NCBI RefSeq assembly: GCF_035046505.1
Contig: NC_089822.1
Location: forward strand, 101,874,659-101,938,658
Reading direction: 5' to 3'
Source of the DNA: Tiliqua scincoides
Taxonomy: Eukaryota; Chordata; Lepidosauria; Squamata; Scincidae
Length of the DNA: 64,000 nt
Below, piece by piece: positions 1-64,000 of this stretch. Within the stretch, counting starts at the first letter, position 1; every line of letters starts with the position of its first letter. The notes below the pieces were generated by a model. It worked only from the letters and a program-made list of their open reading frames with translations, made no database searches and was not told where the DNA came from. The position numbers were made by a program, and so were the translations under genes.

Positions 1-517
1 GCAGGAGGGGGGCTGGGATCCAGCAGTTATGCCGGATCTCAACCCCCGTTCCTGGGGATAACGGAGCGGCTTCAAGTCATTCTTGTCCGTCTGCCCATCC
101 ATCCTGTCGCCCACCCTCCCCAGTTTTAGGCCTTTTTAATCTAATTGACTCTAACACTATTGATGTGCACTGGCAGCACCAGGAATAAGGCTGAAGCATT
201 AAAAAGATTACATGTTAAGACTTCGTTGCCTCCTTGTTTATTTATCCTATTTGACTCAGGACCTGATTCTATCCTCCAGTTGTGCTGACAAAATATAGGT
301 TCTGGCAGTGTAACTACCATCATCCTGCAGGATTTTTCTTATGCTCTTGTATTCAAGCACATGGGCAGAAGAGAATATGAGAAAAACGCAATGGCTCTTT
401 GTAATTAAGCCTGGAAAACCTCTGCTCAGTAGATCTGAATTTTATCCATTCATTTAGCCATTTTAAGTTCATGAAATTTCCTGTTCATCTGGATAGTCTA
501 CTTTCCTGGAAGAGGCT
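1..517. other. 3' flank of first T2R gene
   Basis: There is no gene here. From about 253 onward this is the 3' flank of the T2R gene at 518-1462, and the same flank reappears inverted downstream of the T2R gene at 2551-3495. Positions 1-130 are GC-richer and unassigned. Confidence 0.6.
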
Positions 518-1462
518 TTAGGAAGATCTTTCTCTGCTGGACAGAATGCGTGTGCACACTCCTTTCAGCTTTGGATTGGTCCTTATTAAGATGATTGAGT
601 GAGCAGAAGGATATAAAGAAAAGACGATGTCAGAAACGAGTCGCTCAACTTTTCCATATATTAATATGTTAGTCATAGCAATTATCATGGTAACAAAATA
701 TAAAATATAGAAGAAAAGGAAGAACATCAGCTGTTTGATGACCTCGATATGGGCCTGAGTGCTGAAGTCTTTAGTATGAATACCGCTGTTCTTCAGATTC
801 CTGGTGTGCCTCCACAGAGAGACGATCAAAAAGATGGATGCAGTTAAGGAGATGCTGAAACTGATGGCACTGAAAGAAAATTGGAGAGGATTTAAAATCC
901 CATATAGGGATCCTTCAAGAGCCTCAGAGTGGCTTGTATTTGCTGTCAGGTTTCTTGCCAGACTGCAGGATGATTCCACTCTCCAAAAACCCACAACTGG
1001 AGAAATAGAAAAGAGGACAAAAGCTAGGATGGACATTACAAGCATGTGGGGCACAAGCCTGTCAATTCTTGACTTCAGCCAGAAGAAGAGAGGGTGGGAA
1101 AAGGTGGTGACTTTCATACAGTAGAACACGGTGAGACAGGTGGTGCCTAAGCCATTGGCCATGTTGAAATACATCCAGGCCAGAGCATCGATTTTCCATG
1201 CATAGCTACACATGTAATCCATTGGAGAGCTGACATAAATAAACTGGCCTGACAAGACAAAGCACTGCATTAAAAATCTGAAGATGCCCAGACTGGTCAG
1301 AAGAAGATCACAAGGGACAAATTTCCTGCTTTTCAACCAGCTGTGGCTGTTCACAACTATGATAAATCCATTTGCTAGTAGTGCAGCAATGGACACAATT
1401 CCAAAAATGATCAGAAGAATAATACCAAGCGGCGTAGACATGTTGTGGTCCATTGCTCTCAT
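518..1462 (-). CDS. Bitter taste receptor (TAS2R family), intact
   Basis: A seven-transmembrane type 2 taste receptor of 314 aa. T2Rs are plasma-membrane GPCRs of type II taste cells that bind bitter compounds and signal through gustducin, PLCB2 and TRPM5. Family marks: Asn of NGFI in TM1, Arg of IFRF in TM2, FYC then HPLF in TM3, two N-glycosylation sequons (NLT, NTS) in extracellular loop 2, the SLWRHTRNLK segment after TM5, and HSIILI followed by NPKLK ending TM7. The open frame extends 18 codons upstream to 1516. I chose the Met at 1462 because it aligns with the start of the 2551 gene, which has a stop in the matching upstream stretch. An acceptor-like AG (1477-1478) lies 14 nt before this ATG. 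TM2 reads TSLGIFRF where sister genes have LSIFRF. It is the head-to-head partner of 2551-3495. The exact orthologue is not assigned. Confidence 0.95.
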   Translation of the reverse strand: MRAMDHNMSTPLGIILLIIFGIVSIAALLANGFIIVVNSHSWLKSRKFVPCDLLLTSLGIFRFLMQCFVLSGQFIYVSSPMDYMCSYAWKIDALAWMYFNMANGLGTTCLTVFYCMKVTTFSHPLFFWLKSRIDRLVPHMLVMSILAFVLFSISPVVGFWRVESSCSLARNLTANTSHSEALEGSLYGILNPLQFSFSAISFSISLTASIFLIVSLWRHTRNLKNSGIHTKDFSTQAHIEVIKQLMFFLFFYILYFVTMIIAMTNILIYGKVERLVSDIVFSLYPSAHSIILIRTNPKLKGVCTRILSSRERSS

Positions 1463-1585
1463 TCTGGGATAAATGTCTGAGTAGAAACAAGTGACATGAT
1501 CATGAACAATGATCATGGGTCTCCTGGCATATGTCTGGTGGGGAATCTGCTGGGAATTTTAATAGGTGGTGCTGCACAGAAAGAC

Positions 1586-1683
1586 ATGCAAATCTCATTT
1601 GTTTTCTCTTGCAAACGATGCAAAGATGCATCATGTGGTTGTAATTGTAGGAATCAGCCAAAGGGAGATACTGAAATTTGCAT
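1586..1683 (-). promoter_or_regulatory. Paired POU octamers upstream of T2R gene 1
   Basis: ATGCAAAT lies at 1586-1593 and its reverse complement ATTTGCAT at 1676-1683, starts 90 bp apart. The nearer site is about 124 nt upstream of the ATG. The same pair recurs before all four intact T2R genes. POU2F3 (Skn-1a) binds octamers and is required for bitter taste cells in mouse; its action here is inferred. Confidence 0.5.
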
Positions 1684-1739
1684 GCTAAAACATGTAACCA
1701 TGTACAAGAAAGGTCCATTGAACATTTGCCTTACTGGCG

Positions 1740-2330
1740 GGGGCGGGGTTTACTGAGTCCCTCTGACCATGATATCATTGCTGCTTACCGACACCACTAA
1801 CCAATACATACAGCAAATGGCTAAGAAAAAATGAGGGGCACTGCATCATTAGTCATTATAAAGGGCTACATTCACAATCAATGGGATTATTAATCTCACA
1901 AAATGGAAACACCTGCATGCAGGTAAAGACCAACAAACACTGTTGTTTGGCTCCTGATGTGTCTTCACATCAAGTTCTCCAATTTAAGTAACGTGCTGGG
2001 AGTCACACAAAAAATGAAGAACTAACTCATTGTACAATCACTTTCACATGAAACATGGCTCCCATCATTCCCACAAACATACACCCTGGTTCCCCAAGCT
2101 GCAGACATCCAAGTTACGGACATTTGACTTTGGCACACGCATAGCCCAGTGTTTTTGTGAAGGTGTAAAAGCGCTAGGCGGGCAAGAGTTGTTTTGATTT
2201 GAATATGTTCCAACTTATGAACAAACTGCTGGAATGGAATTAGTCTGTATTTTGGGGACATGCAAAATGTATTGTTTGATCAAGCACTGACTTAAAATGC
2301 TGTGACACAAGCAGCGAAGGAGATACCAGG
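1740..2330 (+). other. Distal upstream block of T2R gene 2
   Basis: No gene is seen between the head-to-head T2Rs. Together with 2331-2550 this block matches, in reverse complement, the upstream regions of the other two minus-strand genes (14160-14912 and 17360-18295). It ends near 1740-1860 with the same landmark, reading GTATTGGTTAGTGGTGTC on the minus strand. A gene-4-specific MITE is absent near 1870, so this is an empty site. Confidence 0.55.
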
Positions 2331-2337
2331 CTTTGGC

Positions 2338-2435
2338 ATGCAAATTTCAATATCTTCCTTTGGCTGATTCCTACAATTACAACTACATGATGAATCTTTG
2401 CATCATTTGCAAGAGAAAACAAGTGAGATTTGCAT
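2338..2435 (+). promoter_or_regulatory. Paired POU octamers upstream of T2R gene 2
   Basis: ATGCAAAT lies at 2338-2345 and ATTTGCAT at 2428-2435, starts 90 bp apart. The nearer one is about 116 nt upstream of the ATG at 2551. Confidence 0.5.
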
Positions 2436-2550
2436 GTCTTTATGTGTAGCACCACCTATTAAAATTCCCAGCAGATTCCCCACCAGACATATGCCAGGAG
2501 ACCCATGACCATCTAATACCACTTGTTCCCACTTAGTCATTTACCCCAGA

Positions 2551-3495
2551 ATGACAGCAATAGATCGCAACATGGCTACACCACTTGGTATTATTGCTCT
2601 GGTCGTTTTTGGAATTGTGTCCATTGCCACACTACTAGGAAATGGATTTATCATAGTTGTGAACTGCCACAGCTGGTTGAAAAGGAGGAAACTGGTCCCT
2701 TGTGATCTTCTCCTGACATGTCTGAGCATCTTCAGATTTTTACTGCAGTGCTTTGCCTTGTCGCATCAGTATATTTACATCAGTTCTCCAATGGATTTCA
2801 TGTGTAACAATATATTGAAAGGAATCGGTCTGGCCTGGATGTATTTCAACATGGCCAATGTCTTAGGCACCACCTATCTTACTGTTTTCTACTGTGTGAA
2901 AGTCACCACCTTTTCCCACCCTCTCTTCCTCTGGCTGAAGCCAAGAATTGACAGGCTTGTGCCCCGCATGCTTGTAATGTCCATCCTAGCTTTTGTTCTC
3001 TTTTCTGTTTCTCCAGTTGTACGTTATTGGAGAACCGAATCATCCTGCAGTCTGACAAGAAACCTGACAGCAAATACAAGCCACTCTGAGGCTCCTGAAG
3101 GATCCCCATATATGATTTTAAAACCTCTGCAGTCCTCTTTCAGTGCTATCAATTTCAGCATCTGCTTAACTGCATCCATCATTTTGATCGTCTCTCTGTG
3201 GAAGCACACCAGGAATCTGAAGAAAAGCGGCATGGGCACTAAGGACTTCAGCACTCAGGCCCATTTCGAGGTCATCAAACAGCTGATGTTCTCCCTTTTC
3301 TTCTACATTTTGTATTTTGTTACCATGATAATTTCTATGACAGACATTTTAATGTTTGGTAACTTTGAGCGACTCATTTCTGACATTATCCATGCTTTAT
3401 ATCCTTCTGCTCATTCAATAATCTTAATATGGACCAATCCAAAATTGAAAGGAGTGTGCACACGCATTCTGTCCAGCAGAGACAGATCTTCCTAA
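2551..3495 (+). CDS. Bitter taste receptor (TAS2R family), intact
   Basis: A complete 314-aa T2R with seven predicted transmembrane helices and no disruption. Landmarks: TM1 Asn31 in GNGF, TM2 Arg62, TM3 FYC at 113-115 and HP at 123-124, loop-2 sequons at Asn171 and Asn175, intracellular loop 3 with KHTRNLKKSG near 218-227, TM7 HS at 288-289 and NPKLK at 296-300. The start is well fixed: the upstream ATG in the homologous position is followed within three codons by TAA. An acceptor-like AG at 2535-2536 after a pyrimidine-rich stretch lies 14 nt before the ATG, so a 5' noncoding exon is possible but unproven. It is nearly identical in layout to the gene at 518-1462, its inverted partner. Ligand and exact orthologue are unknown. 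Confidence 0.96.
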   Translation: MTAIDRNMATPLGIIALVVFGIVSIATLLGNGFIIVVNCHSWLKRRKLVPCDLLLTCLSIFRFLLQCFALSHQYIYISSPMDFMCNNILKGIGLAWMYFNMANVLGTTYLTVFYCVKVTTFSHPLFLWLKPRIDRLVPRMLVMSILAFVLFSVSPVVRYWRTESSCSLTRNLTANTSHSEAPEGSPYMILKPLQSSFSAINFSICLTASIILIVSLWKHTRNLKKSGMGTKDFSTQAHFEVIKQLMFSLFFYILYFVTMIISMTDILMFGNFERLISDIIHALYPSAHSIILIWTNPKLKGVCTRILSSRDRSS

Positions 3496-3758
3496 AACCT
3501 CTTTCAGGAACATAGACTATCCAGATGAACAGGAAATCTCATGAACTAAATGGCTAAATGAATGCATAAAATTTTGATATACTGAGCAGAGGTTTGCCAG
3601 GCTTAATTAGAAGGAGCCATTGCATTTTTCTCATATTCTCTTCTGCCCATGTGCTTGAATACAAGAGCATAAGAAAAATCCTGCAGGATGATGCCAGTTA
3701 CATTGCCAGAATCTGTATTCTGTCAGTGCAACTGGGGGATAGGATCAGGTCCTGAGTT

Positions 3759-4190
3759 AATTCAGCGGGAAACATTACAGGGAATGCCAGCCAAGGTAAA
3801 GAGAGCAACAACTACCAATTTTGGATTTTTATTTCCCTGCACTTCACTTTCATTGCCATCAACGTCAGCATCTGCTTAATTTCGTTCATTCTTTTGCTCA
3901 CCTCGCTGTGGAGACACACCAGGAATCTGAAAAGTAGTGGCATCGTCACCAAGGACTTCAACACTCAGGCCCATATCAGTGTGGTCAATTCTTTGTTGTT
4001 CTTTCTTTTCTTCTATATTCTATATGTTGTTGCTTTTACAACTTCTCCCAGACCTGACATTGTTCGGGGACTGGTTGCTGACCTTGCACTGTCTTTGTGT
4101 CCTCTATAATCTTAATATTGACCAATCCCAAACTGAAAGAAGTGTGCATGAGTCCTAAAAAATCAGATAAAGAACTTCATAAAGAGAAGA
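3759..4190 (+). pseudogene. T2R relic, TM5-TM7 half
   Basis: A fragment of a bitter taste receptor. The reading frame opens at 3759 in loop 2 with two sequons (NIT, NAS). It continues through TM5, then SLWRHTRNLKSSG, TKDFNTQAH and TM6, and breaks in TM7 at about 4109. The tail resumes in another frame with IILILTNPKLK near 4105-4140, consistent with a small deletion there. TM1-TM4 are missing. It abuts the 3' flank of the 2551 gene at a sharp similarity boundary. It is less like the four intact genes than they are like each other, so it is probably an older paralogue. An AATAAA follows at about 4351. Confidence 0.85.
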
Positions 4191-4350
4191 GGGCAGCAGA
4201 CACGTATCCATTGTACCCAGAAAAAAGACCACCACTCTCTTCCCCCCCCCCCGTTTGTGTAAATGTTATATATGTTTATAGATTTAAAAAATTACATTCA
4301 CAGTGTGGAGACAGTTCAATCCTGACAATTCACCCATGCTTATCTTGAAA

Positions 4351-6340
4351 ATAAAGAATATACCTATGAATATATTGGGCCTGTGATGAACGCCCTGTTT
4401 TCCCCTTTATGCCTACTTTTCTGTATTTTTTTTTTTTGACACTTTGAACTTCCCAGATGCTCCTGTGCAGGTTTGAACCTGTGCAGGTTCAGCAACCTAT
4501 GTTTCATTACTAGCAAGTGCACGTCTTTGTAGATTGGGATTCTTCTTCCTTTCTGGGATAGCTACCCCTCCTTCAGAATTGGCAAACATCTGCCAGCACT
4601 GGGAAGCAAACCGGTCTGTGTAGGTCCTGGCGATGGGTTGGAGTAACCAGGTAGGTTCCACTGCTCCAAACTTGATGACATCCACCAAAGTTATTTAGAT
4701 TCAAGCACAAAGGAAATATGTTGTTTACTGCCAATGATTCGTTTGTTGGGAGATCAGAAAAGAGCACTCAGTTACTCATTCGCACCAACTCACCAACTGC
4801 AAGGAATGGGAAGTCCTTGGACAAATGTAAGTAGTTAGCAAATAAGGACCATTTCCCCGCAGACCTATGTCAGCTATTTTGCTGGTTTAACTCCAAGGAG
4901 AGGTGGGGGTGTGCTGGAGCAGGGAGGGTGGATTAGGATCTTGGCCCATGCTGCTGCCAACAAGAGCCACCCTCTTCCTCCTCTGAAACACCCACTGTCT
5001 GGCTCATTTCCTACCCCAGTGTGCCACTGACCCTCTCCCTGCCCTACCTTACCTTTGCAGCCACCTTACCTGCACCTGTGTTGACTGGGTACAAAGCTGT
5101 CATACGCATGGAGCATCCAGTCATTAGCACTGGTTCTTGCCCTGATCCTGGCAGGGATTGATAGAATGAGAAAGCCAGCAACCCCATGGAGACTAGGGTG
5201 ATGCAAACCAAGGGGAAGGTGAATGAGAGCCTCATCTTTTGTGTTGAATGTAAAAGACATTAACATCTTTAATTTTCAGTGACAGAGCGGCATCAGCCAA
5301 TTCTTTCAATCAGCTATGGCCTTTCAGATTTCCCTGTACATTGAACTGTCCCCCCAACAGTCAAATGACACTATGAGAATGGATACAAGCAATTTCATTT
5401 GCAAAGTGCTGAGCAAACATGACACATCAACCCATAGAGTGCTCATCCACCTTCTGAGGACATGACTTAAAAGTCTGTTCTGAAAAGCTCCTACTAGATT
5501 ATGCTGTGTTGATGCAAGAGGTGCCAGAAAAGTGCTTTATTGCTTGCCATCACTGAGATAGAGTAAGCTCTAACATGGTTTCAATACTAGCCTATGTTTG
5601 GTCAGACTTGTCCTGACACTCTCTTCATCCATGCTCTAGTCACCTCCCTTGGTGTTTCACTGCTGCTGTGTGCAGTTGTACCAAGGTGCAGTTTCAGCTC
5701 CAGTTAATGCAAGAAAATGTCTCAGTGAGATTGTTCAACAGTCCTGGTCATTTCCTAAGTCTAGAAGTGGACCACGGTATCAACGTACCTGCCAGCAACA
5801 TCAGCTGAGAACTCCAAACTACATTCCAGGAACCAACTGAATCTATCAAGCTAGAGGAGGGGAATCATTGCAAACTGCTGAAATAGAGGAATTCACAAGG
5901 AATTGTCTATGACAACAAAAGAGTAATATAAATCTACTTCATCTACCAATCAGCCTCATTAACCACCATTTTGGTGGCTTCCAACTGCCACTGAATAGGG
6001 TGGTGGTGGTGGTGGTGATGATGAAGATTAAGGGCTTTGGAGTTAAAAACAACAATAAAACTCTAACAGGGACTATGCTGGAGACACCATTTTTAACCCG
6101 GATCCTTTAGCAGGATGTTTGTATGTCATCATGCAGTGCCCACTTAAGAGGGGCAGAGATAGAATAAAAGAACATGGCAGCTGGCACTCGTGGAGAGAAG
6201 CACTACACAGCTAATAAGTCCCCCCTCCAAATCCTTCTGTCAACCCCATAAATGTATGAGATGTCACTCATTCTTTCACCCCCAGCCCTCTCCAGTTTCA
6301 AGATGAAAATTCTCAACAGAGAACTGTTGCCTCAGTTCTA
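4351..6340. other. Intergenic, no gene seen
   Basis: No convincing coding or known repeat boundary was recognised. A perfect short palindrome GAACCTGTGCAGGTTC lies near 4474-4489 and a GGT microsatellite at about 6000-6020. Confidence 0.4.
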
Positions 6341-6363
6341 GTTTTCATTAGTTTTCCAACTAC

Positions 6364-6520
6364 TTGTGGAAAAGCAATGCCACAACAGCATTAACTGACT
6401 CATTGACAGCAAATACAAGCCAGACTGAAGCTTCTGGAGAATCCCCATTCTGTGCTGTCACTGTCAGCCTCTGCTTAACTGCACCCATTCCTTTGCTCTT
6501 CTCACGTGAAGACACACCAG
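6364..6520 (+). pseudogene. T2R relic, loop 2 to TM5
   Basis: A short T2R piece reading SLTANTSQTEASGESP followed by a shortened CAVTVSLCLTAPIPLLFS. It matches loop 2 and TM5 of the gene at 13058-14158, including the TEASGESP signature, but lacks about nine residues between them. It ends where it meets CR1-derived DNA. The rest of the receptor is absent. With its right flank it forms an inverted, heavily deleted copy of the 12.3-13.7 kb region. Confidence 0.75.
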
Positions 6521-6529
6521 AAGTCCATC

Positions 6530-6690
6530 CAAACAGTTGGCTGTCACCTCTTTTTGTGGCACTGAATGAAGCAGACAAAACATGCACTGTGCGATGAAGT
6601 ATCTGCTTTTGTCTATCCTCTTATCTTTGCCAATCTGTTTCACTGTGAGGGGCAAAGTTTCTAGAACTGGCTCCTTATATGGCATACAGT
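6530..6690 (-). mobile_element. CR1-type LINE fragment
   Basis: The minus strand reads DKSRYF...FCLL...VTANCLDG, the C-terminal tail of CR1-like reverse transcriptases. A counterpart lies at 12660-12800 on the plus strand, so the LINE insertion predates the inverted duplication. Confidence 0.55.
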
Positions 6691-6696
6691 CCTATG

Positions 6697-7527
6697 CCTA
6701 TGATGGACACGCGTGTGGAGGGCTCGGTAGGAGAAGTTACTGCCAGGGAGAATTGGGGGTGCCTGAACTTACCTAGTTCCAAAAGAAGTCATGGTGGCTT
6801 AGGAAGTGGTCTGCACCAACAGTTTATTCTCATTAGGTTCTTTACATTCATCTGGCCTCTGTTATGTCACAGGAGCCAGTGCAATGTCCATTCCCCAAGA
6901 TGAATGGTGCCAAGGCACCTGTTCCACTTCCCAGCACTGGGGTTTGCTGTCTTTCAGGTCCTGCCGGCAGTGGGGTTGTCTGCAGGGGCCACACTAGGGG
7001 TGGTCTGGGGGAAGCCCCTGGCCAGTGCTAGAGCAAGGTAGTGTTGAGGGCGATTGCCTGGTTACTAGCTGGGGAGCAGCTGTCACCCCTGGTACTTCCC
7101 AAAGGTTGGCTCTCCATCCTCCCAAGTACAGGGACTGAGGAGCCCCCAGAGGCTGGGGGGGGGGGAAAGCAGCCCTTATGCCCTGCCTGGGGTGGGTCAT
7201 CCTCAATGAGTAGGACCCTCCACCCTCCCCAAGGGTTCTGACAGCCTTTTCCAGGCCAGGAACAGGCCTCAGTAAGGATGGGGGGATGCAAACCTTCCCC
7301 CCAACCTCAGGAAGGAGCAACCTCTTCCTATGGCTGCCAGGCTCTTTATGAACCCAGCAGCCAACCCAGCCGGCCCCACCCCTTCCAGCCATGTGACCAG
7401 CCTGGGTCCTACTTCCTGGGAGACCTCCTGCCTGGGGGCCAGATCCAGGCAGTACTCTCTCTGCTCCCTACTCCCGAGGAGACCCCTGCTCCCAAGTAGA
7501 CCTGCGTCGCTTGGGCCTGGCCCGAGT
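6697..7527. other. GC-rich insertion of unknown type
   Basis: GC-rich block absent from the inverted counterpart at 12.6 kb, so it was either inserted here or lost there. Long overlapping open frames run in several frames on both strands, as expected from base composition alone. No known domain was recognised. Confidence 0.45.
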
Positions 7528-7876
7528 GACATCTCCCTTAGAAGGGAACTCTTCCCTTTGGGAGGGAATTTTGGCTGGAATTCTGATAACCCTTTTCCTG
7601 CCAATTACCCCCTTGAACTGCTGAGTTAAACTAATGCAAGCAATCATTCAAAGTCGGAAATTTTTACCACAACTGGATGACCCCTGTATTAATACTATTT
7701 TTTATTACTATTTTATAAAATTGTAGGGTAAGTTAGATAAACAAGAGGACAAAGAGTGTCTTTTAATATATTGTATACATTAGTGAGAACCTTGAATTTT
7801 GGTAGTCTGCTGCAATATTTTCCACTTCCCTTAGTAATCTGCAATGTAAATACATTTACAAATATGTACAAGCGAA

Positions 7877-8206
7877 CCCATTCCAGGGCCTCCTTGCAGA
7901 TACAAAAACAGCAGATATAGGGGAACCCTGTCTCCGCTATTCCCGTGCACTTTTGCCTGCACAGCCATTTATGCTGTTTAGGTTCTCATGGGGCAAAGAT
8001 ATTCTTGCCTTTATAAGTCTCTATAAGATCAGTGCTAACAGGAAGCAGGACGTTCACTGCTTTCTGTTAGCGTCAATCTAGACTTTTCAAGGATTCAGGC
8101 TGCGGGCAGGCTGCCTGTGCATCACTATAAGCTTGAATGCTATAGCAACCTGTAAATGCAAGAACATCTTTGCTCCGTTGTATGTGTTTTACTGTAAAGT
8201 CACTGT
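7877..8206. other. Intergenic, no gene seen
   Basis: No coding sequence or recognised repeat boundary was found. Confidence 0.35.
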
Positions 8207-8298
8207 GGGCAAAATCCTAACCAGGTCTAGTCAGAAGTAAGTCCTATTTTGTTCAATGGGGCTTACTGTCAGGAAAGTGTGGTTAGGATTGCAGCCTG
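8207..8298. mobile_element. Palindromic MITE (TAGGATTGCAG type)
   Basis: A 90-bp element with inverted ends (AAATCCTAACC left, GGTTAGGATTGCAGCC right) and core AGTAAGTCC/GGGGCTTACT. It is one of at least eight copies in the window. Confidence 0.6.
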
Positions 8299-8329
8299 TA
8301 ACAGTAACTGGGTCTGACTCCTGGTCCTC

Positions 8330-8530
8330 TCTCCCTATAGCAGCGTACATGGTAGCAATGACCTGTCAATCACTATGGCAGTTGGGGGATGATTGATTGA
8401 GGACAGTTTGAGGACAGTTGATTTTTTGATTGACAGTTGATTGATTGAGGACAGTTGAAACAGAACAGTTGAGACAGTGACAATTAGACTGAAAAGTGGA
8501 AGAGGACAGTTTGGGAGAAAAGCTGCCCTT
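8330..8530. repeat. Degenerate GAGGACAGTT tandem repeat
   Basis: The motifs GAGGACAGTT and GATTGATTGA recur irregularly over about 200 bp. No gene is seen. Confidence 0.5.
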
Positions 8531-8875
8531 AAAGGTTATCTCAGATGCAGCTAATGAAGGCGACTATAGTGCACCAAAGTTTATGCTGAAATTAAGGGAT
8601 AACTCTTTAAGGGCCCAACTCATTAAGGGCTTACCTCTGGTGTGCACTGTTGCAAAAGTGCCGTAAGGGGAAGACAAGACACATATGTATGTGTGTCATA
8701 TCATTAAATGTGCGGGGCCCAGGGATGGGAACCTGAATCAGGTGACTCGAGTCAGAGTGGTGAAAATCAGCGTTTTTCCGCTGACTCATTTACACTTGAG
8801 TTGCTCATATAGAAGTCTGGGAAAAACACTCAACATTTAAAAAATATATCCATGGACCCAGTATCTGCAGATCGA

Positions 8876-9340
8876 CAGCACAATCCTGTGCTCCTGTGGC
8901 ATGTGACTGCGGCGGCACCGAAAACAGCTGCCGCCACATCCAGCGCACCCACGGCAGTAGCAGACGACACCTCAGGAGAAGGGGACATTCGTCTTCTTCT
9001 CCCGGGTAAGGGAAGTAGCCCCGCAATGGGGCTACTCGATTCACCGCCAACCAAAAGGTGGACGGTGAGGGAAGAGCGTTCATGTAGGGCATCGAGCCCC
9101 ATACAAACACTCTTGATCCGGTGGAACAGAGCTCCACCGGACCCGCCTCCCTCCCTCTCCGCTCTCTCCCCCCGGCACACCTCCTCCCCACCCTCTCCCC
9201 ACCTCCCACCTCCCCGGAACGCCTCCTCCCCGCCTCCCACCTACTTACCTTACCATGACACGGCAGTCTGTGCAACCACTGAGCGGCAGAGGCTGGGCGC
9301 CTGCCCAGCACTAGCCCAGTGCCAGCCAACGCCAGCCCCT
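8876..9340. mobile_element. GC-rich nonautonomous DNA element, truncated
   Basis: It resembles the element at 27674-28104, sharing GCCGAAAACAGCT, a CTCAGGAGAAGG-like stretch, CCCGGGTAAGGGAAG and GCAATGG. It carries only one of the CCCAATCCT-type ends. Long minus-strand open frames here reflect composition. Confidence 0.5.
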
Positions 9341-9342
9341 TG

Positions 9343-10585
9343 CTACAGGAAGTAGTGACAGCATCTTGCCTAGATACCTTTAAGAGGGGATTGGACAAAT
9401 TGCTGGAGGAAATGTGTTACGTGAAAATCCCCTTTTTCCCTTCCAAGTTGTGTTTTTATATCTAGTTATGTATTTTGGACTATACAGACCAAGCAAGCAG
9501 GCCACTCCTCCCCCAGCACATGTTTCTAAGGGCCATGGCCAAGCTACAAGCACATGAATTACACAACCCCCAATTCCTTGCAGGTCAATGTAGAACCTAA
9601 TCACTGTGTCTCCGGATTATGCAAAACAAGCCTGCACCAGAGGAAAAGGTCTATTGTTCTGTTGTTGTACTCTTAAGCACCTTATGCAGATTGCATCCCT
9701 CCAACCAGAAGGTCAGCCTGGCTGGTAAGCTGCCTTCCTTCCGGTTCATCACATACTCCACGTGTACCATTGTGTGTTACTGAGCATGCCCACAGCTCTG
9801 GGATACTTCCGGTCAGTTTAGATTGACTTCCAGGTCAGACAACTCTTATAAGAGAGAACGCAGAGTTCAGGTCTCTCTCTCTCTATGACTGCCCACCTGC
9901 TAGAGGGGCCATACACAGGACTCTCTTCATCCAACTGTTCCCCCCCACAGGTAAATATATCGTGCGTCTAAACTTCCCCCCCCTTCTTCCCTACCTATTC
10001 CTCCCTTCTCCCCCCATCTTTAGTCAGCAACTGGGTTTAGCAGATTAAGGAACCTCTAAAATACCTTCCTACACCCTAACCATTTCTGTTTCCTTTTCGG
10101 ATGCACACAAATACATAGCACATGCATCCACCACGAGTTAGGTACACCAGACAAGTATATACTTATCGATTCTCCATGTGTATTATGTTACCTTTGTGTG
10201 TTTTTGCAATAAAAATATGATCCTTTGATTGAAAGTTACCTTCATCCCAGTCTCATTAAGCTAAACAAGGGATTTCTTTGCTCTACGCTGTCTTGTATCC
10301 AGCCTATGGTCCCAAAAGTTTCCAGAAGGCTAATATAAATAATTCCCCTAAACAAAACAGCCTTTTTGGTAACAAATGTTCATCAGGTTACAAGTCATGG
10401 TAGGTATGTGTAAGGTAGAGGTAGGCTGCCTCTGATTGCCAGATGCTGGGGAGGGCACCAGGATGCAGGTTGGGTCTGTTGTCTGGTGTGTTCCCTGAAG
10501 CATTTGGTGGGCCACTGTGAGATACAGGAAGCTGGACTATGTCTTTGGCCTGATCCAGCGTGGCTCTTCTTATGTTCTTATGTAC
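9343..10585 (+). mobile_element. CR1 LINE 3' end, split by an LTR
   Basis: 9343-9414 encodes the CR1 C-terminus (LDTFKRGLDKLLEE-like). 10381-10585 continues with the CR1 3' untranslated region and its terminal TTCTTATG repeats. A solo LTR at 9415-10376 separates the two. Confidence 0.7.
9415..10376 (+). mobile_element. Solo LTR, family 2 copy 1 (fossil)
   Basis: A 962-bp long terminal repeat beginning TGTTACGTGAAAATCCCC and ending GGTAACA, flanked by perfect 4-bp target duplications AATG (9411-9414 and 10377-10380). AATAAA lies near 10209. No internal coding region remains. It sits inside a CR1 element and is younger than it. A related copy lies at 34634-35776. Confidence 0.8.
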
Positions 10586-10599
10586 ACATGCCAGGAATG

Positions 10600-11190
10600 C
10601 ACACATCACTAAATGTGTAGGGCCAGTAAGGCAAGATATGGTTCATCCAAACCAACCCCCTCTGAATTATCTGTTACGTGAAGTAATACACCCATTTGTC
10701 TACCTTCAACCCATTGCTAAACAGCTTAAACTCCTTCCCTTACCCTCTATTTATTCACTCCAAATCCACACCCACCCACCGGGGAGTTTCCATTCCTGTG
10801 CACAACATATTGGAAAATTCTGCAGGGGAAATTGGAAGTTGGGATAAAAGTTAAACATGCACCATGCACTCTCTTCTGCTGCTGGTTGCCCCCTCCCAAT
10901 GCAGCATTTCATGGGACCACCTGGCTACCATTATCCACATTTGCATGCAGTGTTTGACCTGGCGCTAATCAATGACCTTTACCTGGAAATGTCAAACAGG
11001 AACTGATGCTTGGTTGATCCCACCCAGCTCCAGGATGGATAACAACTTCATTTCATCTGTGCTTCCATTATCATTGGTAAGCGCTGCTTAGCTCACTGGA
11101 TATTTCTGGCATACGAGCCACGAAGAGTGCACAAACCTATTCCAGTCCCTACCTGATCTGCTTTTGCCTCGTGACAGGAATAGTACAGAG
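10600..11190 (+). repeat. Dispersed duplicate of 39690-40255
   Basis: About 590 bp similar in direct orientation to 39690-40255, including CTGGTTGCCCCCT, ATTTGCATGCAGTGTTTG and GGATAACAACTTCATTTCATC. It has no long open frame. It could be an undescribed interspersed repeat or duplicated regulatory DNA. Confidence 0.6.
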
Positions 11191-12264
11191 GACACTGAAG
11201 GAAATAAGGAACCCAGACTGTGGTTGTAGTAAAGCTGAGTTAAATTTTATTATGGTAAAAGGCACAGAAAACAGCATCAAACAGCTTATCAGAACCAATT
11301 TTCCCTCAGTTTCTCATGCTGGCTTTCTTCATATGGCAACACACTGGATTTGAACAGATCGGGGATGTCTGGTCCATCAGGTGAGTTGGTTCACTCTGAT
11401 GATGGAATGCTCAGGGTAACCCAACTGACTGACTTCCAGAAAAATCTCCAGGGAGCCTGAGCTCCTCTTCATATAGCCCAGCTGGTTCACACGGCATGCT
11501 AGTTCTATACATGGCACTACTGTTCAGGCTGCATTCTTTTTTAAGCATCCAACACGCTCAGGTTGCATTTGTTTTTCAAATTCTAGACACATTAGAATTT
11601 TGAAAAGCGAATCTGAAGTTAGAAATGATAGCTGCCACCATGCAGACATCACTTCTGTCTATTTTCTACAGGGTGACCCCCCAAAAACAGAACCCATAAA
11701 AATTTTATTAAATCCTACAAAGGTCCAGTAAATTTCAAGAAACTTACTGGACTCAAACTTCAATCTGTGTACGATTATTCCCCAAAGTTTCAGTTATCTT
11801 TGTCGCTTTGCATAAAAGTCATGTTCTTTCCAAAGAAAAATTAAAATTAACAGTTTTATTCAAAGATTTGTGGGTTTTGTTTTTTTTTGGGGTCATCCTG
11901 TATTATAAAGAATGCAGGAACATATCAGGAATATGGCAGCCTTCATAATATATGGTAACACCCTGGCAATCTCCACACAATTGACTTCAATGAAGGGACA
12001 CCATTTTGTCATTTATTTAATGAGCTGCTAGCATGCTGGCTGACTCCAACACCGCCCTTGCCCCCTTTTTCTGGTACTGGGATAATTAAGTAGCTGGTTC
12101 GACATTCCCTCAAACCAAATCTCAAGGAAAATTAAATTTGAAAATCAGGGAATTAAACTATTAAACCACCTCAGCTCCAAGAACGTTCTTTTCTCCACCC
12201 ACCCACCCATCAAACACACCGGTTTTAGGCCTTGTTAATCTGACTGTAACAGTTAGTATTGAGT
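11191..12264. other. Intergenic, no gene seen
   Basis: AT-rich DNA without a recognisable gene or repeat boundary. Confidence 0.35.
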
Positions 12265-12790
12265 GTACATATTTGTAAAGGACTAAATACAATGCAGATT
12301 AGTAAGGGAAGTGGAAAATGTTGCAGCAGACTACCAAAATTCAACGTTCTCACTAATGTGCACAATAATATTAAAAGACTTCCTTTGCCCTCTTGTTTAT
12401 CTAACTTACCCTACAGTTTTATAAAATAATAATAACAAATAATGTTAATATAGGGATCAACAAGTTGTGGTAAAAATTTCCAGCTTTGAATGGTTGTTTG
12501 CATTAGTTTACCTCAGGAGTTCAAGGGGATAATTGGCAGGAAAAGGGTTATAAGAATTCCAACCGAATTCCAACCTAAAGGGAAGAGTTCCCTTCTAAGG
12601 GAGGATAGGACTGCATGCCATATAAGGAGCCAATTCTAGAAAGTTTGCCCCTCACAGTGAAACTGATTGGCAAAAATATAGGATGGACAAAAGCAAATAC
12701 TTCTTCACACAGCACATATTTTGTCTACTTTGTTCATTGCTCCAAGAAGAGGTGATAGCCAACTGCTTGGATGGCTTTCAAAGGGCATGG
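12265..12790 (+). repeat. Inverted duplicate of 6530-7876
   Basis: 3' flank of the 13058 T2R gene. It corresponds in reverse complement to DNA flanking the T2R relic at 6364-6520, so each copy keeps the T2R-to-flank arrangement. Confidence 0.65.
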
Positions 12791-12800
12791 AAGCAATTCA
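12660..12800 (+). mobile_element. CR1-type LINE fragment
   Basis: The plus strand reads DKSKYFFTQHIF...CLDGFQRA, matching the CR1 C-terminal tail. It is shared with the inverted copy at 6530-6690. Confidence 0.6.
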
Positions 12801-13057
12801 CGGAGTATAGTCTATTAGTATAGTCTACCTAGAGATGTGTGGAACTGTCCACAAGGGGCATAAGTATTCTTAGCTCATTCTCCTTCAACTCAGTGTCCTG
12901 TAGCACCTCAGAGTTATCCCTTTAATAGAGTAAAAGAGCGAGCACTATTAATGACCATGTGCTGTATCCAGGTTCAAGGGATTATACCTGTGAATGCCAA
13001 CAGCAAGGAACCAATGGCAGTACAGAGCAATGGCTGTTGTGGACTTCTTCCAGTGAG

Positions 13058-14158
13058 CTACACAGAATAGAACAAATCAGAAAAATTCAACAACTTCTGG
13101 TTGTTAAGCCTGCAAAACCTATGCTCTGTTGATCTGAATTTTATCCATCCATTTAGCCATTTTAAGTCCATGAGATTTACTGTTCTGCCGGATAGTCTAC
13201 TTTCCTGGAAAAGCCTGTAAGAAGATCTTTCTCTGCTGGACATAATGCGTGTGCATGCTCCTTTCAGTTTTGGATTGGTCCGTATTAAGATTATTGAGTG
13301 AGCAGAAGGATATAAGGACAGGACAGTGTCAGAAATTAGTCGGTCCACTTCACCGTACTTTAATATATTACCCGAAACAATTATATTGGTAACAAAATAT
13401 AAGATGTAGAAGAAAAGGAAGAACATCAGCTGTTTGATGACCTCAATATGGGCCTGAGTACTGAAGTCTTTAGTGTGAATACTGCTCCTCTTCAGATTCC
13501 TTGTGTGCCTCCACAGAGAGAAGAGAAGAAAAATGGATGCAGTTAAGCAGATACTGAAATTGACGGCACAGAAAGAGAACTGCAGAGGTCTGAAAAACAC
13601 ATATGGGGATTCTCCAGAAGCTTCAGTGTGGGTTGTATTTGCTGTCAGGTTTCTTGCCAGACTGCAGGTTGTTTTTATTCTCCAAAAACTCAAAGCTTCA
13701 GGAAGGGAAAAGAAGACTATAGCTATGATGGACATTACAAGCATGTGGGGCATAAGCCTGTCAATTCTTGACTTCAGCCAGAGGAAGAGAGGGTGGGCAA
13801 AGGTGGCGACTTTCACACAGTAGAAAACAATGAGATATGTGGTGCCTGAGAAGTTGGACATGTTGAAATACATCCAGGCCAGACCAGCTGTTTTCCATGC
13901 ATAGCTACACATGTAATCCACTGGAGAGCCGATGTACATACATTGATTTGAGAAGGAAATGCACTGGAGCAAAAATCTAGTGATGCTCAGATATGTCAGG
14001 AGAAGTTCGCAAGGGACCAGTTTCCTCCTTTTCAACCAGCTGTGGCTGTTCACAACTATGATAAATCCATTTCCTAGTAGTGCAGCAATGGACACAATTC
14101 CAAAAATGATCAGAAGAATAATACCAAGCGGCGTAGACATGTTGTGGTCCATGATCAT
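13058..14158 (-). CDS. Bitter taste receptor (TAS2R family) with C-terminal extension
   Basis: An intact T2R frame of 366 aa, about 50 residues longer than its sisters. The receptor body has all family marks: GNGFI in TM1, ITRF in TM2, FYCVK and HPLFLWLK around TM3, loop-2 sequons NLT and NTT, RHTRNLKRSS, and HSIILI plus NPKLK in TM7. Sister genes stop right after RERSS or DRSS. Here the TAA codon reads TAC, and translation continues through former 3' flank (YRLFQESRLSG...) to the TAA at 13058. The N-terminus also differs: about 55 bp present upstream of sister starts are missing between ATGATCA and TGGACC. This removes the conserved acceptor-like site and makes MIMDHNM the start. Function is likely retained; whether the long tail is tolerated is unknown. 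Confidence 0.92.
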   Translation of the reverse strand: MIMDHNMSTPLGIILLIIFGIVSIAALLGNGFIIVVNSHSWLKRRKLVPCELLLTYLSITRFLLQCISFSNQCMYIGSPVDYMCSYAWKTAGLAWMYFNMSNFSGTTYLIVFYCVKVATFAHPLFLWLKSRIDRLMPHMLVMSIIAIVFFSLPEALSFWRIKTTCSLARNLTANTTHTEASGESPYVFFRPLQFSFCAVNFSICLTASIFLLFSLWRHTRNLKRSSIHTKDFSTQAHIEVIKQLMFFLFFYILYFVTNIIVSGNILKYGEVDRLISDTVLSLYPSAHSIILIRTNPKLKGACTRIMSSRERSSYRLFQESRLSGRTVNLMDLKWLNGWIKFRSTEHRFCRLNNQKLLNFSDLFYSV

Positions 14159-14159
14159 G

Positions 14160-14912
14160 GGTCTCCTGGCATATGTCTGGTGGGGAATCTGCTGGGAATT
14201 TTAATAGGTGGTGCTACACAGAAAGACATGCAAATCTCATTTGTCTTCTCTTGCAAATGATGCAAAGATTCATCATGTGGTTGTACTTGTAGGAACCTAC
14301 CAAAGGGAGATATTGAAATTTGCATGCCAAAGCCTGGTATCTCTTTCGCTGCTTGTGTCACAACACTTGAAGTTGGGGCATCATCAAATAATACATCTTA
14401 CATACTTACAGTCCCCAAGATATATACTAGCCCCATTCCATTGGTCTGTCTGTAAGTTGGAATATACTTAAATTGAAATAGCTCTTGCTGGCCCAGTGCT
14501 TCTGCGCCTGCACAAAAACATAACAATAGATGGACTATGTTGAGTGAAGGTGCCAAAGGCTCTGTCTGCAAGTCAGACATCCACAACATGGATGTCTGTA
14601 GCTTGGGGACCCAGGGTGTATGATTTGTGGGAATGGTGGGAGCCTTGTTTCATGTGAAAGTGTTGTACAATGATTCAGTTTTTGTGTGACTCCAATACAT
14701 GTTACTGAAATTGGAAGGCTTGATGTGAAGATAGCAGGAGCCAAACAACAGACTTGTGCTTGTAGGCAGGATGTTGTGATCATGAATCATCTTCTTAAGA
14801 TGATGTCAAACTTCTCCCTTCTACCACCCACCTCCATTTTCTTTGGCCTTTACCCAAACAGTACTTGTTCAGTGATGGGGTCAGTAAGCGGCATTGCTAT
14901 CATGGTCTAGGG
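14160..14912 (-). other. Conserved upstream block of T2R gene 3
   Basis: Matches the upstream regions of the genes at 2551 and 16390 over about 750 bp and ends with the GTCAGTAAGCGGCATTGC landmark. A hAT element is inserted at its outer edge. No gene was found. Confidence 0.55.
14228..14325 (-). promoter_or_regulatory. Paired POU octamers upstream of T2R gene 3
   Basis: ATGCAAAT lies at 14228-14235 and ATTTGCAT at 14318-14325, starts 90 bp apart. The nearer is only about 70 nt from the ATG because of the local 55-bp deletion. Confidence 0.5.
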
Positions 14913-16050
14913 CAGTGGTTCCCAAACTGGTGGGTCATGACCCACCAGACAGGAAAGCACTTATCCCTGCCCCTTTAAGGGGTGGGGAGGGGAGATTTCA
15001 GAAACATGATCCCCAGGATCATGCTGCTGTTAGGGACTGGGTTTTTTTAAAACTGACCTCCAGCCAGCACTGGAGTTCTGGTAGGAAAAATCTGGTACTT
15101 CCATTTTTGTTGCAAAACTGGAAATGCCCATTTTTTCCCCTTTTTCTCACTTACAGAGGCTCAGGGAGCCCTATGGAGGGTTCCTTAAACCCCCTGGACC
15201 TCCCAGAATTCCAGCGCTGGCTGGAGGTAAGTTTTTTTTTTTAAAAAAAAACCTCCTCCTGTCCCCGGTAGCAATGCGATCCTGGGGATTGCAATGCTGC
15301 AGTCCTCCTGCCCCAGCAAACACAGGTCCAACCTTGTTATACCTGGATTTTTATATACAAATTTGACTCAACACGAATGGCCACTGCAAATGAGAAGGAA
15401 TGTGCTGATCCCTGGAGAAGGGGAAAATGCATCCCTTTAAAATTTAAAAAACTGCTTTTCGTACTGTTGTAGAGAGACAGTCATGCAAGCAATTACAGGA
15501 ATAACCTAATTATCCACGGATTTTACTATCTCAGTGTGATGAGAAGGGTCCTTTAAACTAAAACAGTCATTTAACAATAGCTTCGTTAATGCGAGAGAGG
15601 GCAGCCAGCTGACAGTCCATCAATCATTCTCTCTCCAGGCACTTAGTTCAGTTCAGTTCAGTAAGACCTTTATTGGCATAAAAACTCCAGGCACTTAGAA
15701 CAGCTTCACTCTGAGGCAGCTTCACTCTGAGTCCCCTTCCCCCTGAGCATGTAAAGAAAGATAATCACTTTGCTCTGGGTGAAGGGAGGGGTCGCTGGAT
15801 CTGATTGAAGCCTTTCTAAGCTCCTGGAGAGAGGCTGATGGATCAATTGTCTGCCAAGTAACTCTTGTCTTACATCGCATAGGTCAGCAAGGCTGTTTGT
15901 AAATCTCCTAGCAAAGGGACATTGCTTTTAAAATGAATTTGCGATTTTTGCCATCCATGTGAGTTCTGGGAGCAGAACCCTAGCGAATAATGAGATTCAA
16001 GCTGTACTTATGTGGTTCCCTCCTCCTAAGAAGAACTTTAGGAACCACTG
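14913..16050. mobile_element. hAT-type nonautonomous DNA transposon
   Basis: 1138 bp with terminal inverted repeats CAGTGGTTCCCAAAC and CTTTAGGAACCACTG, flanked by a perfect 8-bp target duplication GTCTAGGG (14905-14912 and 16051-16058). No transposase frame was found. A nested piece near 15640-15690 contains CTTTATTGGCATAAA, the reverse complement of a LINE-like 3' tail. Confidence 0.88.
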
Positions 16051-16243
16051 GTCTAGGGGTCTCAGGAAGCCCACCCCCCCAGGCCGTAAGGCAATAGTCC
16101 ACTGGGCTTTACTTGTACACAGTTGCATGTAACATATCTCTTTTTATTATAATATTTCTACTTGTCTTTTGACATAAAATGGCCTCAAGCAGCTTACTAT
16201 AATAACAGACTCCTTGAAGGAAGGATAGTATATAAATGCAACA

Positions 16244-16258
16244 CTCACACACACACAC

Positions 16259-16294
<36 letters not shown>
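16244..16294. repeat. CA/GA microsatellite
   Basis: A run of CA dinucleotides followed by GA dinucleotides, just beyond the 3' end of the T2R gene at 16390. Confidence 0.9.
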
Positions 16295-16300
<6 letters not shown>

Positions 16301-16307
16301 AATGTGG

Positions 16308-16355
16308 AAGGGCTGTTTTGTTTGAAACAGCCCTTTTGTTTGAAGGGCTGTTTTG
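16308..16355. repeat. Short inverted plus direct repeat
   Basis: AAGGGCTGTTTT and AAACAGCCCTT form a possible hairpin, followed by a second GAAGGGCTGTTTTGTTTG. It lies about 35-80 nt past the stop of the T2R gene, so it may be transcribed in its 3' UTR. Confidence 0.5.
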
Positions 16356-16389
16356 TTTGCCTCTCACCGTGGCAAAGGGGGAAGAGGCT

Positions 16390-17331
16390 TTATGAAGCTC
16401 TGTCTCTGCTGGGCAGAATGTGTGCAAATGCTCCTCTCAGTTTTGGATTGGTCCATATTAATATTATTGAGTGAGCAGAAGGATAAAAGGACAGGATGAT
16501 GTCAGAACTTAGTCGCCCTTCAATAAACTTTAAAACATTATGCAGAGAAATCATCATGGTAACAAAATATAAAATATAGAAGAAAAGGAAGAACATCAGC
16601 AGTTTGATGACCTTGATATGGGCCTGAGTGCTGAGGTCCTTAGTGCCCATGCCACTTTTCTTTAGATTCGTGGTGTGCTTCCACAGAGAGACGATCAAAA
16701 TGATGGATGCAGTTAAGCAGATGCTGAAACTGATGGCACTGAAAGAAAATTGGAGAGGATTTAAAATCCCATAAAGGGATCCTTCAAGAGCCTCACAGTG
16801 GCTTGTATTTGCTGTCAGGTTTCTTGCCAGACTGCAGGTTGATTCCATTCTCCAAAAACCCACAACTGGAGAAACAGAAAAGAGGACAAAAGCTAGGATG
16901 GACATTACAAGCATGAGGGGCACAAGCCTGTCAATTCTTGACTTCAGCCAGAGGAAGAGAGGGTGGGAAAAGGTGGTGACTTTCACACAGTAGAACATGG
17001 TGAGACAGGCGATGCCTGAGAAGTTGGCCATGTTGAAATACATCCAGGCCAGGCCAGTTCCTTTCCATGCATAGCTACACATGTAATCCATTGGAGAGCT
17101 GATGTGAATATATTGACCCAACAAGACAGCGCACTGCAGCAAAAATCTGAAGATGCTCAGACATGTCAGAAGAAGCTCACAAGGGACCAGTTTCCTGCTT
17201 TGCAACCAGCTGTGGCTGTTCACAACTATGATAAATCCATTTCCTAGTAGTGCAGCAATTGACACAATTCCAAGAACGATCAGAAGTATAATACTATGTG
17301 GTGTAGCCATACTGCGGTCCATTGCTGTCAT
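16390..17331 (-). CDS. Bitter taste receptor (TAS2R family), intact
   Basis: A complete 313-aa T2R. Landmarks: GNGFI in TM1, CLSIFRF in TM2, FYCVKVTTFSHPLFLWLK around TM3, loop-2 sequons NLT and NTS, KHTTNLKKSG after TM5 (most sisters have HTRN), and HSIILIWTNPKLRG at TM7. Met at 17331 aligns with the start of the 2551 gene; the open frame continues nine codons upstream to 17358. An acceptor-like AG (17346-17347) lies 14 nt before the ATG, as in the 518 and 2551 genes. The last residues (AHILPSRDRAS) diverge from sisters, and the 3' flank is replaced after the stop by microsatellite DNA. Same orientation as the 13058 gene and probably a tandem duplicate of it. Confidence 0.95.
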   Translation of the reverse strand: MTAMDRSMATPHSIILLIVLGIVSIAALLGNGFIIVVNSHSWLQSRKLVPCELLLTCLSIFRFLLQCAVLLGQYIHISSPMDYMCSYAWKGTGLAWMYFNMANFSGIACLTMFYCVKVTTFSHPLFLWLKSRIDRLVPLMLVMSILAFVLFSVSPVVGFWRMESTCSLARNLTANTSHCEALEGSLYGILNPLQFSFSAISFSICLTASIILIVSLWKHTTNLKKSGMGTKDLSTQAHIKVIKLLMFFLFFYILYFVTMMISLHNVLKFIEGRLSSDIILSFYPSAHSIILIWTNPKLRGAFAHILPSRDRAS

Positions 17332-17444
17332 TCTAGGATAAAAGTCTAAGTTGAACAAATGACATTAAATGATCATGAGTCTTCTGGCAGATATGTGTGG
17401 GGAATCTGCTGGGAATTTTAATAGGTGGTGCTACGCATAAAGAC

Positions 17445-17536
17445 ATGCAAATCTCAGTTGTTTTCTCTTGCAAATGATGCAAAAATGCATCATGTGGTTG
17501 CAAGGATTTGCCAAAGGGAGATATTGAAATTTGCAT
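17445..17536 (-). promoter_or_regulatory. Paired POU octamers upstream of T2R gene 4
   Basis: ATGCAAAT lies at 17445-17452 and ATTTGCAT at 17529-17536, starts 84 bp apart. The nearer site is about 114 nt from the ATG. Confidence 0.5.
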
Positions 17537-18091
17537 GCCAAAGCCTGCTGCTTGTGTCACCACACTTGAAGTCAGCTCTTGATCAAACAATACATTTTAC
17601 ATTTACAAGTCCCCAAGACACGTACTACTTCCATTCCAGAAGTCTGTCCATAAGTTGGAACATACATAAATTGAAGCAGATCTTGCCTTCCCAGCGCTTT
17701 TGCGCCTACACAAAAGCAGACGGATTACGCCTGTGCAAAAGTGCCAAAGGGAATAATTGTGAGTCCATAACATGGATGTCTGCAGCTTGTTTTGTGGGAG
17801 CGATGGGAGCCATAGTTTGCATGAAAGTGATTGTACAATGATTCAGTTCTTCATTTTTTTTGTAGTGATTCTACCACATGTTGCTTGAATTGGAGGACCT
17901 GATATGAAGACACAACAGGAGGCAGACAACAGACATGTGCTTGCTGACAGGATGTTGTGACCATGAATCACCTTCTTAAGATGATTCCAGTCTTCTCCCT
18001 TCTTGCACCCATCTCCAACTTTTCTTTGGTTTTTACCCGCATGCTGGTTGCTTCCATTCTGTGAGATTAATAATCCCATGGATAATGAATG

Positions 18092-18184
18092 TGAGCCCAA
18101 TCCTATGCATGTCTACTCAGAAGTAAGTCCTAATATAGTCAATGAGGTTTACTCCCAGGTAAGTGTAGATAGGATTGCATCCTG
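18092..18184. mobile_element. Palindromic MITE (TAGGATTGCAG type)
   Basis: Begins GAGCCCAATCCTATGCATG and ends GTAGATAGGATTGCATCC. It is absent from the homologous position upstream of the 2551 gene, so it inserted after the T2R duplication. Confidence 0.65.
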
Positions 18185-18631
18185 TATCCCTCAGGATGAC
18201 TAATAATTCAGTGCCCCTGACTTTTTCTTAGCCTTTGGCTATATGTATTGGTTAGTGGTGTCAGTAAGCAGCATTGCTGTCATGTTCTGGGGCACAGGAA
18301 GCCTGTCCTGCCCCCAGCATGAAGGCATTAGTTCACTGGGCTTTACTTTTACACAAGTGCATGTTTGTAACGTATATATTTTTATTTATTAATATTTCTT
18401 CTTTGTCTTTTGACATAAAGTGGCTTCAAGTAGCTTACTATAATAACAAAGGAAGGATAGCAGAGGCATCACTAGGGTTTGTGTCACCTGGTGCAAGACC
18501 CCATTGCATGGACCTCCTCCCGTACCAGACCATAGAGAATAAATTACAATATCATATGCACAACCTAACTGCAGTGGCATCACTAGGGATGGTTTAACCC
18601 CCATTAAATTTATTTATTTATTTATAAATAG

Positions 18632-18750
18632 AAGTCTCGAAAGACTATGGTATAAGCCTACAGCACCCAGTATTCCCAGGCGGTCTCCCATCCAAGACTA
18701 ACCAGGCCTGACCCTGCTTAGCTTCCAAGATCAGGCATGTGCAGGGTAAC
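18632..18750 (-). mobile_element. 5S-rRNA-derived SINE
   Basis: The minus strand carries the 5S rRNA gene hallmarks GGAAGCTAAGCAGGGTC, GATGGGAGACCGCC and GGGTGCTGTAGGC, then a tail GCTTATACCATAGTCTTTCG. The 5' part of 5S is missing or diverged. The non-5S tail, shared with 29288-29352, shows this is a SINE and not a 5S gene. Confidence 0.85.
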
Positions 18751-18759
18751 AGTTGCTGT

Positions 18760-19878
18760 CACAGGCTAACAAAACAGTACAGGTCACCCAACAAATAAGT
18801 AACCAACAAAAAACCAGTGGCCAGCTTGATGACACTCACACATCTGAATCACAGTTCTAGTATTAGCTCTGATACATGGAAATGAGGTCTGACTTATACT
18901 TAACACCTCATTGGTTCCCTGCGGTGTTGTAATAATACCTCATTGGATCTCACTGGTCAGTTTTGAATTAATAAAATCTATTTTTTGTTTTTATTTATTT
19001 ATTTTTATTTACTTTATTTATGCACTGCCTTTCTCCCCACACTCAAAGCAGTTGTGTTTTCCAGACATACTAAGGCTTTTGTGGCTGGATGAGTTCAAAG
19101 TGTAATTTGAAATGTTTCTTGAATCTTTAAGTCATGGACTACATTGTAGGATCTAGTCCCAATGTTTCACTTTCAGCTGTGGAAAGCATCTTCAGGGGTT
19201 ACAAAGAATTGTGTCCTCTGAACTATTAGCTGGTCACGAGCTTAACTGCCAGTTCCTGCTTGCGTTTAACAGAGGTTTAACTTCTGGGTTAGGAGCTGAG
19301 CCTTACACAACACCACCAGCAATACAGGCAACAGTATTTCAAGGCACACTCAAAAGGGAACTAGAGAAAGGCAAAACCGGAAGTAGAGTGCGATCGCTCT
19401 ACTTTAACTTCAAAGCGGCTGGGGAGCCCTGCAGATGCTTGCACAGGGCTCCCCGCACCCCCAGGACGCTGCTGCAGGGACTGGTGAGTACATCCCAGTC
19501 CCTGCAGCCCTGTTAGTGATGCAATCCTGGGGATCGCATCGCTGCCTTCCCCCCTGTCCCCACCCCTTAAGGGGGCAGAGGCCAGGGCCCTCAGGCTGGG
19601 TTATCACGATGCCCCAGTCTGAATACCACTGCATTTCTGGAATGTTTGTTCTTCCTGGTATACCATACTTTGATACTCAAAGGTTAGGACCGAGAGAAAT
19701 GGGAAAGAGTGGGTTGAGGGCAGGATCATGGCAACATTCAGGTTTGGAGCTAGAAAGGGGGCTCCTTCAGGGTCAGGGTCAGATCCATAGGCTTATCTCA
19801 GGCAACTGAAGTAACCTGGATACTCATGAAACAGCATGTGCTATTTCTCTTTAAGATTGCTTGGTTTTGGAAGCTAAG
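18760..19878. other. Intergenic, repeat-derived
   Basis: No gene. 19450-19620 resembles the GC-rich interior of the hAT-like elements at 15.2 kb and 59.7 kb (AATCCTGGGGATCGCAT). Confidence 0.4.
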
Positions 19879-20485
19879 GCTGCAATCCTATATGCAAGTA
19901 TCTCCCAAACTGTGGCAAGCTGATTTTTGATGGGTTGTGAAAAGTTTTTGAAAAATTTAAAAAAACTTTGCAAGAACCCTTTCCAGATTTGCAGAATAAA
20001 ATTGTCAGCCGGAATGCTAACCTGTTGTATGGGGTAATCTTACCCCTAAATTAAAATGTCACATTTTCCAATTTTTTTTTTCTAGTAATTGGTATGCTAT
20101 AGTAGATCATGTGTGAACAGTTTCAGCCTTTTGTCAGGCCTGGTAGTCCCTAACTGCACATCTTGCTCTCAATTTCTAGAGTATAGCAAATGCCTACACA
20201 CGTATACTATATTTAAGGTCTCCAGCAGCCTCTGGAGCAAAGGACTCTGATGATAATAATAGTAATAATGTATTAATTACTATTATTAATAAATGAAATA
20301 TTTCTTTCTAGATCTCTTTTTTTTTTTTGTCTAGTGGTTCGTGATAGTGATAGATTGACAATTTAAAAAGAGAATCCTGGTGCTAAAAAGTTTGGGAAGC
20401 ACTGCTGTATGCATTTACCTGAGAATAACACACGTTGAATTCAATGGGACTTACTTCTGAGTAAACATGAACAGGCTTGTACTAT
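19879..20485. mobile_element. Palindromic MITE interrupted by a hAT element
   Basis: The left end GGCTGCAATCCTATATGCA and a remainder with AATTCAATGGGACTTACTTC lie on either side of the hAT insertion at 19897-20405. Confidence 0.5.
19897..20405. mobile_element. hAT-like nonautonomous element
   Basis: The ends AGTATCTCCCAAAC and GTTTGGGAAGCACTG are inverted. Flanks TATATGCA and TGTATGCA form an imperfect 8-bp target duplication. Confidence 0.6.
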
Positions 20486-20489
20486 AAGA

Positions 20490-21633
20490 CTAGGAACTAG
20501 TAATTTGAGGGAGCATCAAAGCAAAGTATACACATGAGCACAGACCATTCTAATGCTACTTCCCCTTCAGCTGAGGTCTTTAGAAGAGGCAAGCAGAGCT
20601 CTGGTGGGTAAGAAGCCAGGTTCTTATGGGTCATACAATAGATTTGTAACAGCTAAGCTTATGGACACATCCCCCCACCCAGTCTCCAGGACCACAGTAG
20701 CAAAGTCAGAAGTTCTTGTTCTTGAAGTTATTTGTTTTTCTTCCCTGGGACAGACATGAAAATTGCCATGGAATGTAATGGGAGAATGCCTAGCATCTCA
20801 CCCTCTTCGCCCCAAGTTACCAGGATAAAACTTCATTCATATCCGGGTCTTATTTCAATTCTAATTTTTAGTTTTTAACCATTTTAAAGTTGGCAGTGCA
20901 ATATAGTCCATTTCCTGCGTATTGTAAGTTGGGGGGTTGTGATTAAGACACCGTAGCTTATGGTCATCATATATTAACATCGTTAATGTTGCAGGCAGGA
21001 AGGAGATTTGAGGCTGGTTTAAATTGCCAGCCAAAAATCACCTCCACAGAACACCTTTCAGCCTGCAGCAAAAGTTATTCTCCTTAAATTGACCCTTCCC
21101 AAGTCATGTTTAGCACTCAGCTGCATGCAGAAGTCTTGCAGAGCACTGATTTGCATGCAGACATACTACATTTTTAGATGTTCAAAAATTTATATCAAAC
21201 ATTTTAAAACATGAAATTAGACTTGATTGGAAAGAAATCAGGCTCCTATATTTGCTGCTTCCGCTTATGGGGGAGAGGGGGACAGATACTGCTACCAAAT
21301 CACAGATATGCTAAAAATCTTGTTTCTTTATTGTATTTGAAGGGCAGGTCTCTGTTCCTTCTCAGAGGAGGTAAAAAATAAACTCCAGTAACTTCATAAA
21401 GAAACAGTAAGTTCCATCCTCAGACAATTGAACTGTGACTGTAGCCTTTTCTTTGCTCTGTGGGGCACAGTGGAGAGAGGGCAAGAAGGCACGTGATCAC
21501 TGCTTTCCTAACATGTTTTGCCAGAATTCATGCTCTTCCTTCTAATATGACCAAGATTTTCATTTTTAAAGTGAAGAACTGAACATGCCTTCTAGCAGCC
21601 CCTTTTGATCACCAATCAAGTAGTCACTGATTA
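20490..21633. other. Intergenic, no gene seen
   Basis: No coding or repeat assignment. A lone octamer ATTTGCAT lies near 21150. Confidence 0.35.
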
Positions 21634-23262
21634 ACAGCCCAATCCTAACTTGTGCTGGAACAGGCAGGCCAGTGGGCCTGCGCTGTATCCAGAACAAATT
21701 TGGGCCCAGAACCTGGGGCAAGAGGAAAACTTTCCCCTTACCCTATGTTGCGCCGCACTGGCCCCAATGGGTCTACTTGGATCTGTGCCATCTCAGGAGA
21801 TAGCGCAAATCTGAGCAGAACAGAGCAACCAGAGGTCATTCCGTGCCACCTGAGAATAGGGTCAGGATCCGGCATGACTGCCAGATCCTGGCTGTGCCTC
21901 CTGCTCCCTGCCCAGCCGCCTTCAGGAACACCCACTGCCCACCCTCCCCTCTCCGAAACACCTCCTTCCTGCCTCCTTCCGCACTCCCCACATCCCCCCC
22001 CAGACCCCTGTGTTGGCTGAGCTTGGCCAATGCAAACTTACCCACAAAACCTGGATCTGGCGCGGGGAGGCCAGTGCAACTCCTTGCGCTGGCCTCCCTG
22101 ACTCTTAAGGTGACACCGACGTGCCTTATGGCACGTGCCCCTTATGGCATGTTTGCGTCACCCCTGGGTTGCCGCTGATGGAAGGTGGCAGAATGACCAG
22201 GGTGACATGCCATTTGAGTCAATAGCCTAATAGCCACACTGCTAAGCATAGGAACACAGAAGCTGCTTGGCTTTATTAAAGAGAGCAATATTGCTAGTTA
22301 AATTGAAGCAGCTTGAGTCTCAGAGCATAAACACTTTGGAATCTAGCTTAAGATAAGGGGTACCAGGCAACTGCTGGAGAGATGGGCCTCACGTCTTGGC
22401 AGAGGCACACACGTCTTGGCAAAGACATTCACTCACTGATTTATGCATGTATTCAGTAGAGAGACTCTGTAGCTTTTATATTTATACTTTCATGCTTTTA
22501 GAGCAAAAGACACACATAGACAGAACAGGACAGAATAGTCTTCGCCCTAGATAACCCACACATAGATAACCTGCCCTAGATAACCCACACATAGGGGAGA
22601 CAGTTGTCATTAGAAGCAGGCCATAGGGGCCAAAGTTGCTCGATTTCAGAAAAGTCTTAAGAGACACTTAATAAAGACACAGACCTTAGCTTTACAGAGG
22701 GCCTCTCAAATGTTTATATTAATACATGAAGATAAGAGATAAGGCGCTAGGAAGAGACAGTCAGAGCCTTCCCTAGTAAGAAAACCTGTCAAAACAATTT
22801 TAATTGGCTTAAATTAAGTGAATGTAATGCAGCGCTGGGTAAATGGTGTTATAGTGCACCCTGCTGGTTTTTGAAAACTTTGTAATTAAATATTATTATT
22901 GTGTTTAATGCTTAATTCTACCTTTTATGGAAACCTGTAACCTGAAACACACCTATCAGGTACAAGCCCACCTTATCTGTGACCTATTAGGTGTTTGCCC
23001 CATCTCTGATGTAAAATTTCAGCCAATAGGAAGTCTAGATTTTGGGACAAAGAGCCGAAGATTGTATAAATGGTCTTGACAACATTGAAAGCCCACTCCC
23101 ATGCTTTGGACATGAGTCCCATGGGTTGCCATTGCACAGAATTCAAATAAACAGCCTGCAAACTATCACCCTTGGGTAGCAAGTCTTCCTTGAATTGATG
23201 ACTTCTTTCAGCCTCGCAACACCGCCAGTGACTTGTTAGGGCTTAGGATTGTGTCCTAAGGC
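21634..23262. mobile_element. GC-rich MITE split by an LTR
   Basis: The left part (21634-22175) begins CAGCCCAATCCTAAC. The right part (23222-23262) ends TTAGGATTGTGTCC, its approximate inverse. The solo LTR at 22176-23221 lies between them. Confidence 0.55.
22176..23221 (+). mobile_element. Solo LTR, family 1 copy 1 (fossil)
   Basis: A 1046-bp long terminal repeat beginning TGATGGAAGG and ending CTCGCAACA, with perfect 4-bp target duplications CCGC (22172-22175 and 23222-23225). TATAAA-like sequence lies near 23063 and AATAAA near 23148. It is related to the longer copies at 42934-45079 and 48603-50657. No interior remains. Confidence 0.78.
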
Positions 23263-23267
23263 TGTAA

Positions 23268-23825
23268 TCCTATCAGGTGATCCGTTGGGGCCCAATTCTA
23301 GCGGACCAGCGCCAGCAGGCATTGTTGCAAATATGTTGTAAGGCATGCCTACAACACTTACCACTGGGCTGGCACCGGTGCTGGCTCAGTTTAAGCCTGC
23401 ACTGGACCAGTGCTGGGCAGACTAATGCTGTCTGGAGCTCTGGGAAAGCACTGAGTGGCAGAATGGTAAGCTGGAGGTGGTGGTTCCTGGGCAGGGGGAG
23501 AGTAGGGGGAAGGCATGGTGGGGGGAGGGAGCACAGCGGGAAGGGGTGGAGATGGTAGCAGGCCCTGGCACCATATCCTAACACCCTTCCCAGCCCAGGA
23601 GACTCAACACACGTTCCTTGAATTTGCACCCTCTCAATAGCGGGTGCAGATCTGAAGAGACCTATCGGCACTGCCTGGCCATTGCACGGGGTAAAGGAGT
23701 GTACCCCTTACCCCAAGTAGACCCCTCACTGCTTCCCAGTCCCATCCAGTCCCATTGGATGCAGTGATCACCATTTTGGCGCTTTTGTAACCCTGGGTGA
23801 TGGGAAGCACAGGACTGGGCTGATA
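23268..23825. mobile_element. Probable GC-rich MITE
   Basis: Contains GGGCCCAATTCTAGC near the left and ACAGGACTGGGCTGA on the right, resembling other GC-rich elements here. The ends are diverged. Confidence 0.35.
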
Positions 23826-23865
23826 ATCACTTAAATGTTCTCCATTGGTTCAAATGCTTGGCAAG

Positions 23866-23970
23866 GGGAAGAGCTGTAGCTCAGCCATAGAGTTCTTGAC
23901 TGCACATGGAGTGCCCCAGGTCTGCCCAGTCCTTAGCTTCTATGTTTTGTTTTGTTTTGTTTTGCTTTTA
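23866..23970 (+). mobile_element. tRNA-derived SINE head plus TTTTG microsatellite
   Basis: GAGCTGTAGCTCAGCCATAGAG resembles a tRNA box A region. A truncated SINE body follows, then a TTTTG run at 23943-23968. Confidence 0.45.
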
Positions 23971-24539
23971 TTAATGATTGTTATTGGGGAGTTGCATTTA
24001 TAATTCAAAAAATATTTCCCTGCAGAAGGATACAGGATGATCAGTCCTACTTCCTCCAAGGAAAAAAAAATAGCAATGGTAAAATGAAACAGCTCTCTGA
24101 GAAGGAATCTAAGAGGTTTCAGGTTAGCACTGTGCAGAGAGAGGGAACGCTTCCTTTTAAAGAAGAAAATGAGAGCATCCAATCAAATGGATTAAAGCTT
24201 TATTGTAAAAGAACAGAAGTAAAAAAACAATGATGTACTGTACATCAAAGATACCCTTTCCCCACTAGTTCAATAAAAATGCAGTAAGAAATATCACTCA
24301 ACCCTCACAAATTCCAATTCTGTGCACTAAAAGTGATAGTAAGAAGGAATGCTGTTTGGGGAAGGAATTCCAGGGAGCCTTACAGCTCAATCCTGACCGG
24401 AGCATGGGGCTGCCACAGCACCAAAATGGCTGCCGTGGCATCCAACACACAACCGTGCAGGGCAAGGTAGACAGAAGATGGTCTGGCTCAGCTGTATAAG
24501 GCAACATATGTTCAGGTAAATGTAGAGTTTAGTTGGGGA

Positions 24540-25469
24540 TCAACAAGATCTGCACTTCTGCAGAATTTTAATCAAGGCCCTTTTCACATCCTTGTTTTTC
24601 AGACTGTATATCATGGGATTGAACAAGGGAATGACAATGCTGTAAAAGAGAGAAATCATTTTGTCCTGACCTGGGGAATGACTAGCCTCAGGCCTCATGT
24701 ACATAAATATGGCACTGCCATAGAAGAGCACCACCACCAAGGCATGGGAGGCACATGTGGAGAAAGCTTTGCGCTGACCTTGTGCAGATTGGATTTTCAA
24801 GATGGCAACCAGGATGCAGATGTAAGTCATCATAATAAAGGAAATAGGGATAAGCAAGGTGAAAATGCAACCCACTGAAGTAACCTTTTCAATCACTTCG
24901 GTGTCAGCACATGCCAGCTTCAGCAATGCTGGCATTTCACAGAAAAAGTGATCGATGACATTGGACCCACAAAACGGTAACTGCCAGGTGAGGACAGCGT
25001 GTGCCACTGGCAATAAAAGGCCACAAGTCCAGGCTGCCATGGCCAGCTTCAGGCACACTCTTTTGTCCATGAGGAATGTATAGTGAAGAGGGTGACAAAT
25101 TGCCACATATCTATCATAAGCCATCACTGCAAGGAGGATACACTCTGTTGTGGCCAAAGCTAGGAAGACATACATCTGTATAGCACACCTGGGCAATGAG
25201 ATGGGCTTCTTTGGAGTATGGAGGTTGATCAACATCTGAGGAACCGTGCTGGAAGTATAGCAAATGTCCACACAGGCAAGTTGGCTCAAGAAGAAATACA
25301 TGGGAGTGTGGAGACGGGAATCCAGCCATATGAGCATCATTATGATCATATTGCCCATCAGAGTGATGATGTAAGTCACAGAAAAAAGTCCCAAAAGCAA
25401 CAGACGGATTTTCAGGCTCCTGGAGAGACCAAGCAGGAGGAATTCAGTCACAAAAGTTTGGTTCCACAT
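24540..25469 (-). CDS. Olfactory receptor, OR2A-like, intact
   Basis: A full-length 309-aa class II odorant receptor, a ciliary GPCR that would signal through Golf in olfactory neurons. Motifs: N-glycosylation Asn3 (NQT), GN at 39-40, LHTPMYFFLS at 53-62, TM3 Cys95, MAYDRY at 116-121, KAFSTCASH at 234-242 and NPMIY at 284-288. The opening NQTFVTEFLLLG and LDSRLHTPMYFFLS resemble mammalian OR2A proteins. 22 nt before the ATG lies a strong acceptor (CTTTTTCCTGTGCACAG on the minus strand), typical of OR genes with noncoding 5' exons. The paralogue at 36478-37407 shares this site and the flank and differs at about 42 of 309 residues by my hand count. No disruption is visible. Confidence 0.96.
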   Translation of the reverse strand: MWNQTFVTEFLLLGLSRSLKIRLLLLGLFSVTYIITLMGNMIIMMLIWLDSRLHTPMYFFLSQLACVDICYTSSTVPQMLINLHTPKKPISLPRCAIQMYVFLALATTECILLAVMAYDRYVAICHPLHYTFLMDKRVCLKLAMAAWTCGLLLPVAHAVLTWQLPFCGSNVIDHFFCEMPALLKLACADTEVIEKVTSVGCIFTLLIPISFIMMTYICILVAILKIQSAQGQRKAFSTCASHALVVVLFYGSAIFMYMRPEASHSPGQDKMISLFYSIVIPLFNPMIYSLKNKDVKRALIKILQKCRSC

Positions 25470-25750
25470 AGTGGCTTCCTAGTCTGATGGTCTGTGCACA
25501 GGAAAAAGAAGATGAAGTGTGTAAATCTTGAGTTGTGTTTACAAAGTGAAGAAAGAAATCTGTCTTTCATTCTATATGTCTTTTCATTCTATTCTATTCT
25601 TCCATAGAATGAATGTACATTGATGATGGTAAATACTACTAATAATACTGTAAAAATGGAATGGACTTCATCTCTCCAAGTCAAATGGAAGGACTGATAA
25701 GGTGTATATATGAAGAAGGATCAGTTTGCAGTCTTGAGAAAGAGGGACCA

Positions 25751-26306
25751 TGTCAGGATATTTTGGCACGACCGGGAGAAATTTACTGCCTGAGCATGAC
25801 AAGGCCTGAAAGCCTGGGGCCTGTATCTAGATGTAAGCCCAAGGCTAAGTAAGGCCAAAGAAAAGTGTACCATGTGACCCTGGACTGACCAATGGTGCCG
25901 GACAAATATGCTGAGTCACAGTGACTTAGCAGCCCCAATGCAAGTCTATGGGAGAGGGGCTGGTGCAACCTGGGAGGATGATGTAACCAAGTCACGAGAG
26001 AATGAGGTAATGGGGATGTGGTCATCCCTTACCCGATTGGTCAGGGGAGGTATAAAAGGGATGCTGCTAGAGCCTACCCTCGTGGGTCGTTGGAAGGAGT
26101 TTGGAAGAGCATAAATCTGTGGTGGTGTATCTGAAGAACTGTGCTTGCTGTTATGCTGCTGGTGAGACTGGCTACTTTTATCCTATGTAAATACAGCTTG
26201 GTGGTGGACATCTGCCTGGCTCGTGTTTTCATTCCTTCTCTTCGCTATCTTGGATCACTTCAGGTGCCAGCAATTCGCTGCACTACTTTCTCTGTGGGCT
26301 TTGCAC
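25751..26306 (+). mobile_element. Probable solo LTR (fossil)
   Basis: About 556 bp beginning TGTCAGGATATTTTGGCACG, with TATAAAAGGG near 26051, and flanked by ACCA on both sides (25747-25750 and 26307-26310). The right end reads TTTGCAC and is not a clean CA, so the boundary is tentative. Confidence 0.45.
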
Positions 26307-26489
26307 ACCACATAGCCCCAACAGATCAAAGTTAAGAGGGGGTGTGCAGCTGGAAGTACCTGGTGGGACCAGCCTTTTTCTGGGAATCCAATGCAATGTG
26401 GCAGATTTTTCTGCTCAGGAAGAGTTCACATGCTGCTGATCTCTGTTTCTTTCTTGGACATTAAATAAATAAATCAAATGTTTATTGCA

Positions 26490-27110
26490 GGGGGGCTCCC
26501 ATATCTGTGAATCCTGTATCCGCGGTTTCAGATATCCATGGATAAGAGCACCCCCTCCACAGCCCCCACCCTCTGTGGGGGTTCTGCTCTGGAATGCCTG
26601 TCCCTGCAGCCTGTCCCTTATGTACATGAGACCTGCAGCCTGTCCCTACAGAAATCTGCCTCCTGGAGAAATCCAGAGGCAAGGGGAGCTGTCCTGGACA
26701 TTGGCCCACAGGTCACAGAATGGTGGTTTTCAACCGAAAAATTCTGCAGGCAAATGTCTATGGCCTCTGCGGGACTCAGAAGCCCCTCCAGAAGTAGCTC
26801 CCCTTGCCTCTGGAGGATTCAGGATGCAGGGATGGGCATTCCAGAACAGAACCCCCACAGATAAGGGAGCACACCTGTACTGAAACACCATAATTCTTCA
26901 GTAATCTCTCTTCCAAAGGATTTTTTAAAATGGTAATTTACTGAAGAAGGGTCAGGACTGCAATTTAAGATTGTCAAGGAGTTGGACAGAGAAAACTATC
27001 TGCCTTAAACAAATTCAAAGATGGATGAATCACAGGGAGACTCCCATATCCGCGAATCCTGTATCCATGGTTTCACATGTCTGCAGATAAGAGCGTCCCC
27101 CCACATAAAA
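26490..27110. repeat. Two copies of an unnamed interspersed repeat
   Basis: CTCCCATATCTGTGAATCCTG near 26506 and CTCCCATATCCGCGAATCCTG near 27042 start related units with GTATCC..GGTTTCA and ATAAGAGC. The first copy extends to about 26880. Confidence 0.5.
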
Positions 27111-27129
27111 AAAAATGCTGGTATATTCT

Positions 27130-27300
27130 TAGAACCTCTGACTGTCATCTTTGAGAAATCCTGGAGAAAGTGTACAGTGACACAAAACTGGAGAAGGGCT
27201 AATGTTCCAGTGGTCAAAAAGGAAAAGAAGGTGTACTCAGGAAATGAGAGACTGTGATCCCAGAGAAGCTACTAGAACAAATTATATGGAAGTATCTTCC
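27130..27300 (+). mobile_element. CR1 LINE reverse-transcriptase fragment
   Basis: The plus-strand frame reads NWRRANVPVVKKEKKVYSGNER, corresponding to the conserved DWRKANV...KKGKK...GNYRP stretch of CR1 reverse transcriptase. It may be one element with 29000-29160, split by later DNA transposons. Confidence 0.6.
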
Positions 27301-27673
27301 ATGTTATAAGTATCTTCCAGGTATTAGCTTGGAAGTATCTTGATAACAGTGTGATGGTTAGAAGCCAGAATACGTTTGTCCCAACTTGCTGTCCAAAAAC
27401 TGGTAGATGCTGCTACCAGAGCAAGGACCAAAAAGAGGGTGCCCCTCCCTATCCTACCTCCTACTTTGGGTAGTCCTGTTTGCTGCGATTCCATCAGTGT
27501 AGTAGGCAGTTGCCATAGGAACAATCCAGGAAGCCACTTAGCCCGGTCAACCCCAGAGCATACACACTTAGCTTGTATAGCATCCGCAGCCCCCAAGCAT
27601 TTGGTCAGGGAGTGAGAGGCTTTGGGATGTATCTCTAGAGAGAAAAGTACAAGGAAGCAACCTGCAAGACTAA

Positions 27674-28104
27674 CAGCCCAATCCTGAGCTGCCTGGGGTG
27701 CACAGCTGCAGCAACGCCGAAAACAGCTCCCGCCATATCCTGTGTGCCTCAGCCTGCTATGGGCAGCGCCTCGGGAGAAGGTGATTTTGTCCCCTTCTCC
27801 CAGGTAAGGGAAGCAGCCCCCGCAATGGCGTTCATGTAGGGCGCCGAGCCCTGCAGGAACGGATAGGATGGGACCCGCCTCCTGCCTCCCCGCTCCCTCT
27901 CCCAGCATGCCTCCCGTCTGCCCCTCTGCACCCCTGCCCACCTGGCCTAGAGGACGGGCGCCCACCTGGCACTAGCCCAACACCGGCCAGTGGTAGGCTA
28001 GCATGGGTGCTGGCCCGGCGGTAAGCCTTGCAGACGTGCCTTACAGCAAATTTGCAACAGTGCGCTCCGGCGTAAAGACGGAGTGCTGAGTTCAGGATTG
28101 GGCT
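27674..28104. mobile_element. GC-rich MITE with CAGCCCAATCCTGA ends
   Basis: The inverted ends CAGCCCAATCCTGAG and TTCAGGATTGGGCTC are clear. The interior resembles 8876-9340. The long minus-strand open frame here is a composition effect. Confidence 0.65.
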
Positions 28105-28108
28105 CTAA

Positions 28109-28200
28109 GACTGCAATCCTAATCACACTTTCCTGAGAGTAAGCCCCACTGAATAAAATAGGACTTACTTCTGAGTAGACCTGGTTAGGATTGTACCCTA
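28109..28200. mobile_element. Palindromic MITE (TAGGATTGCAG type)
   Basis: The ends GACTGCAATCCTAATCACAC and CTGGTTAGGATTGTACC are inverted. The core AGTAAGCCCC/GGACTTACTTC is shared with the other copies. Confidence 0.65.
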
Positions 28201-28358
28201 AGGGCCCATTCCCATCCAACTTTCCAGCACCAGTGTGGGTGCAGTGCAACCCCAAGGTAAGGGAACAAATGTTCCCTCCATGACCCCTACTGCAGGATGC
28301 AGTACGTGCTCTTTGCATAGCTGCATCAGTGCTGGAAAGTTGGATAGGATTGGGCCCT
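28201..28358. mobile_element. MITE with ~30-bp inverted repeats
   Basis: Left AGGGCCCATTCCCATCCAAC and TTTCCAGCAC face right GTGCTGGAAAGTTGGATAGG and ATTGGGCCCT. Same family as 42646-42837. Confidence 0.75.
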
Positions 28359-28644
28359 AACAGGAGTTTATCAAGAAAAGCAAATGGGGAATGAGAAAAG
28401 GTCAAACAGGCAAAAATAGGCTTAAACCTAGGGGCCAAATGAAAATAATCAAAACGAGCACTTCAACACGCACATCAACCTTGCCTAGACAAGCACTTAC
28501 TACATTGGACAGCCCCTTCATTCCTGTCCAGGGGCTGGAAGGGCAGTCAGTAATGTGCAGGTGACACCTGCAAGTGCTGGAACAAAACATACACTGGCTC
28601 AAATAAGGTGGGGATTGAGATTTTATGCTTCTGACTGGCTCATC

Positions 28645-28990
28645 CAATGTTTCTCAAACAGTGGGTCAGGACCCACTAGGTGGGTCGCAAGCCAATTTCA
28701 GGTGCGTCACCATTCATTTCATTATTTTACTTTTAATCTATTAGACTTGATGCTACCATGCCATGTGACTGCGTTAGGGGTAATGTTATAGATCTCTACT
28801 TTGAACAGGCTACTCTGTATATGCTTTTAACAATGGTAGTAAATGGGACTTACTACTGGGTCAGTGTGGGTAAGGATTGCAGTGTAGGATTGCTAAAAAT
28901 TTTCCTGCTTGATGATGTCACTTCTGTTGGGTCCTGACAGATTCTCATTCTAAAAAGTGGGTCCCAGTGCTAAAGGTTTGAGAACCACTG
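28645..28990. mobile_element. hAT-like (Charlie-type) nonautonomous element
   Basis: The ends CAATGTTTCTCAAAC and GTTTGAGAACCACTG are inverted. The flanks GGCTCATC and GGCTAATA form a 6-of-8 target duplication. GGGTCCCAGTGCTAAAGG is a familiar terminal motif. Confidence 0.65.
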
Positions 28991-28999
28991 GGCTAATAA

Positions 29000-29160
29000 T
29001 TTGTCCTAGACTTGGTACTCTTCAAAATTTTAATCAAGATCAATTGGATGACTTGGTAGAGGAAATCTTTATCACATCTGCCAATGACGCAAAACCAGGT
29101 AGGAAAATTGATATCTCAGAAGACAGGAATAAAATTCAAAACATTCTTGACATGTTTTGA
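29000..29160 (+). mobile_element. CR1 LINE reverse-transcriptase fragment
   Basis: The frame ANDAKPGRKIDISEDRNKIQ matches the FADDTKLGR...EDR.KIQ segment of CR1. The catalytic pair appears as ND. Confidence 0.6.
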
Positions 29161-29287
29161 AAAGGCTGAAACTATCAAAACTATCAAAACAATACTAGTC
29201 ATATCTGCTCTTTCTGAATAACACAGAAGTGACTTTGCCATTTCATGATATTTCTTCCATTTTTGTCTCCTTATATCTGTTATCTCC

Positions 29288-29352
29288 CCTGGGAATACCG
29301 GGTGCTGTAGGCTTATACCATAGTCTTTCGAGACTGAAGGCTGCCAACCAAT
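29288..29352 (+). mobile_element. 5S-rRNA-derived SINE, 5'-truncated
   Basis: Starts within 5S at CTGGGAATACCGGGTGCTGT and continues with the same non-5S tail (GCTTATACCATAGTCTTTCG) as the copy at 18632-18750. Confidence 0.8.
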
Positions 29353-30029
29353 CTGAGGGGACGCTTGGATCCAGAAATAGATTTGACAGGTTCTTCCTGG
29401 TTTTGATCCTCCCTTGTCACTTTCACTAAGGATTGGTGCAGAAAATTAATCAGTTAAAAAAAAAAGTAAATAAATAATACCCTGGAGAGCATTTTTCAGT
29501 TAAAATAAAGTATTTTTAAAGAATGAGAGTAAAATCTATACAGTAAATTGAGAGAGATTTGGGGATCATATTACATTAGCATGTTTCATCACATTGTTCA
29601 GGATTCCTGCTTCCAAGTATTATTCTTACAATATTGTGGTTGTCACAATTAAAAAAAAACCTGAATAATGCTGAATAGTAGTTTTCAGAAACATGTTCCT
29701 TTAGTTTCTCACCTCTTTTTTTGTTGTTGTATTTCAGATTACTTTGCTGTCTAAGGTTTGTGGTTTGCATTTACTATTACATCTCAGTTTCCCAAGGAAA
29801 TTAGAAAAGGAAATGTTTGGTTGAAAGTCGGGGTATAGCAGGCTGAAACCAAAAGGCAACTAAATACATCAACAGTATTAAATCTCACTCTTCTGCCGGT
29901 TTTGGGAGTCTTCTTCCACTCCAGGCTTAGCTGCATCCTCAGTCACTTACCTCCTTCAAGGTGGTATCACATCACAAGATGTTGTGGGTAAAGGAGCCTA
30001 TTCTGCCGTCTTGGAAAGCCATGTTGCCT
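29353..30029. other. Intergenic, no gene seen
   Basis: AT-rich DNA with no recognised coding sequence. Confidence 0.35.
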
Positions 30030-30240
30030 CGGAAGGGATCAAAGCACAAGTGGTGGCACACTTGCTTTATGAATAGAGCACCCCAAATTCAACCTCAGCA
30101 TCTTCCATTAAAAGGAACTTGGACAGAAAGTCTGAACAAGATCCCAGGCTGATATCCAGATAGTTGCTGCTTGTCAAGCATGGACAACCTGGATTAGACA
30201 AATTGTGATTGAACTTGGTATTAGGCAGCTTTGTATGATT
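30030..30240 (+). mobile_element. tRNA-derived SINE, degenerate
   Basis: TTCAACCTCAGCATCTTCC resembles box B and the following region. It ends near TATTAGGCAGCTTTGTATG, as the copy at 46161-46352 ends with an AGGAGGCAGATTCCTAT-type tail. Confidence 0.5.
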
Positions 30241-30274
30241 TGATAATACTCAGAAAGCATATATCTTTTCTCAT

Positions 30275-31100
30275 ACCTTGAGTCTCAGTGGAATTTTTGG
30301 TGTTCGACTCTAGACACTGAGAGCTTAGCATTCACAAGTAGATTCCTCTGGGATCTTCTCTCAGTCTTTCTCTTGAGTTGCGTTTGAGCTGAGTATCAAC
30401 AGACAGTTCCCAGGTGAAGGACGGCCCTCTAATCCTGTAGCCATGATGCAAGTCCAAGTGCACGCAAAATCTTGTGACCCCGATTGAGAACGCATGCTTT
30501 CTATAGGCCAGGAGACCTGCAGTCAGTTAAATGGGTATTGCAACATCAGCAACCCGCTCAGAAGGCTGCTTTCACATGCAAAAGCACCTTGCCCTCCCCA
30601 CCCCCTCCCACCCCATTTGACCTTTTCCCCATCTCCATTCCACCCTCCGGCCCGCCTTTCCTGTCATGGTACCTGCTTTAGTAAGCAGCACGACAATGCA
30701 GGCAGGAAGGTGTGGGCCTTCCCACCAGCACTCCCAGCAGTGCGCTAAATGGCACAGCTCCAGTTTGGATCACCACTGTCTGTGTATGTGGTTAGTATAG
30801 GAAAACCAAGATATTTAGGGATTAAAACGCATATTTAAAGTATTATATTTTTAATTTAAACTGGTGGCCATTGTCAAACTTGAGACAGTTTTTTCTTGCT
30901 CATTCAGGTGATGATGATGATGATGATATTTACTCTATCTAGCTGGCCCCAGACATTTAAGGCAATGCATGCTCATGGTGCACATGGGTTAGGAACACTC
31001 AGAAGGCTGCTTTCATATACGTATATGCCCTCCTTGGTGAATCTGTGCATTTACACAGTGCAGAGCAAATCATATCAAGGAACATACCTTTCAAATGGTT
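30275..31100 (+). repeat. Duplicated segment related to 39185-40370
   Basis: 30275-30400 resembles 40265-40365, and 30470-31100 resembles 39185-39560 (CTTGTGACCC...GATTGAGA, AGGAGACCTGCAG, CAGAAGG). The order is reversed relative to 39-40 kb. A GC-rich element is inserted at about 30590-30780 and a GAT microsatellite lies at 30909-30927. Confidence 0.55.
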
Positions 31101-31430
31101 AGGAGCATGCCATATTTCAAATTCTTTTTTATCTTTATTTTCAATGTATTTTCATTTTTCATATCTTTCTTGATTTGTTAAATTTTTCACTTTATTTATT
31201 TTTTCATTTTCAAATGTTTTTTATTTTTTTAATAAAAAAGTTTTCTACAAATAGGTCTGAAAGCTTTGTTCCACCTTGTTCCGGTGCCCATTTTCATTGT
31301 CCGTTTGCCCCATTTATGCTGCATTGTAAAGGGTCAGTGAGGCTAAAGAAAAAGGCCAGTACCAAGAAAAAAGAAAAGTCGCAGAAGGGCACTGTGGAAG
31401 ATCGCAACATTGGACGATAAGCAACTGAAA

Positions 31431-31521
31431 GCACAAATCTATGCTTGTCTACTCTGAAGTAAGTCCCATTGTCTTCAGTGGAGCGTACTCTCAGGAAAGG
31501 ATGCGTAGAATTGCAGCCTAA
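31431..31521. mobile_element. Palindromic MITE (TAGGATTGCAG type)
   Basis: Core GAAGTAAGTCCCATTG...GTACTCTCAGG with the end GAATTGCAGCC. A diverged copy. Confidence 0.5.
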
Positions 31522-31638
31522 ATGAGCAACTGGATAGTGTAACTGAAAATGTTGAATCTTATAATACCGTTGCTTGAGTACTTATAGATCTACAGCAGCT
31601 TTTTTGTGGATTCAGGTCCACTTTGACCCGCACCAAAG

Positions 31639-32204
31639 TGTCGTACCCTTGCCCAGAAGGGCAGCGCCAGTTCGGTAGACAGGGTGGATTCTGTCCAGTG
31701 CCGCTGAGGCCGAATAAGCAGGCACTGCAAGGTGGAAGGCTTTGAAGGTTCTTTACTGTTCAACAGACATGTCTGTGACCTTTGAGAGTTTGCACACTCA
31801 GATTCAAAGGCAATGTCAAAAGGGTGGGACCCTCCTTTTATACATTTCAGTTGTCATTCAAAACACAGTCCCCCAAAAAGGGTGTTAACTTTCCCTGGTA
31901 ACGTTCCACTGACCTTTTCATACCCTCGCTCCCCCGCCCTTCTTCACTGTCCCTCTCATAGCTTTTGCCCCCCCCCTTCCAACAGGGAAGTAGTCTGGTT
32001 TCGGTCTGCCTGTTCAACATGTCTTGCTATTTTTGTTTTTAGCTATGATGATGCTGTTGTCTGCGGTTTTGTTAGCTGCCAGCAAAGGGTCTTTTAATAA
32101 TAAACTTTGCAAGGCAGCAAGTCTGGAGCTTTTCTCTTAAGTTCATACTTTGCCTGTCTTCGTTCTGCACCCCCTCCCTCTGTCCTGTATTGATGGCTGT
32201 TACA
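31639..32204 (-). mobile_element. Possible LTR with leader stub (fossil)
   Basis: On the minus strand it starts TGTAACAGCC and ends GTACGACA, with a TATAAAAGG-like box. A leader-like CTTTGGTGCGGGTC follows beyond its end. No target duplication was found, so the call is tentative. Confidence 0.35.
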
Positions 32205-33350
32205 GGTTACTTTGGGAGGAAAGAAGTGGGTCCAAGACAGGTAATTAGGTAACAAAAGGATTGGGCCCAGCAAGAGGGTTAGGATATTGGTGATGGCAGT
32301 GCCCCAGATCCTACCCCCTCCCTGGACCAGGCCCTAGGAGAGGGGAGTAAAGGGGGTAATTTGTACCCAGGCTCAGTGTCAAAAAGGGGGCCCAGGAGCC
32401 AAAGGAGGGGGCCCAGAAATTTCCTGGGATCTTACATTTTCCTATCAGACTTGTTGCCTGCATGGGATGCTGGGGACACTACCACGAGTGTGTGGCTGCA
32501 GCTACTGCAACTACTAGAAAGTCATATATGCTGGGCTGAGGAATGCATTCAGGATACTCCTTAACACAGTGTCAAATCTGAGAGAAAACCTGCCTGCAAC
32601 AGTAGCTCTTTGGCTTATGGATCTGTTTACCATGAAGGAGTGTATAGGAGCTCAGGGACACAGCTGTGAGATCACAGCTCCTGCAGAATCAAGTTTTGGT
32701 ACGCACAGGACACTTTCCATTCCAGTATGAGCCTAAACATGATGATGCTAATTTTCTGCATGACTTTCTATATTTAAAAGATTTTATAGAAACTTGGGAG
32801 TGTGTTTGGTTTTCCGTATTACTGTATCTGTCTGTTGATGCTACATGGGTGGGTAGATCTGGGTTCCAAAAACTTTTCCAGCTGTCTCCACCCTCCCCAC
32901 ATCTTGTTTCACCACTCCTGCCCCCATTCTGCTCTCCCGTCACCACCCTCTCTTACTCTGTTTCACCTCTTCCCCTTTGCAAAGGGGCCGAAAAGAAACT
33001 TTGTACCCCCTGATAAAATTCCTCTCATAGGCCCTGCCCAGGACCCAGTTGGTCCACCCAGCCCCCTCTCCCACCCGCATTTGGCCTCTTCCCAGCTCCA
33101 TTCCGCCCTCCTGCCACCTCTTCCTGCCTCTCTTGTCTTCTTACCTGCTCTAGTGAGCAGCACAATGATGCAGGTGGAAAGGTGAGGGCCTTCCCACCAG
33201 CACTCCCAGCAGCATGCTAAATTGCACACTGTTGGAACACCGTTTGCAACATACGCTGGCTGCTTTATGACAGTCAGCGCCATTGCAGGAGGGGAACTAT
33301 GGGTGCACGGTTCCACTTGGTACTAATAAGATCAGGCTGTTTGTTACATT
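32205..33350. other. Intergenic, GC-rich repeat copies
   Basis: No gene. 33060-33240 is a second copy of the element at about 30590-30780 (ACCTGCTCTAGTGAGCAGCA, CCTTCCCACCAGCACTCCCA). 32860-33050 looks like another GC-rich nonautonomous element. Confidence 0.4.
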
Positions 33351-33360
33351 CTTTTAGTCA

Positions 33361-33540
33361 TACCTGAACTATCTGGACTTGTGAAGACTGAATAGCTGAT
33401 GGCTGGGCTGCCTGTATAACACCATGGACTTGAGCTGTCTGCCCATTCAGCAGTACTGTGGTCACAGTGGTAGCAGAAGTTGTTGCATGAGCTGCCAAAG
33501 AGTTGAGATAACCTCTCTCCATGGCAGGGCATACCTGCGC
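33361..33540 (-). pseudogene. CREB1-derived fragment
   Basis: The minus strand encodes AAHATTSATTV, then LLNGQTAQVHGVIQAAQPSA and IQSSQVQIVQ. This matches the glutamine-rich Q1 region of the transcription factor CREB1 (AAHATSSAPTV, LPNGQTVQVHGVIQAAQPSV, IQSPQVQTVQ). Similarity begins around AQV just upstream, with about 24 extra bases after it, and stops after GTTCAG. The following bases (GTATGAC) could be a splice donor or degraded cDNA. No kinase-inducible or bZIP sequence was found nearby, so it cannot make CREB. It could be a 5'/3'-truncated processed copy or a stray duplicated exon. Neighbours are repeats. Confidence 0.8.
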
Positions 33541-34633
33541 CCTAAACTTCCAAAGAACACAGAGTGCTTTGTGTTTAGTGAGTTGACGGGTGTGCATGGA
33601 AGTACTTAGATGGTTGGTGAAGGCACGTGACCAGCAATCAATTCACTACTAGTTCACTAGTCTGATTTTCTCCTGACAGAGAAGGATGGTTTCGAGTGCT
33701 GTGCTTAATACTAACCTTTGAGAAAATGCTCACCAAAGATGTGGGCAAAATGTTAGGAGCTGATGCTTTTACTAGACCGCAACCTTTAATCCTGGTTGGA
33801 TAATTTTAATTGCAACAACAGCTATTCTGGCCATGAAACCTTAGATAGCGTGTTGCCAGTGTCTCTTCTGCATCTTTTTTTAGATTGTGATGCCTTTAGG
33901 AACAGAGAACCATTTGTTCTGAACTTTACTTTGTCCTCAGATGCAAAGAAGTCCTTGATTGCCTGGAAGGAATAAACTTTATAGCATTTTTGAAGAAGGT
34001 GGGGACGTTTGGGGACAGTTTCCTCTCGACAATCCAGGCCCTATATAAAAGACCTATCACTCACACTAACTGAGCGAACATGAAACTTTTCTACTTTGAA
34101 TTGACCCACTAGGGATATCCAGGGCTGGCCGAAGACTTTCTGATGCCAGAGGTGGCATGCTGCCCCCTTACCCAATCATGTGCCAGCCTCTTCCCCTCCC
34201 ACTCTCCAATGTTCTAGCTCAGCACTCCCCTCCACATTTCCTGTTCTCTCTTCCCTCCTCTTCCTTCTCAGTCCAGGGTGAGGCAGGAGAAGGTGCAATG
34301 GAGGCAAGTTGGTGGCCCCCACCAATCTGCTGCCTAAAGCAACTGCTTCAGTTGGCTTCATGTATTGCCTGACCCTTTGGATGCCCACTGCCGCCTCTCT
34401 TTGAGCCTGTTCTTGTCTATGCTGAATGAAAGATTGCAGACCGTTGTAAAGTTGTTTTTTTCCTTTTATGGGCAACAGCTACAGCAGTGTTCTTGCTAAG
34501 TACAGGAGCCAATTCTGTGGTGCCCACCGCTGGTGCTGCAGCCCCAACGCCCACAGTGGGTGTAGTAAAAGTGCTGTAAGGTACTTGGCTACTGGCAGGA
34601 GATGCAGTGCTGGTGGAGAGGCCCACACCACCC
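33541..34633. other. Intergenic, unassigned
   Basis: Open frames on the minus strand at 34420-34620 are Ser/Thr/Ala-rich without a recognised family. 33880-34000 has a LINE-tail-like look. No gene call. Confidence 0.35.
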
Positions 34634-35776
34634 TGTTACCAAAAAGGGCTGTTATGTTTTAAGGGGAAATATTATATTACCCTTTTGGAAACTTCAGGAT
34701 CGCAGGCTAGATAACAAGACAGCGTAATGCAAAGAAATTCCTTTTTAGCTTAAAAAGAGACTGGGAGAAAGATAACTTTCAATAGGATTATATTTTTATT
34801 GCAGAAACACATAGATATACATAATGCACATGGAAAAAATGGTAAGTATATGTCTACTTGAATCCTAGTACTTGGATACAGTATACCTAACTTTCATGGT
34901 GGTTGCGTGTGGAGTGTATTTGGTGCATTCCAAGGAGATCAGAAAAGGATAGATTCGAGGGAAGGATTTTAGGGGTCCCTGGTCTGCATAACCCAGTTGC
35001 TGACTAAAGATGGGGAAAGAAGGGGAGAAAAAAGGGGGGGAAACAGGGAAAAGGTTCCAGACGCAAGATATAGTTACCTGTCCTGAGGAGCAGTTGGGGG
35101 GGGGGTGGAGAGTCCTATGGAGGACCTCTGCCTTAAGGGCAGCCAGAGAGAGAGATGGAGCACATGGCAGCCTTCTCTTTTAAGGGTTTTTGCTGACCTG
35201 AATGACCCGGATGTGGCCTAGAGCTGTCCTGGATGCGCATGCTCACTACACACAGTGGAGCATGCAAGAAAAACAGGATGATAGGATCAGCCTTGACTGG
35301 CCTCCTGGAGGGGGGGGTAGCTTGCTTTCTGTTGCCACTGCGGAGAATTTGGAGTCAGGATGTAGCTTATCAGCAAATTCAGTGGGTCTAATGGCTTGCT
35401 AGCTAGGGGAACTTACACAATAGACAACAATAGAAGACACTTAAGCAACGATTTACAGTGATTGAGACTCTTCCAGACTCCTTGACTGGGGGATGGGAAT
35501 GTGGTTACCATGAGCTTGACTTGACTTGATTGTCCTGTGTGCTGAGGTTTAATGGGTTTGCATAACAGTGACTGGATTAGGAGACACTTTGCATAGAAAC
35601 AATGATTTAGGCTTTGTTGCCGGGAGTCTTCCTCCCATGCTGTGTGCATGGAGAGGTAGAGCTTGTGTAAACTTGTGACTTTACCAGGTTTTTGGGAATT
35701 GGACCTGTGAGAAGTTTGGCTTATAACCAGATATAAAATCACAACTTAAAAGGAAAAAGGGGATTTTCACGTAACA
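34634..35776 (-). mobile_element. Solo LTR, family 2 copy 2 (fossil)
   Basis: A 1143-bp long terminal repeat, opposite in orientation to 9415-10376. On the minus strand it begins TGTTACGTGAAAATCCCC and ends GGTAACA. It is flanked by perfect 4-bp target duplications ACCC (34630-34633 and 35777-35780). No interior is present. Confidence 0.8.
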
Positions 35777-35780
35777 ACCC

Positions 35781-36477
35781 AGTGCTGGCCCTCTGTGCCA
35801 GCAGGACACAGAAGAGGGGTACCAACTGTTGAGTGTTCCCACTGGGAGGCGAGAAGGCTTTTTGGGGTGGGGAGAGTGGGGGAAGGCTGGGAGGGGGTGA
35901 AACTTGGCAGAGGGAGGGAGGGAGGGCCAGAGAGCAGTCTGGACCTGGAAGGGGGCAGGGATGGCAGCAGAGGCTGCTGCCAAGTCTTATCCCCTCTCCC
36001 AAGCCATGGAGCCCGACATGGGTCTCCTGTGGCAGCTCAGGAGCTGCCACAGATCCAAGGAGGCCCATTGGGGCCAGCAGAATTCTACATGGGAGTTCTT
36101 CAGTGGCTGCTCTGTCCCCATGGGACACAGCAGTAGGGTAGGGGGGATAGGATTTATATTAATTGTGATACAAAAAGATGCTCAGCCAACATATTTCTGA
36201 GAGCCATACATTATATGTCAAAGTGGCACATGTGGCTCATGAGCTATGGTTTGGCCACCCCTATTATATAAGCCAGTGTCACATTTTTTTTCTAGAGGAC
36301 TTTTTGCTGGGGTCTCCCTTGTGACTTCTCTTGGGTGAGCACTTTTGGGACAGGGAATCTTTTTCCCCCCAGTTTCTTTTGCTATATAATTGGAACCCCC
36401 ACTTTGTGAATGTTATTTTGTTGCAAAGAGGTATATAATAATAATATACCACATAAAACTGCCCACTTTGTGGCCAG
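35781..36477. other. Intergenic, GC-rich element then hAT-like end
   Basis: 35781-36130 is GC-rich and purine-skewed without a gene. GAGCCATACATTATATGTC and GTGGCTCATGAGC near 36200-36245 resemble hAT termini. Confidence 0.35.
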
Positions 36478-37407
36478 TTAATGAATTCTGCACAGTTGCA
36501 CCATTTTTACCAAAGCCCCTTTCACTTCCTTGTTCCTCAAACTGTATATCATGGGGTTAAACATGGGGGTGACAATGCTATAGAAAAGAGAAATCATTTT
36601 GTCCTGACTTGGGGAGTGGCTAGACTTAGGTCTCATGTACATAAATATGGCACTGCCATAGAAAAGCACCACCACAATCATGTGGGAGGCACATGTGGAG
36701 AAAGCTTTGTGCTGACCTTGTGCAGATTGGATTTTCAAGATGGCAACCAGGATGCGGACGTAAGTCATCATAATAAAGGAAATAGGGATAAGCAGGGTGA
36801 AAATGCAACCCACTGAAGTAACCTTTTCAGCAATGCTGGTGTCGGCACATGCCAGCTTCAGCAATGCTGGCATTTCACAGAAAAAGTGATCAATGACATT
36901 GGACCCACAAAATGGTAACCGCCAGGTGAGGACAGTATGTGTCACTGGCAACAGAAGGCCACAAATCCAGGACGCCATGGCCAGCTTCAGGCACACTCTT
37001 TTGTTCATGAGGAACGTATAGTGAAGAGGATGACAAATTGCCACGTATCTATCATAGGCCATCACTGCAAGCAGAATGCACTCGGTAATAGCCAGGGTCA
37101 GAAAAACATGCATCTGAATGGCACAACTAACCAATGAGATAGTTTGTTTTGGGCTATGGAGGTTGACCAGCATCTGAGGGACTGTGCTGGAAGTGTAGCA
37201 GATGTCCACACAAGCAAGGTGGCTCAGGAAGAAATACATGGGAGTGTGGAGCCGGGAGTCCAGCCGTATGAGCATCAGTATGATTGCGTTGCCCATCAGA
37301 GTGATGATATAAGTCACAGAAAAAAGTCCAAAAAGCAAGAGACGGATTTTCAGGCTCCTGGAAAGACCAAGCAAGAGGAATTCAGTCACAAAAGTTTGGT
37401 TCCACAT
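36478..37407 (-). CDS. Olfactory receptor, OR2A-like, intact
   Basis: A full-length 309-aa odorant receptor, paralogue of the gene at 24540-25469 in the same orientation. It keeps Asn3 (NQT), GN in TM1, LHTPMYFFLSH, MAYDRY, KAFSTCASH and NPMIYSL. Differences cluster at TM2-TM3 (SPKQTISLVSC in place of TPKKPISLPRC), in TM4-loop 2, and in the C-terminal tail (KMVQLCRIH), places where ligand specificity and trafficking often vary. The 5' flank, including the acceptor CCTGTGCACAG 22 nt before the ATG, is shared with the paralogue. The duplicated unit therefore included the coding exon and at least about 100 bp of upstream intron. No disruption. Confidence 0.96.
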   Translation of the reverse strand: MWNQTFVTEFLLLGLSRSLKIRLLLFGLFSVTYIITLMGNAIILMLIRLDSRLHTPMYFFLSHLACVDICYTSSTVPQMLVNLHSPKQTISLVSCAIQMHVFLTLAITECILLAVMAYDRYVAICHPLHYTFLMNKRVCLKLAMASWICGLLLPVTHTVLTWRLPFCGSNVIDHFFCEMPALLKLACADTSIAEKVTSVGCIFTLLIPISFIMMTYVRILVAILKIQSAQGQHKAFSTCASHMIVVVLFYGSAIFMYMRPKSSHSPSQDKMISLFYSIVTPMFNPMIYSLRNKEVKGALVKMVQLCRIH

Positions 37408-37611
37408 AGTGGCTTCCTAGTCTGATGGTCTGTGCACAGGAAAAAGAACATGAAGTGTGTAAATCGAGTTGTGTGTACAAAGTGAAGAAAGAAATCTGTC
37501 TTTTCATTCTATAGAAAGCCCCAGGGCCACTGATGATGGTGAACACAATTAATAATACAGGACTGTAAAAATGGAATGAATTTCATATTTCACCCTGTTG
37601 GTTATGTTTCA
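37408..37611. other. Shared 5' flank of OR2A-like gene
   Basis: Holds the putative splice acceptor and upstream intronic sequence, matching 25470-25640 apart from local indels. Confidence 0.5.
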
Positions 37612-37796
37612 GTACATGCACAAAGTCCTTGACCTTGACGCATTTCAGCTCCCTCTTTTTGCACTGAATGGACACAGCCAGGCTTCTTCACAAGGTGGAG
37701 CTGCCTCATTTCCAGATGGCATTTCAGATCAAATAATAGAACACCAAGGAATTTATCAGAGCTGCCAGGACTATCTAAGCGATGTCTATGATGATG
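37612..37796 (+). other. Exon-like open frame with splice-site-like borders
   Basis: A TTATGTTTCAG acceptor-like end is followed by about 61 open codons (YMHKVLDLDAFQLPLF..., ending DYLSDVYDD) and a good donor GATGTAAGTAAG. The amino-acid composition looks protein-like, with acidic and aromatic residues mixed. I do not recognise the family. It may be one internal exon of a gene whose other exons lie elsewhere, a stranded exon, or chance. No partner exon was found within the window. Confidence 0.3.
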
Positions 37797-38564
37797 TAAG
37801 TAAGCTCTCAGAACACCTATGGGTCTTCTCAGACATACGCCACCCATTTTGGTGGTGTATGTCTGTGGAGAGAAAAGGGGCAGTGAGGTTTAAAATGAGG
37901 GGATAAGATCCAGCATGTACAACTGCCACAGGAACCACCCCCTCCCTTCCCTTCCCCTCCCTGCCCCTGGTTCATCCCCTAACGTGCCCCATTCCTCCCC
38001 CTCCTGCCTACTGTCTCTTTCCCAAACGAGCTAATGCAGAGCCAGAAGCAAAACCAGCACCAGACAGAATCTTGGGTGAGAGCTGGCTGGGTCAGCTGGG
38101 TGGCTTCTGAAGGACGTCCACTTGCGATGGGGGTGGGTGGGTGGGAGCACAAGACAGTGGTGATATTTTTGACCAGAAACATTCCTACTTTCAAATCAAG
38201 TCATCACTCTTTTAATGGGAGCAACATGTCAAAAAGCCTCTTTTTCTGACATCTTGTGAGGCCTGAATGAAAAGCCAGCTTGAAATGAGAGGCTCAGATA
38301 TGAGAGAGAAGCAAGAGGATTGGACATCCAGAAGAAAACCTGGATTAATTAGTCAATGAATTAATCTAGGTCACACATAAATCTTTAATTGATTGATTGA
38401 GTGCAATTAAGAATTGGAATGAATTTTCCTTTTATCATCATCATCATCATCATTCCATTTTCACACAGTCATTTTGTTTTTGACTGGGTTTTGTATATAT
38501 CCACTTATGGAGTTCTTCCCAAGGGCCTAGGATAGGAAGCTATTTTTTGTTTTTAATCTTTGCG
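37797..38564. other. Intergenic, GC-rich element and ATC microsatellite
   Basis: 37900-38110 is a pyrimidine-rich nonautonomous element similar to 63700-63830. A run of ATC lies at about 38428-38450. Confidence 0.4.
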
Positions 38565-38957
38565 TTAAAAATATTGCCATAGTATATGTGCTGCTCCAAG
38601 TACGGTGGCCTTTTGTAAGTGACTGATGATACTTGTGCTCATCTCGATGGTGTTTATGTACATTTCCAGGTGTTTCAGGACAGCACCCAAGGCCCCTATG
38701 ACAACTGGCATTACTCTTGCTTTCTTGTGCCACAGTCTTTCAATTTCTATTTGTAGGTCTTTATACTTGGTAATTTTCTCCAGTTCTTTATCTGCTATTC
38801 TACTGTCACCAGGTACTGCAATGTCTGCTGGCCAGATGTTCTTATCCTTGCTGATGATGGTTATGCCTGGTGTGTTGTGTAGCAGAAGTTTGTCAATTTG
38901 TATTCTAAAATCCCAGAGCACTTTGACTTCTTCATTCTCTACCACTTTTTCATTTCC
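38565..38957 (-). mobile_element. R4-clade LINE C-terminal fragment
   Basis: The minus-strand frame reads VLWDFRIQIDKLL..., ADIAVPGDSRIADKELEKI, TKYKDLQIEIERLW and PVVIGALGAV. This is the restriction-like endonuclease end of an R4-type LINE. The expected PD of the PD-D motif reads PG, so it is inactive. About 126 codons remain open. Confidence 0.65.
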
Positions 38958-39184
38958 TTAATTCAAAATGGACCAAGGGGACTGATTGATTGAGTTATTA
39001 TTATGACACAGCATGGAACCAATAAGGTGTTAGTAAGGTCACACCTTGGGGGGGGGGGTTGACACTACTAGTGACCAAAATTGCTAAAATCACAGTTTGT
39101 AGGAATAATACCATCGTGATATATATCAATCGATGTGTAATTTCATGCAGAATGCAATGAAACAAACCATGTTGAAATATCTGT
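38958..39184. other. Intergenic, no gene seen
   Basis: Short AT-rich stretch with a G run near 39050. Confidence 0.3.
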
Positions 39185-40370
39185 GTTCTATCAAAAGCTT
39201 GTGACCCTGATTGAGAGTGCATGGTATAGAACAGGAGACCTGCAGCCAGTGAAATGGGGCTGAATATTGCTACATCAGCAGCCCTCTCAGAAGGATGCCT
39301 TCACATACAAAGCCCCTACCCCTTGACACAGTTCCAATTTGGGTTATGCTGTGTGTGTTCCCAGCACAAGAAAAAACCAAGACATGCAGGAATTAAACTG
39401 CACATTAAAAATATTATCTTTGACCTAAGCTGCGTGCCATCACCACACTTGGGGCAGTTTATTATATCAAGTTCAGATGATTCTTACTCCACCCGGCTGG
39501 TCCCACACATTTAAGGACATGCACAGTCATGGTACACACACCAGTCCTGGCTCTTCCTCTGTTTCCCTGCTTTCCTTTTAAATCTCCCTAACTGTGTGGG
39601 GAGAGAGGCACAGTATGGCTAAGCCGTTTACCTTATATTTAAGGCAAGTTTAGTAACATATGGAAGGGGGGCACTTTGGATGATCCCCACAGGGGAAATG
39701 AAGAAAGAACCATCCATTAATGTGGGGTTCATCCAACCAACTCCCTCAGAATTATCTATTATGTGAAGAAATATTCCCATTTGTCTATTTCCAACCTGTT
39801 GCTAAACAACTTCAACCCTTCCCCTGCTCTCCATTTAGTCACTCCAAATCCCCCACCCCAGTGGCTTCTGTCCCTGTACCCGCAACACTTTTGAAAATCT
39901 TGCAAGGGAAATCGGAAGTCGGAATAAAAACTAAGCATACACTGTGCACTTTCTGCTTCTGGTTGCCCCCTGCCAATGCAGCATTTCTTGGGACAAAAGA
40001 CCATCGGGCTACCATTATCTACATTTGCATGCAGTGTTTGTCTTGGCTGAATGCAATGATTTTTACCTGAAAATGTCAAACAGGAACTGATGCTAGGGTT
40101 ATCCCACCCAGCTCTAGGATGGATAACAACTTCATTTCATCTTCCGGTAAGTACTGTATAGCTCACAGGATATTCTTAGTAAGACAGCAATGAAGACTGC
40201 ATAAACCCATTCCAGTTCTTACACGATTTACTTTTACTTGGTGACAGGAATAATATACTTTGTCTAGTATTTGGAGTCTCAAAGGAAGAGAGAGCTTTTC
40301 ACCAAGAGATTCCTTAGAGATCTTTTCCCAAACTCTCTCCTTGATGTGTTTTGAAACTGAGCACAAAACC
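39185..40370 (+). repeat. Composite of duplicated segments
   Basis: 39185-39560 resembles 30470-31100, 39690-40255 resembles 10600-11190, and 40265-40365 resembles 30275-30400. ATTTGCAT is kept at 40023-40030, as at 10939-10946. No gene. Confidence 0.55.
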
Positions 40371-40525
40371 CAAATAGAGTAATTTTCCCAAATGAATTAT
40401 TGCTTTCTAATTGTCTTGTTTCTTGGATTACAGATGATAATCTTTTTTTCTCTCTTCTGTAGGGGAGGAATCCGCTGTGTGATCTGGGCATGTATAGTCT
40501 CTGATGTAACATGAATTGCACCTTT

Positions 40526-40602
40526 GAAGTGCAATCCTATGCACACTTACCTGGGAGTAGGTCCCATTAAATTCAATGGGACTTAGATCTGATTGGGCTG
40601 GG
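40526..40602. mobile_element. Palindromic MITE (TAGGATTGCAG type)
   Basis: GTGCAATCCTATGCACAC, then GAGTAGGTCCCATT and AATTCAATGGGACTTAG. Right end diverged. Confidence 0.55.
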
Positions 40603-41309
40603 AGGTCTCTTTTCAACAAATGCAAGCTATTGCAAGGTATTGTGCACACACTAATGCTTCATACTTCCCAGTCTAGCTTCTTGTATTGCCTTGGAAACCA
40701 CTGTGGACACTTGTTGAACTTCAGGACAATATGGCACAGTAGCTGATGGAAACAGGGTGAGACTTATTATATATGTAAAGTTCAACCAACAAACCCCCCC
40801 CCCCCAAGATCAGGACCATATCTAGGAAATACTAGCAGCTTCTCTCATGTATATTTCAGGATTTAGACAAACACAGCAAATTCTATCTCTTTATTGTCAT
40901 AGCCCATAAAGAGGTTTTCACACTTATGTACATTTCCTGCTGTGCTCTGACATTTCTGAAAGCCTAGAACAGACTCAAACAATGAGCTAACAACCACCTA
41001 TGGGTTAGATGTAACCTATGAGAGTCTCCAGTTCCACCCTCTAATTTACAGCCATCCCTGCCCAGAAACTCCTCCATTCCTCCCCCTCCCATCCTGATTC
41101 CTCCCACTGCTTCCCCCCATCCCCACAGCCTTACCTGTGCTCTCGCAGGTAGCCAGTAGTGGCAGCGGGCTGCCAAGATTTCCACCATTTGTGGCTGCAG
41201 TTTCAAAATGGCACACCACCATATAACCTCTCACAACCATGGGACCTCTGTTCCACTATCATGTTTGTATGTTTGGATTGGGCTCTGAACCTACCAAGAA
41301 ATTCAGGTG
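40603..41309. other. Intergenic, no gene seen
   Basis: 41030-41220 is a GC-rich element-like stretch. Open frames there are compositional. Confidence 0.35.
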
Positions 41310-42345
41310 GAAGGGGTTTTGTACAAGCTAAACAAACAGCTGAGGAAGAAAAACAAACACTGAATGATTGAATCAAGAAGAGCAAAGAAAGCCTATTGGT
41401 CGAAGTATCCTAAGGCAACCTACTGAAAGTGGCAGAACGTAAAGAAGATTACAAAAAGTCTGGTTCAAACATACCTAGAAAATTGCAGTAGCAGACCTAG
41501 CACTGGGCAAAGAGGGGAAGTGCCTTGAGTGCTGAGACAACTCTAGGACCACAAGGGAAGCCTTCTGAGGCTTCCAGCACAGTTGGAAACTGCACTTCCA
41601 GTTTTCAGGAGTGCAGTTTAAGACTGCGGGGAAGCCACAGAAAGCTTCACCAGTCGATCCTACGGTTACACGAGGTTCCGTTGCATTTGAAAGGTAGGTG
41701 ACGGCTTCATGTGGGGGGGGGGTTGGAATCTCACATGGGGCGACATTGTGGACCTTTGGATAAAAAAGCACATGGAAATGGCTTCAGAATGAATGCAAAG
41801 AAAGAAATGGAAGGTCTCATCTGAGTTGCGCAGGAATAGGCACTTGATGCAAACAATATCAAAGCAAGGATTCTGAAAACCAGTGACAACAGCAAATGTC
41901 AACTTTGTAGGATGAATGCTGAAATGGTCGACCATTTGGTCAATGCCTGTAGCAAGATCACTCAAATTGACTATAAAGAATTTCACGTCAGAGTTGCAGC
42001 TATAGTTCACTAGAATCAATATAACAATCAAACAATACAAATTACCTTCACACCGAAACTCATGGGATCGTAAATGTGACAAAACCACTGAGAATGACCA
42101 AGCAAAGATTCTCTGGGCCTTCAGATTCCAGACAAACATCTGAAACACAATATGCCATCATCAATATTGCAGTTCCAGGAGACATCAGAATTGAAGACAA
42201 AGAACTGAAGATTACAAAATGTCAAGTCCTGAGAGTAGAACTTGAGCATCTCTGGGAGAAGAACATCAGTTTTGTGCCAATTGTCATTGCAGTCCTTGGA
42301 GTAGAGCCTAGATATCTAAAGAAACAATATTTGGGTCCTTGAGCA
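41310..42345 (+). mobile_element. R4-clade LINE fragment, interrupted
   Basis: Plus-strand pieces read AEEEKQTLND and SKESLL near 41335-41395. A CCHC-like CQLCRMNAEMVDHLVNAC follows near 41895-41950. The last piece reads NIAVPGDIRIEDKEL with a conserved LWEKN...PIVIAVLG near 42165-42310. Stops and frame changes break it, and about 270 bp of unrelated DNA sits at roughly 41487-41760. Confidence 0.65.
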
Positions 42346-42645
42346 AATTCCACCAACTCAGTTCCAGAAAAACAGCACTGCTTGGAACAGCAAGAATCTG
42401 ATGGTGTTAACTCAGTGATTCCTAGAATCTTGGCCAGATCCCAAACTGCAGAAAATAACCAGTTCAGTGTACATTTTCAGCAGTAAGTATACTTGCTTAA
42501 ATAATAAACTTTAATCTTATATTGAAAAATATTACAGAAAAACGAGTTTATTATTGAATTCTTCATGTTGATGTTTTGTCTATTTTTATATATTTTACAT
42601 ATTTAGATATTGTTGTATTTTATCACTGTATATTTGCACTTTCTT

Positions 42646-42837
42646 AGGGCCCAATCCTATCCAATTTTCCAGTGCTGGTGCAACTGTGCCCATGGGTTGT
42701 GCACTGTATCCTGTGGTGGAGAGGCAGTTACAAAGGCCTCCTCAAGGTGTGGAAATATTTGTTCCCTTACATCGAGGCTGCATTTCGGCTGCAAACTGGG
42801 CTGCATTGGGCTGGAAATTTGGATAGGATTGGGCCCT
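42646..42837. mobile_element. MITE with ~30-bp inverted repeats
   Basis: Left AGGGCCCAATCCTATCCAAT and TTTCCAG face right CTGGAAATTTGGATAGGATT and GGGCCCT. Same family as 28201-28358. Confidence 0.78.
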
Positions 42838-42933
42838 ACATCTCCATAATAAAAAGATTGACCCCCCACCAGTTTTTTTTTTTTAAATTGCCATTGTAGG
42901 AAATGAAGGGATACTATTCTACTGCAGCTAATA

Positions 42934-45079
42934 TGAGGCAAGGCCCTGGAAGCCGCAAGTCATTATGTATGTGTATGTAGCCATTATGCTGAACCAAAAT
43001 ATTCCATGTTCACCTGCTTAGCAGTTTAGGAGAATTTCCATGTTCACATGCTTAGCAGTTTAGCATTTAGGAGAAAATGAAGGCTTGGGTCCATTTCGTT
43101 TCTCTGTCTCTGTTGCAGGCTGACAGTGGGAAACCCATGGCCCCAGCCTGCATATAAATAAGTTCCTTTGATTCTTTTAGAACCTATAGCAAGAAAAGGC
43201 TTATAAATAATATTCACTTAGGTTTCTTCTAGAACCATGTTAGTTAGGCGTATAAGGATTAAGAAATAAAGGAAACCATATGAACTTTATTTCACCCCCT
43301 CGCTGAAGAAGTTTAAGGGAGCTGGCTGAGGCAAAAGTCATAAATCAAGAGATGTTTTACTACCTAATTGTCACAACATCAGATAAGAAAAAGACTAGAA
43401 TTAGTAGCCATCAAGCCTAATTAGAATGATGACTGAGACTATGCTGTAGCTTCACTTTGAAGTCAGGAATGCACCCCCAAGCCTAAATGGCTAGATTTAA
43501 ACAGAGGAAAAACACCTAAAGAAAGAAAGGATTTTTGGACAGGAAACATCTTGTATTTTAAAGTATAATTAAATAAAAACAAATATGCACTGGCAAAGCT
43601 ATCAGGAAGGGATTCATGTCTTGTGCATGCAACATCATGGTGTTTGGAAAAGTGTTACAGATTTGTGCTAATGACAGACTAATGATGCCTGATGAGAAGT
43701 GTCTTTAAAGGTGTGAATTAACAAAAGACTCTTAGCAATGAGACTGCTGTCATGCTAGTTGGTGGAATGATAGATTAGGGTAGGCTGAACAGAGCAGGAT
43801 CGCTTTAAACTTGAATTCCTGCGTCTGAATAGAGAGCAATTTAGAAGTAAACAGGCTTCTTTAGAACCCAAAATATGCACTTGGAGAGCTGTTTGAGGCT
43901 GTTTATGTAAAGGCAGCACACAAGAAGCATCATAGAAGTGTCAAAAGATTACACAGTTAGCATGCATTCTTTAATATTTCAATAGTTATTGCTTTAGATG
44001 ATAGTAGCAATGTTAGTAGTATCAGAAGTAAATTCTAGTTGTTAAAATTAGTTAGATTAAAGCATGAAAACACAGAAAAAAGAAAAGCAAAATTGAAAAG
44101 ACTTAAGTCTCAGATGTATCCCTATAGCCTTGAAAATGCAGATGCCAGCCTGGAGTTAATTAAGAGTTTGACAAGAGACTCTAAAGAAGTTACAGTTTAC
44201 AGATAAGACCTTTATCTAAGCAAAAAGCATATTCAACCCTATATCATGCCTGTCAACTAGATAAAGAGCAACACCATTAGGGAGAGATCAGACAATTTAT
44301 GCCTTTTCCTGGCGCCAAGGGCAGATAGTAGACACCAAGGAGTAGATAGTTAGGTTCAGAACAGTTAATCCTGTTTGACAGAGCTTGGTAGATACAAGAC
44401 ACCTACAAATCAACTAAAGACAAGAGCAGATAAGCAGAGAGCATTCCTGAGAGGCTCTCCTGTTTTGGAAGCCTTGAGTTAACGGAGAAAGCAAGCTTTA
44501 ACAAAGAAAGAAATCTCTTAAAAACCCTTGTTTTTAAGAAGAATTTGGATTGTTTGGTATCAAATTGAGTTAATATACATACTGAGGAACATAGAGAACC
44601 AAAATTCAGTTTATAGAAGGTTTATATTAATAGAGAAGAATTCAAAATAGCTCTGTAATAAATAGGTAAACAGTACCACCTACAGGTTGTTAGAAACCAT
44701 GCTGTAACCTGAGACTAACCAATCAGATGCTTGAAACCTGTAGCCAATCCCAAGAGAAGCTCCATTTCTGATGTGATGAACCCCTTAGCCAATGATAGTG
44801 AGATTTTTCAAACAAAAGAGACAGAATCCTATATAAACCAAGGATTCACATTGAAACATTGCTATTCTCTGGAGGCACTGAGAGTTACTACACAGCTCTC
44901 TGTGCTCCCCATTTTGAACAGATGTTCTTGAGAGGCCCGTTGCTGGCAACGAATAAAGCTTGCAGACAATCATCATTCTTGCCTACCGAGTTTGGTTTCA
45001 ACTTTGAGTTTGTTTTCAACTTTGCTTTTAAAGTTTGCCTTTGAAGTTTGCTGCGGACTTTGCATTTCACCTCGCAACA
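42934..45079 (+). mobile_element. Solo LTR, family 1 copy 2 (fossil)
   Basis: A 2146-bp long terminal repeat starting TGAGGCAAGG and ending CTCGCAACA, with perfect target duplications AATA (42930-42933 and 45080-45083). A TATATAAACC box lies near 44829 and AATAAAGC near 44951. No interior coding region. Confidence 0.78.
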
Positions 45080-45083
45080 AATA

Positions 45084-46160
45084 CAGTTCATAAGCCCCAC
45101 TGCTGAAAAGTCTGCACATTGTCACATAGCACTGTGGGGGAAAGGTGGCCTCTAGCCAACAGTCCCTAATGGGAGCACTATTATAAAAATGGTGGTGGCA
45201 TAAAAAGGGACAAGAGGTATATCCTTTACTATTCCACCATTTCGGAATTCCACCATTTCCACCCTGAAGCGGCCCTCAGGGTGCCCACCTCATCTCACAG
45301 GGGAAGCACCACACCAAAACATTTTGATGTGCCCATGAGACTACTGCCTGGGCATTCTTCTAGCCTAGACATGCAAGAATGGATGCTTTCCACTAGCATG
45401 CAGCTACCAGAAGGTTTTATTGCAGACCCCAATACAATCAGGTGACTTGCCTCTTCCCCAAGTCTCTATGCTGTCCTGTAGGTGTGTCCCAGATTATCAC
45501 TTCTGCTGATGGGTCCAGGTAGTTCTGTCCAGCACAAGCTACATGGAGTATCTGCATATGCTGATGTTAACATGCCAGAAGGTGGGGCCTCCTCCTCAGG
45601 GGGTAGAAACCAGTCCAGAAAGTGCCTTTCCCTATTCCCCAAGATGGGTGAGCCATAACAGAGGCAGTCAATCTTCTAGAGAGGGTTCCTGGACTCTTGG
45701 CCAAAGTCAGCAAGGATAGAGAGATGGGATCCCAGTTGAACAAAGGATGGGGATAGCCATTTCTGCACCCTCATGGACTTCCCTCCTGACCTGTCCACCT
45801 GGCCCTTTCTAGCTGAGGCCATTCATGCTCAATGGCTGGTGATCTGCTGCACAGACTTGCTCCCTCAGTCCACCTGTGGCCCCTTCTGACCTTGCGAAGT
45901 TAGTGAACTGTGCAGGGCCAAGTAAACCCATGTTTCAACTGGGGTTTCCTATCTGGAGCTTGGGAGGTCACAGGGACAGAGCTGGCAACGCTCCCGCCTC
46001 CTCACACACCTCCATCCGAAAACGTGAATTGAAAGCTCTTAAATGAGAATTTTGGGGTCAGACTTTGTCTTCCTATCCCCACTGCTGGGAGCTAAGGTGG
46101 CAGTTGCCCAACACCAGAGCATTGAGTTCTGCCACCTGTACCCTGATTCCCACTTCTGCT
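45084..46160. other. Intergenic, no gene seen
   Basis: Mixed composition without a recognised gene or repeat boundary. Confidence 0.35.
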
Positions 46161-46352
46161 GGGGATGGGGCCATAACTCATTGGTAGAGCACATGCTTTA
46201 CATGTAGAAGGTCCTGGGTTCAACCGCTGGCAGCTGTATCTCCAGGTAGGGCTAGGAAATGTGTCTGGAATCTTCCACCGTCAGTCAGTGGAGATAATAC
46301 TGAGCTAGATGGAACAGCTGCCGGGATCAGTAGGAGGCAGATTCCTATCCTT
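46161..46352 (+). mobile_element. tRNA-derived SINE
   Basis: A tRNA-like head has box A (CATAACTCATTGGTAGAGC) and box B (GGGTTCAACCGC), then a body with ACTGAGCTAGATGGA and an end AGGAGGCAGATTCC. The most complete of four copies. Confidence 0.75.
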
Positions 46353-47960
46353 CAGTATACTATACTAGGAATTCACATTGTAGCATTCCAAACATCCACC
46401 TCAACATGTGGAGGAGGACTTGAGGGGGAAAGGAGGATGTGTACCATTGGAACAAGAGACTGGCTGTAGGGTAGCAGCCACCCACTGCCTGGGTGGGTGA
46501 ACCTGGCACTGACAGTGCTGTCAGAGCGTCAGGCACTTCCTCCTCAACCACATCCCAGTACTTGATTATGGGCCAGAGCACCAGGCCTTGTCACAATGTG
46601 TTGCTTAGGCAATGAGCTGCTGCCTGCCCCACGCTTGTACTACGGTTCCCAAGCTGCACTAAAAGAATGTGCATTACAAACCTCTTTAGAACTCTCCTCC
46701 CCACCCCCAGAAATAGCCTTGTTTTCCAGCTTGCACAGAGGAAGCTGGTAATTAGCAGCCCAACTATGATCTGAGTGGATGAGGGGTTGTCCATCACTAA
46801 CAGACATCAGGAGAGCAGTGCAAGTGGATGGACAGAGTGGTCCTTGAAAATGGGGCATAGTGGACTGCAGTGTGGGATAGTGGGGCAGTTATTGCAGTGG
46901 AGGGGCATGAATGACCCCTTAGGTCACGAGCGAGGCAATATGCTTGGGTGCCATGAAGCTGACTCAGCTTGCCTCTGCATGGATGAACGAACAGGGGACA
47001 GGGTTTCCACATGGCTTCCCAGGAAAACGATTGAAGGTGGCATCACCACAACCACACAGTAGGGATTCAAGGCAAAATCCGCTCAGGGATGGAAACATCC
47101 CGACACTCAAGCAGACACTGGTGGACCCTAAACTTGATTCTGACTTTGTTCATTACTGCTCTCTGATGTACACCGCCCTCATTAACATACAGCCACCCTC
47201 ATTAACATCAGCACAAACCTCCCACGGAGAAGTCCTCAGGTATGTTTGTATGTAACAAGCCACAACAGATTCAATTAAGGATCCTGCTTAACATAGTAAA
47301 GTCAGTCATAATGAGGAGTTGCAGTGGGCCTTGTTATCGGAGACAGGTGATGTTGTTTATAGAGAACGATACACTTAAAAAAAAAATTCAGCAACACTGA
47401 AGTCCATTGCAGCCAATTACACTAATAGGCATTGAACGTCTTGTTTTCTTCACATTTTCTTCATTTCGTAGTTGCCTTGAAGACCACGTGAAGCAAGGAC
47501 AGGATAAAAATATTTTAAATTTAAAAACTCCTTTTCTTATTCACTTCGTTTTTGTATACCTCTTTAAAATTTAACACACACTCAAGCTCTGTACTTCAAT
47601 GTGATTAGGAATTATGGCTTGGTGCCAAAATGATAGCATTCCAGGTTTTGCCATTTGGAGAGCCCTTTCAGTTCTGCCCCAAAGAAATGCAATGTACAAA
47701 AGCAGGAGGCTGGTCATGATCAGTCATGATCAAAGCAGCGTCCTCAGTTCTTACCACAGGTTTGATCTCTGAACTGATTCACACTTCCTGCTAGTGGTTG
47801 AAGAGCTGCTTCCCCATGACTTTTTACTACACTTCTGCCAGCATCTTCCCCTGATCTTCTTGCATCTCCTTTGAAGCCTGCAGCAGGCAGGGCAAGGTAA
47901 CATTTGACCCTTCACCTCAGGCACCTCAGGTAGCCCTAGCTAAAGGTAGCCCTAGCTAAA
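46353..47960. other. Intergenic, no gene seen
   Basis: No convincing gene. Open frames overlap on both strands. Confidence 0.35.
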
Positions 47961-48376
47961 GGCCCAGTCCTATCCTTGAGATACACTTGTGTATCTCTAT
48001 GTACGCCAGCATCATGACAATCCTGCTGGTGTAGGAGTTCATTCACAGACACAGAGCTAAGACAAAGCATGCTGCACTGACACAGCTTGGATGTCAATTG
48101 AATTCCAGCAATGTTCCATTGGCAGAGAAGCCAAACCAGGAAGAAGACTGGGGCATGACAGGGGACGGACAGGGAAGAACGCAGTATACACCATATCATA
48201 ACCTCCCTTCCAACAGTGCAGATGAGGTATGCAAATACACACCACACACAGTGTGCATCGCAAGACCCATGCATGCTACAACACATCACAAACATGCACC
48301 ACAGCTCAGCAACAGGTGCCATCACATGCATGTTACACACATGCCCCGCACCCTGGGCAGCTCAGGATTGGGCTGT
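47961..48376. mobile_element. MITE with GGCCCAGTCCTAT ends
   Basis: Left GGCCCAGTCCTATCC and right CAGGATTGGGCTG are approximate inverted repeats enclosing about 416 bp. Confidence 0.5.
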
Positions 48377-48560
48377 CCAAAACAAAGCAGAAAAAGTACA
48401 GGAAGAAAGAGATGAGGCTGCCTGTTCAATACTTATTGATTGAATGCAGTCCCTGCAAAAAATTAGATCCAGAAACTCCTTACTGTGAAGTAAACCCCAT
48501 GGAGTGGGGCTTATGCCCAGAATATGCGCATATAACAATGTTTTCTTGCTGAGAAACGTA

Positions 48561-50706
48561 CAGTGCAATCCCAGGCATGCCTACTCAGAAGTAAGCCCCA
48601 CTTGCTGCACGGCGAATCAGCGTTCAAAAACAATCTCAGCAGACTTAGAATTGTGGTTATCTTCAAGCTTTATTCATTGCCAGCAATGGGCTTCTCTTGG
48701 TGGTTCAAAATGGGGAACACAGAGAGCTGTGGTCTCTCAGTGTCCCAGAGAAAAAGCAACATTCCCTGCTGGGTGTGACCTTATATACCTGTAGGTTCTT
48801 TGTCTCAAGAAAACTCCAATCATATTTGTTAGAGCCTGTGATGTCAGAAATGGGGATTTTTCATTGGCTATTGCCATATCTGGAGCATATATTTAAAATA
48901 TCTCAGGTTACTGTATTCGCCATTTTGGAGAACTCCTCCCCTTTCTGTAATGTCAATACTATTCCAAAGGGGGCAGTGTGCCTCTATCTTAATTTTCTTA
49001 ATTGTTCCTGTTTCTCTAATTATGCTCTTATTTTAATGGTGTTTATACTTATTTTAATCACCATTTTATCTTCTCTTCTAATCTAATTTTAATTATTTTG
49101 TAACTTTTTCCTGCAAGAAGTTATAAAAGATTTCTGATTTCTATAAAATCTCTCTCTTCTCTGATATAAATTGCATTTTCAAGAGAAATCTCTAGCTGGA
49201 GGCCTCTCTCCCACATTCCTGAGCATCTTCCTTATCGGATTCTGCCAACTTTGATACGTGTAGTCTTCACTAGTTTCATATCTGTTCTGTCAACTTTGAG
49301 TTTGAACAGACTCCCTGTTAATGAGTCTGTGCCTACCAAGATTAATTATCCTTATTACTAGAAATATTCTTAAATTCACTATCTATTCTGGCTCCTAGGA
49401 AAGTCTGGGCATTTTAGTTAGTTGTCAAGTTTGAAATATTCCTGCTTAGATAAGAATTTCACATTCCAAATTAGCTGTACTGCCTTTATTTTGCAAGCCT
49501 CACTCTAAGGCAGACTTAAATCTTTTTAACTTAGGTTTTCCCTTATTAATTTAACTAATATTCAGCAAAGAATATACTTGCTAACTTCTGAGTTTACTAA
49601 CAATAAATTTTGTAACATTCTATGTGCTACTCTCCTTTTAAATGACTTCAGAACAGCTTTTAAAGTCCCTATTTGGTACTTGAGCATCTGAATCAAACTG
49701 TTCAGAAGCTGCATTTTCACTTGTGGACTTCATGTGGCTTCTGTTGACCTCTAATCTATTCCTACTAATTATTTTACAACTTTTACCCAAACAAAACACT
49801 TCTGCTGGTAGCAGAATCTGTCACTCTCTATCTACTGTTATTGCTCTGGCTAATTTGCTACTGTTCCAGAGATCATAGAAGGCTGCTCTTTTGTCTAATT
49901 GTAGGCCTTTCAGTCTGCAGCCTAACTCTTAGATGTTACACTGTTTCTCTGTAAATACATTATTTTAAAACTTTGTCCTGGTTTAACAATGTCTTTTGGT
50001 TTTTAAAATAATCCAATATGCTCTTCTGTGTGTTTTTCCTTCTCTGCTCAATACTGTCTTAGAATTGCAGATGAAGAGGGGGGATTCCAAGCAGCAAGCA
50101 GTTAGAGCTCAGATGTCATAAATCTGTCAAGGGGATTCTTTGAAGCTTCAGTTTGACTCTATAAATTTTACCTAGTTAGCTTGACAACTAATTGCTGTTA
50201 TCTTGATTGTGTCAAATTGGTTTATTGCTTAAGCAATTAACTACCTCTGTTTATCTATCTGGGACCTCTCTGTGTTAGGCGAGCTCTGACTCTGAAGGGT
50301 GACACAGAGTTCATTTGATTTTACTGTATTCTCTATTTCCAAACTAATTCTTTTATTCCCTAACTTATTTACCCATTTCCTCTACTTATTATACTTCTCC
50401 TTTAATTTTTGTTCTTATAAAAGAGCAATTAGGATGTATCCTTGATTCCTTCCTAATAGACTTTTCCTTGAGGACTCCCGGCTCGTAGTCCTTCCTCTAA
50501 GGCTTCTGGATAAAATGGATCTAAACTCTTCTTGGCAACTGTGCTTGTGAACATGCTAACATACATATTTCTCTCTAACATAACATAACATTTGATTCAT
50601 ACATACATTTGAACAACATTAGCACATGAACATGTATTTCCTTCTGGCCTTGCCTTACACTGAGCTCAATGAGACTTACTCCCAGGCAAGCGTGTATTGA
50701 ATTGCA
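48561..50706. mobile_element. Palindromic MITE split by an LTR
   Basis: The left half (48561-48602) ends GAAGTAAGCCCCACT and the right half (50662-50706) starts GAGCTCAATGAGACTTAC. Together they match the intact copies, so the LTR between them inserted into this MITE. Confidence 0.65.
48603..50657 (-). mobile_element. Solo LTR, family 1 copy 3 (fossil)
   Basis: A 2055-bp long terminal repeat in minus orientation with perfect target duplications CACT (48599-48602 and 50658-50661). Its minus strand carries GTATATAAGG and AATAAAGC boxes like the copy at 42934. No interior is left. Confidence 0.78.
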
Positions 50707-51414
50707 GCAATAACTGTACAGGTGCTCCTGTATCTGTATAATACAATTTTTTTTTAATGGTGCAGGTTAAGAACTATAGGGTGAGTTTGTACAATTATAT
50801 CCATCTACAGATTAATTTAAACCTCATATGAAAGGGGAGAGAGCTAAAACTATCATTAAATAACACCAGGAGTAAGAAAAAGTTGCAATAATATGATTCC
50901 AAATTGCATGTCTTTTATTAATGATTGACAAAATATGCATACACTTCAGCATACAACTATGACATATTTCATTAACTGTAATGCATTTTATTATTAATAA
51001 TAACATTTATATACTGTACCACTTTTCAACAAAAAAGTTCACAAAATACAGTCAAAATCAAATATGATATACTTTGCATGATGAAACATTATTAACAATG
51101 TTATAAAACTCAGCAGGATACAAATTTTAAAACGATGAATTAGGCCCATTGACAAATTAACATTCTTGCTCTAAAATTCATCAACAAAGTAAATAGAAGG
51201 GTTTTTTAAAGTGTTCCTGAAGTTTGAACTTCAAAAACTTCAAACATCTTTAATAATAGAAAATGAGTGCTAATTCTGAAATTTTCCCAAATACTACATT
51301 TAGAAAAGATTTCATTTCTGTTCTGCTCCATGGCTAGGAAAAACAAGAAGGCACTGGAAAAATTCTTCTCTGGAAACCCCTGAAGTAAACTTCCCAAGTA
51401 GACAACCTCTAATG
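50707..51414. other. Intergenic, no gene seen
   Basis: AT-rich, no recognised coding sequence. Confidence 0.35.
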
Positions 51415-51644
51415 CAGTGATTTTCAATCTTTTTTTGTCTCATGGCACACTGACAAGGTACTAAAATTGTCAAGGCACACCATTAGTTTTTTGACAATTG
51501 ACAAGGCACACCATGCTGTTGGTAGAGGGCTCACATCCTCCAATGGCCCTACTAATAAATGACCTTTCCCCAAACTCCCATGGCACACCTGCAGACCATG
51601 CATGGCACACCAGCGTGCTACAGCACAGTGGTTGAAAATGGCTG
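51415..51644. mobile_element. hAT-like MITE
   Basis: 230 bp with the ends CAGTGATTTTCAATC and GTTGAAAATGGCTG and a perfect 8-bp target duplication CTCTAATG (51407-51414 and 51645-51652). Internal direct repeats contain AAGGCACACCAT. Confidence 0.85.
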
Positions 51645-51889
51645 CTCTAATGGTTCGATCACATAATATTTTACACAGGAGCAGTCACACACGAAATGTC
51701 ACCTCTGGTCTGACCATCTCTTTCCATTGTGGTTAACTTGAATTTTTGGACTATTTCCAGGGTCTTTTTCTTGAGTTTGGGTGTCTGTAGTATAACAGTG
51801 ATTGCTTGTGCAGAGGTTAAGATGGAGAGCGTTGTCATACATATTAAAAACTCAATGCTGGAATATGTCAGGAGATCGAAAAGAAAGGC

Positions 51890-53400
51890 TGTTGGCGCCA
51901 GATAGGCGCCAGCAGCAGATTGCCCCCTGCCTCGCCTCGTGCTCCAGGGCTGAGGCTTTGCCACGATTGGTCCGCGGCTGGGGGGAGGCGGGACCAGAGC
52001 GTCCGTCTGGAGCGCGCGCTCCGGCGGAGCTCATTGCGCTCCCGGCCAGCAACAAGGACAGGCGCGTCCTTGGCAGGGAGAGCAGGAGGAGGCTCGAGGC
52101 CCCGCCAGCGGTGTGGGAGCGCTCTGGGGCGCGGCAAGGGCGAGTCTGTGGAGGGCAGCGAGCGCCAGCGGTGCTTGGGTGCTTTGGGGCGAGGCGAGGG
52201 CGAGCCTGACGGGGCAGTGAGGCGCTTGAGCCTCCAGCCCCGTTAGCAGTCGGCGGCAGCACTCGGTGGGGGACCCGGACCGCGCGGAGGAGGTGTCCCC
52301 ACGGTGGAGCAGCAGGCTGCAGGTGGCGAGGAGCGTGCCCTGCGTGGTGTGGGGGCTCCACAGTGTCCACCTGTGCCAGAGAGGAGCGGAGAGAGCATCG
52401 TGGGAGCGCTTGGGAGGGGGCTTTTGGGGCCTCCTCCTTCTTTTCCTGCCTTGTGCGCCTGTATCCTACTGTGAAATTTAGCACTTGGGTGGGGGAACAC
52501 TTGTTTTTACAGGTTCCCGATGGGTATGAGAAGCCAGAAAAGGGGCGGTAAAGCCCCCAAGGGTCCAGCACCTCCTCCCTCCCCCCACATGTCTTCATTG
52601 GAGGATGAGGAGGATTATAGCGAGTTGAGAACGCTGCTAGCACACTTTGAGCGCCATCCTCTGGTCCAATCTCATTCCTCGTCGCGTATGGCGCAGGGCA
52701 CGGAGCGTCCGTAGGATAGATGTCACTAGAAAACGGGTGAACGCTTACCTGGGAAGGGTCGTAGTCGAGCAGGGTGGGGCTGTGATTCAGCACCCCGCTA
52801 TTGGGTTTCGTCAGCCCACCCTGTTTCACAGTGACGGGGTGCACCTTTCTCCAACGGGCAATGATTTGTTTTTGGCCGATCTGCAGCAAGGCTTGAGGGA
52901 TTTTCTCCTTGTGGGGAGCGGTGAGGACAAGCGCTAGGCTGTCCTCCCCTGTGGCAGGATACGTGCGGGGCTGGGTAGGTAGGTATCTGGCTCGGTGTCC
53001 ATCCAGGGCAGCAAGGTAAGGGGCAAGCCTGAACCGCTTCCATGATGCCTGACTGGCTCCAGGAGGCAGGCAGGCAGGCAGGCAAACCCCTTGCCTGGAC
53101 TGTCAGGCTGGTGACGCTCTGGCGGCTGGTCTGAGGTCTGGCTGCCTTGCCCCCTTTGGGGGTGGCGTTGAAAGACCTGAGCTGGCAACTGACAGCTGGG
53201 GCCTCGAGCCAGGCAGTACACCCAATGAGTCTGCAGGGGAGGTAGACGGCTAGGCCCGTTTCCCCCATAAGGCCTCACACGTTTGTTGTGATTGTTATTG
53301 CCCTGCTGCAGTTGAGATTTAATAAAGTGGCCCATTTTATATCCAAGCCGAAGTCTGGTCTCGTTATTGGCTGGTATGGGGGTAATTGCACTCCATGACA
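51890..53400 (+). mobile_element. DIRS/Ngaro-like retroelement remnant (fossil)
   Basis: A GC-rich insertion inside the T2R pseudogene. Its plus strand carries the end of an SGNH-hydrolase-like frame (52647-52937), then a noncoding tail with a GGCA run near 53065 and AATAAA near 53318. SGNH hydrolase genes are known from Ngaro-type elements of vertebrates. Reverse transcriptase and recombinase regions are absent, so it is a broken remnant. LTR-type target duplications were not seen, as expected for DIRS relatives. Confidence 0.6.
52647..52937 (+). pseudogene. SGNH-hydrolase-like segment of the fossil element
   Basis: C-terminal part of the retroelement-encoded hydrolase domain, recognised by RRIDVTRKRVNAYL, FHSDGVHLSPTGNDLF and LQQGLRDFLL. 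The N-terminal catalytic part is absent. Confidence 0.6.
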
Positions 53401-54132
53401 GATAGTAAAAAACATGGAAGATAAGGAGGGATATCAAGGTGTTTTGGTGGCACCCCTGTAGGCATCAAGATTAGGTTCTTCAGAGCCTGTCATTGTCTTC
53501 TTCATGCTCCAGATATGCTTCCAAATATTCTTAAGGGGACGTGTGACATGAAGACATGTAGCACAAACAGGCCACGTACATTCTAAGATAAAGATGATCA
53601 AGCAAAAGTTGTTGCTCCTGCGGAAAATAAGCAGGGGCTTGGAGTTGATAGCTGTGTGATTGGCATTGTCAGGGGGTGCATCTGTGGAACTGTGGCAAGC
53701 TGCAATCACACTATGCCAAAGATGACCGCCAAAGACCACAAGATAATCCAGAGAAAATGCTTGATGAACTTCACCTTCATCCATAGGAAAAGGGGCCGTT
53801 GGCTCTGGTTCTGAATCTTCAGGCTGCAGCTTGAAAATAATGACGCAGTTAATGCAAAACTACTGAAGGTACTATACAAAAGAAGCAAAACACCTGTGAA
53901 CTGAAACCGACATAGAAGAGCTGTGTGCAGAAGAAATAAGAAAATGCAGCAGTCGCAGCAGTGCCCTGAAGACAGAGATTGGACAGTCCCAGGAAGATTA
54001 TGATTTGGTCAAGGTGATGCCTTTACTCCAACCGGCAAGATTTGCAGCTGCAATAAATGTATTCACAGCTATTCCTACAAGGAACTCAATCCCAAAGAAA
54101 ATGAGGAAAGCAGCTGCAAAGAGAGGCTCCAT

Positions 54133-54862
54133 ATTGGGTTTTTTCTTGGATAACTGACTCTTCTCTACCTGATGCCCTGAAGGATGTCAATTATATTGTC
54201 AATATTCAGTGGCTGCTGACTAAGAGTGCAAGGTAGGTCATATAAGAAGCTGAGGTAGAGAATGTACCTGGAGGTACCTGGAAAAAAGTGATACTTACTT
54301 CCATCAGAAGCACTGTATTCATTGACAGATGCAAACAAACAATTTAGCATTGCAGTAATCTAACAGCCAGACATAAAGGTGGGCCAACCCCCTGACCACC
54401 ACCCCGCTGAGAAGCAAGTCACGCCCCCCCAAGTGGGGAATCTAAACCCCCAAATGACTTCCTTTTCTTGCCTTAAACTCATTTGTTTTTGTTTTCTTTG
54501 AGAATATGAATCCTCCACTGAGCTTCTCACTCCCTCATTGCTCCAAAGGGAAAACCCAGCAGCAAAATTCTGAATCACCAGACTCCAACAAGTACGTCTG
54601 GTTGAGAGCTTGCCTAGATGGGCAATGCTGGAATGAGGTCACTAGCACTACTGCTTGGCTAAGCCCTGACCACTGAAGACCTAAGCATCCAATAGGTTGT
54701 TGCAAATACCCCATCTTGCCTCATGCAGGGCAGGATAGGGCAAAGGACACCCCTGTCACCAAATCCTCCATGGAGGGGTGGCATTCTGAACATTCTTCTT
54801 GTGCCCAGTTGTCTGTGCTTTTTAATAATCCCACTGTAACAACCTCCCTCACAAATGCAATA
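54133..54862. other. Intergenic, 5' of TAS2R40-like pseudogene
   Basis: No gene. No octamer pair of the intact-T2R type was seen here. Confidence 0.4.
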
Positions 54863-55187
54863 CAGGCGTCAGCCGCTTAACAACTATTTGCACAATGACA
54901 GACCGCATATATGATGGTGGTCAAAGCACCACAAAGAGGCTCTTAATGAGGTAGTCAGGTCTCCCATAGACTGCAGCAAAGTGTCTGATTACACAACAAA
55001 GAGGCTCATAATACAAAGAAGAGACAATCTATCTCCAATAGCCTGCACAGCCAGTTAGTGTCTGGCAGGGATTGCTTGTTTACACAACAAAGGCAATAGA
55101 TTGGGCTGAATGTTTGCTTAATGACCTAATCACATAACAATGAGGAGTGGAGAATGTATCCCCATCATTAAAAGTGGTGCACACCTG
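54863..55187. mobile_element. Tc1/mariner (Tigger-like) MITE
   Basis: 325 bp with inverted ends CAGGCGTCAGCCGCTTAA and TTAAAAGTGGTGCACACCTG, flanked by TA on both sides. No transposase. Confidence 0.6.
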
Positions 55188-55785
55188 TAAATGTATTCCA
55201 TCAGGAGAGGTAGAGCTCTATTCTCAAATTCATTTGCAATAAAAATACCAGCTGGAAGTTGACACATATTAATTATGAATAAATCCCCAAAGAACGGCAC
55301 ATCACCATTTCTGGTGCCTATGCAAAAATCATCCTTTGCCACTCTGTGGAATATGCAAATGAGGCATATCAGGATACAGACTGAGTAATGGCAGGATTTG
55401 CATTCTGATGAAAATAACTTCAGCCTCTCCAGATGTGCTTCTGTTCCCAGACAGAAGGCAGAATATTGCACTCTATGCTGGTAGTGCAATTTAAAGGGCA
55501 GTATCAGCAATATGATAGCAGAAGATGCACCTGACCTTGAAGCTGGCATTCATCTGCTACACTCTCCCACTTATTGAAACCACCCCTAGAAACGATGGGA
55601 AAAGGATCTATAACCATCATTTGATGCATTGACTTGTTCAAAGACTGAAAATTATCCCCAACTCACCTAACCCTGAGTGGTCTAAGACAGCAATGATAAA
55701 TAGTGCAGTTTAGGTTTTCTTCTTTAAGGGCACCTTTAACTCAAGTCACCTATGAACAACCTCTGATCTCCTGTGAATATTTGTT
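55188..55785. other. Intergenic with an inverted octamer pair
   Basis: ATGCAAAT lies at 55353-55360 and ATTTGCAT at 55396-55403, about 400 bp upstream of the T2R relic at 55786. A minus-strand frame of 139 codons (55130-55549) has no recognised family. Confidence 0.35.
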
Positions 55786-56013
55786 AACCCTGTTGACCTT
55801 TGGTTTGCTGCTAGGTCCAGTGTTTTGTCCTCTGCAAAAATCATTAACGTCTCCCAGCCTCTCTTCTTCCAAATGAAGACAACATTCTCTGAGCTGGTTC
55901 CACAACTGCTTCTGGGTTCAGTGAACTTCTTTTTTCATCATCGCAGTTACAAACAGAAGATACAGTCGTTCCTCTTGCAATCCATTCAAATCACTTCTAA
56001 GCAATGGCAATAG
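55786..56013 (+). pseudogene. T2R relic, TM3-TM4
   Basis: An open stretch reads NPVDLWFAARSSVL, then SAKIINVSQPLFFQMK and ELVPQLLLGSVNFF. This matches the T2R pattern LWFAT.LSVFY.LKIANFSHPLFLWLK followed by a TM4 with LLLGS. Neither the N-terminal nor the C-terminal half is recognisable nearby. It lies on the opposite strand to the TAS2R40-like pseudogene and is probably a third T2R lineage, closer to generic mammalian T2Rs than to the intact genes here. Confidence 0.7.
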
Positions 56014-57106
56014 CTCAACTTTTAAAATGTCTTGACATTTGTAGGTACTTCATCCTTCTGTGTGCTATAATGGATTCCATTCCCATTATATTTTTGTTCT
56101 CATCCATTCTATTTTAATAACTATGGAGATACACTAAAGGTCATAGAGGCCGATTCCTTGTCACTTCCTCTGTGTTTCTTCTTGCTCCCACAGGCAGCTG
56201 TTCCACAGATGAAGAGACTGTGCAGATCCCAAGGAAAGCCTACAGCCTGCCTGCAGTGACTGGTGTGAGCCCAGCTGCTGCCCTGAGAGGTTGCTGACTT
56301 ACAGCCCAATCCAATGTACTTCAATTAAAATTTTGGCAGGATCATCCTTGTTCTTTGGTAGCAGATATGGACCCCATGGATAGGATTGACGGTGGGCCCC
56401 CAGTCTCATACTTTATTTTTATAATGTTTGCTTGTTTGGGTCATGGCACAAAAAAGACTGAAGACCACTGAGCTAATGCATCAGTTGGATTTGCCCAGGG
56501 TCCACTTCAAGAGCAGAAAAAGGAAAGAACAAAGGACATTTGCCACAATGTATCATAGAGACACAATGTGATTGGAACTTATATTTGATTTTCATTGAAA
56601 CGAGACTAGATAATTTCTGGCAAGCAACAGGAATCATTCAATCATTCAGACACAGAATTCAATTTGATGCAACTCAAGAACAACAAGTCATCATGCTTTC
56701 AGAAGTAGGGAAGTTCATCTAGAACTATTGGTTGCTTTTAGACATTGGTTTGATAATTTCTTAAAAATGCAATAAACAGGTTGGGGGTGTTTAGGGGTCC
56801 CTAGATATACATGCCTTCGCAAAAAGTACTGTAGTTGCTGAAAGTTGCTGTAGAGTCTATGTGCATTTGGGGAAGGAAAAAAATAATCTGGTTGGTTACT
56901 GGCTTTGCTGAGGGAGTTGTAAATCTATACATGTTAATAAAAGTATAAATGCAAATTATGCTCTGTGAATACTGGAATTACGAGTCATCACTCTTTGCAC
57001 TTACATCAATAAATGATAAGCAGAAGAGTCATTGGTGCAACTTATACCAACATTTTTATTGAAATTTTTACAAATTAGTGAGAGATCTGCTTTGTTGTGG
57101 AACTAA
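56014..57106. other. Intergenic, no gene seen
   Basis: A hAT-like terminus (GAAGACCACTG) lies near 56462-56472. A lone ATGCAAAT lies near 56950. No coding call. Confidence 0.35.
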
Positions 57107-57938
57107 TCAACCATTCTTCAAGACATTCCTGAAGGCCTCTTTGACTGTGTCGTTCCTGAAGGTAAAGATGAACGGGTTTAGGAAAGGTGTCAGGACAGCC
57201 GTGATCAGGAACACTATTTTGTTGACATCAGCCTCGTGGTTCTTGCCAGGCCTCACGTAGAGGAAGATTGTGCAACCTTAGCCAATTGACACCAAAGTCC
57301 GATGGGAAGCGCAGAAGGAAAAGGCCTTCTGGCATCCAGAGGAAGATGAGATCTTCAAAACCGCGCTGATGATGTAGATGTAGGAGATCGTAATCAGAAC
57401 CGCGGTTGCTACGACAAACACCAGAGACATGAAAAAATCTGTCAACTCAATGTGGCGAGTGTCTGAGCACGAGAGCTTTAGCAGAGGTGCACTGTCATAG
57501 AAAAAGTGGTTGATAGCATTGGAACCACAGAAGTACAAATAGGACTTCTGCACTGTGGGTGAAATGATAGAGAGGAACGCAGTTATCCAGGAAGCCAGGA
57601 CGAGCCCTATGCAGAGACGGTTGCTCATTATTGTGGCATAGCGCAGTGGGTAGCAGATTGCCACATAGTGGTCCAGCGCCATGGCAGTAAAGAGGAGGAA
57701 TTCTGTAGAACCCAGTGAAAAATAGAAGTATGACTGGGTCAGGCAGCCTGCCAGGGAGATGACATTGCGCTTAGAGGCTAGTTCTACTAGCATTCTGGGA
57801 ACCACTGCAGAAGTAACCAGCGTTTCAATCAGAGCAAAGTTACAGAGGAAGAAATACATAGGTGTTTGCAAGAGTGGGTCAGCCAATGTAACTGCAATGA
57901 CCAGCGCGTTCCCCACGATTGTCAGGACATATATAATA
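57107..57938 (-). pseudogene. OR family 6 pseudogene, 5'-truncated
   Basis: The minus strand encodes an odorant receptor from TM1 (VLTIVGNALVIAVTL) through LQTPMYFFL, GSTEFLLFTAMALDHYVAIC, SFCASH and the C-terminal [14 protein letters not shown]. Two lesions are clear. The first about 25 codons are replaced by a dispersed repeat at 57939, and an in-frame TAA interrupts TM6 right after SIG, where a Tyr codon is expected ([11 protein letters not shown] continues in frame to the stop at 57107). The G-protein-coupling DRY reads DHY. The rest of the frame is intact, so inactivation is probably recent. The FYFSLGSTEF and [11 protein letters not shown] signatures point to OR6; human OR6V1 and OR6B1 also lie near TAS2R and OR2A genes. 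Confidence 0.9.
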
Positions 57939-58585
57939 ATAAATAATAATAAAACTTTATTTTTATCCCGTCCTTCTCCCTAACGGGGCCCAGGGCGGCT
58001 AACAACATATTAAAAAAACAGATTTTAAAAACATTAATACATAGCAGATAAAAACATTTAAAAACACATTACAGAGGCCATAAAAACAGTAGTCAGATTA
58101 AAAGACAGAATAAAAGAGCAAGTCACCGAGGAATCAAGCCTGTAAAAAACTAAAAGATGTATAAAAATGTTAAGAAGGCCAGAAATCAGAAGGCTTGTTT
58201 AAACAACAGTGTTTTCAGGCCTCGCCGAAAACTCTCAAGACAGGGAGTCATATATGAAGAAGAAAAAGAAGAAGAGCTCAATATAGTATTCTCGGAAGTT
58301 CCGGAAACCAAGAAGTACAAACTCCATCGCTGAGGTATGGTTTTCCATCCAATATCTGAGAATAAGAGGGAGGGAAAGATATTAAAGGAAAGTCCCAATC
58401 CCTACCTTTAAAAATCTTGAGAGTATTCATATGTTCAAAAACTATTGTACTCCAATGATTAAGAGACTTCATTCCCAGTCCCATGGAGAACCTAGCATAT
58501 TGAACATCTGAGGGCAGATCCTTACTTACCATGGAAGGGCTGGACAAAACTGGCCGGCGCATGACAGGCAAGCACCACTGCAATT
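57939..58585 (-). repeat. LINE-like dispersed repeat
   Basis: Begins with an AATAAT-rich tail and GGGGCCCAGGGCGGCTAACA, a common squamate repeat terminus as I recall it, and on the minus strand ends a frame with SFRRGLKTLLFKQAF. It truncates the OR6 pseudogene. Confidence 0.45.
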
Positions 58586-58593
58586 CTATACAG

Positions 58594-59807
58594 CAGTGAT
58601 TCTCTAACTTTTAGAGAGTGTTACATAAGAACATAAGAACAGCCCCACTGGATCAGGCCATAGGCCCATCTAGTCCAGCTTCCTGTATCTCACAGCGGCC
58701 CACCAAATGCCCCAGGGAGCACACCAGATAACAAGAGACCTCATCCTGGTGCCCTCCCCTACATCTGGCATTCTGACTTAACCCATTTCTAAAATCAGGA
58801 GGTTGCGCATACACATCATGGCTTGTACCCCATAATGGATTTTTCCTCCAGAAACTTGTCCAATCCCCTTTTAAAGGCGTCTAGGCTAGACGCCAGCACC
58901 ACATCCTGTGGCAAGGAGTTCCACAGACCAACCACACGCTGAGTAAAGAAATATTTTCTTTTGTCTGTCCTAACCCGCCCAACACTCAATTTTAGTGGAT
59001 GTCCCCTGTTTCTGGTATTATGTGAGAGTGTAAAGAGCATCTCCCTATCCACTCTGTCCATCCCCTGCATAATTTTGTATGTCTCAATCATGTCCCCCCT
59101 CAGGCGTCTCTTTTCTAGGCTGAAGAGGCCCAAACGCCGTAGCCTTTCCTCATAAGGAAGGTGCCCCAGCCCCGTAATCATCTTAGTCGCTCTCTTTTGC
59201 ACCTTTTCCATTTCCACTATGTCTTTTTTGAGATGCGGCGACCAGAACTGGACACAATACTCCAGGTGTGGCCTTACCATAGATTTGTACAACGGCATTA
59301 TAATACTAGCCGTTTTGTTCTCAATACCCTTCCGAATGATCCCAAGCATAGAATTGGCTCCCTAGAATGTTACTCCCTAAGTAGGTTTTTGCGAGGGAGG
59401 GGCAAGGGCAGCAACATGATTCCCAGGATTGCTTCACTAAGGGGGGTGCTCTTACTTACTGTGGGCAAGAGCAAGAAGCAGGAGGTGTAGGGGAGCCCTG
59501 TGCAGCTCTCCGCAGGGCTCCCCAAGTGTTAGAATGTTGAGAAAAGCGCACACAAACTACTTCCTGCAAACGAGAAGTGGTTTGCATGCGCTGTTTCTAA
59601 CACTTGGGGAGCCCTGAGGAGGGCTGTGCGGGGCTCCCTGCACCTTCTGCTCCTTGCTTCTGCCCACAGTAAGTAAAAGCAGCCCCCTCTCCCCCTTAGC
59701 AACATGATTCTGGGGTTTGCATTGCTGCCCTCCCTCCACCCCTTAAAGGGACAGAGTAAGCTTTACATGAACTGGTGGGTCGCAACCCACCAGTTTAAGA
59801 ACCACTG
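58594..59807. mobile_element. hAT-like element containing a nested CR1
   Basis: Inverted ends CAGTGATTCTCTAAC and TTTAAGAACCACTG, with a perfect 8-bp target duplication CTATACAG (58586-58593 and 59808-59815). The 743-bp CR1 piece lies inside. Confidence 0.85.
58625..59367 (-). mobile_element. CR1 LINE 3' end
   Basis: The minus-strand frame (to 59349) encodes the CR1 reverse-transcriptase tail: SMVRPHLEYCVQFWSPHLKK, EKVQKRATKMI, LGLFSLEKRRLRGDMIE, KYFFTQRVVGLWNSLPQDVV. It is followed by the 3' UTR and terminal TTCTTATG repeats. TGTTAC borders both sides. The open 177-codon frame suggests a relatively young copy. 5'-truncated. Confidence 0.85.
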
Positions 59808-59815
59808 CTATACAG

Positions 59816-61204
59816 ACAATGACCCCCTTATTACCAGCACCGGGACAGGCCACAACCACCGCCCCACCCTTGGTATGTCGCTGTCCCAGTCATCACCTCC
59901 AACTGCAAAACAAAGCCAGTCAAGTGGTTTTCACTACCTTTGTTCACATTCATCCCTTATCAGTCTTGCATCTCCTATCCCTCTCCCCCATTCTCCCCTC
60001 ACTATTACACTGTAGAGTTTAAACTCCTTGAGGCAGGGCTCTCACTTTTTTCTTTTGCTGTAAAGCATCATGTACACTGATTATTATGTAAAATAATGGA
60101 GTTATTGGTCATCCCTTAAGAAAGGAATGGGTCATCCCATCCTTTAGAAAGATGAGGGACCAAATTTGAAAGGCTGAGTAACTTCTCCTGTGGAAGAGCC
60201 AGGCTGATGTCATGGTATGGCTTTCTCTAAGCTCAATAACAACACAGAACTAGTTACTCCACATTCCTTCTCTGATAAATCAAGAATCGACTCCCTGTAT
60301 TTTTTTGATTACTTTGATTTCATGTTGTGCCACACCTGCTGGTCTTCTATAAACCCATATCCACCACACGACACCTATCTACATCTCTGATTCTTCAGAA
60401 ATTAGTATGACAAAGAATGACTACTGAAGAGGGTTAAGTGAACTGTGAAGGAAAATTACTTGTTGTAGATGATCCACAATTACAGTATACTGCAGTGTTT
60501 CGAGTGACTTTATTATTGTGGATTCAATATGGTGAAATATGTTGAAAGCAAATTGTTTTCAATATACACTTTTTGCAATTCTTCATCTATTAATATATAC
60601 AGCTTATTATATTTATTTACTGGGAATTGTAATATAGATTTTGAAAAATGAAGTGGAAAAAGCCCACTGAATGGGATTCCACATCCTACCATTATCCAAC
60701 AGATACAAAATTCCTGACTGGTAATTAAACTCAGTCTGTCCTCCTTCAGTTTCAGCCCATCATTTTCTATCTGATCCAGAGTGATCATAGAGAAGAATCC
60801 ATCAGTGAGCAGCATATTTATTTAAATAAATAACCTCCATTCAATATCAGCTTAAAAAGCCAAACTGGGTTTTAGGGTGCATTAAGAAAGGGGATCCAAA
60901 TAGTTGTTCATCTTACCCTGGACACTGGATAAATGTGATGCGAAGAAACAAAGTGCACAGGAGCCTTCAACAATAACGATGTCAGTGGAGATCTCCATGA
61001 TGCCAAAGTCATATTTTAGGATGATGTATTTGAAAGAGGATTTGATCAGATTCAAAACTATTCAGAATGAAGAATGCAGAATTTTTCCAGCCAAAAAAAA
61101 AAAAAGTCCAGGTAAAAAATGGCTAGTGTAAGATTCAGGATAGTGTGGTTTAAATGTGTAGTACTCCAAAGTTGAGAAGTTTCTAAAATATCCTTAGTTA
61201 CAAG
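59816..61204. other. Intergenic, no gene seen
   Basis: Motif CTCCTTGAGGCAGGGCTCTCA near 60028 resembles an L2/MIR-like remnant. A 100-codon minus-strand frame at 60513-60815 is unrecognised. Confidence 0.35.
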
Positions 61205-61360
61205 CCATGAAGTTTCCTGGGTGACCTTGGGCCAGTCACTTTCCCTCAGCCTCACCTACCTCACAGGGTTGTTGTGAGGAAAAAAGGAGAGGAGCAGCCA
61301 AGTACACTGCCCTGAGCTCTTTGGAAGAAGGGCGGTATAAAAATGTGATAAATAAATAGA
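61205..61360 (+). mobile_element. MIR-like SINE tail
   Basis: GTGACCTTGGGCCAGTCACT, CCTCACCTACCTCACAGGG and a GGGCGGTATAAAAATG end with an AATAAATA tail. Confidence 0.6.
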
Positions 61361-61604
61361 TAAAATAACAGATATTGACTGATTAATGATATTAAAACAT
61401 GTAAAACAATTAAATACCATGGATTTACACTTTTTAAATTGACAAATGTGAAATTAAAAAAAAAATGTAAGATTTTAAAAGTGACAAAATGCCATCCATA
61501 CAAAGATGATGAACTCAAGTATGGAGGCATTCACATAATCAATGCATTCTTTCATTACTATACCAACCCATGTAACAAAATCATATGAAGCTACTGTATT
61601 CTGT

Positions 61605-61733
61605 GCAGGCCATTGGTCCATCTAGTTCGGTACTATAACTCCTAACTGTGAGGAGCAATCCAGAATCTCAGATAGGGTGACCTTCCCAGCCAGGCATTCT
61701 GTGATGCTTTTCACCAGAGATGCTAAAGATTGC
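61605..61733 (-). mobile_element. tRNA-derived SINE body
   Basis: CCATTGGTCCATCTAGTTCG and GCCAGGCATTC read on the minus strand as the body of the SINE seen at 46161-46352. The head is missing. Confidence 0.5.
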
Positions 61734-61820
61734 GGACCCAATCCTATGCATATCTACTCAGCAGTACATCCCAGTGAGATTAATGAGACTTACAGGTAAA
61801 TGTGAATAGGATTGCAGCCT
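61734..61820. mobile_element. Palindromic MITE (TAGGATTGCAG type)
   Basis: Ends ACCCAATCCTATGCATATC and TGAATAGGATTGCAGCC with core CAGTACATCCCAGTGAG. Confidence 0.6.
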
Positions 61821-61920
61821 GAAGCTTCGGCCTTTTATATTCAAAGCATATACTTGACTAATGGCTAGTGATGGTTAATTCTAATTATTAAAATAATGCA
61901 TAATTCTAATTATGCATCAG

Positions 61921-62290
61921 TTTCAGCAACCTTTATTGGCATAGACTAAAGAATACTAGGAAACATACAAAATACATAAAAAGTCACAAAAAACACAGCA
62001 ACAAATAAACATACACCCATACACAAAAACAAACCATATGAGAGATTACTCGCCCCAAAACACCAATCAGGGCTGCCTGGAACTGTTAAAAGTGAGAACA
62101 TTAGCAAGAAACTCAGCAACAAGAATCGTTTCTTGCGAAAAATCATGTAAAAGGAACGCTGCCAGAAGGTGGGAAGATGTAGACTGTAAGTAGATTCTTA
62201 GTACATACAGGTTTATACCTGAACCTTTCAAGAGCTGTGATGTACTTGAATAGAGTTCAACTAACCCATTCTTCACTCTTCAAGACTCAT
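61921..62290 (-). mobile_element. LINE 3' tail, unclassified
   Basis: On the minus strand it ends CTATGCCAATAAAGGTTGC, matching the TGCCAATAAAGG-type tail also seen inverted near 15665. Family not assigned. Confidence 0.4.
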
Positions 62291-63107
62291 AAAGGAAAAT
62301 TGGTGATGATTGTATATGTTGCCTATACAAAGTCCTCAGTATCATTTGGAACGTAAGCCACTTACCTTCCTTTCTAGCAGTTTGCCTTTGTTTCTCTGCT
62401 TCTCCTTGACAAAATGAGCCCTCAATCTGTAGCTATTGGGGGGATAATTCCTAGAACTCTAAACTAAGGGTCCATAACTTCCTGATGCCTCTGGGGGACA
62501 AAGAATTGCAATCCACTCTGCTGTATTCCACTCAATCTATGCATACAGGGCTTCAGCAGTAACAACGCAGCACCAAAATATGACATATGCAGCAATGATA
62601 CATTTATGTATGTAAATGTATTAGCTCAACAGAAGCATTTATCAAGGGGCTTAGAGGCACAACAGGATCAGAAGACCTCTCATGGGATGGGAGGTTGAAA
62701 CTCAGCTGAGGTTCTCTCACTTTGTTACAGTTCTATGGGCCAACATCCAGATATTCAATTACACAGTATTACCAGGCTACAGAAGCATTTTCAGAGCAAA
62801 GAGGCTTTTGACTCTCAGGCTACTTCCTTGCTGATGTATCTCATCTGAACGCAATCAACGGCTACCAGTTCTCACACTTTGATCATAGTCATCAGCCTTA
62901 AAAGTCATTTAAAATGTTTCAGCATGTGCAAGTCCTAATCAATGGCATAGAGGTTAAGAGAATCTTCCTCCATTCTGTTACTATCACGAATGGGCCAGTG
63001 TTTTTTGTCCGAGTCTTTCTTTTTTCTTCAAAAAAATTAAAGACATTTAAACAGTTTTGATAAGATGAGTGGTATTTCTCTGGAGGCTTTCATGAGTCTC
63101 TAATTAA
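62291..63107. other. Intergenic, no gene seen
   Basis: No coding or repeat assignment. Confidence 0.35.
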
Positions 63108-63180
63108 CCCATTTCTGCCCAGCCCACAGGTGTACACATTTGATCCCTGTTGCGTGTATGCAACGTTGGGCAGAAATGGC
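63108..63180. mobile_element. 73-bp piggyBac-like MITE
   Basis: Inverted ends CCCATTTCTGCCCA and TGGGCAGAAATGGC, flanked on both sides by TTAA (63104-63107 and 63181-63184), the piggyBac target duplication. Far too short to code. Confidence 0.65.
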
Positions 63181-63184
63181 TTAA

Positions 63185-64000
63185 GGAAGCATCAGAAAAG
63201 ATCTCACACCTTTGCTTTTGACCATTAATTCCTTCTGTTTTGTGAAGCCATTTAGCCATATCCCCATTTGATTCTCAACCTCCTACAAGACCACCCAAAG
63301 AGAACAGGCTCCTGATCTGTGATGTATCTAGGTTCCTCTACATTTGTAACAGGGACCCAACATCTCCTAGCAACAGCCTAATGCAGGTGCAATTTTAGAC
63401 ATCTCAGTAGAAAGTTTCAAGGGCACCCTCTTCAAAGTCAACTTCTTTGTGAGGAAAGCATACTGGATGCTTTTGGTTTGTCATAACACAGTCATTTACG
63501 AATACATGACTTGAGAATGTGGAAAGTGAACATGTGTACAGGCAATCCTAACCCCCAAGGAATATCAATCTGGTTGCCCAAGAAGGGCACCTTCTGCCTG
63601 ATAGAAATTTCTCAGCAATCTCTTAACTTAGACTATTTTGCTCTCCTCTAATTTCTGTGCACATTCAAAGTGCTGAATAAAACGCCACAACTTGTGGAGA
63701 AAAAAGGGCTGGAGAGCTCAATGGAGAGGATAGGATCCATCATGCACCACTGCCACCATATCCACTCCTCCCACCGCCTCCCTACCCCCTGGTTCTCCCC
63801 CCCCCAAAAAAAACCCACTCTCTTGAAACAGAACATTCTATTTTCTGAACCTACTTTCTACAAACAGTAGAAGCTCACAATGGTTGACCGTCTAGTGCTG
63901 TGTTGCTGTGCCTCTGCAGCTGTGTGGGGCCAACATGGGGCTAATGTCCGTTTGAGGGTTGAAGGAAAAAGGACTAAATTTAAGAGTAGGAGAATGTATC
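63185..64000. other. Intergenic, no gene seen
   Basis: 63700-63830 is a pyrimidine-rich element like that at 37900-38110 (GATAGGATCCATCATGCACC versus GATAAGATCCAGCATGTACA). The remainder is unassigned. Confidence 0.35.

Follow-up and report, generated by a model that had tools for sequence, protein, structure and literature searches.

A conserved block with paired octamers and a TATA-like box upstream of four duplicated T2R genes: a candidate POU2-class promoter

The window (the whole stretch of DNA analysed, 64 kb) contains four T2R genes. Each is a single uninterrupted ORF whose protein matches nearly the full TAS2R domain profile (Pfam PF05296; E 4e-65 to 4e-72).

518..1462, (-): T2R gene 1; ORF with Pfam TAS2R match, E=5e-67; start codon aligned with that of gene 2
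2551..3495, (+): T2R gene 2; Pfam TAS2R, E=3.5e-72; head-to-head with gene 1
13058..14158, (-): T2R gene 3; 366-aa ORF with a longer C-terminus; ~49 bp of leader deleted
16390..17331, (-): T2R gene 4; Pfam TAS2R, E=4e-65

The proteins of the other three genes are 71-80% identical to that of gene 2. Values of dN/dS of about 0.55-0.75 at dS of about 0.18-0.24 make the four look like functional, fairly recent duplicates, and large T2R expansions are known from some lizards (PMC11641376; PMC5564386). Self-comparison of the window reveals one duplicated unit behind all four genes. Genes 1 and 2 form an inverted, head-to-head duplicate (508-3760). The upstream DNA common to genes 2, 3 and 4 extends over more than 500 bp from the ATG. 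Gene 1 has the shortest shared upstream DNA: it is homologous to the other units only as far as 1689, 6 bp past its far octamer (see below), and the DNA beyond that point matches what stands upstream in the unit of gene 2 (compare gene 4). Gene 1 also has an extra in-frame ATG upstream, at 1516, which would add 18 residues if used. Gene 3 has lost the usual stop, with ~50 residues of read-through, and its start has been joined to a former upstream ATG through the leader deletion. Two further pieces, at 3741-4147 and 6364-6504, are T2R pseudogene fragments that lack the 5' half. Neutral controls for the upstream DNA were sought among these T2R pseudogenes of the window, but both are without the upstream block, because no more of the gene is left than its second half or a piece from the middle. 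A search for T2R relatives in viral contigs and prokaryote genome contigs found none.

On the gene strand, all four T2R genes present the same layout: a far octamer, ATGCAAAT, then a near octamer in the opposite orientation, ATTTGCAT, then, further down, a TATA-like box, TATTAAAA, and the gene. All eight octamers are exact matches.

1676..1683, (-): gene 1, far octamer, ATGCAAAT on the gene strand
1586..1593, (-): gene 1, near octamer, ATTTGCAT on the gene strand
1559..1564, (-): gene 1, TATA-like TATTAA, 21 bp below the near octamer
2338..2345, (+): gene 2, far octamer, ATGCAAAT
2396..2412, (+): gene 2, two one-mismatch octamers, CTTTGCAT and ATTTGCAA; their cores, TTTGCATC and TTTGCAAGAGAA, are invariant in all four copies
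2428..2435, (+): gene 2, near octamer, ATTTGCAT
2457..2462, (+): gene 2, TATA-like TATTAA, within a 35-nt invariant run
2338..2508, (+): gene 2, putative promoter block, from the far octamer to TATA+52; the reference block
14318..14325, (-): gene 3, far octamer
14251..14267, (-): gene 3, two one-mismatch octamers
14228..14235, (-): gene 3, near octamer
14201..14206, (-): gene 3, TATTAA
17529..17536, (-): gene 4, far octamer
17468..17484, (-): gene 4, two one-mismatch octamers
17445..17452, (-): gene 4, near octamer
17418..17423, (-): gene 4, TATTAA

A scan for exact octamers returned the eight sites at the coordinates and on the strands given by the initial annotation. The far and near octamers start 90, 90, 90 and 84 bp apart in genes 1-4, the shorter spacing of gene 4 being due to a 6-bp deletion between its octamers. 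Relative to the aligned ATGs (1462, 2551, 14158 and 17331), the near octamers start at -131, -123, -77 and -121 and the far octamers at -221, -213, -167 and -205. These near-octamer positions agree with gaps to the ATG of 114-124 nt, and of 70 nt in gene 3, that had been noted before. The short gap of gene 3 had been put down to a 55-bp deletion. The deletion is indeed there, but alignment makes it ~48-49 bp against genes 2 and 4 and ~57 bp against gene 1.

Since the four genes go back to one duplicated unit, the octamer pair would have been in the ancestor once. Judged from this self-comparison, a single ancestral pair was passed on to four copies and did not arise four times independently, so that the octamers count as one observation. 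The window contains 15 exact octamers (shuffled sequences average 5.15, with a largest count of 10), and the T2R pairs make up eight of them. Gene 1 has a single one-mismatch octamer between its pair (the other genes have the two listed above), and the T2R blocks take four of the top five places when the octamer clusters of the window are ranked by density. The probability of at least two exact octamers in one preset 170-bp block is ~7e-5 at the composition of the window, a generous figure in that the motif was picked after the sequence had been seen. A hairpin between the paired octamers was considered and dropped on its dimensions: its arms would be ~10 bp and its loop ~80.

In each of the four genes exactly 21 bp separate the near octamer from the TATA-like box. 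Neither this box nor the one-mismatch octamers had figured in the initial annotation. Genes 1 and 3 have their large indels below the octamer-TATA unit, and its spacing stays at 21 bp. Composites of ATTTGCAT, a gap of 12-35 nt and TATTAA number four in the window, against 0.02 expected, the four copies again standing for one ancestral event. These figures bear on whether A+T-rich words merely happen to match the octamer. An inverted exact pair (ATGCAAAT / ATTTGCAT, at 55353/55396) does turn up elsewhere in the window, and the top cluster score in a set of 30 simulated 64-kb sequences equals that of the T2R blocks. The rarity of the composite, 0.02 per window, and the location of the sites just above a TATA-like box and a gene nevertheless make chance a very improbable explanation. 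The pair outside the T2R cluster (55353-55403; starts 43 bp apart, with one-mismatch copies too) lies in DNA in which no T2R similarity and no RNA family match were detected; it may be due to chance or be an unannotated element.

Alignments of all four units, and of genes 2-4 with longer flanks as well, delimit a conserved block of ~170 bp that begins at the far octamer and ends 52 bases beyond the first base of the TATA-like box. Pairwise divergence is 0.05-0.10 within the block and 0.12-0.27 in sampled regions above it; against the pooled upstream flank, Fisher tests give P=1.8e-5, 8e-3 and 1.5e-3 for the three testable pairs. On the other side, the leader just before the ATG diverges by 0.24 between genes 2 and 4, more than the block does (P=0.014), and it is in the leader that genes 1 and 3 have their large indels. 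Being less divergent than its flanks, the block is bounded, as expected of a proximal promoter. Compared with fourfold-degenerate sites of the genes, the block has changed more slowly in pairs 1-2 (P=0.004) and 2-3 (0.02), marginally so in pair 1-3 (0.055), and not in the pairs with gene 4. With P<0.05 in only two of the six pairs, the conservation of the block could be due in part to gene conversion or chance.

Could shared ancestry and gene conversion alone account for everything, with the octamers as passengers in an ordinary promoter? The site patterns among the four copies conflict region by region, as conversion would have it, the comparison with fourfold sites fails to reach significance in the other four pairs, and the octamers are not specially conserved, as set out below. 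Conversion should also be shared by the DNA just above the block and the leader just below it, yet both diverge more, and two exact octamers and a TATTAA in one 170-bp block are improbable by chance. We consider this explanation unlikely.

The initial annotation had also contended that both 8-mers are unchanged in the four copies while neighbouring bases differ. Letter by letter this is correct, but the contrast is not significant. None of the 16 octamer columns varies, whereas the block to the ATG has 24 variable columns among 166 (hypergeometric P 0.072); against the interval between the octamers P is 0.043, against the adjacent 8-bp flanks 0.15 (Fisher), and 8.6% of disjoint 8-column word pairs in the block are equally invariant. 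The proposition that octamer columns are better kept than their neighbours, once run as a check, is unsupported by four paralogs alone. With four such recent copies the octamers cannot be singled out from the block and are not demonstrably more conserved than the rest of it. The longest invariant run (35 nt, AGCACCACCTATTAAAATTCCCAGCAGATTCCCCA) lies around the TATA-like box, not around an octamer. Apart from the octamers and their one-base shifts, no invariant 8-mer has a reverse complement that is invariant too, an observation that is suggestive but post hoc.

An octamer, ATTTGCAT or ATGCAAAT, upstream of a TATA box is the hallmark of immunoglobulin V-gene promoters, where it is bound by OCT1 or OCT2 with OCA-B. 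In promoters of this type the start of transcription is placed some 25-30 bp below the TATA-like box, and the octamer is needed for cell-specific expression. The V-type layout, a perfect octamer at a short fixed distance above a TATA-like box, is found in all four T2R genes, with ATTTGCAT in the orientation reported for fish light-chain genes. The listing for torafugu IGLV genes gives ATTTGCAT and 27 nt before TTTAAA; IGLV2 has TATTAA as its box (PMC5241823), as do the T2R genes. Octamer and TATA occur in nearly all immunoglobulin promoters, and in synthetic form the two together are enough for activity specific to lymphocytes (PMC13043367). The differences are that a T2R gene is a single-ORF GPCR gene and not a V segment, that it has a second octamer 84-90 bp further out, and that the expected factor is POU2F3, not OCT2. 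Genes 1-3 have an identical short upstream ORF, ATGCCAGGAGACCCATGA (MPGDP; 2491-2508 in gene 2), roughly where transcription is predicted to start; gene 4 has lost it.

POU2F3 acts as master factor in tuft cells and in the taste cells for sweet, umami and bitter, and in the mouse Skn-1a/POU2F3 is required for T2R-expressing cells. The T2R octamer is contained in the published POU2F3 motif, TATGCAAATC (PMC10920751). OCA-T1 with OCT11/POU2F3 needs an A at octamer position 5 (PMC13043367), and this A5 is kept in all eight T2R octamers, each of them an exact ATGCAAAT. In both features the T2R sites resemble the POU2F3-OCA-T1/OCA-T2 elements of tuft cells and SCLC-P, with the difference that the published analysis concerns enhancers in human cancer cells. 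A search of the open-access literature found no POU2F3 occupancy of T2R genes or promoters; nor did it find a report of octamers in T2R promoters, so that novelty is not established.

The octamer is also bound by OCT1, OCT2 and other POU factors. The block might accordingly be a real, conserved core promoter whose octamers serve a POU protein other than POU2F3, OCT1 for instance, which may be ubiquitous, with cell specificity coming from elsewhere, for example a distant enhancer or chromatin. That the longest invariant run falls on the TATA-like region and not on an octamer would suit this arrangement, and so would the regulatory element proposed as common to clustered mouse Tas2r genes (PMC5670347). 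The mouse Tas2r143/135/126 cluster promoter resembles the present case in serving clustered T2R genes for which common regulation is proposed; the portion of its account cited here names no transcription factor (PMC5670347). Set against a different POU protein are the sufficiency of a synthetic octamer plus TATA for cell-specific expression in B cells (PMC13043367) and the dependence of T2R-expressing cells on POU2F3 in the mouse, which makes that protein the natural occupant. On balance, use by a different POU protein seems rather improbable, though not as much so as an origin of the whole pattern in ancestry and conversion.

The interpretation that we favour, to which we give an even chance on sequence grounds, is that a recently duplicated T2R subfamily has this block as its proximal promoter and that a POU2-class factor binds there, most likely POU2F3 with OCA-T1/OCA-T2. 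The promoter would predate the duplications and would be kept by purifying selection. With a POU2-class factor on the near octamer, the transcription machinery would be placed over the TATTAAAA box that follows after 21 bp, to which TBP would bind; the far octamer and the weaker octamer-like words would provide added binding sites and raise occupancy. POU2F3, with OCA-T1 and OCA-T2 as coactivators, would be the likeliest such factor in taste or tuft-like cells. A direct link between POU2F3 and these genes was what the initial annotation had proposed. As to a conserved proximal promoter with octamers, the conservation of the block, the octamer-like words and the fixed octamer-21 bp-TATTAA arrangement speak for it. 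The sequence itself establishes the sites, their constant geometry and the conserved block; promoter function, the place of the transcription start, POU binding and the step to POU2F3 are what we infer.

In kind the T2R block is ordinary, an octamer-TATA promoter; it is interesting for its gene family. We suggest, tentatively and with more doubt than confidence, that T2R genes are driven by a core promoter in the immunoglobulin V style, on which POU2F3 and OCA-T1/T2 would act in chemosensory cells as OCT2 and OCA-B do on V genes in B cells. If this is true, paralogous factor-coactivator pairs apply the same promoter logic to two fast-evolving receptor families. So compact a promoter would make direct POU2F3 control of T2R genes simple to test. 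It would also account for the way in which a new T2R duplicate such as gene 1, whose shared upstream DNA amounts to only ~225 bp, could stay expressed in the right cells.

Two other kinds of sequence in the window may be mentioned. The stretch 18655-18766 is 5S rRNA-like (Rfam, 43 bits) and probably a 5S-derived SINE; a nearly identical overlapping piece of 48 bp lies at 29288-29335. Olfactory-receptor ORFs lie in the same window as the T2R cluster, at 24540-25469 and 36478-37407 (309 aa each), with a truncated one at 57278-57859; the Pfam search covered the first and third.
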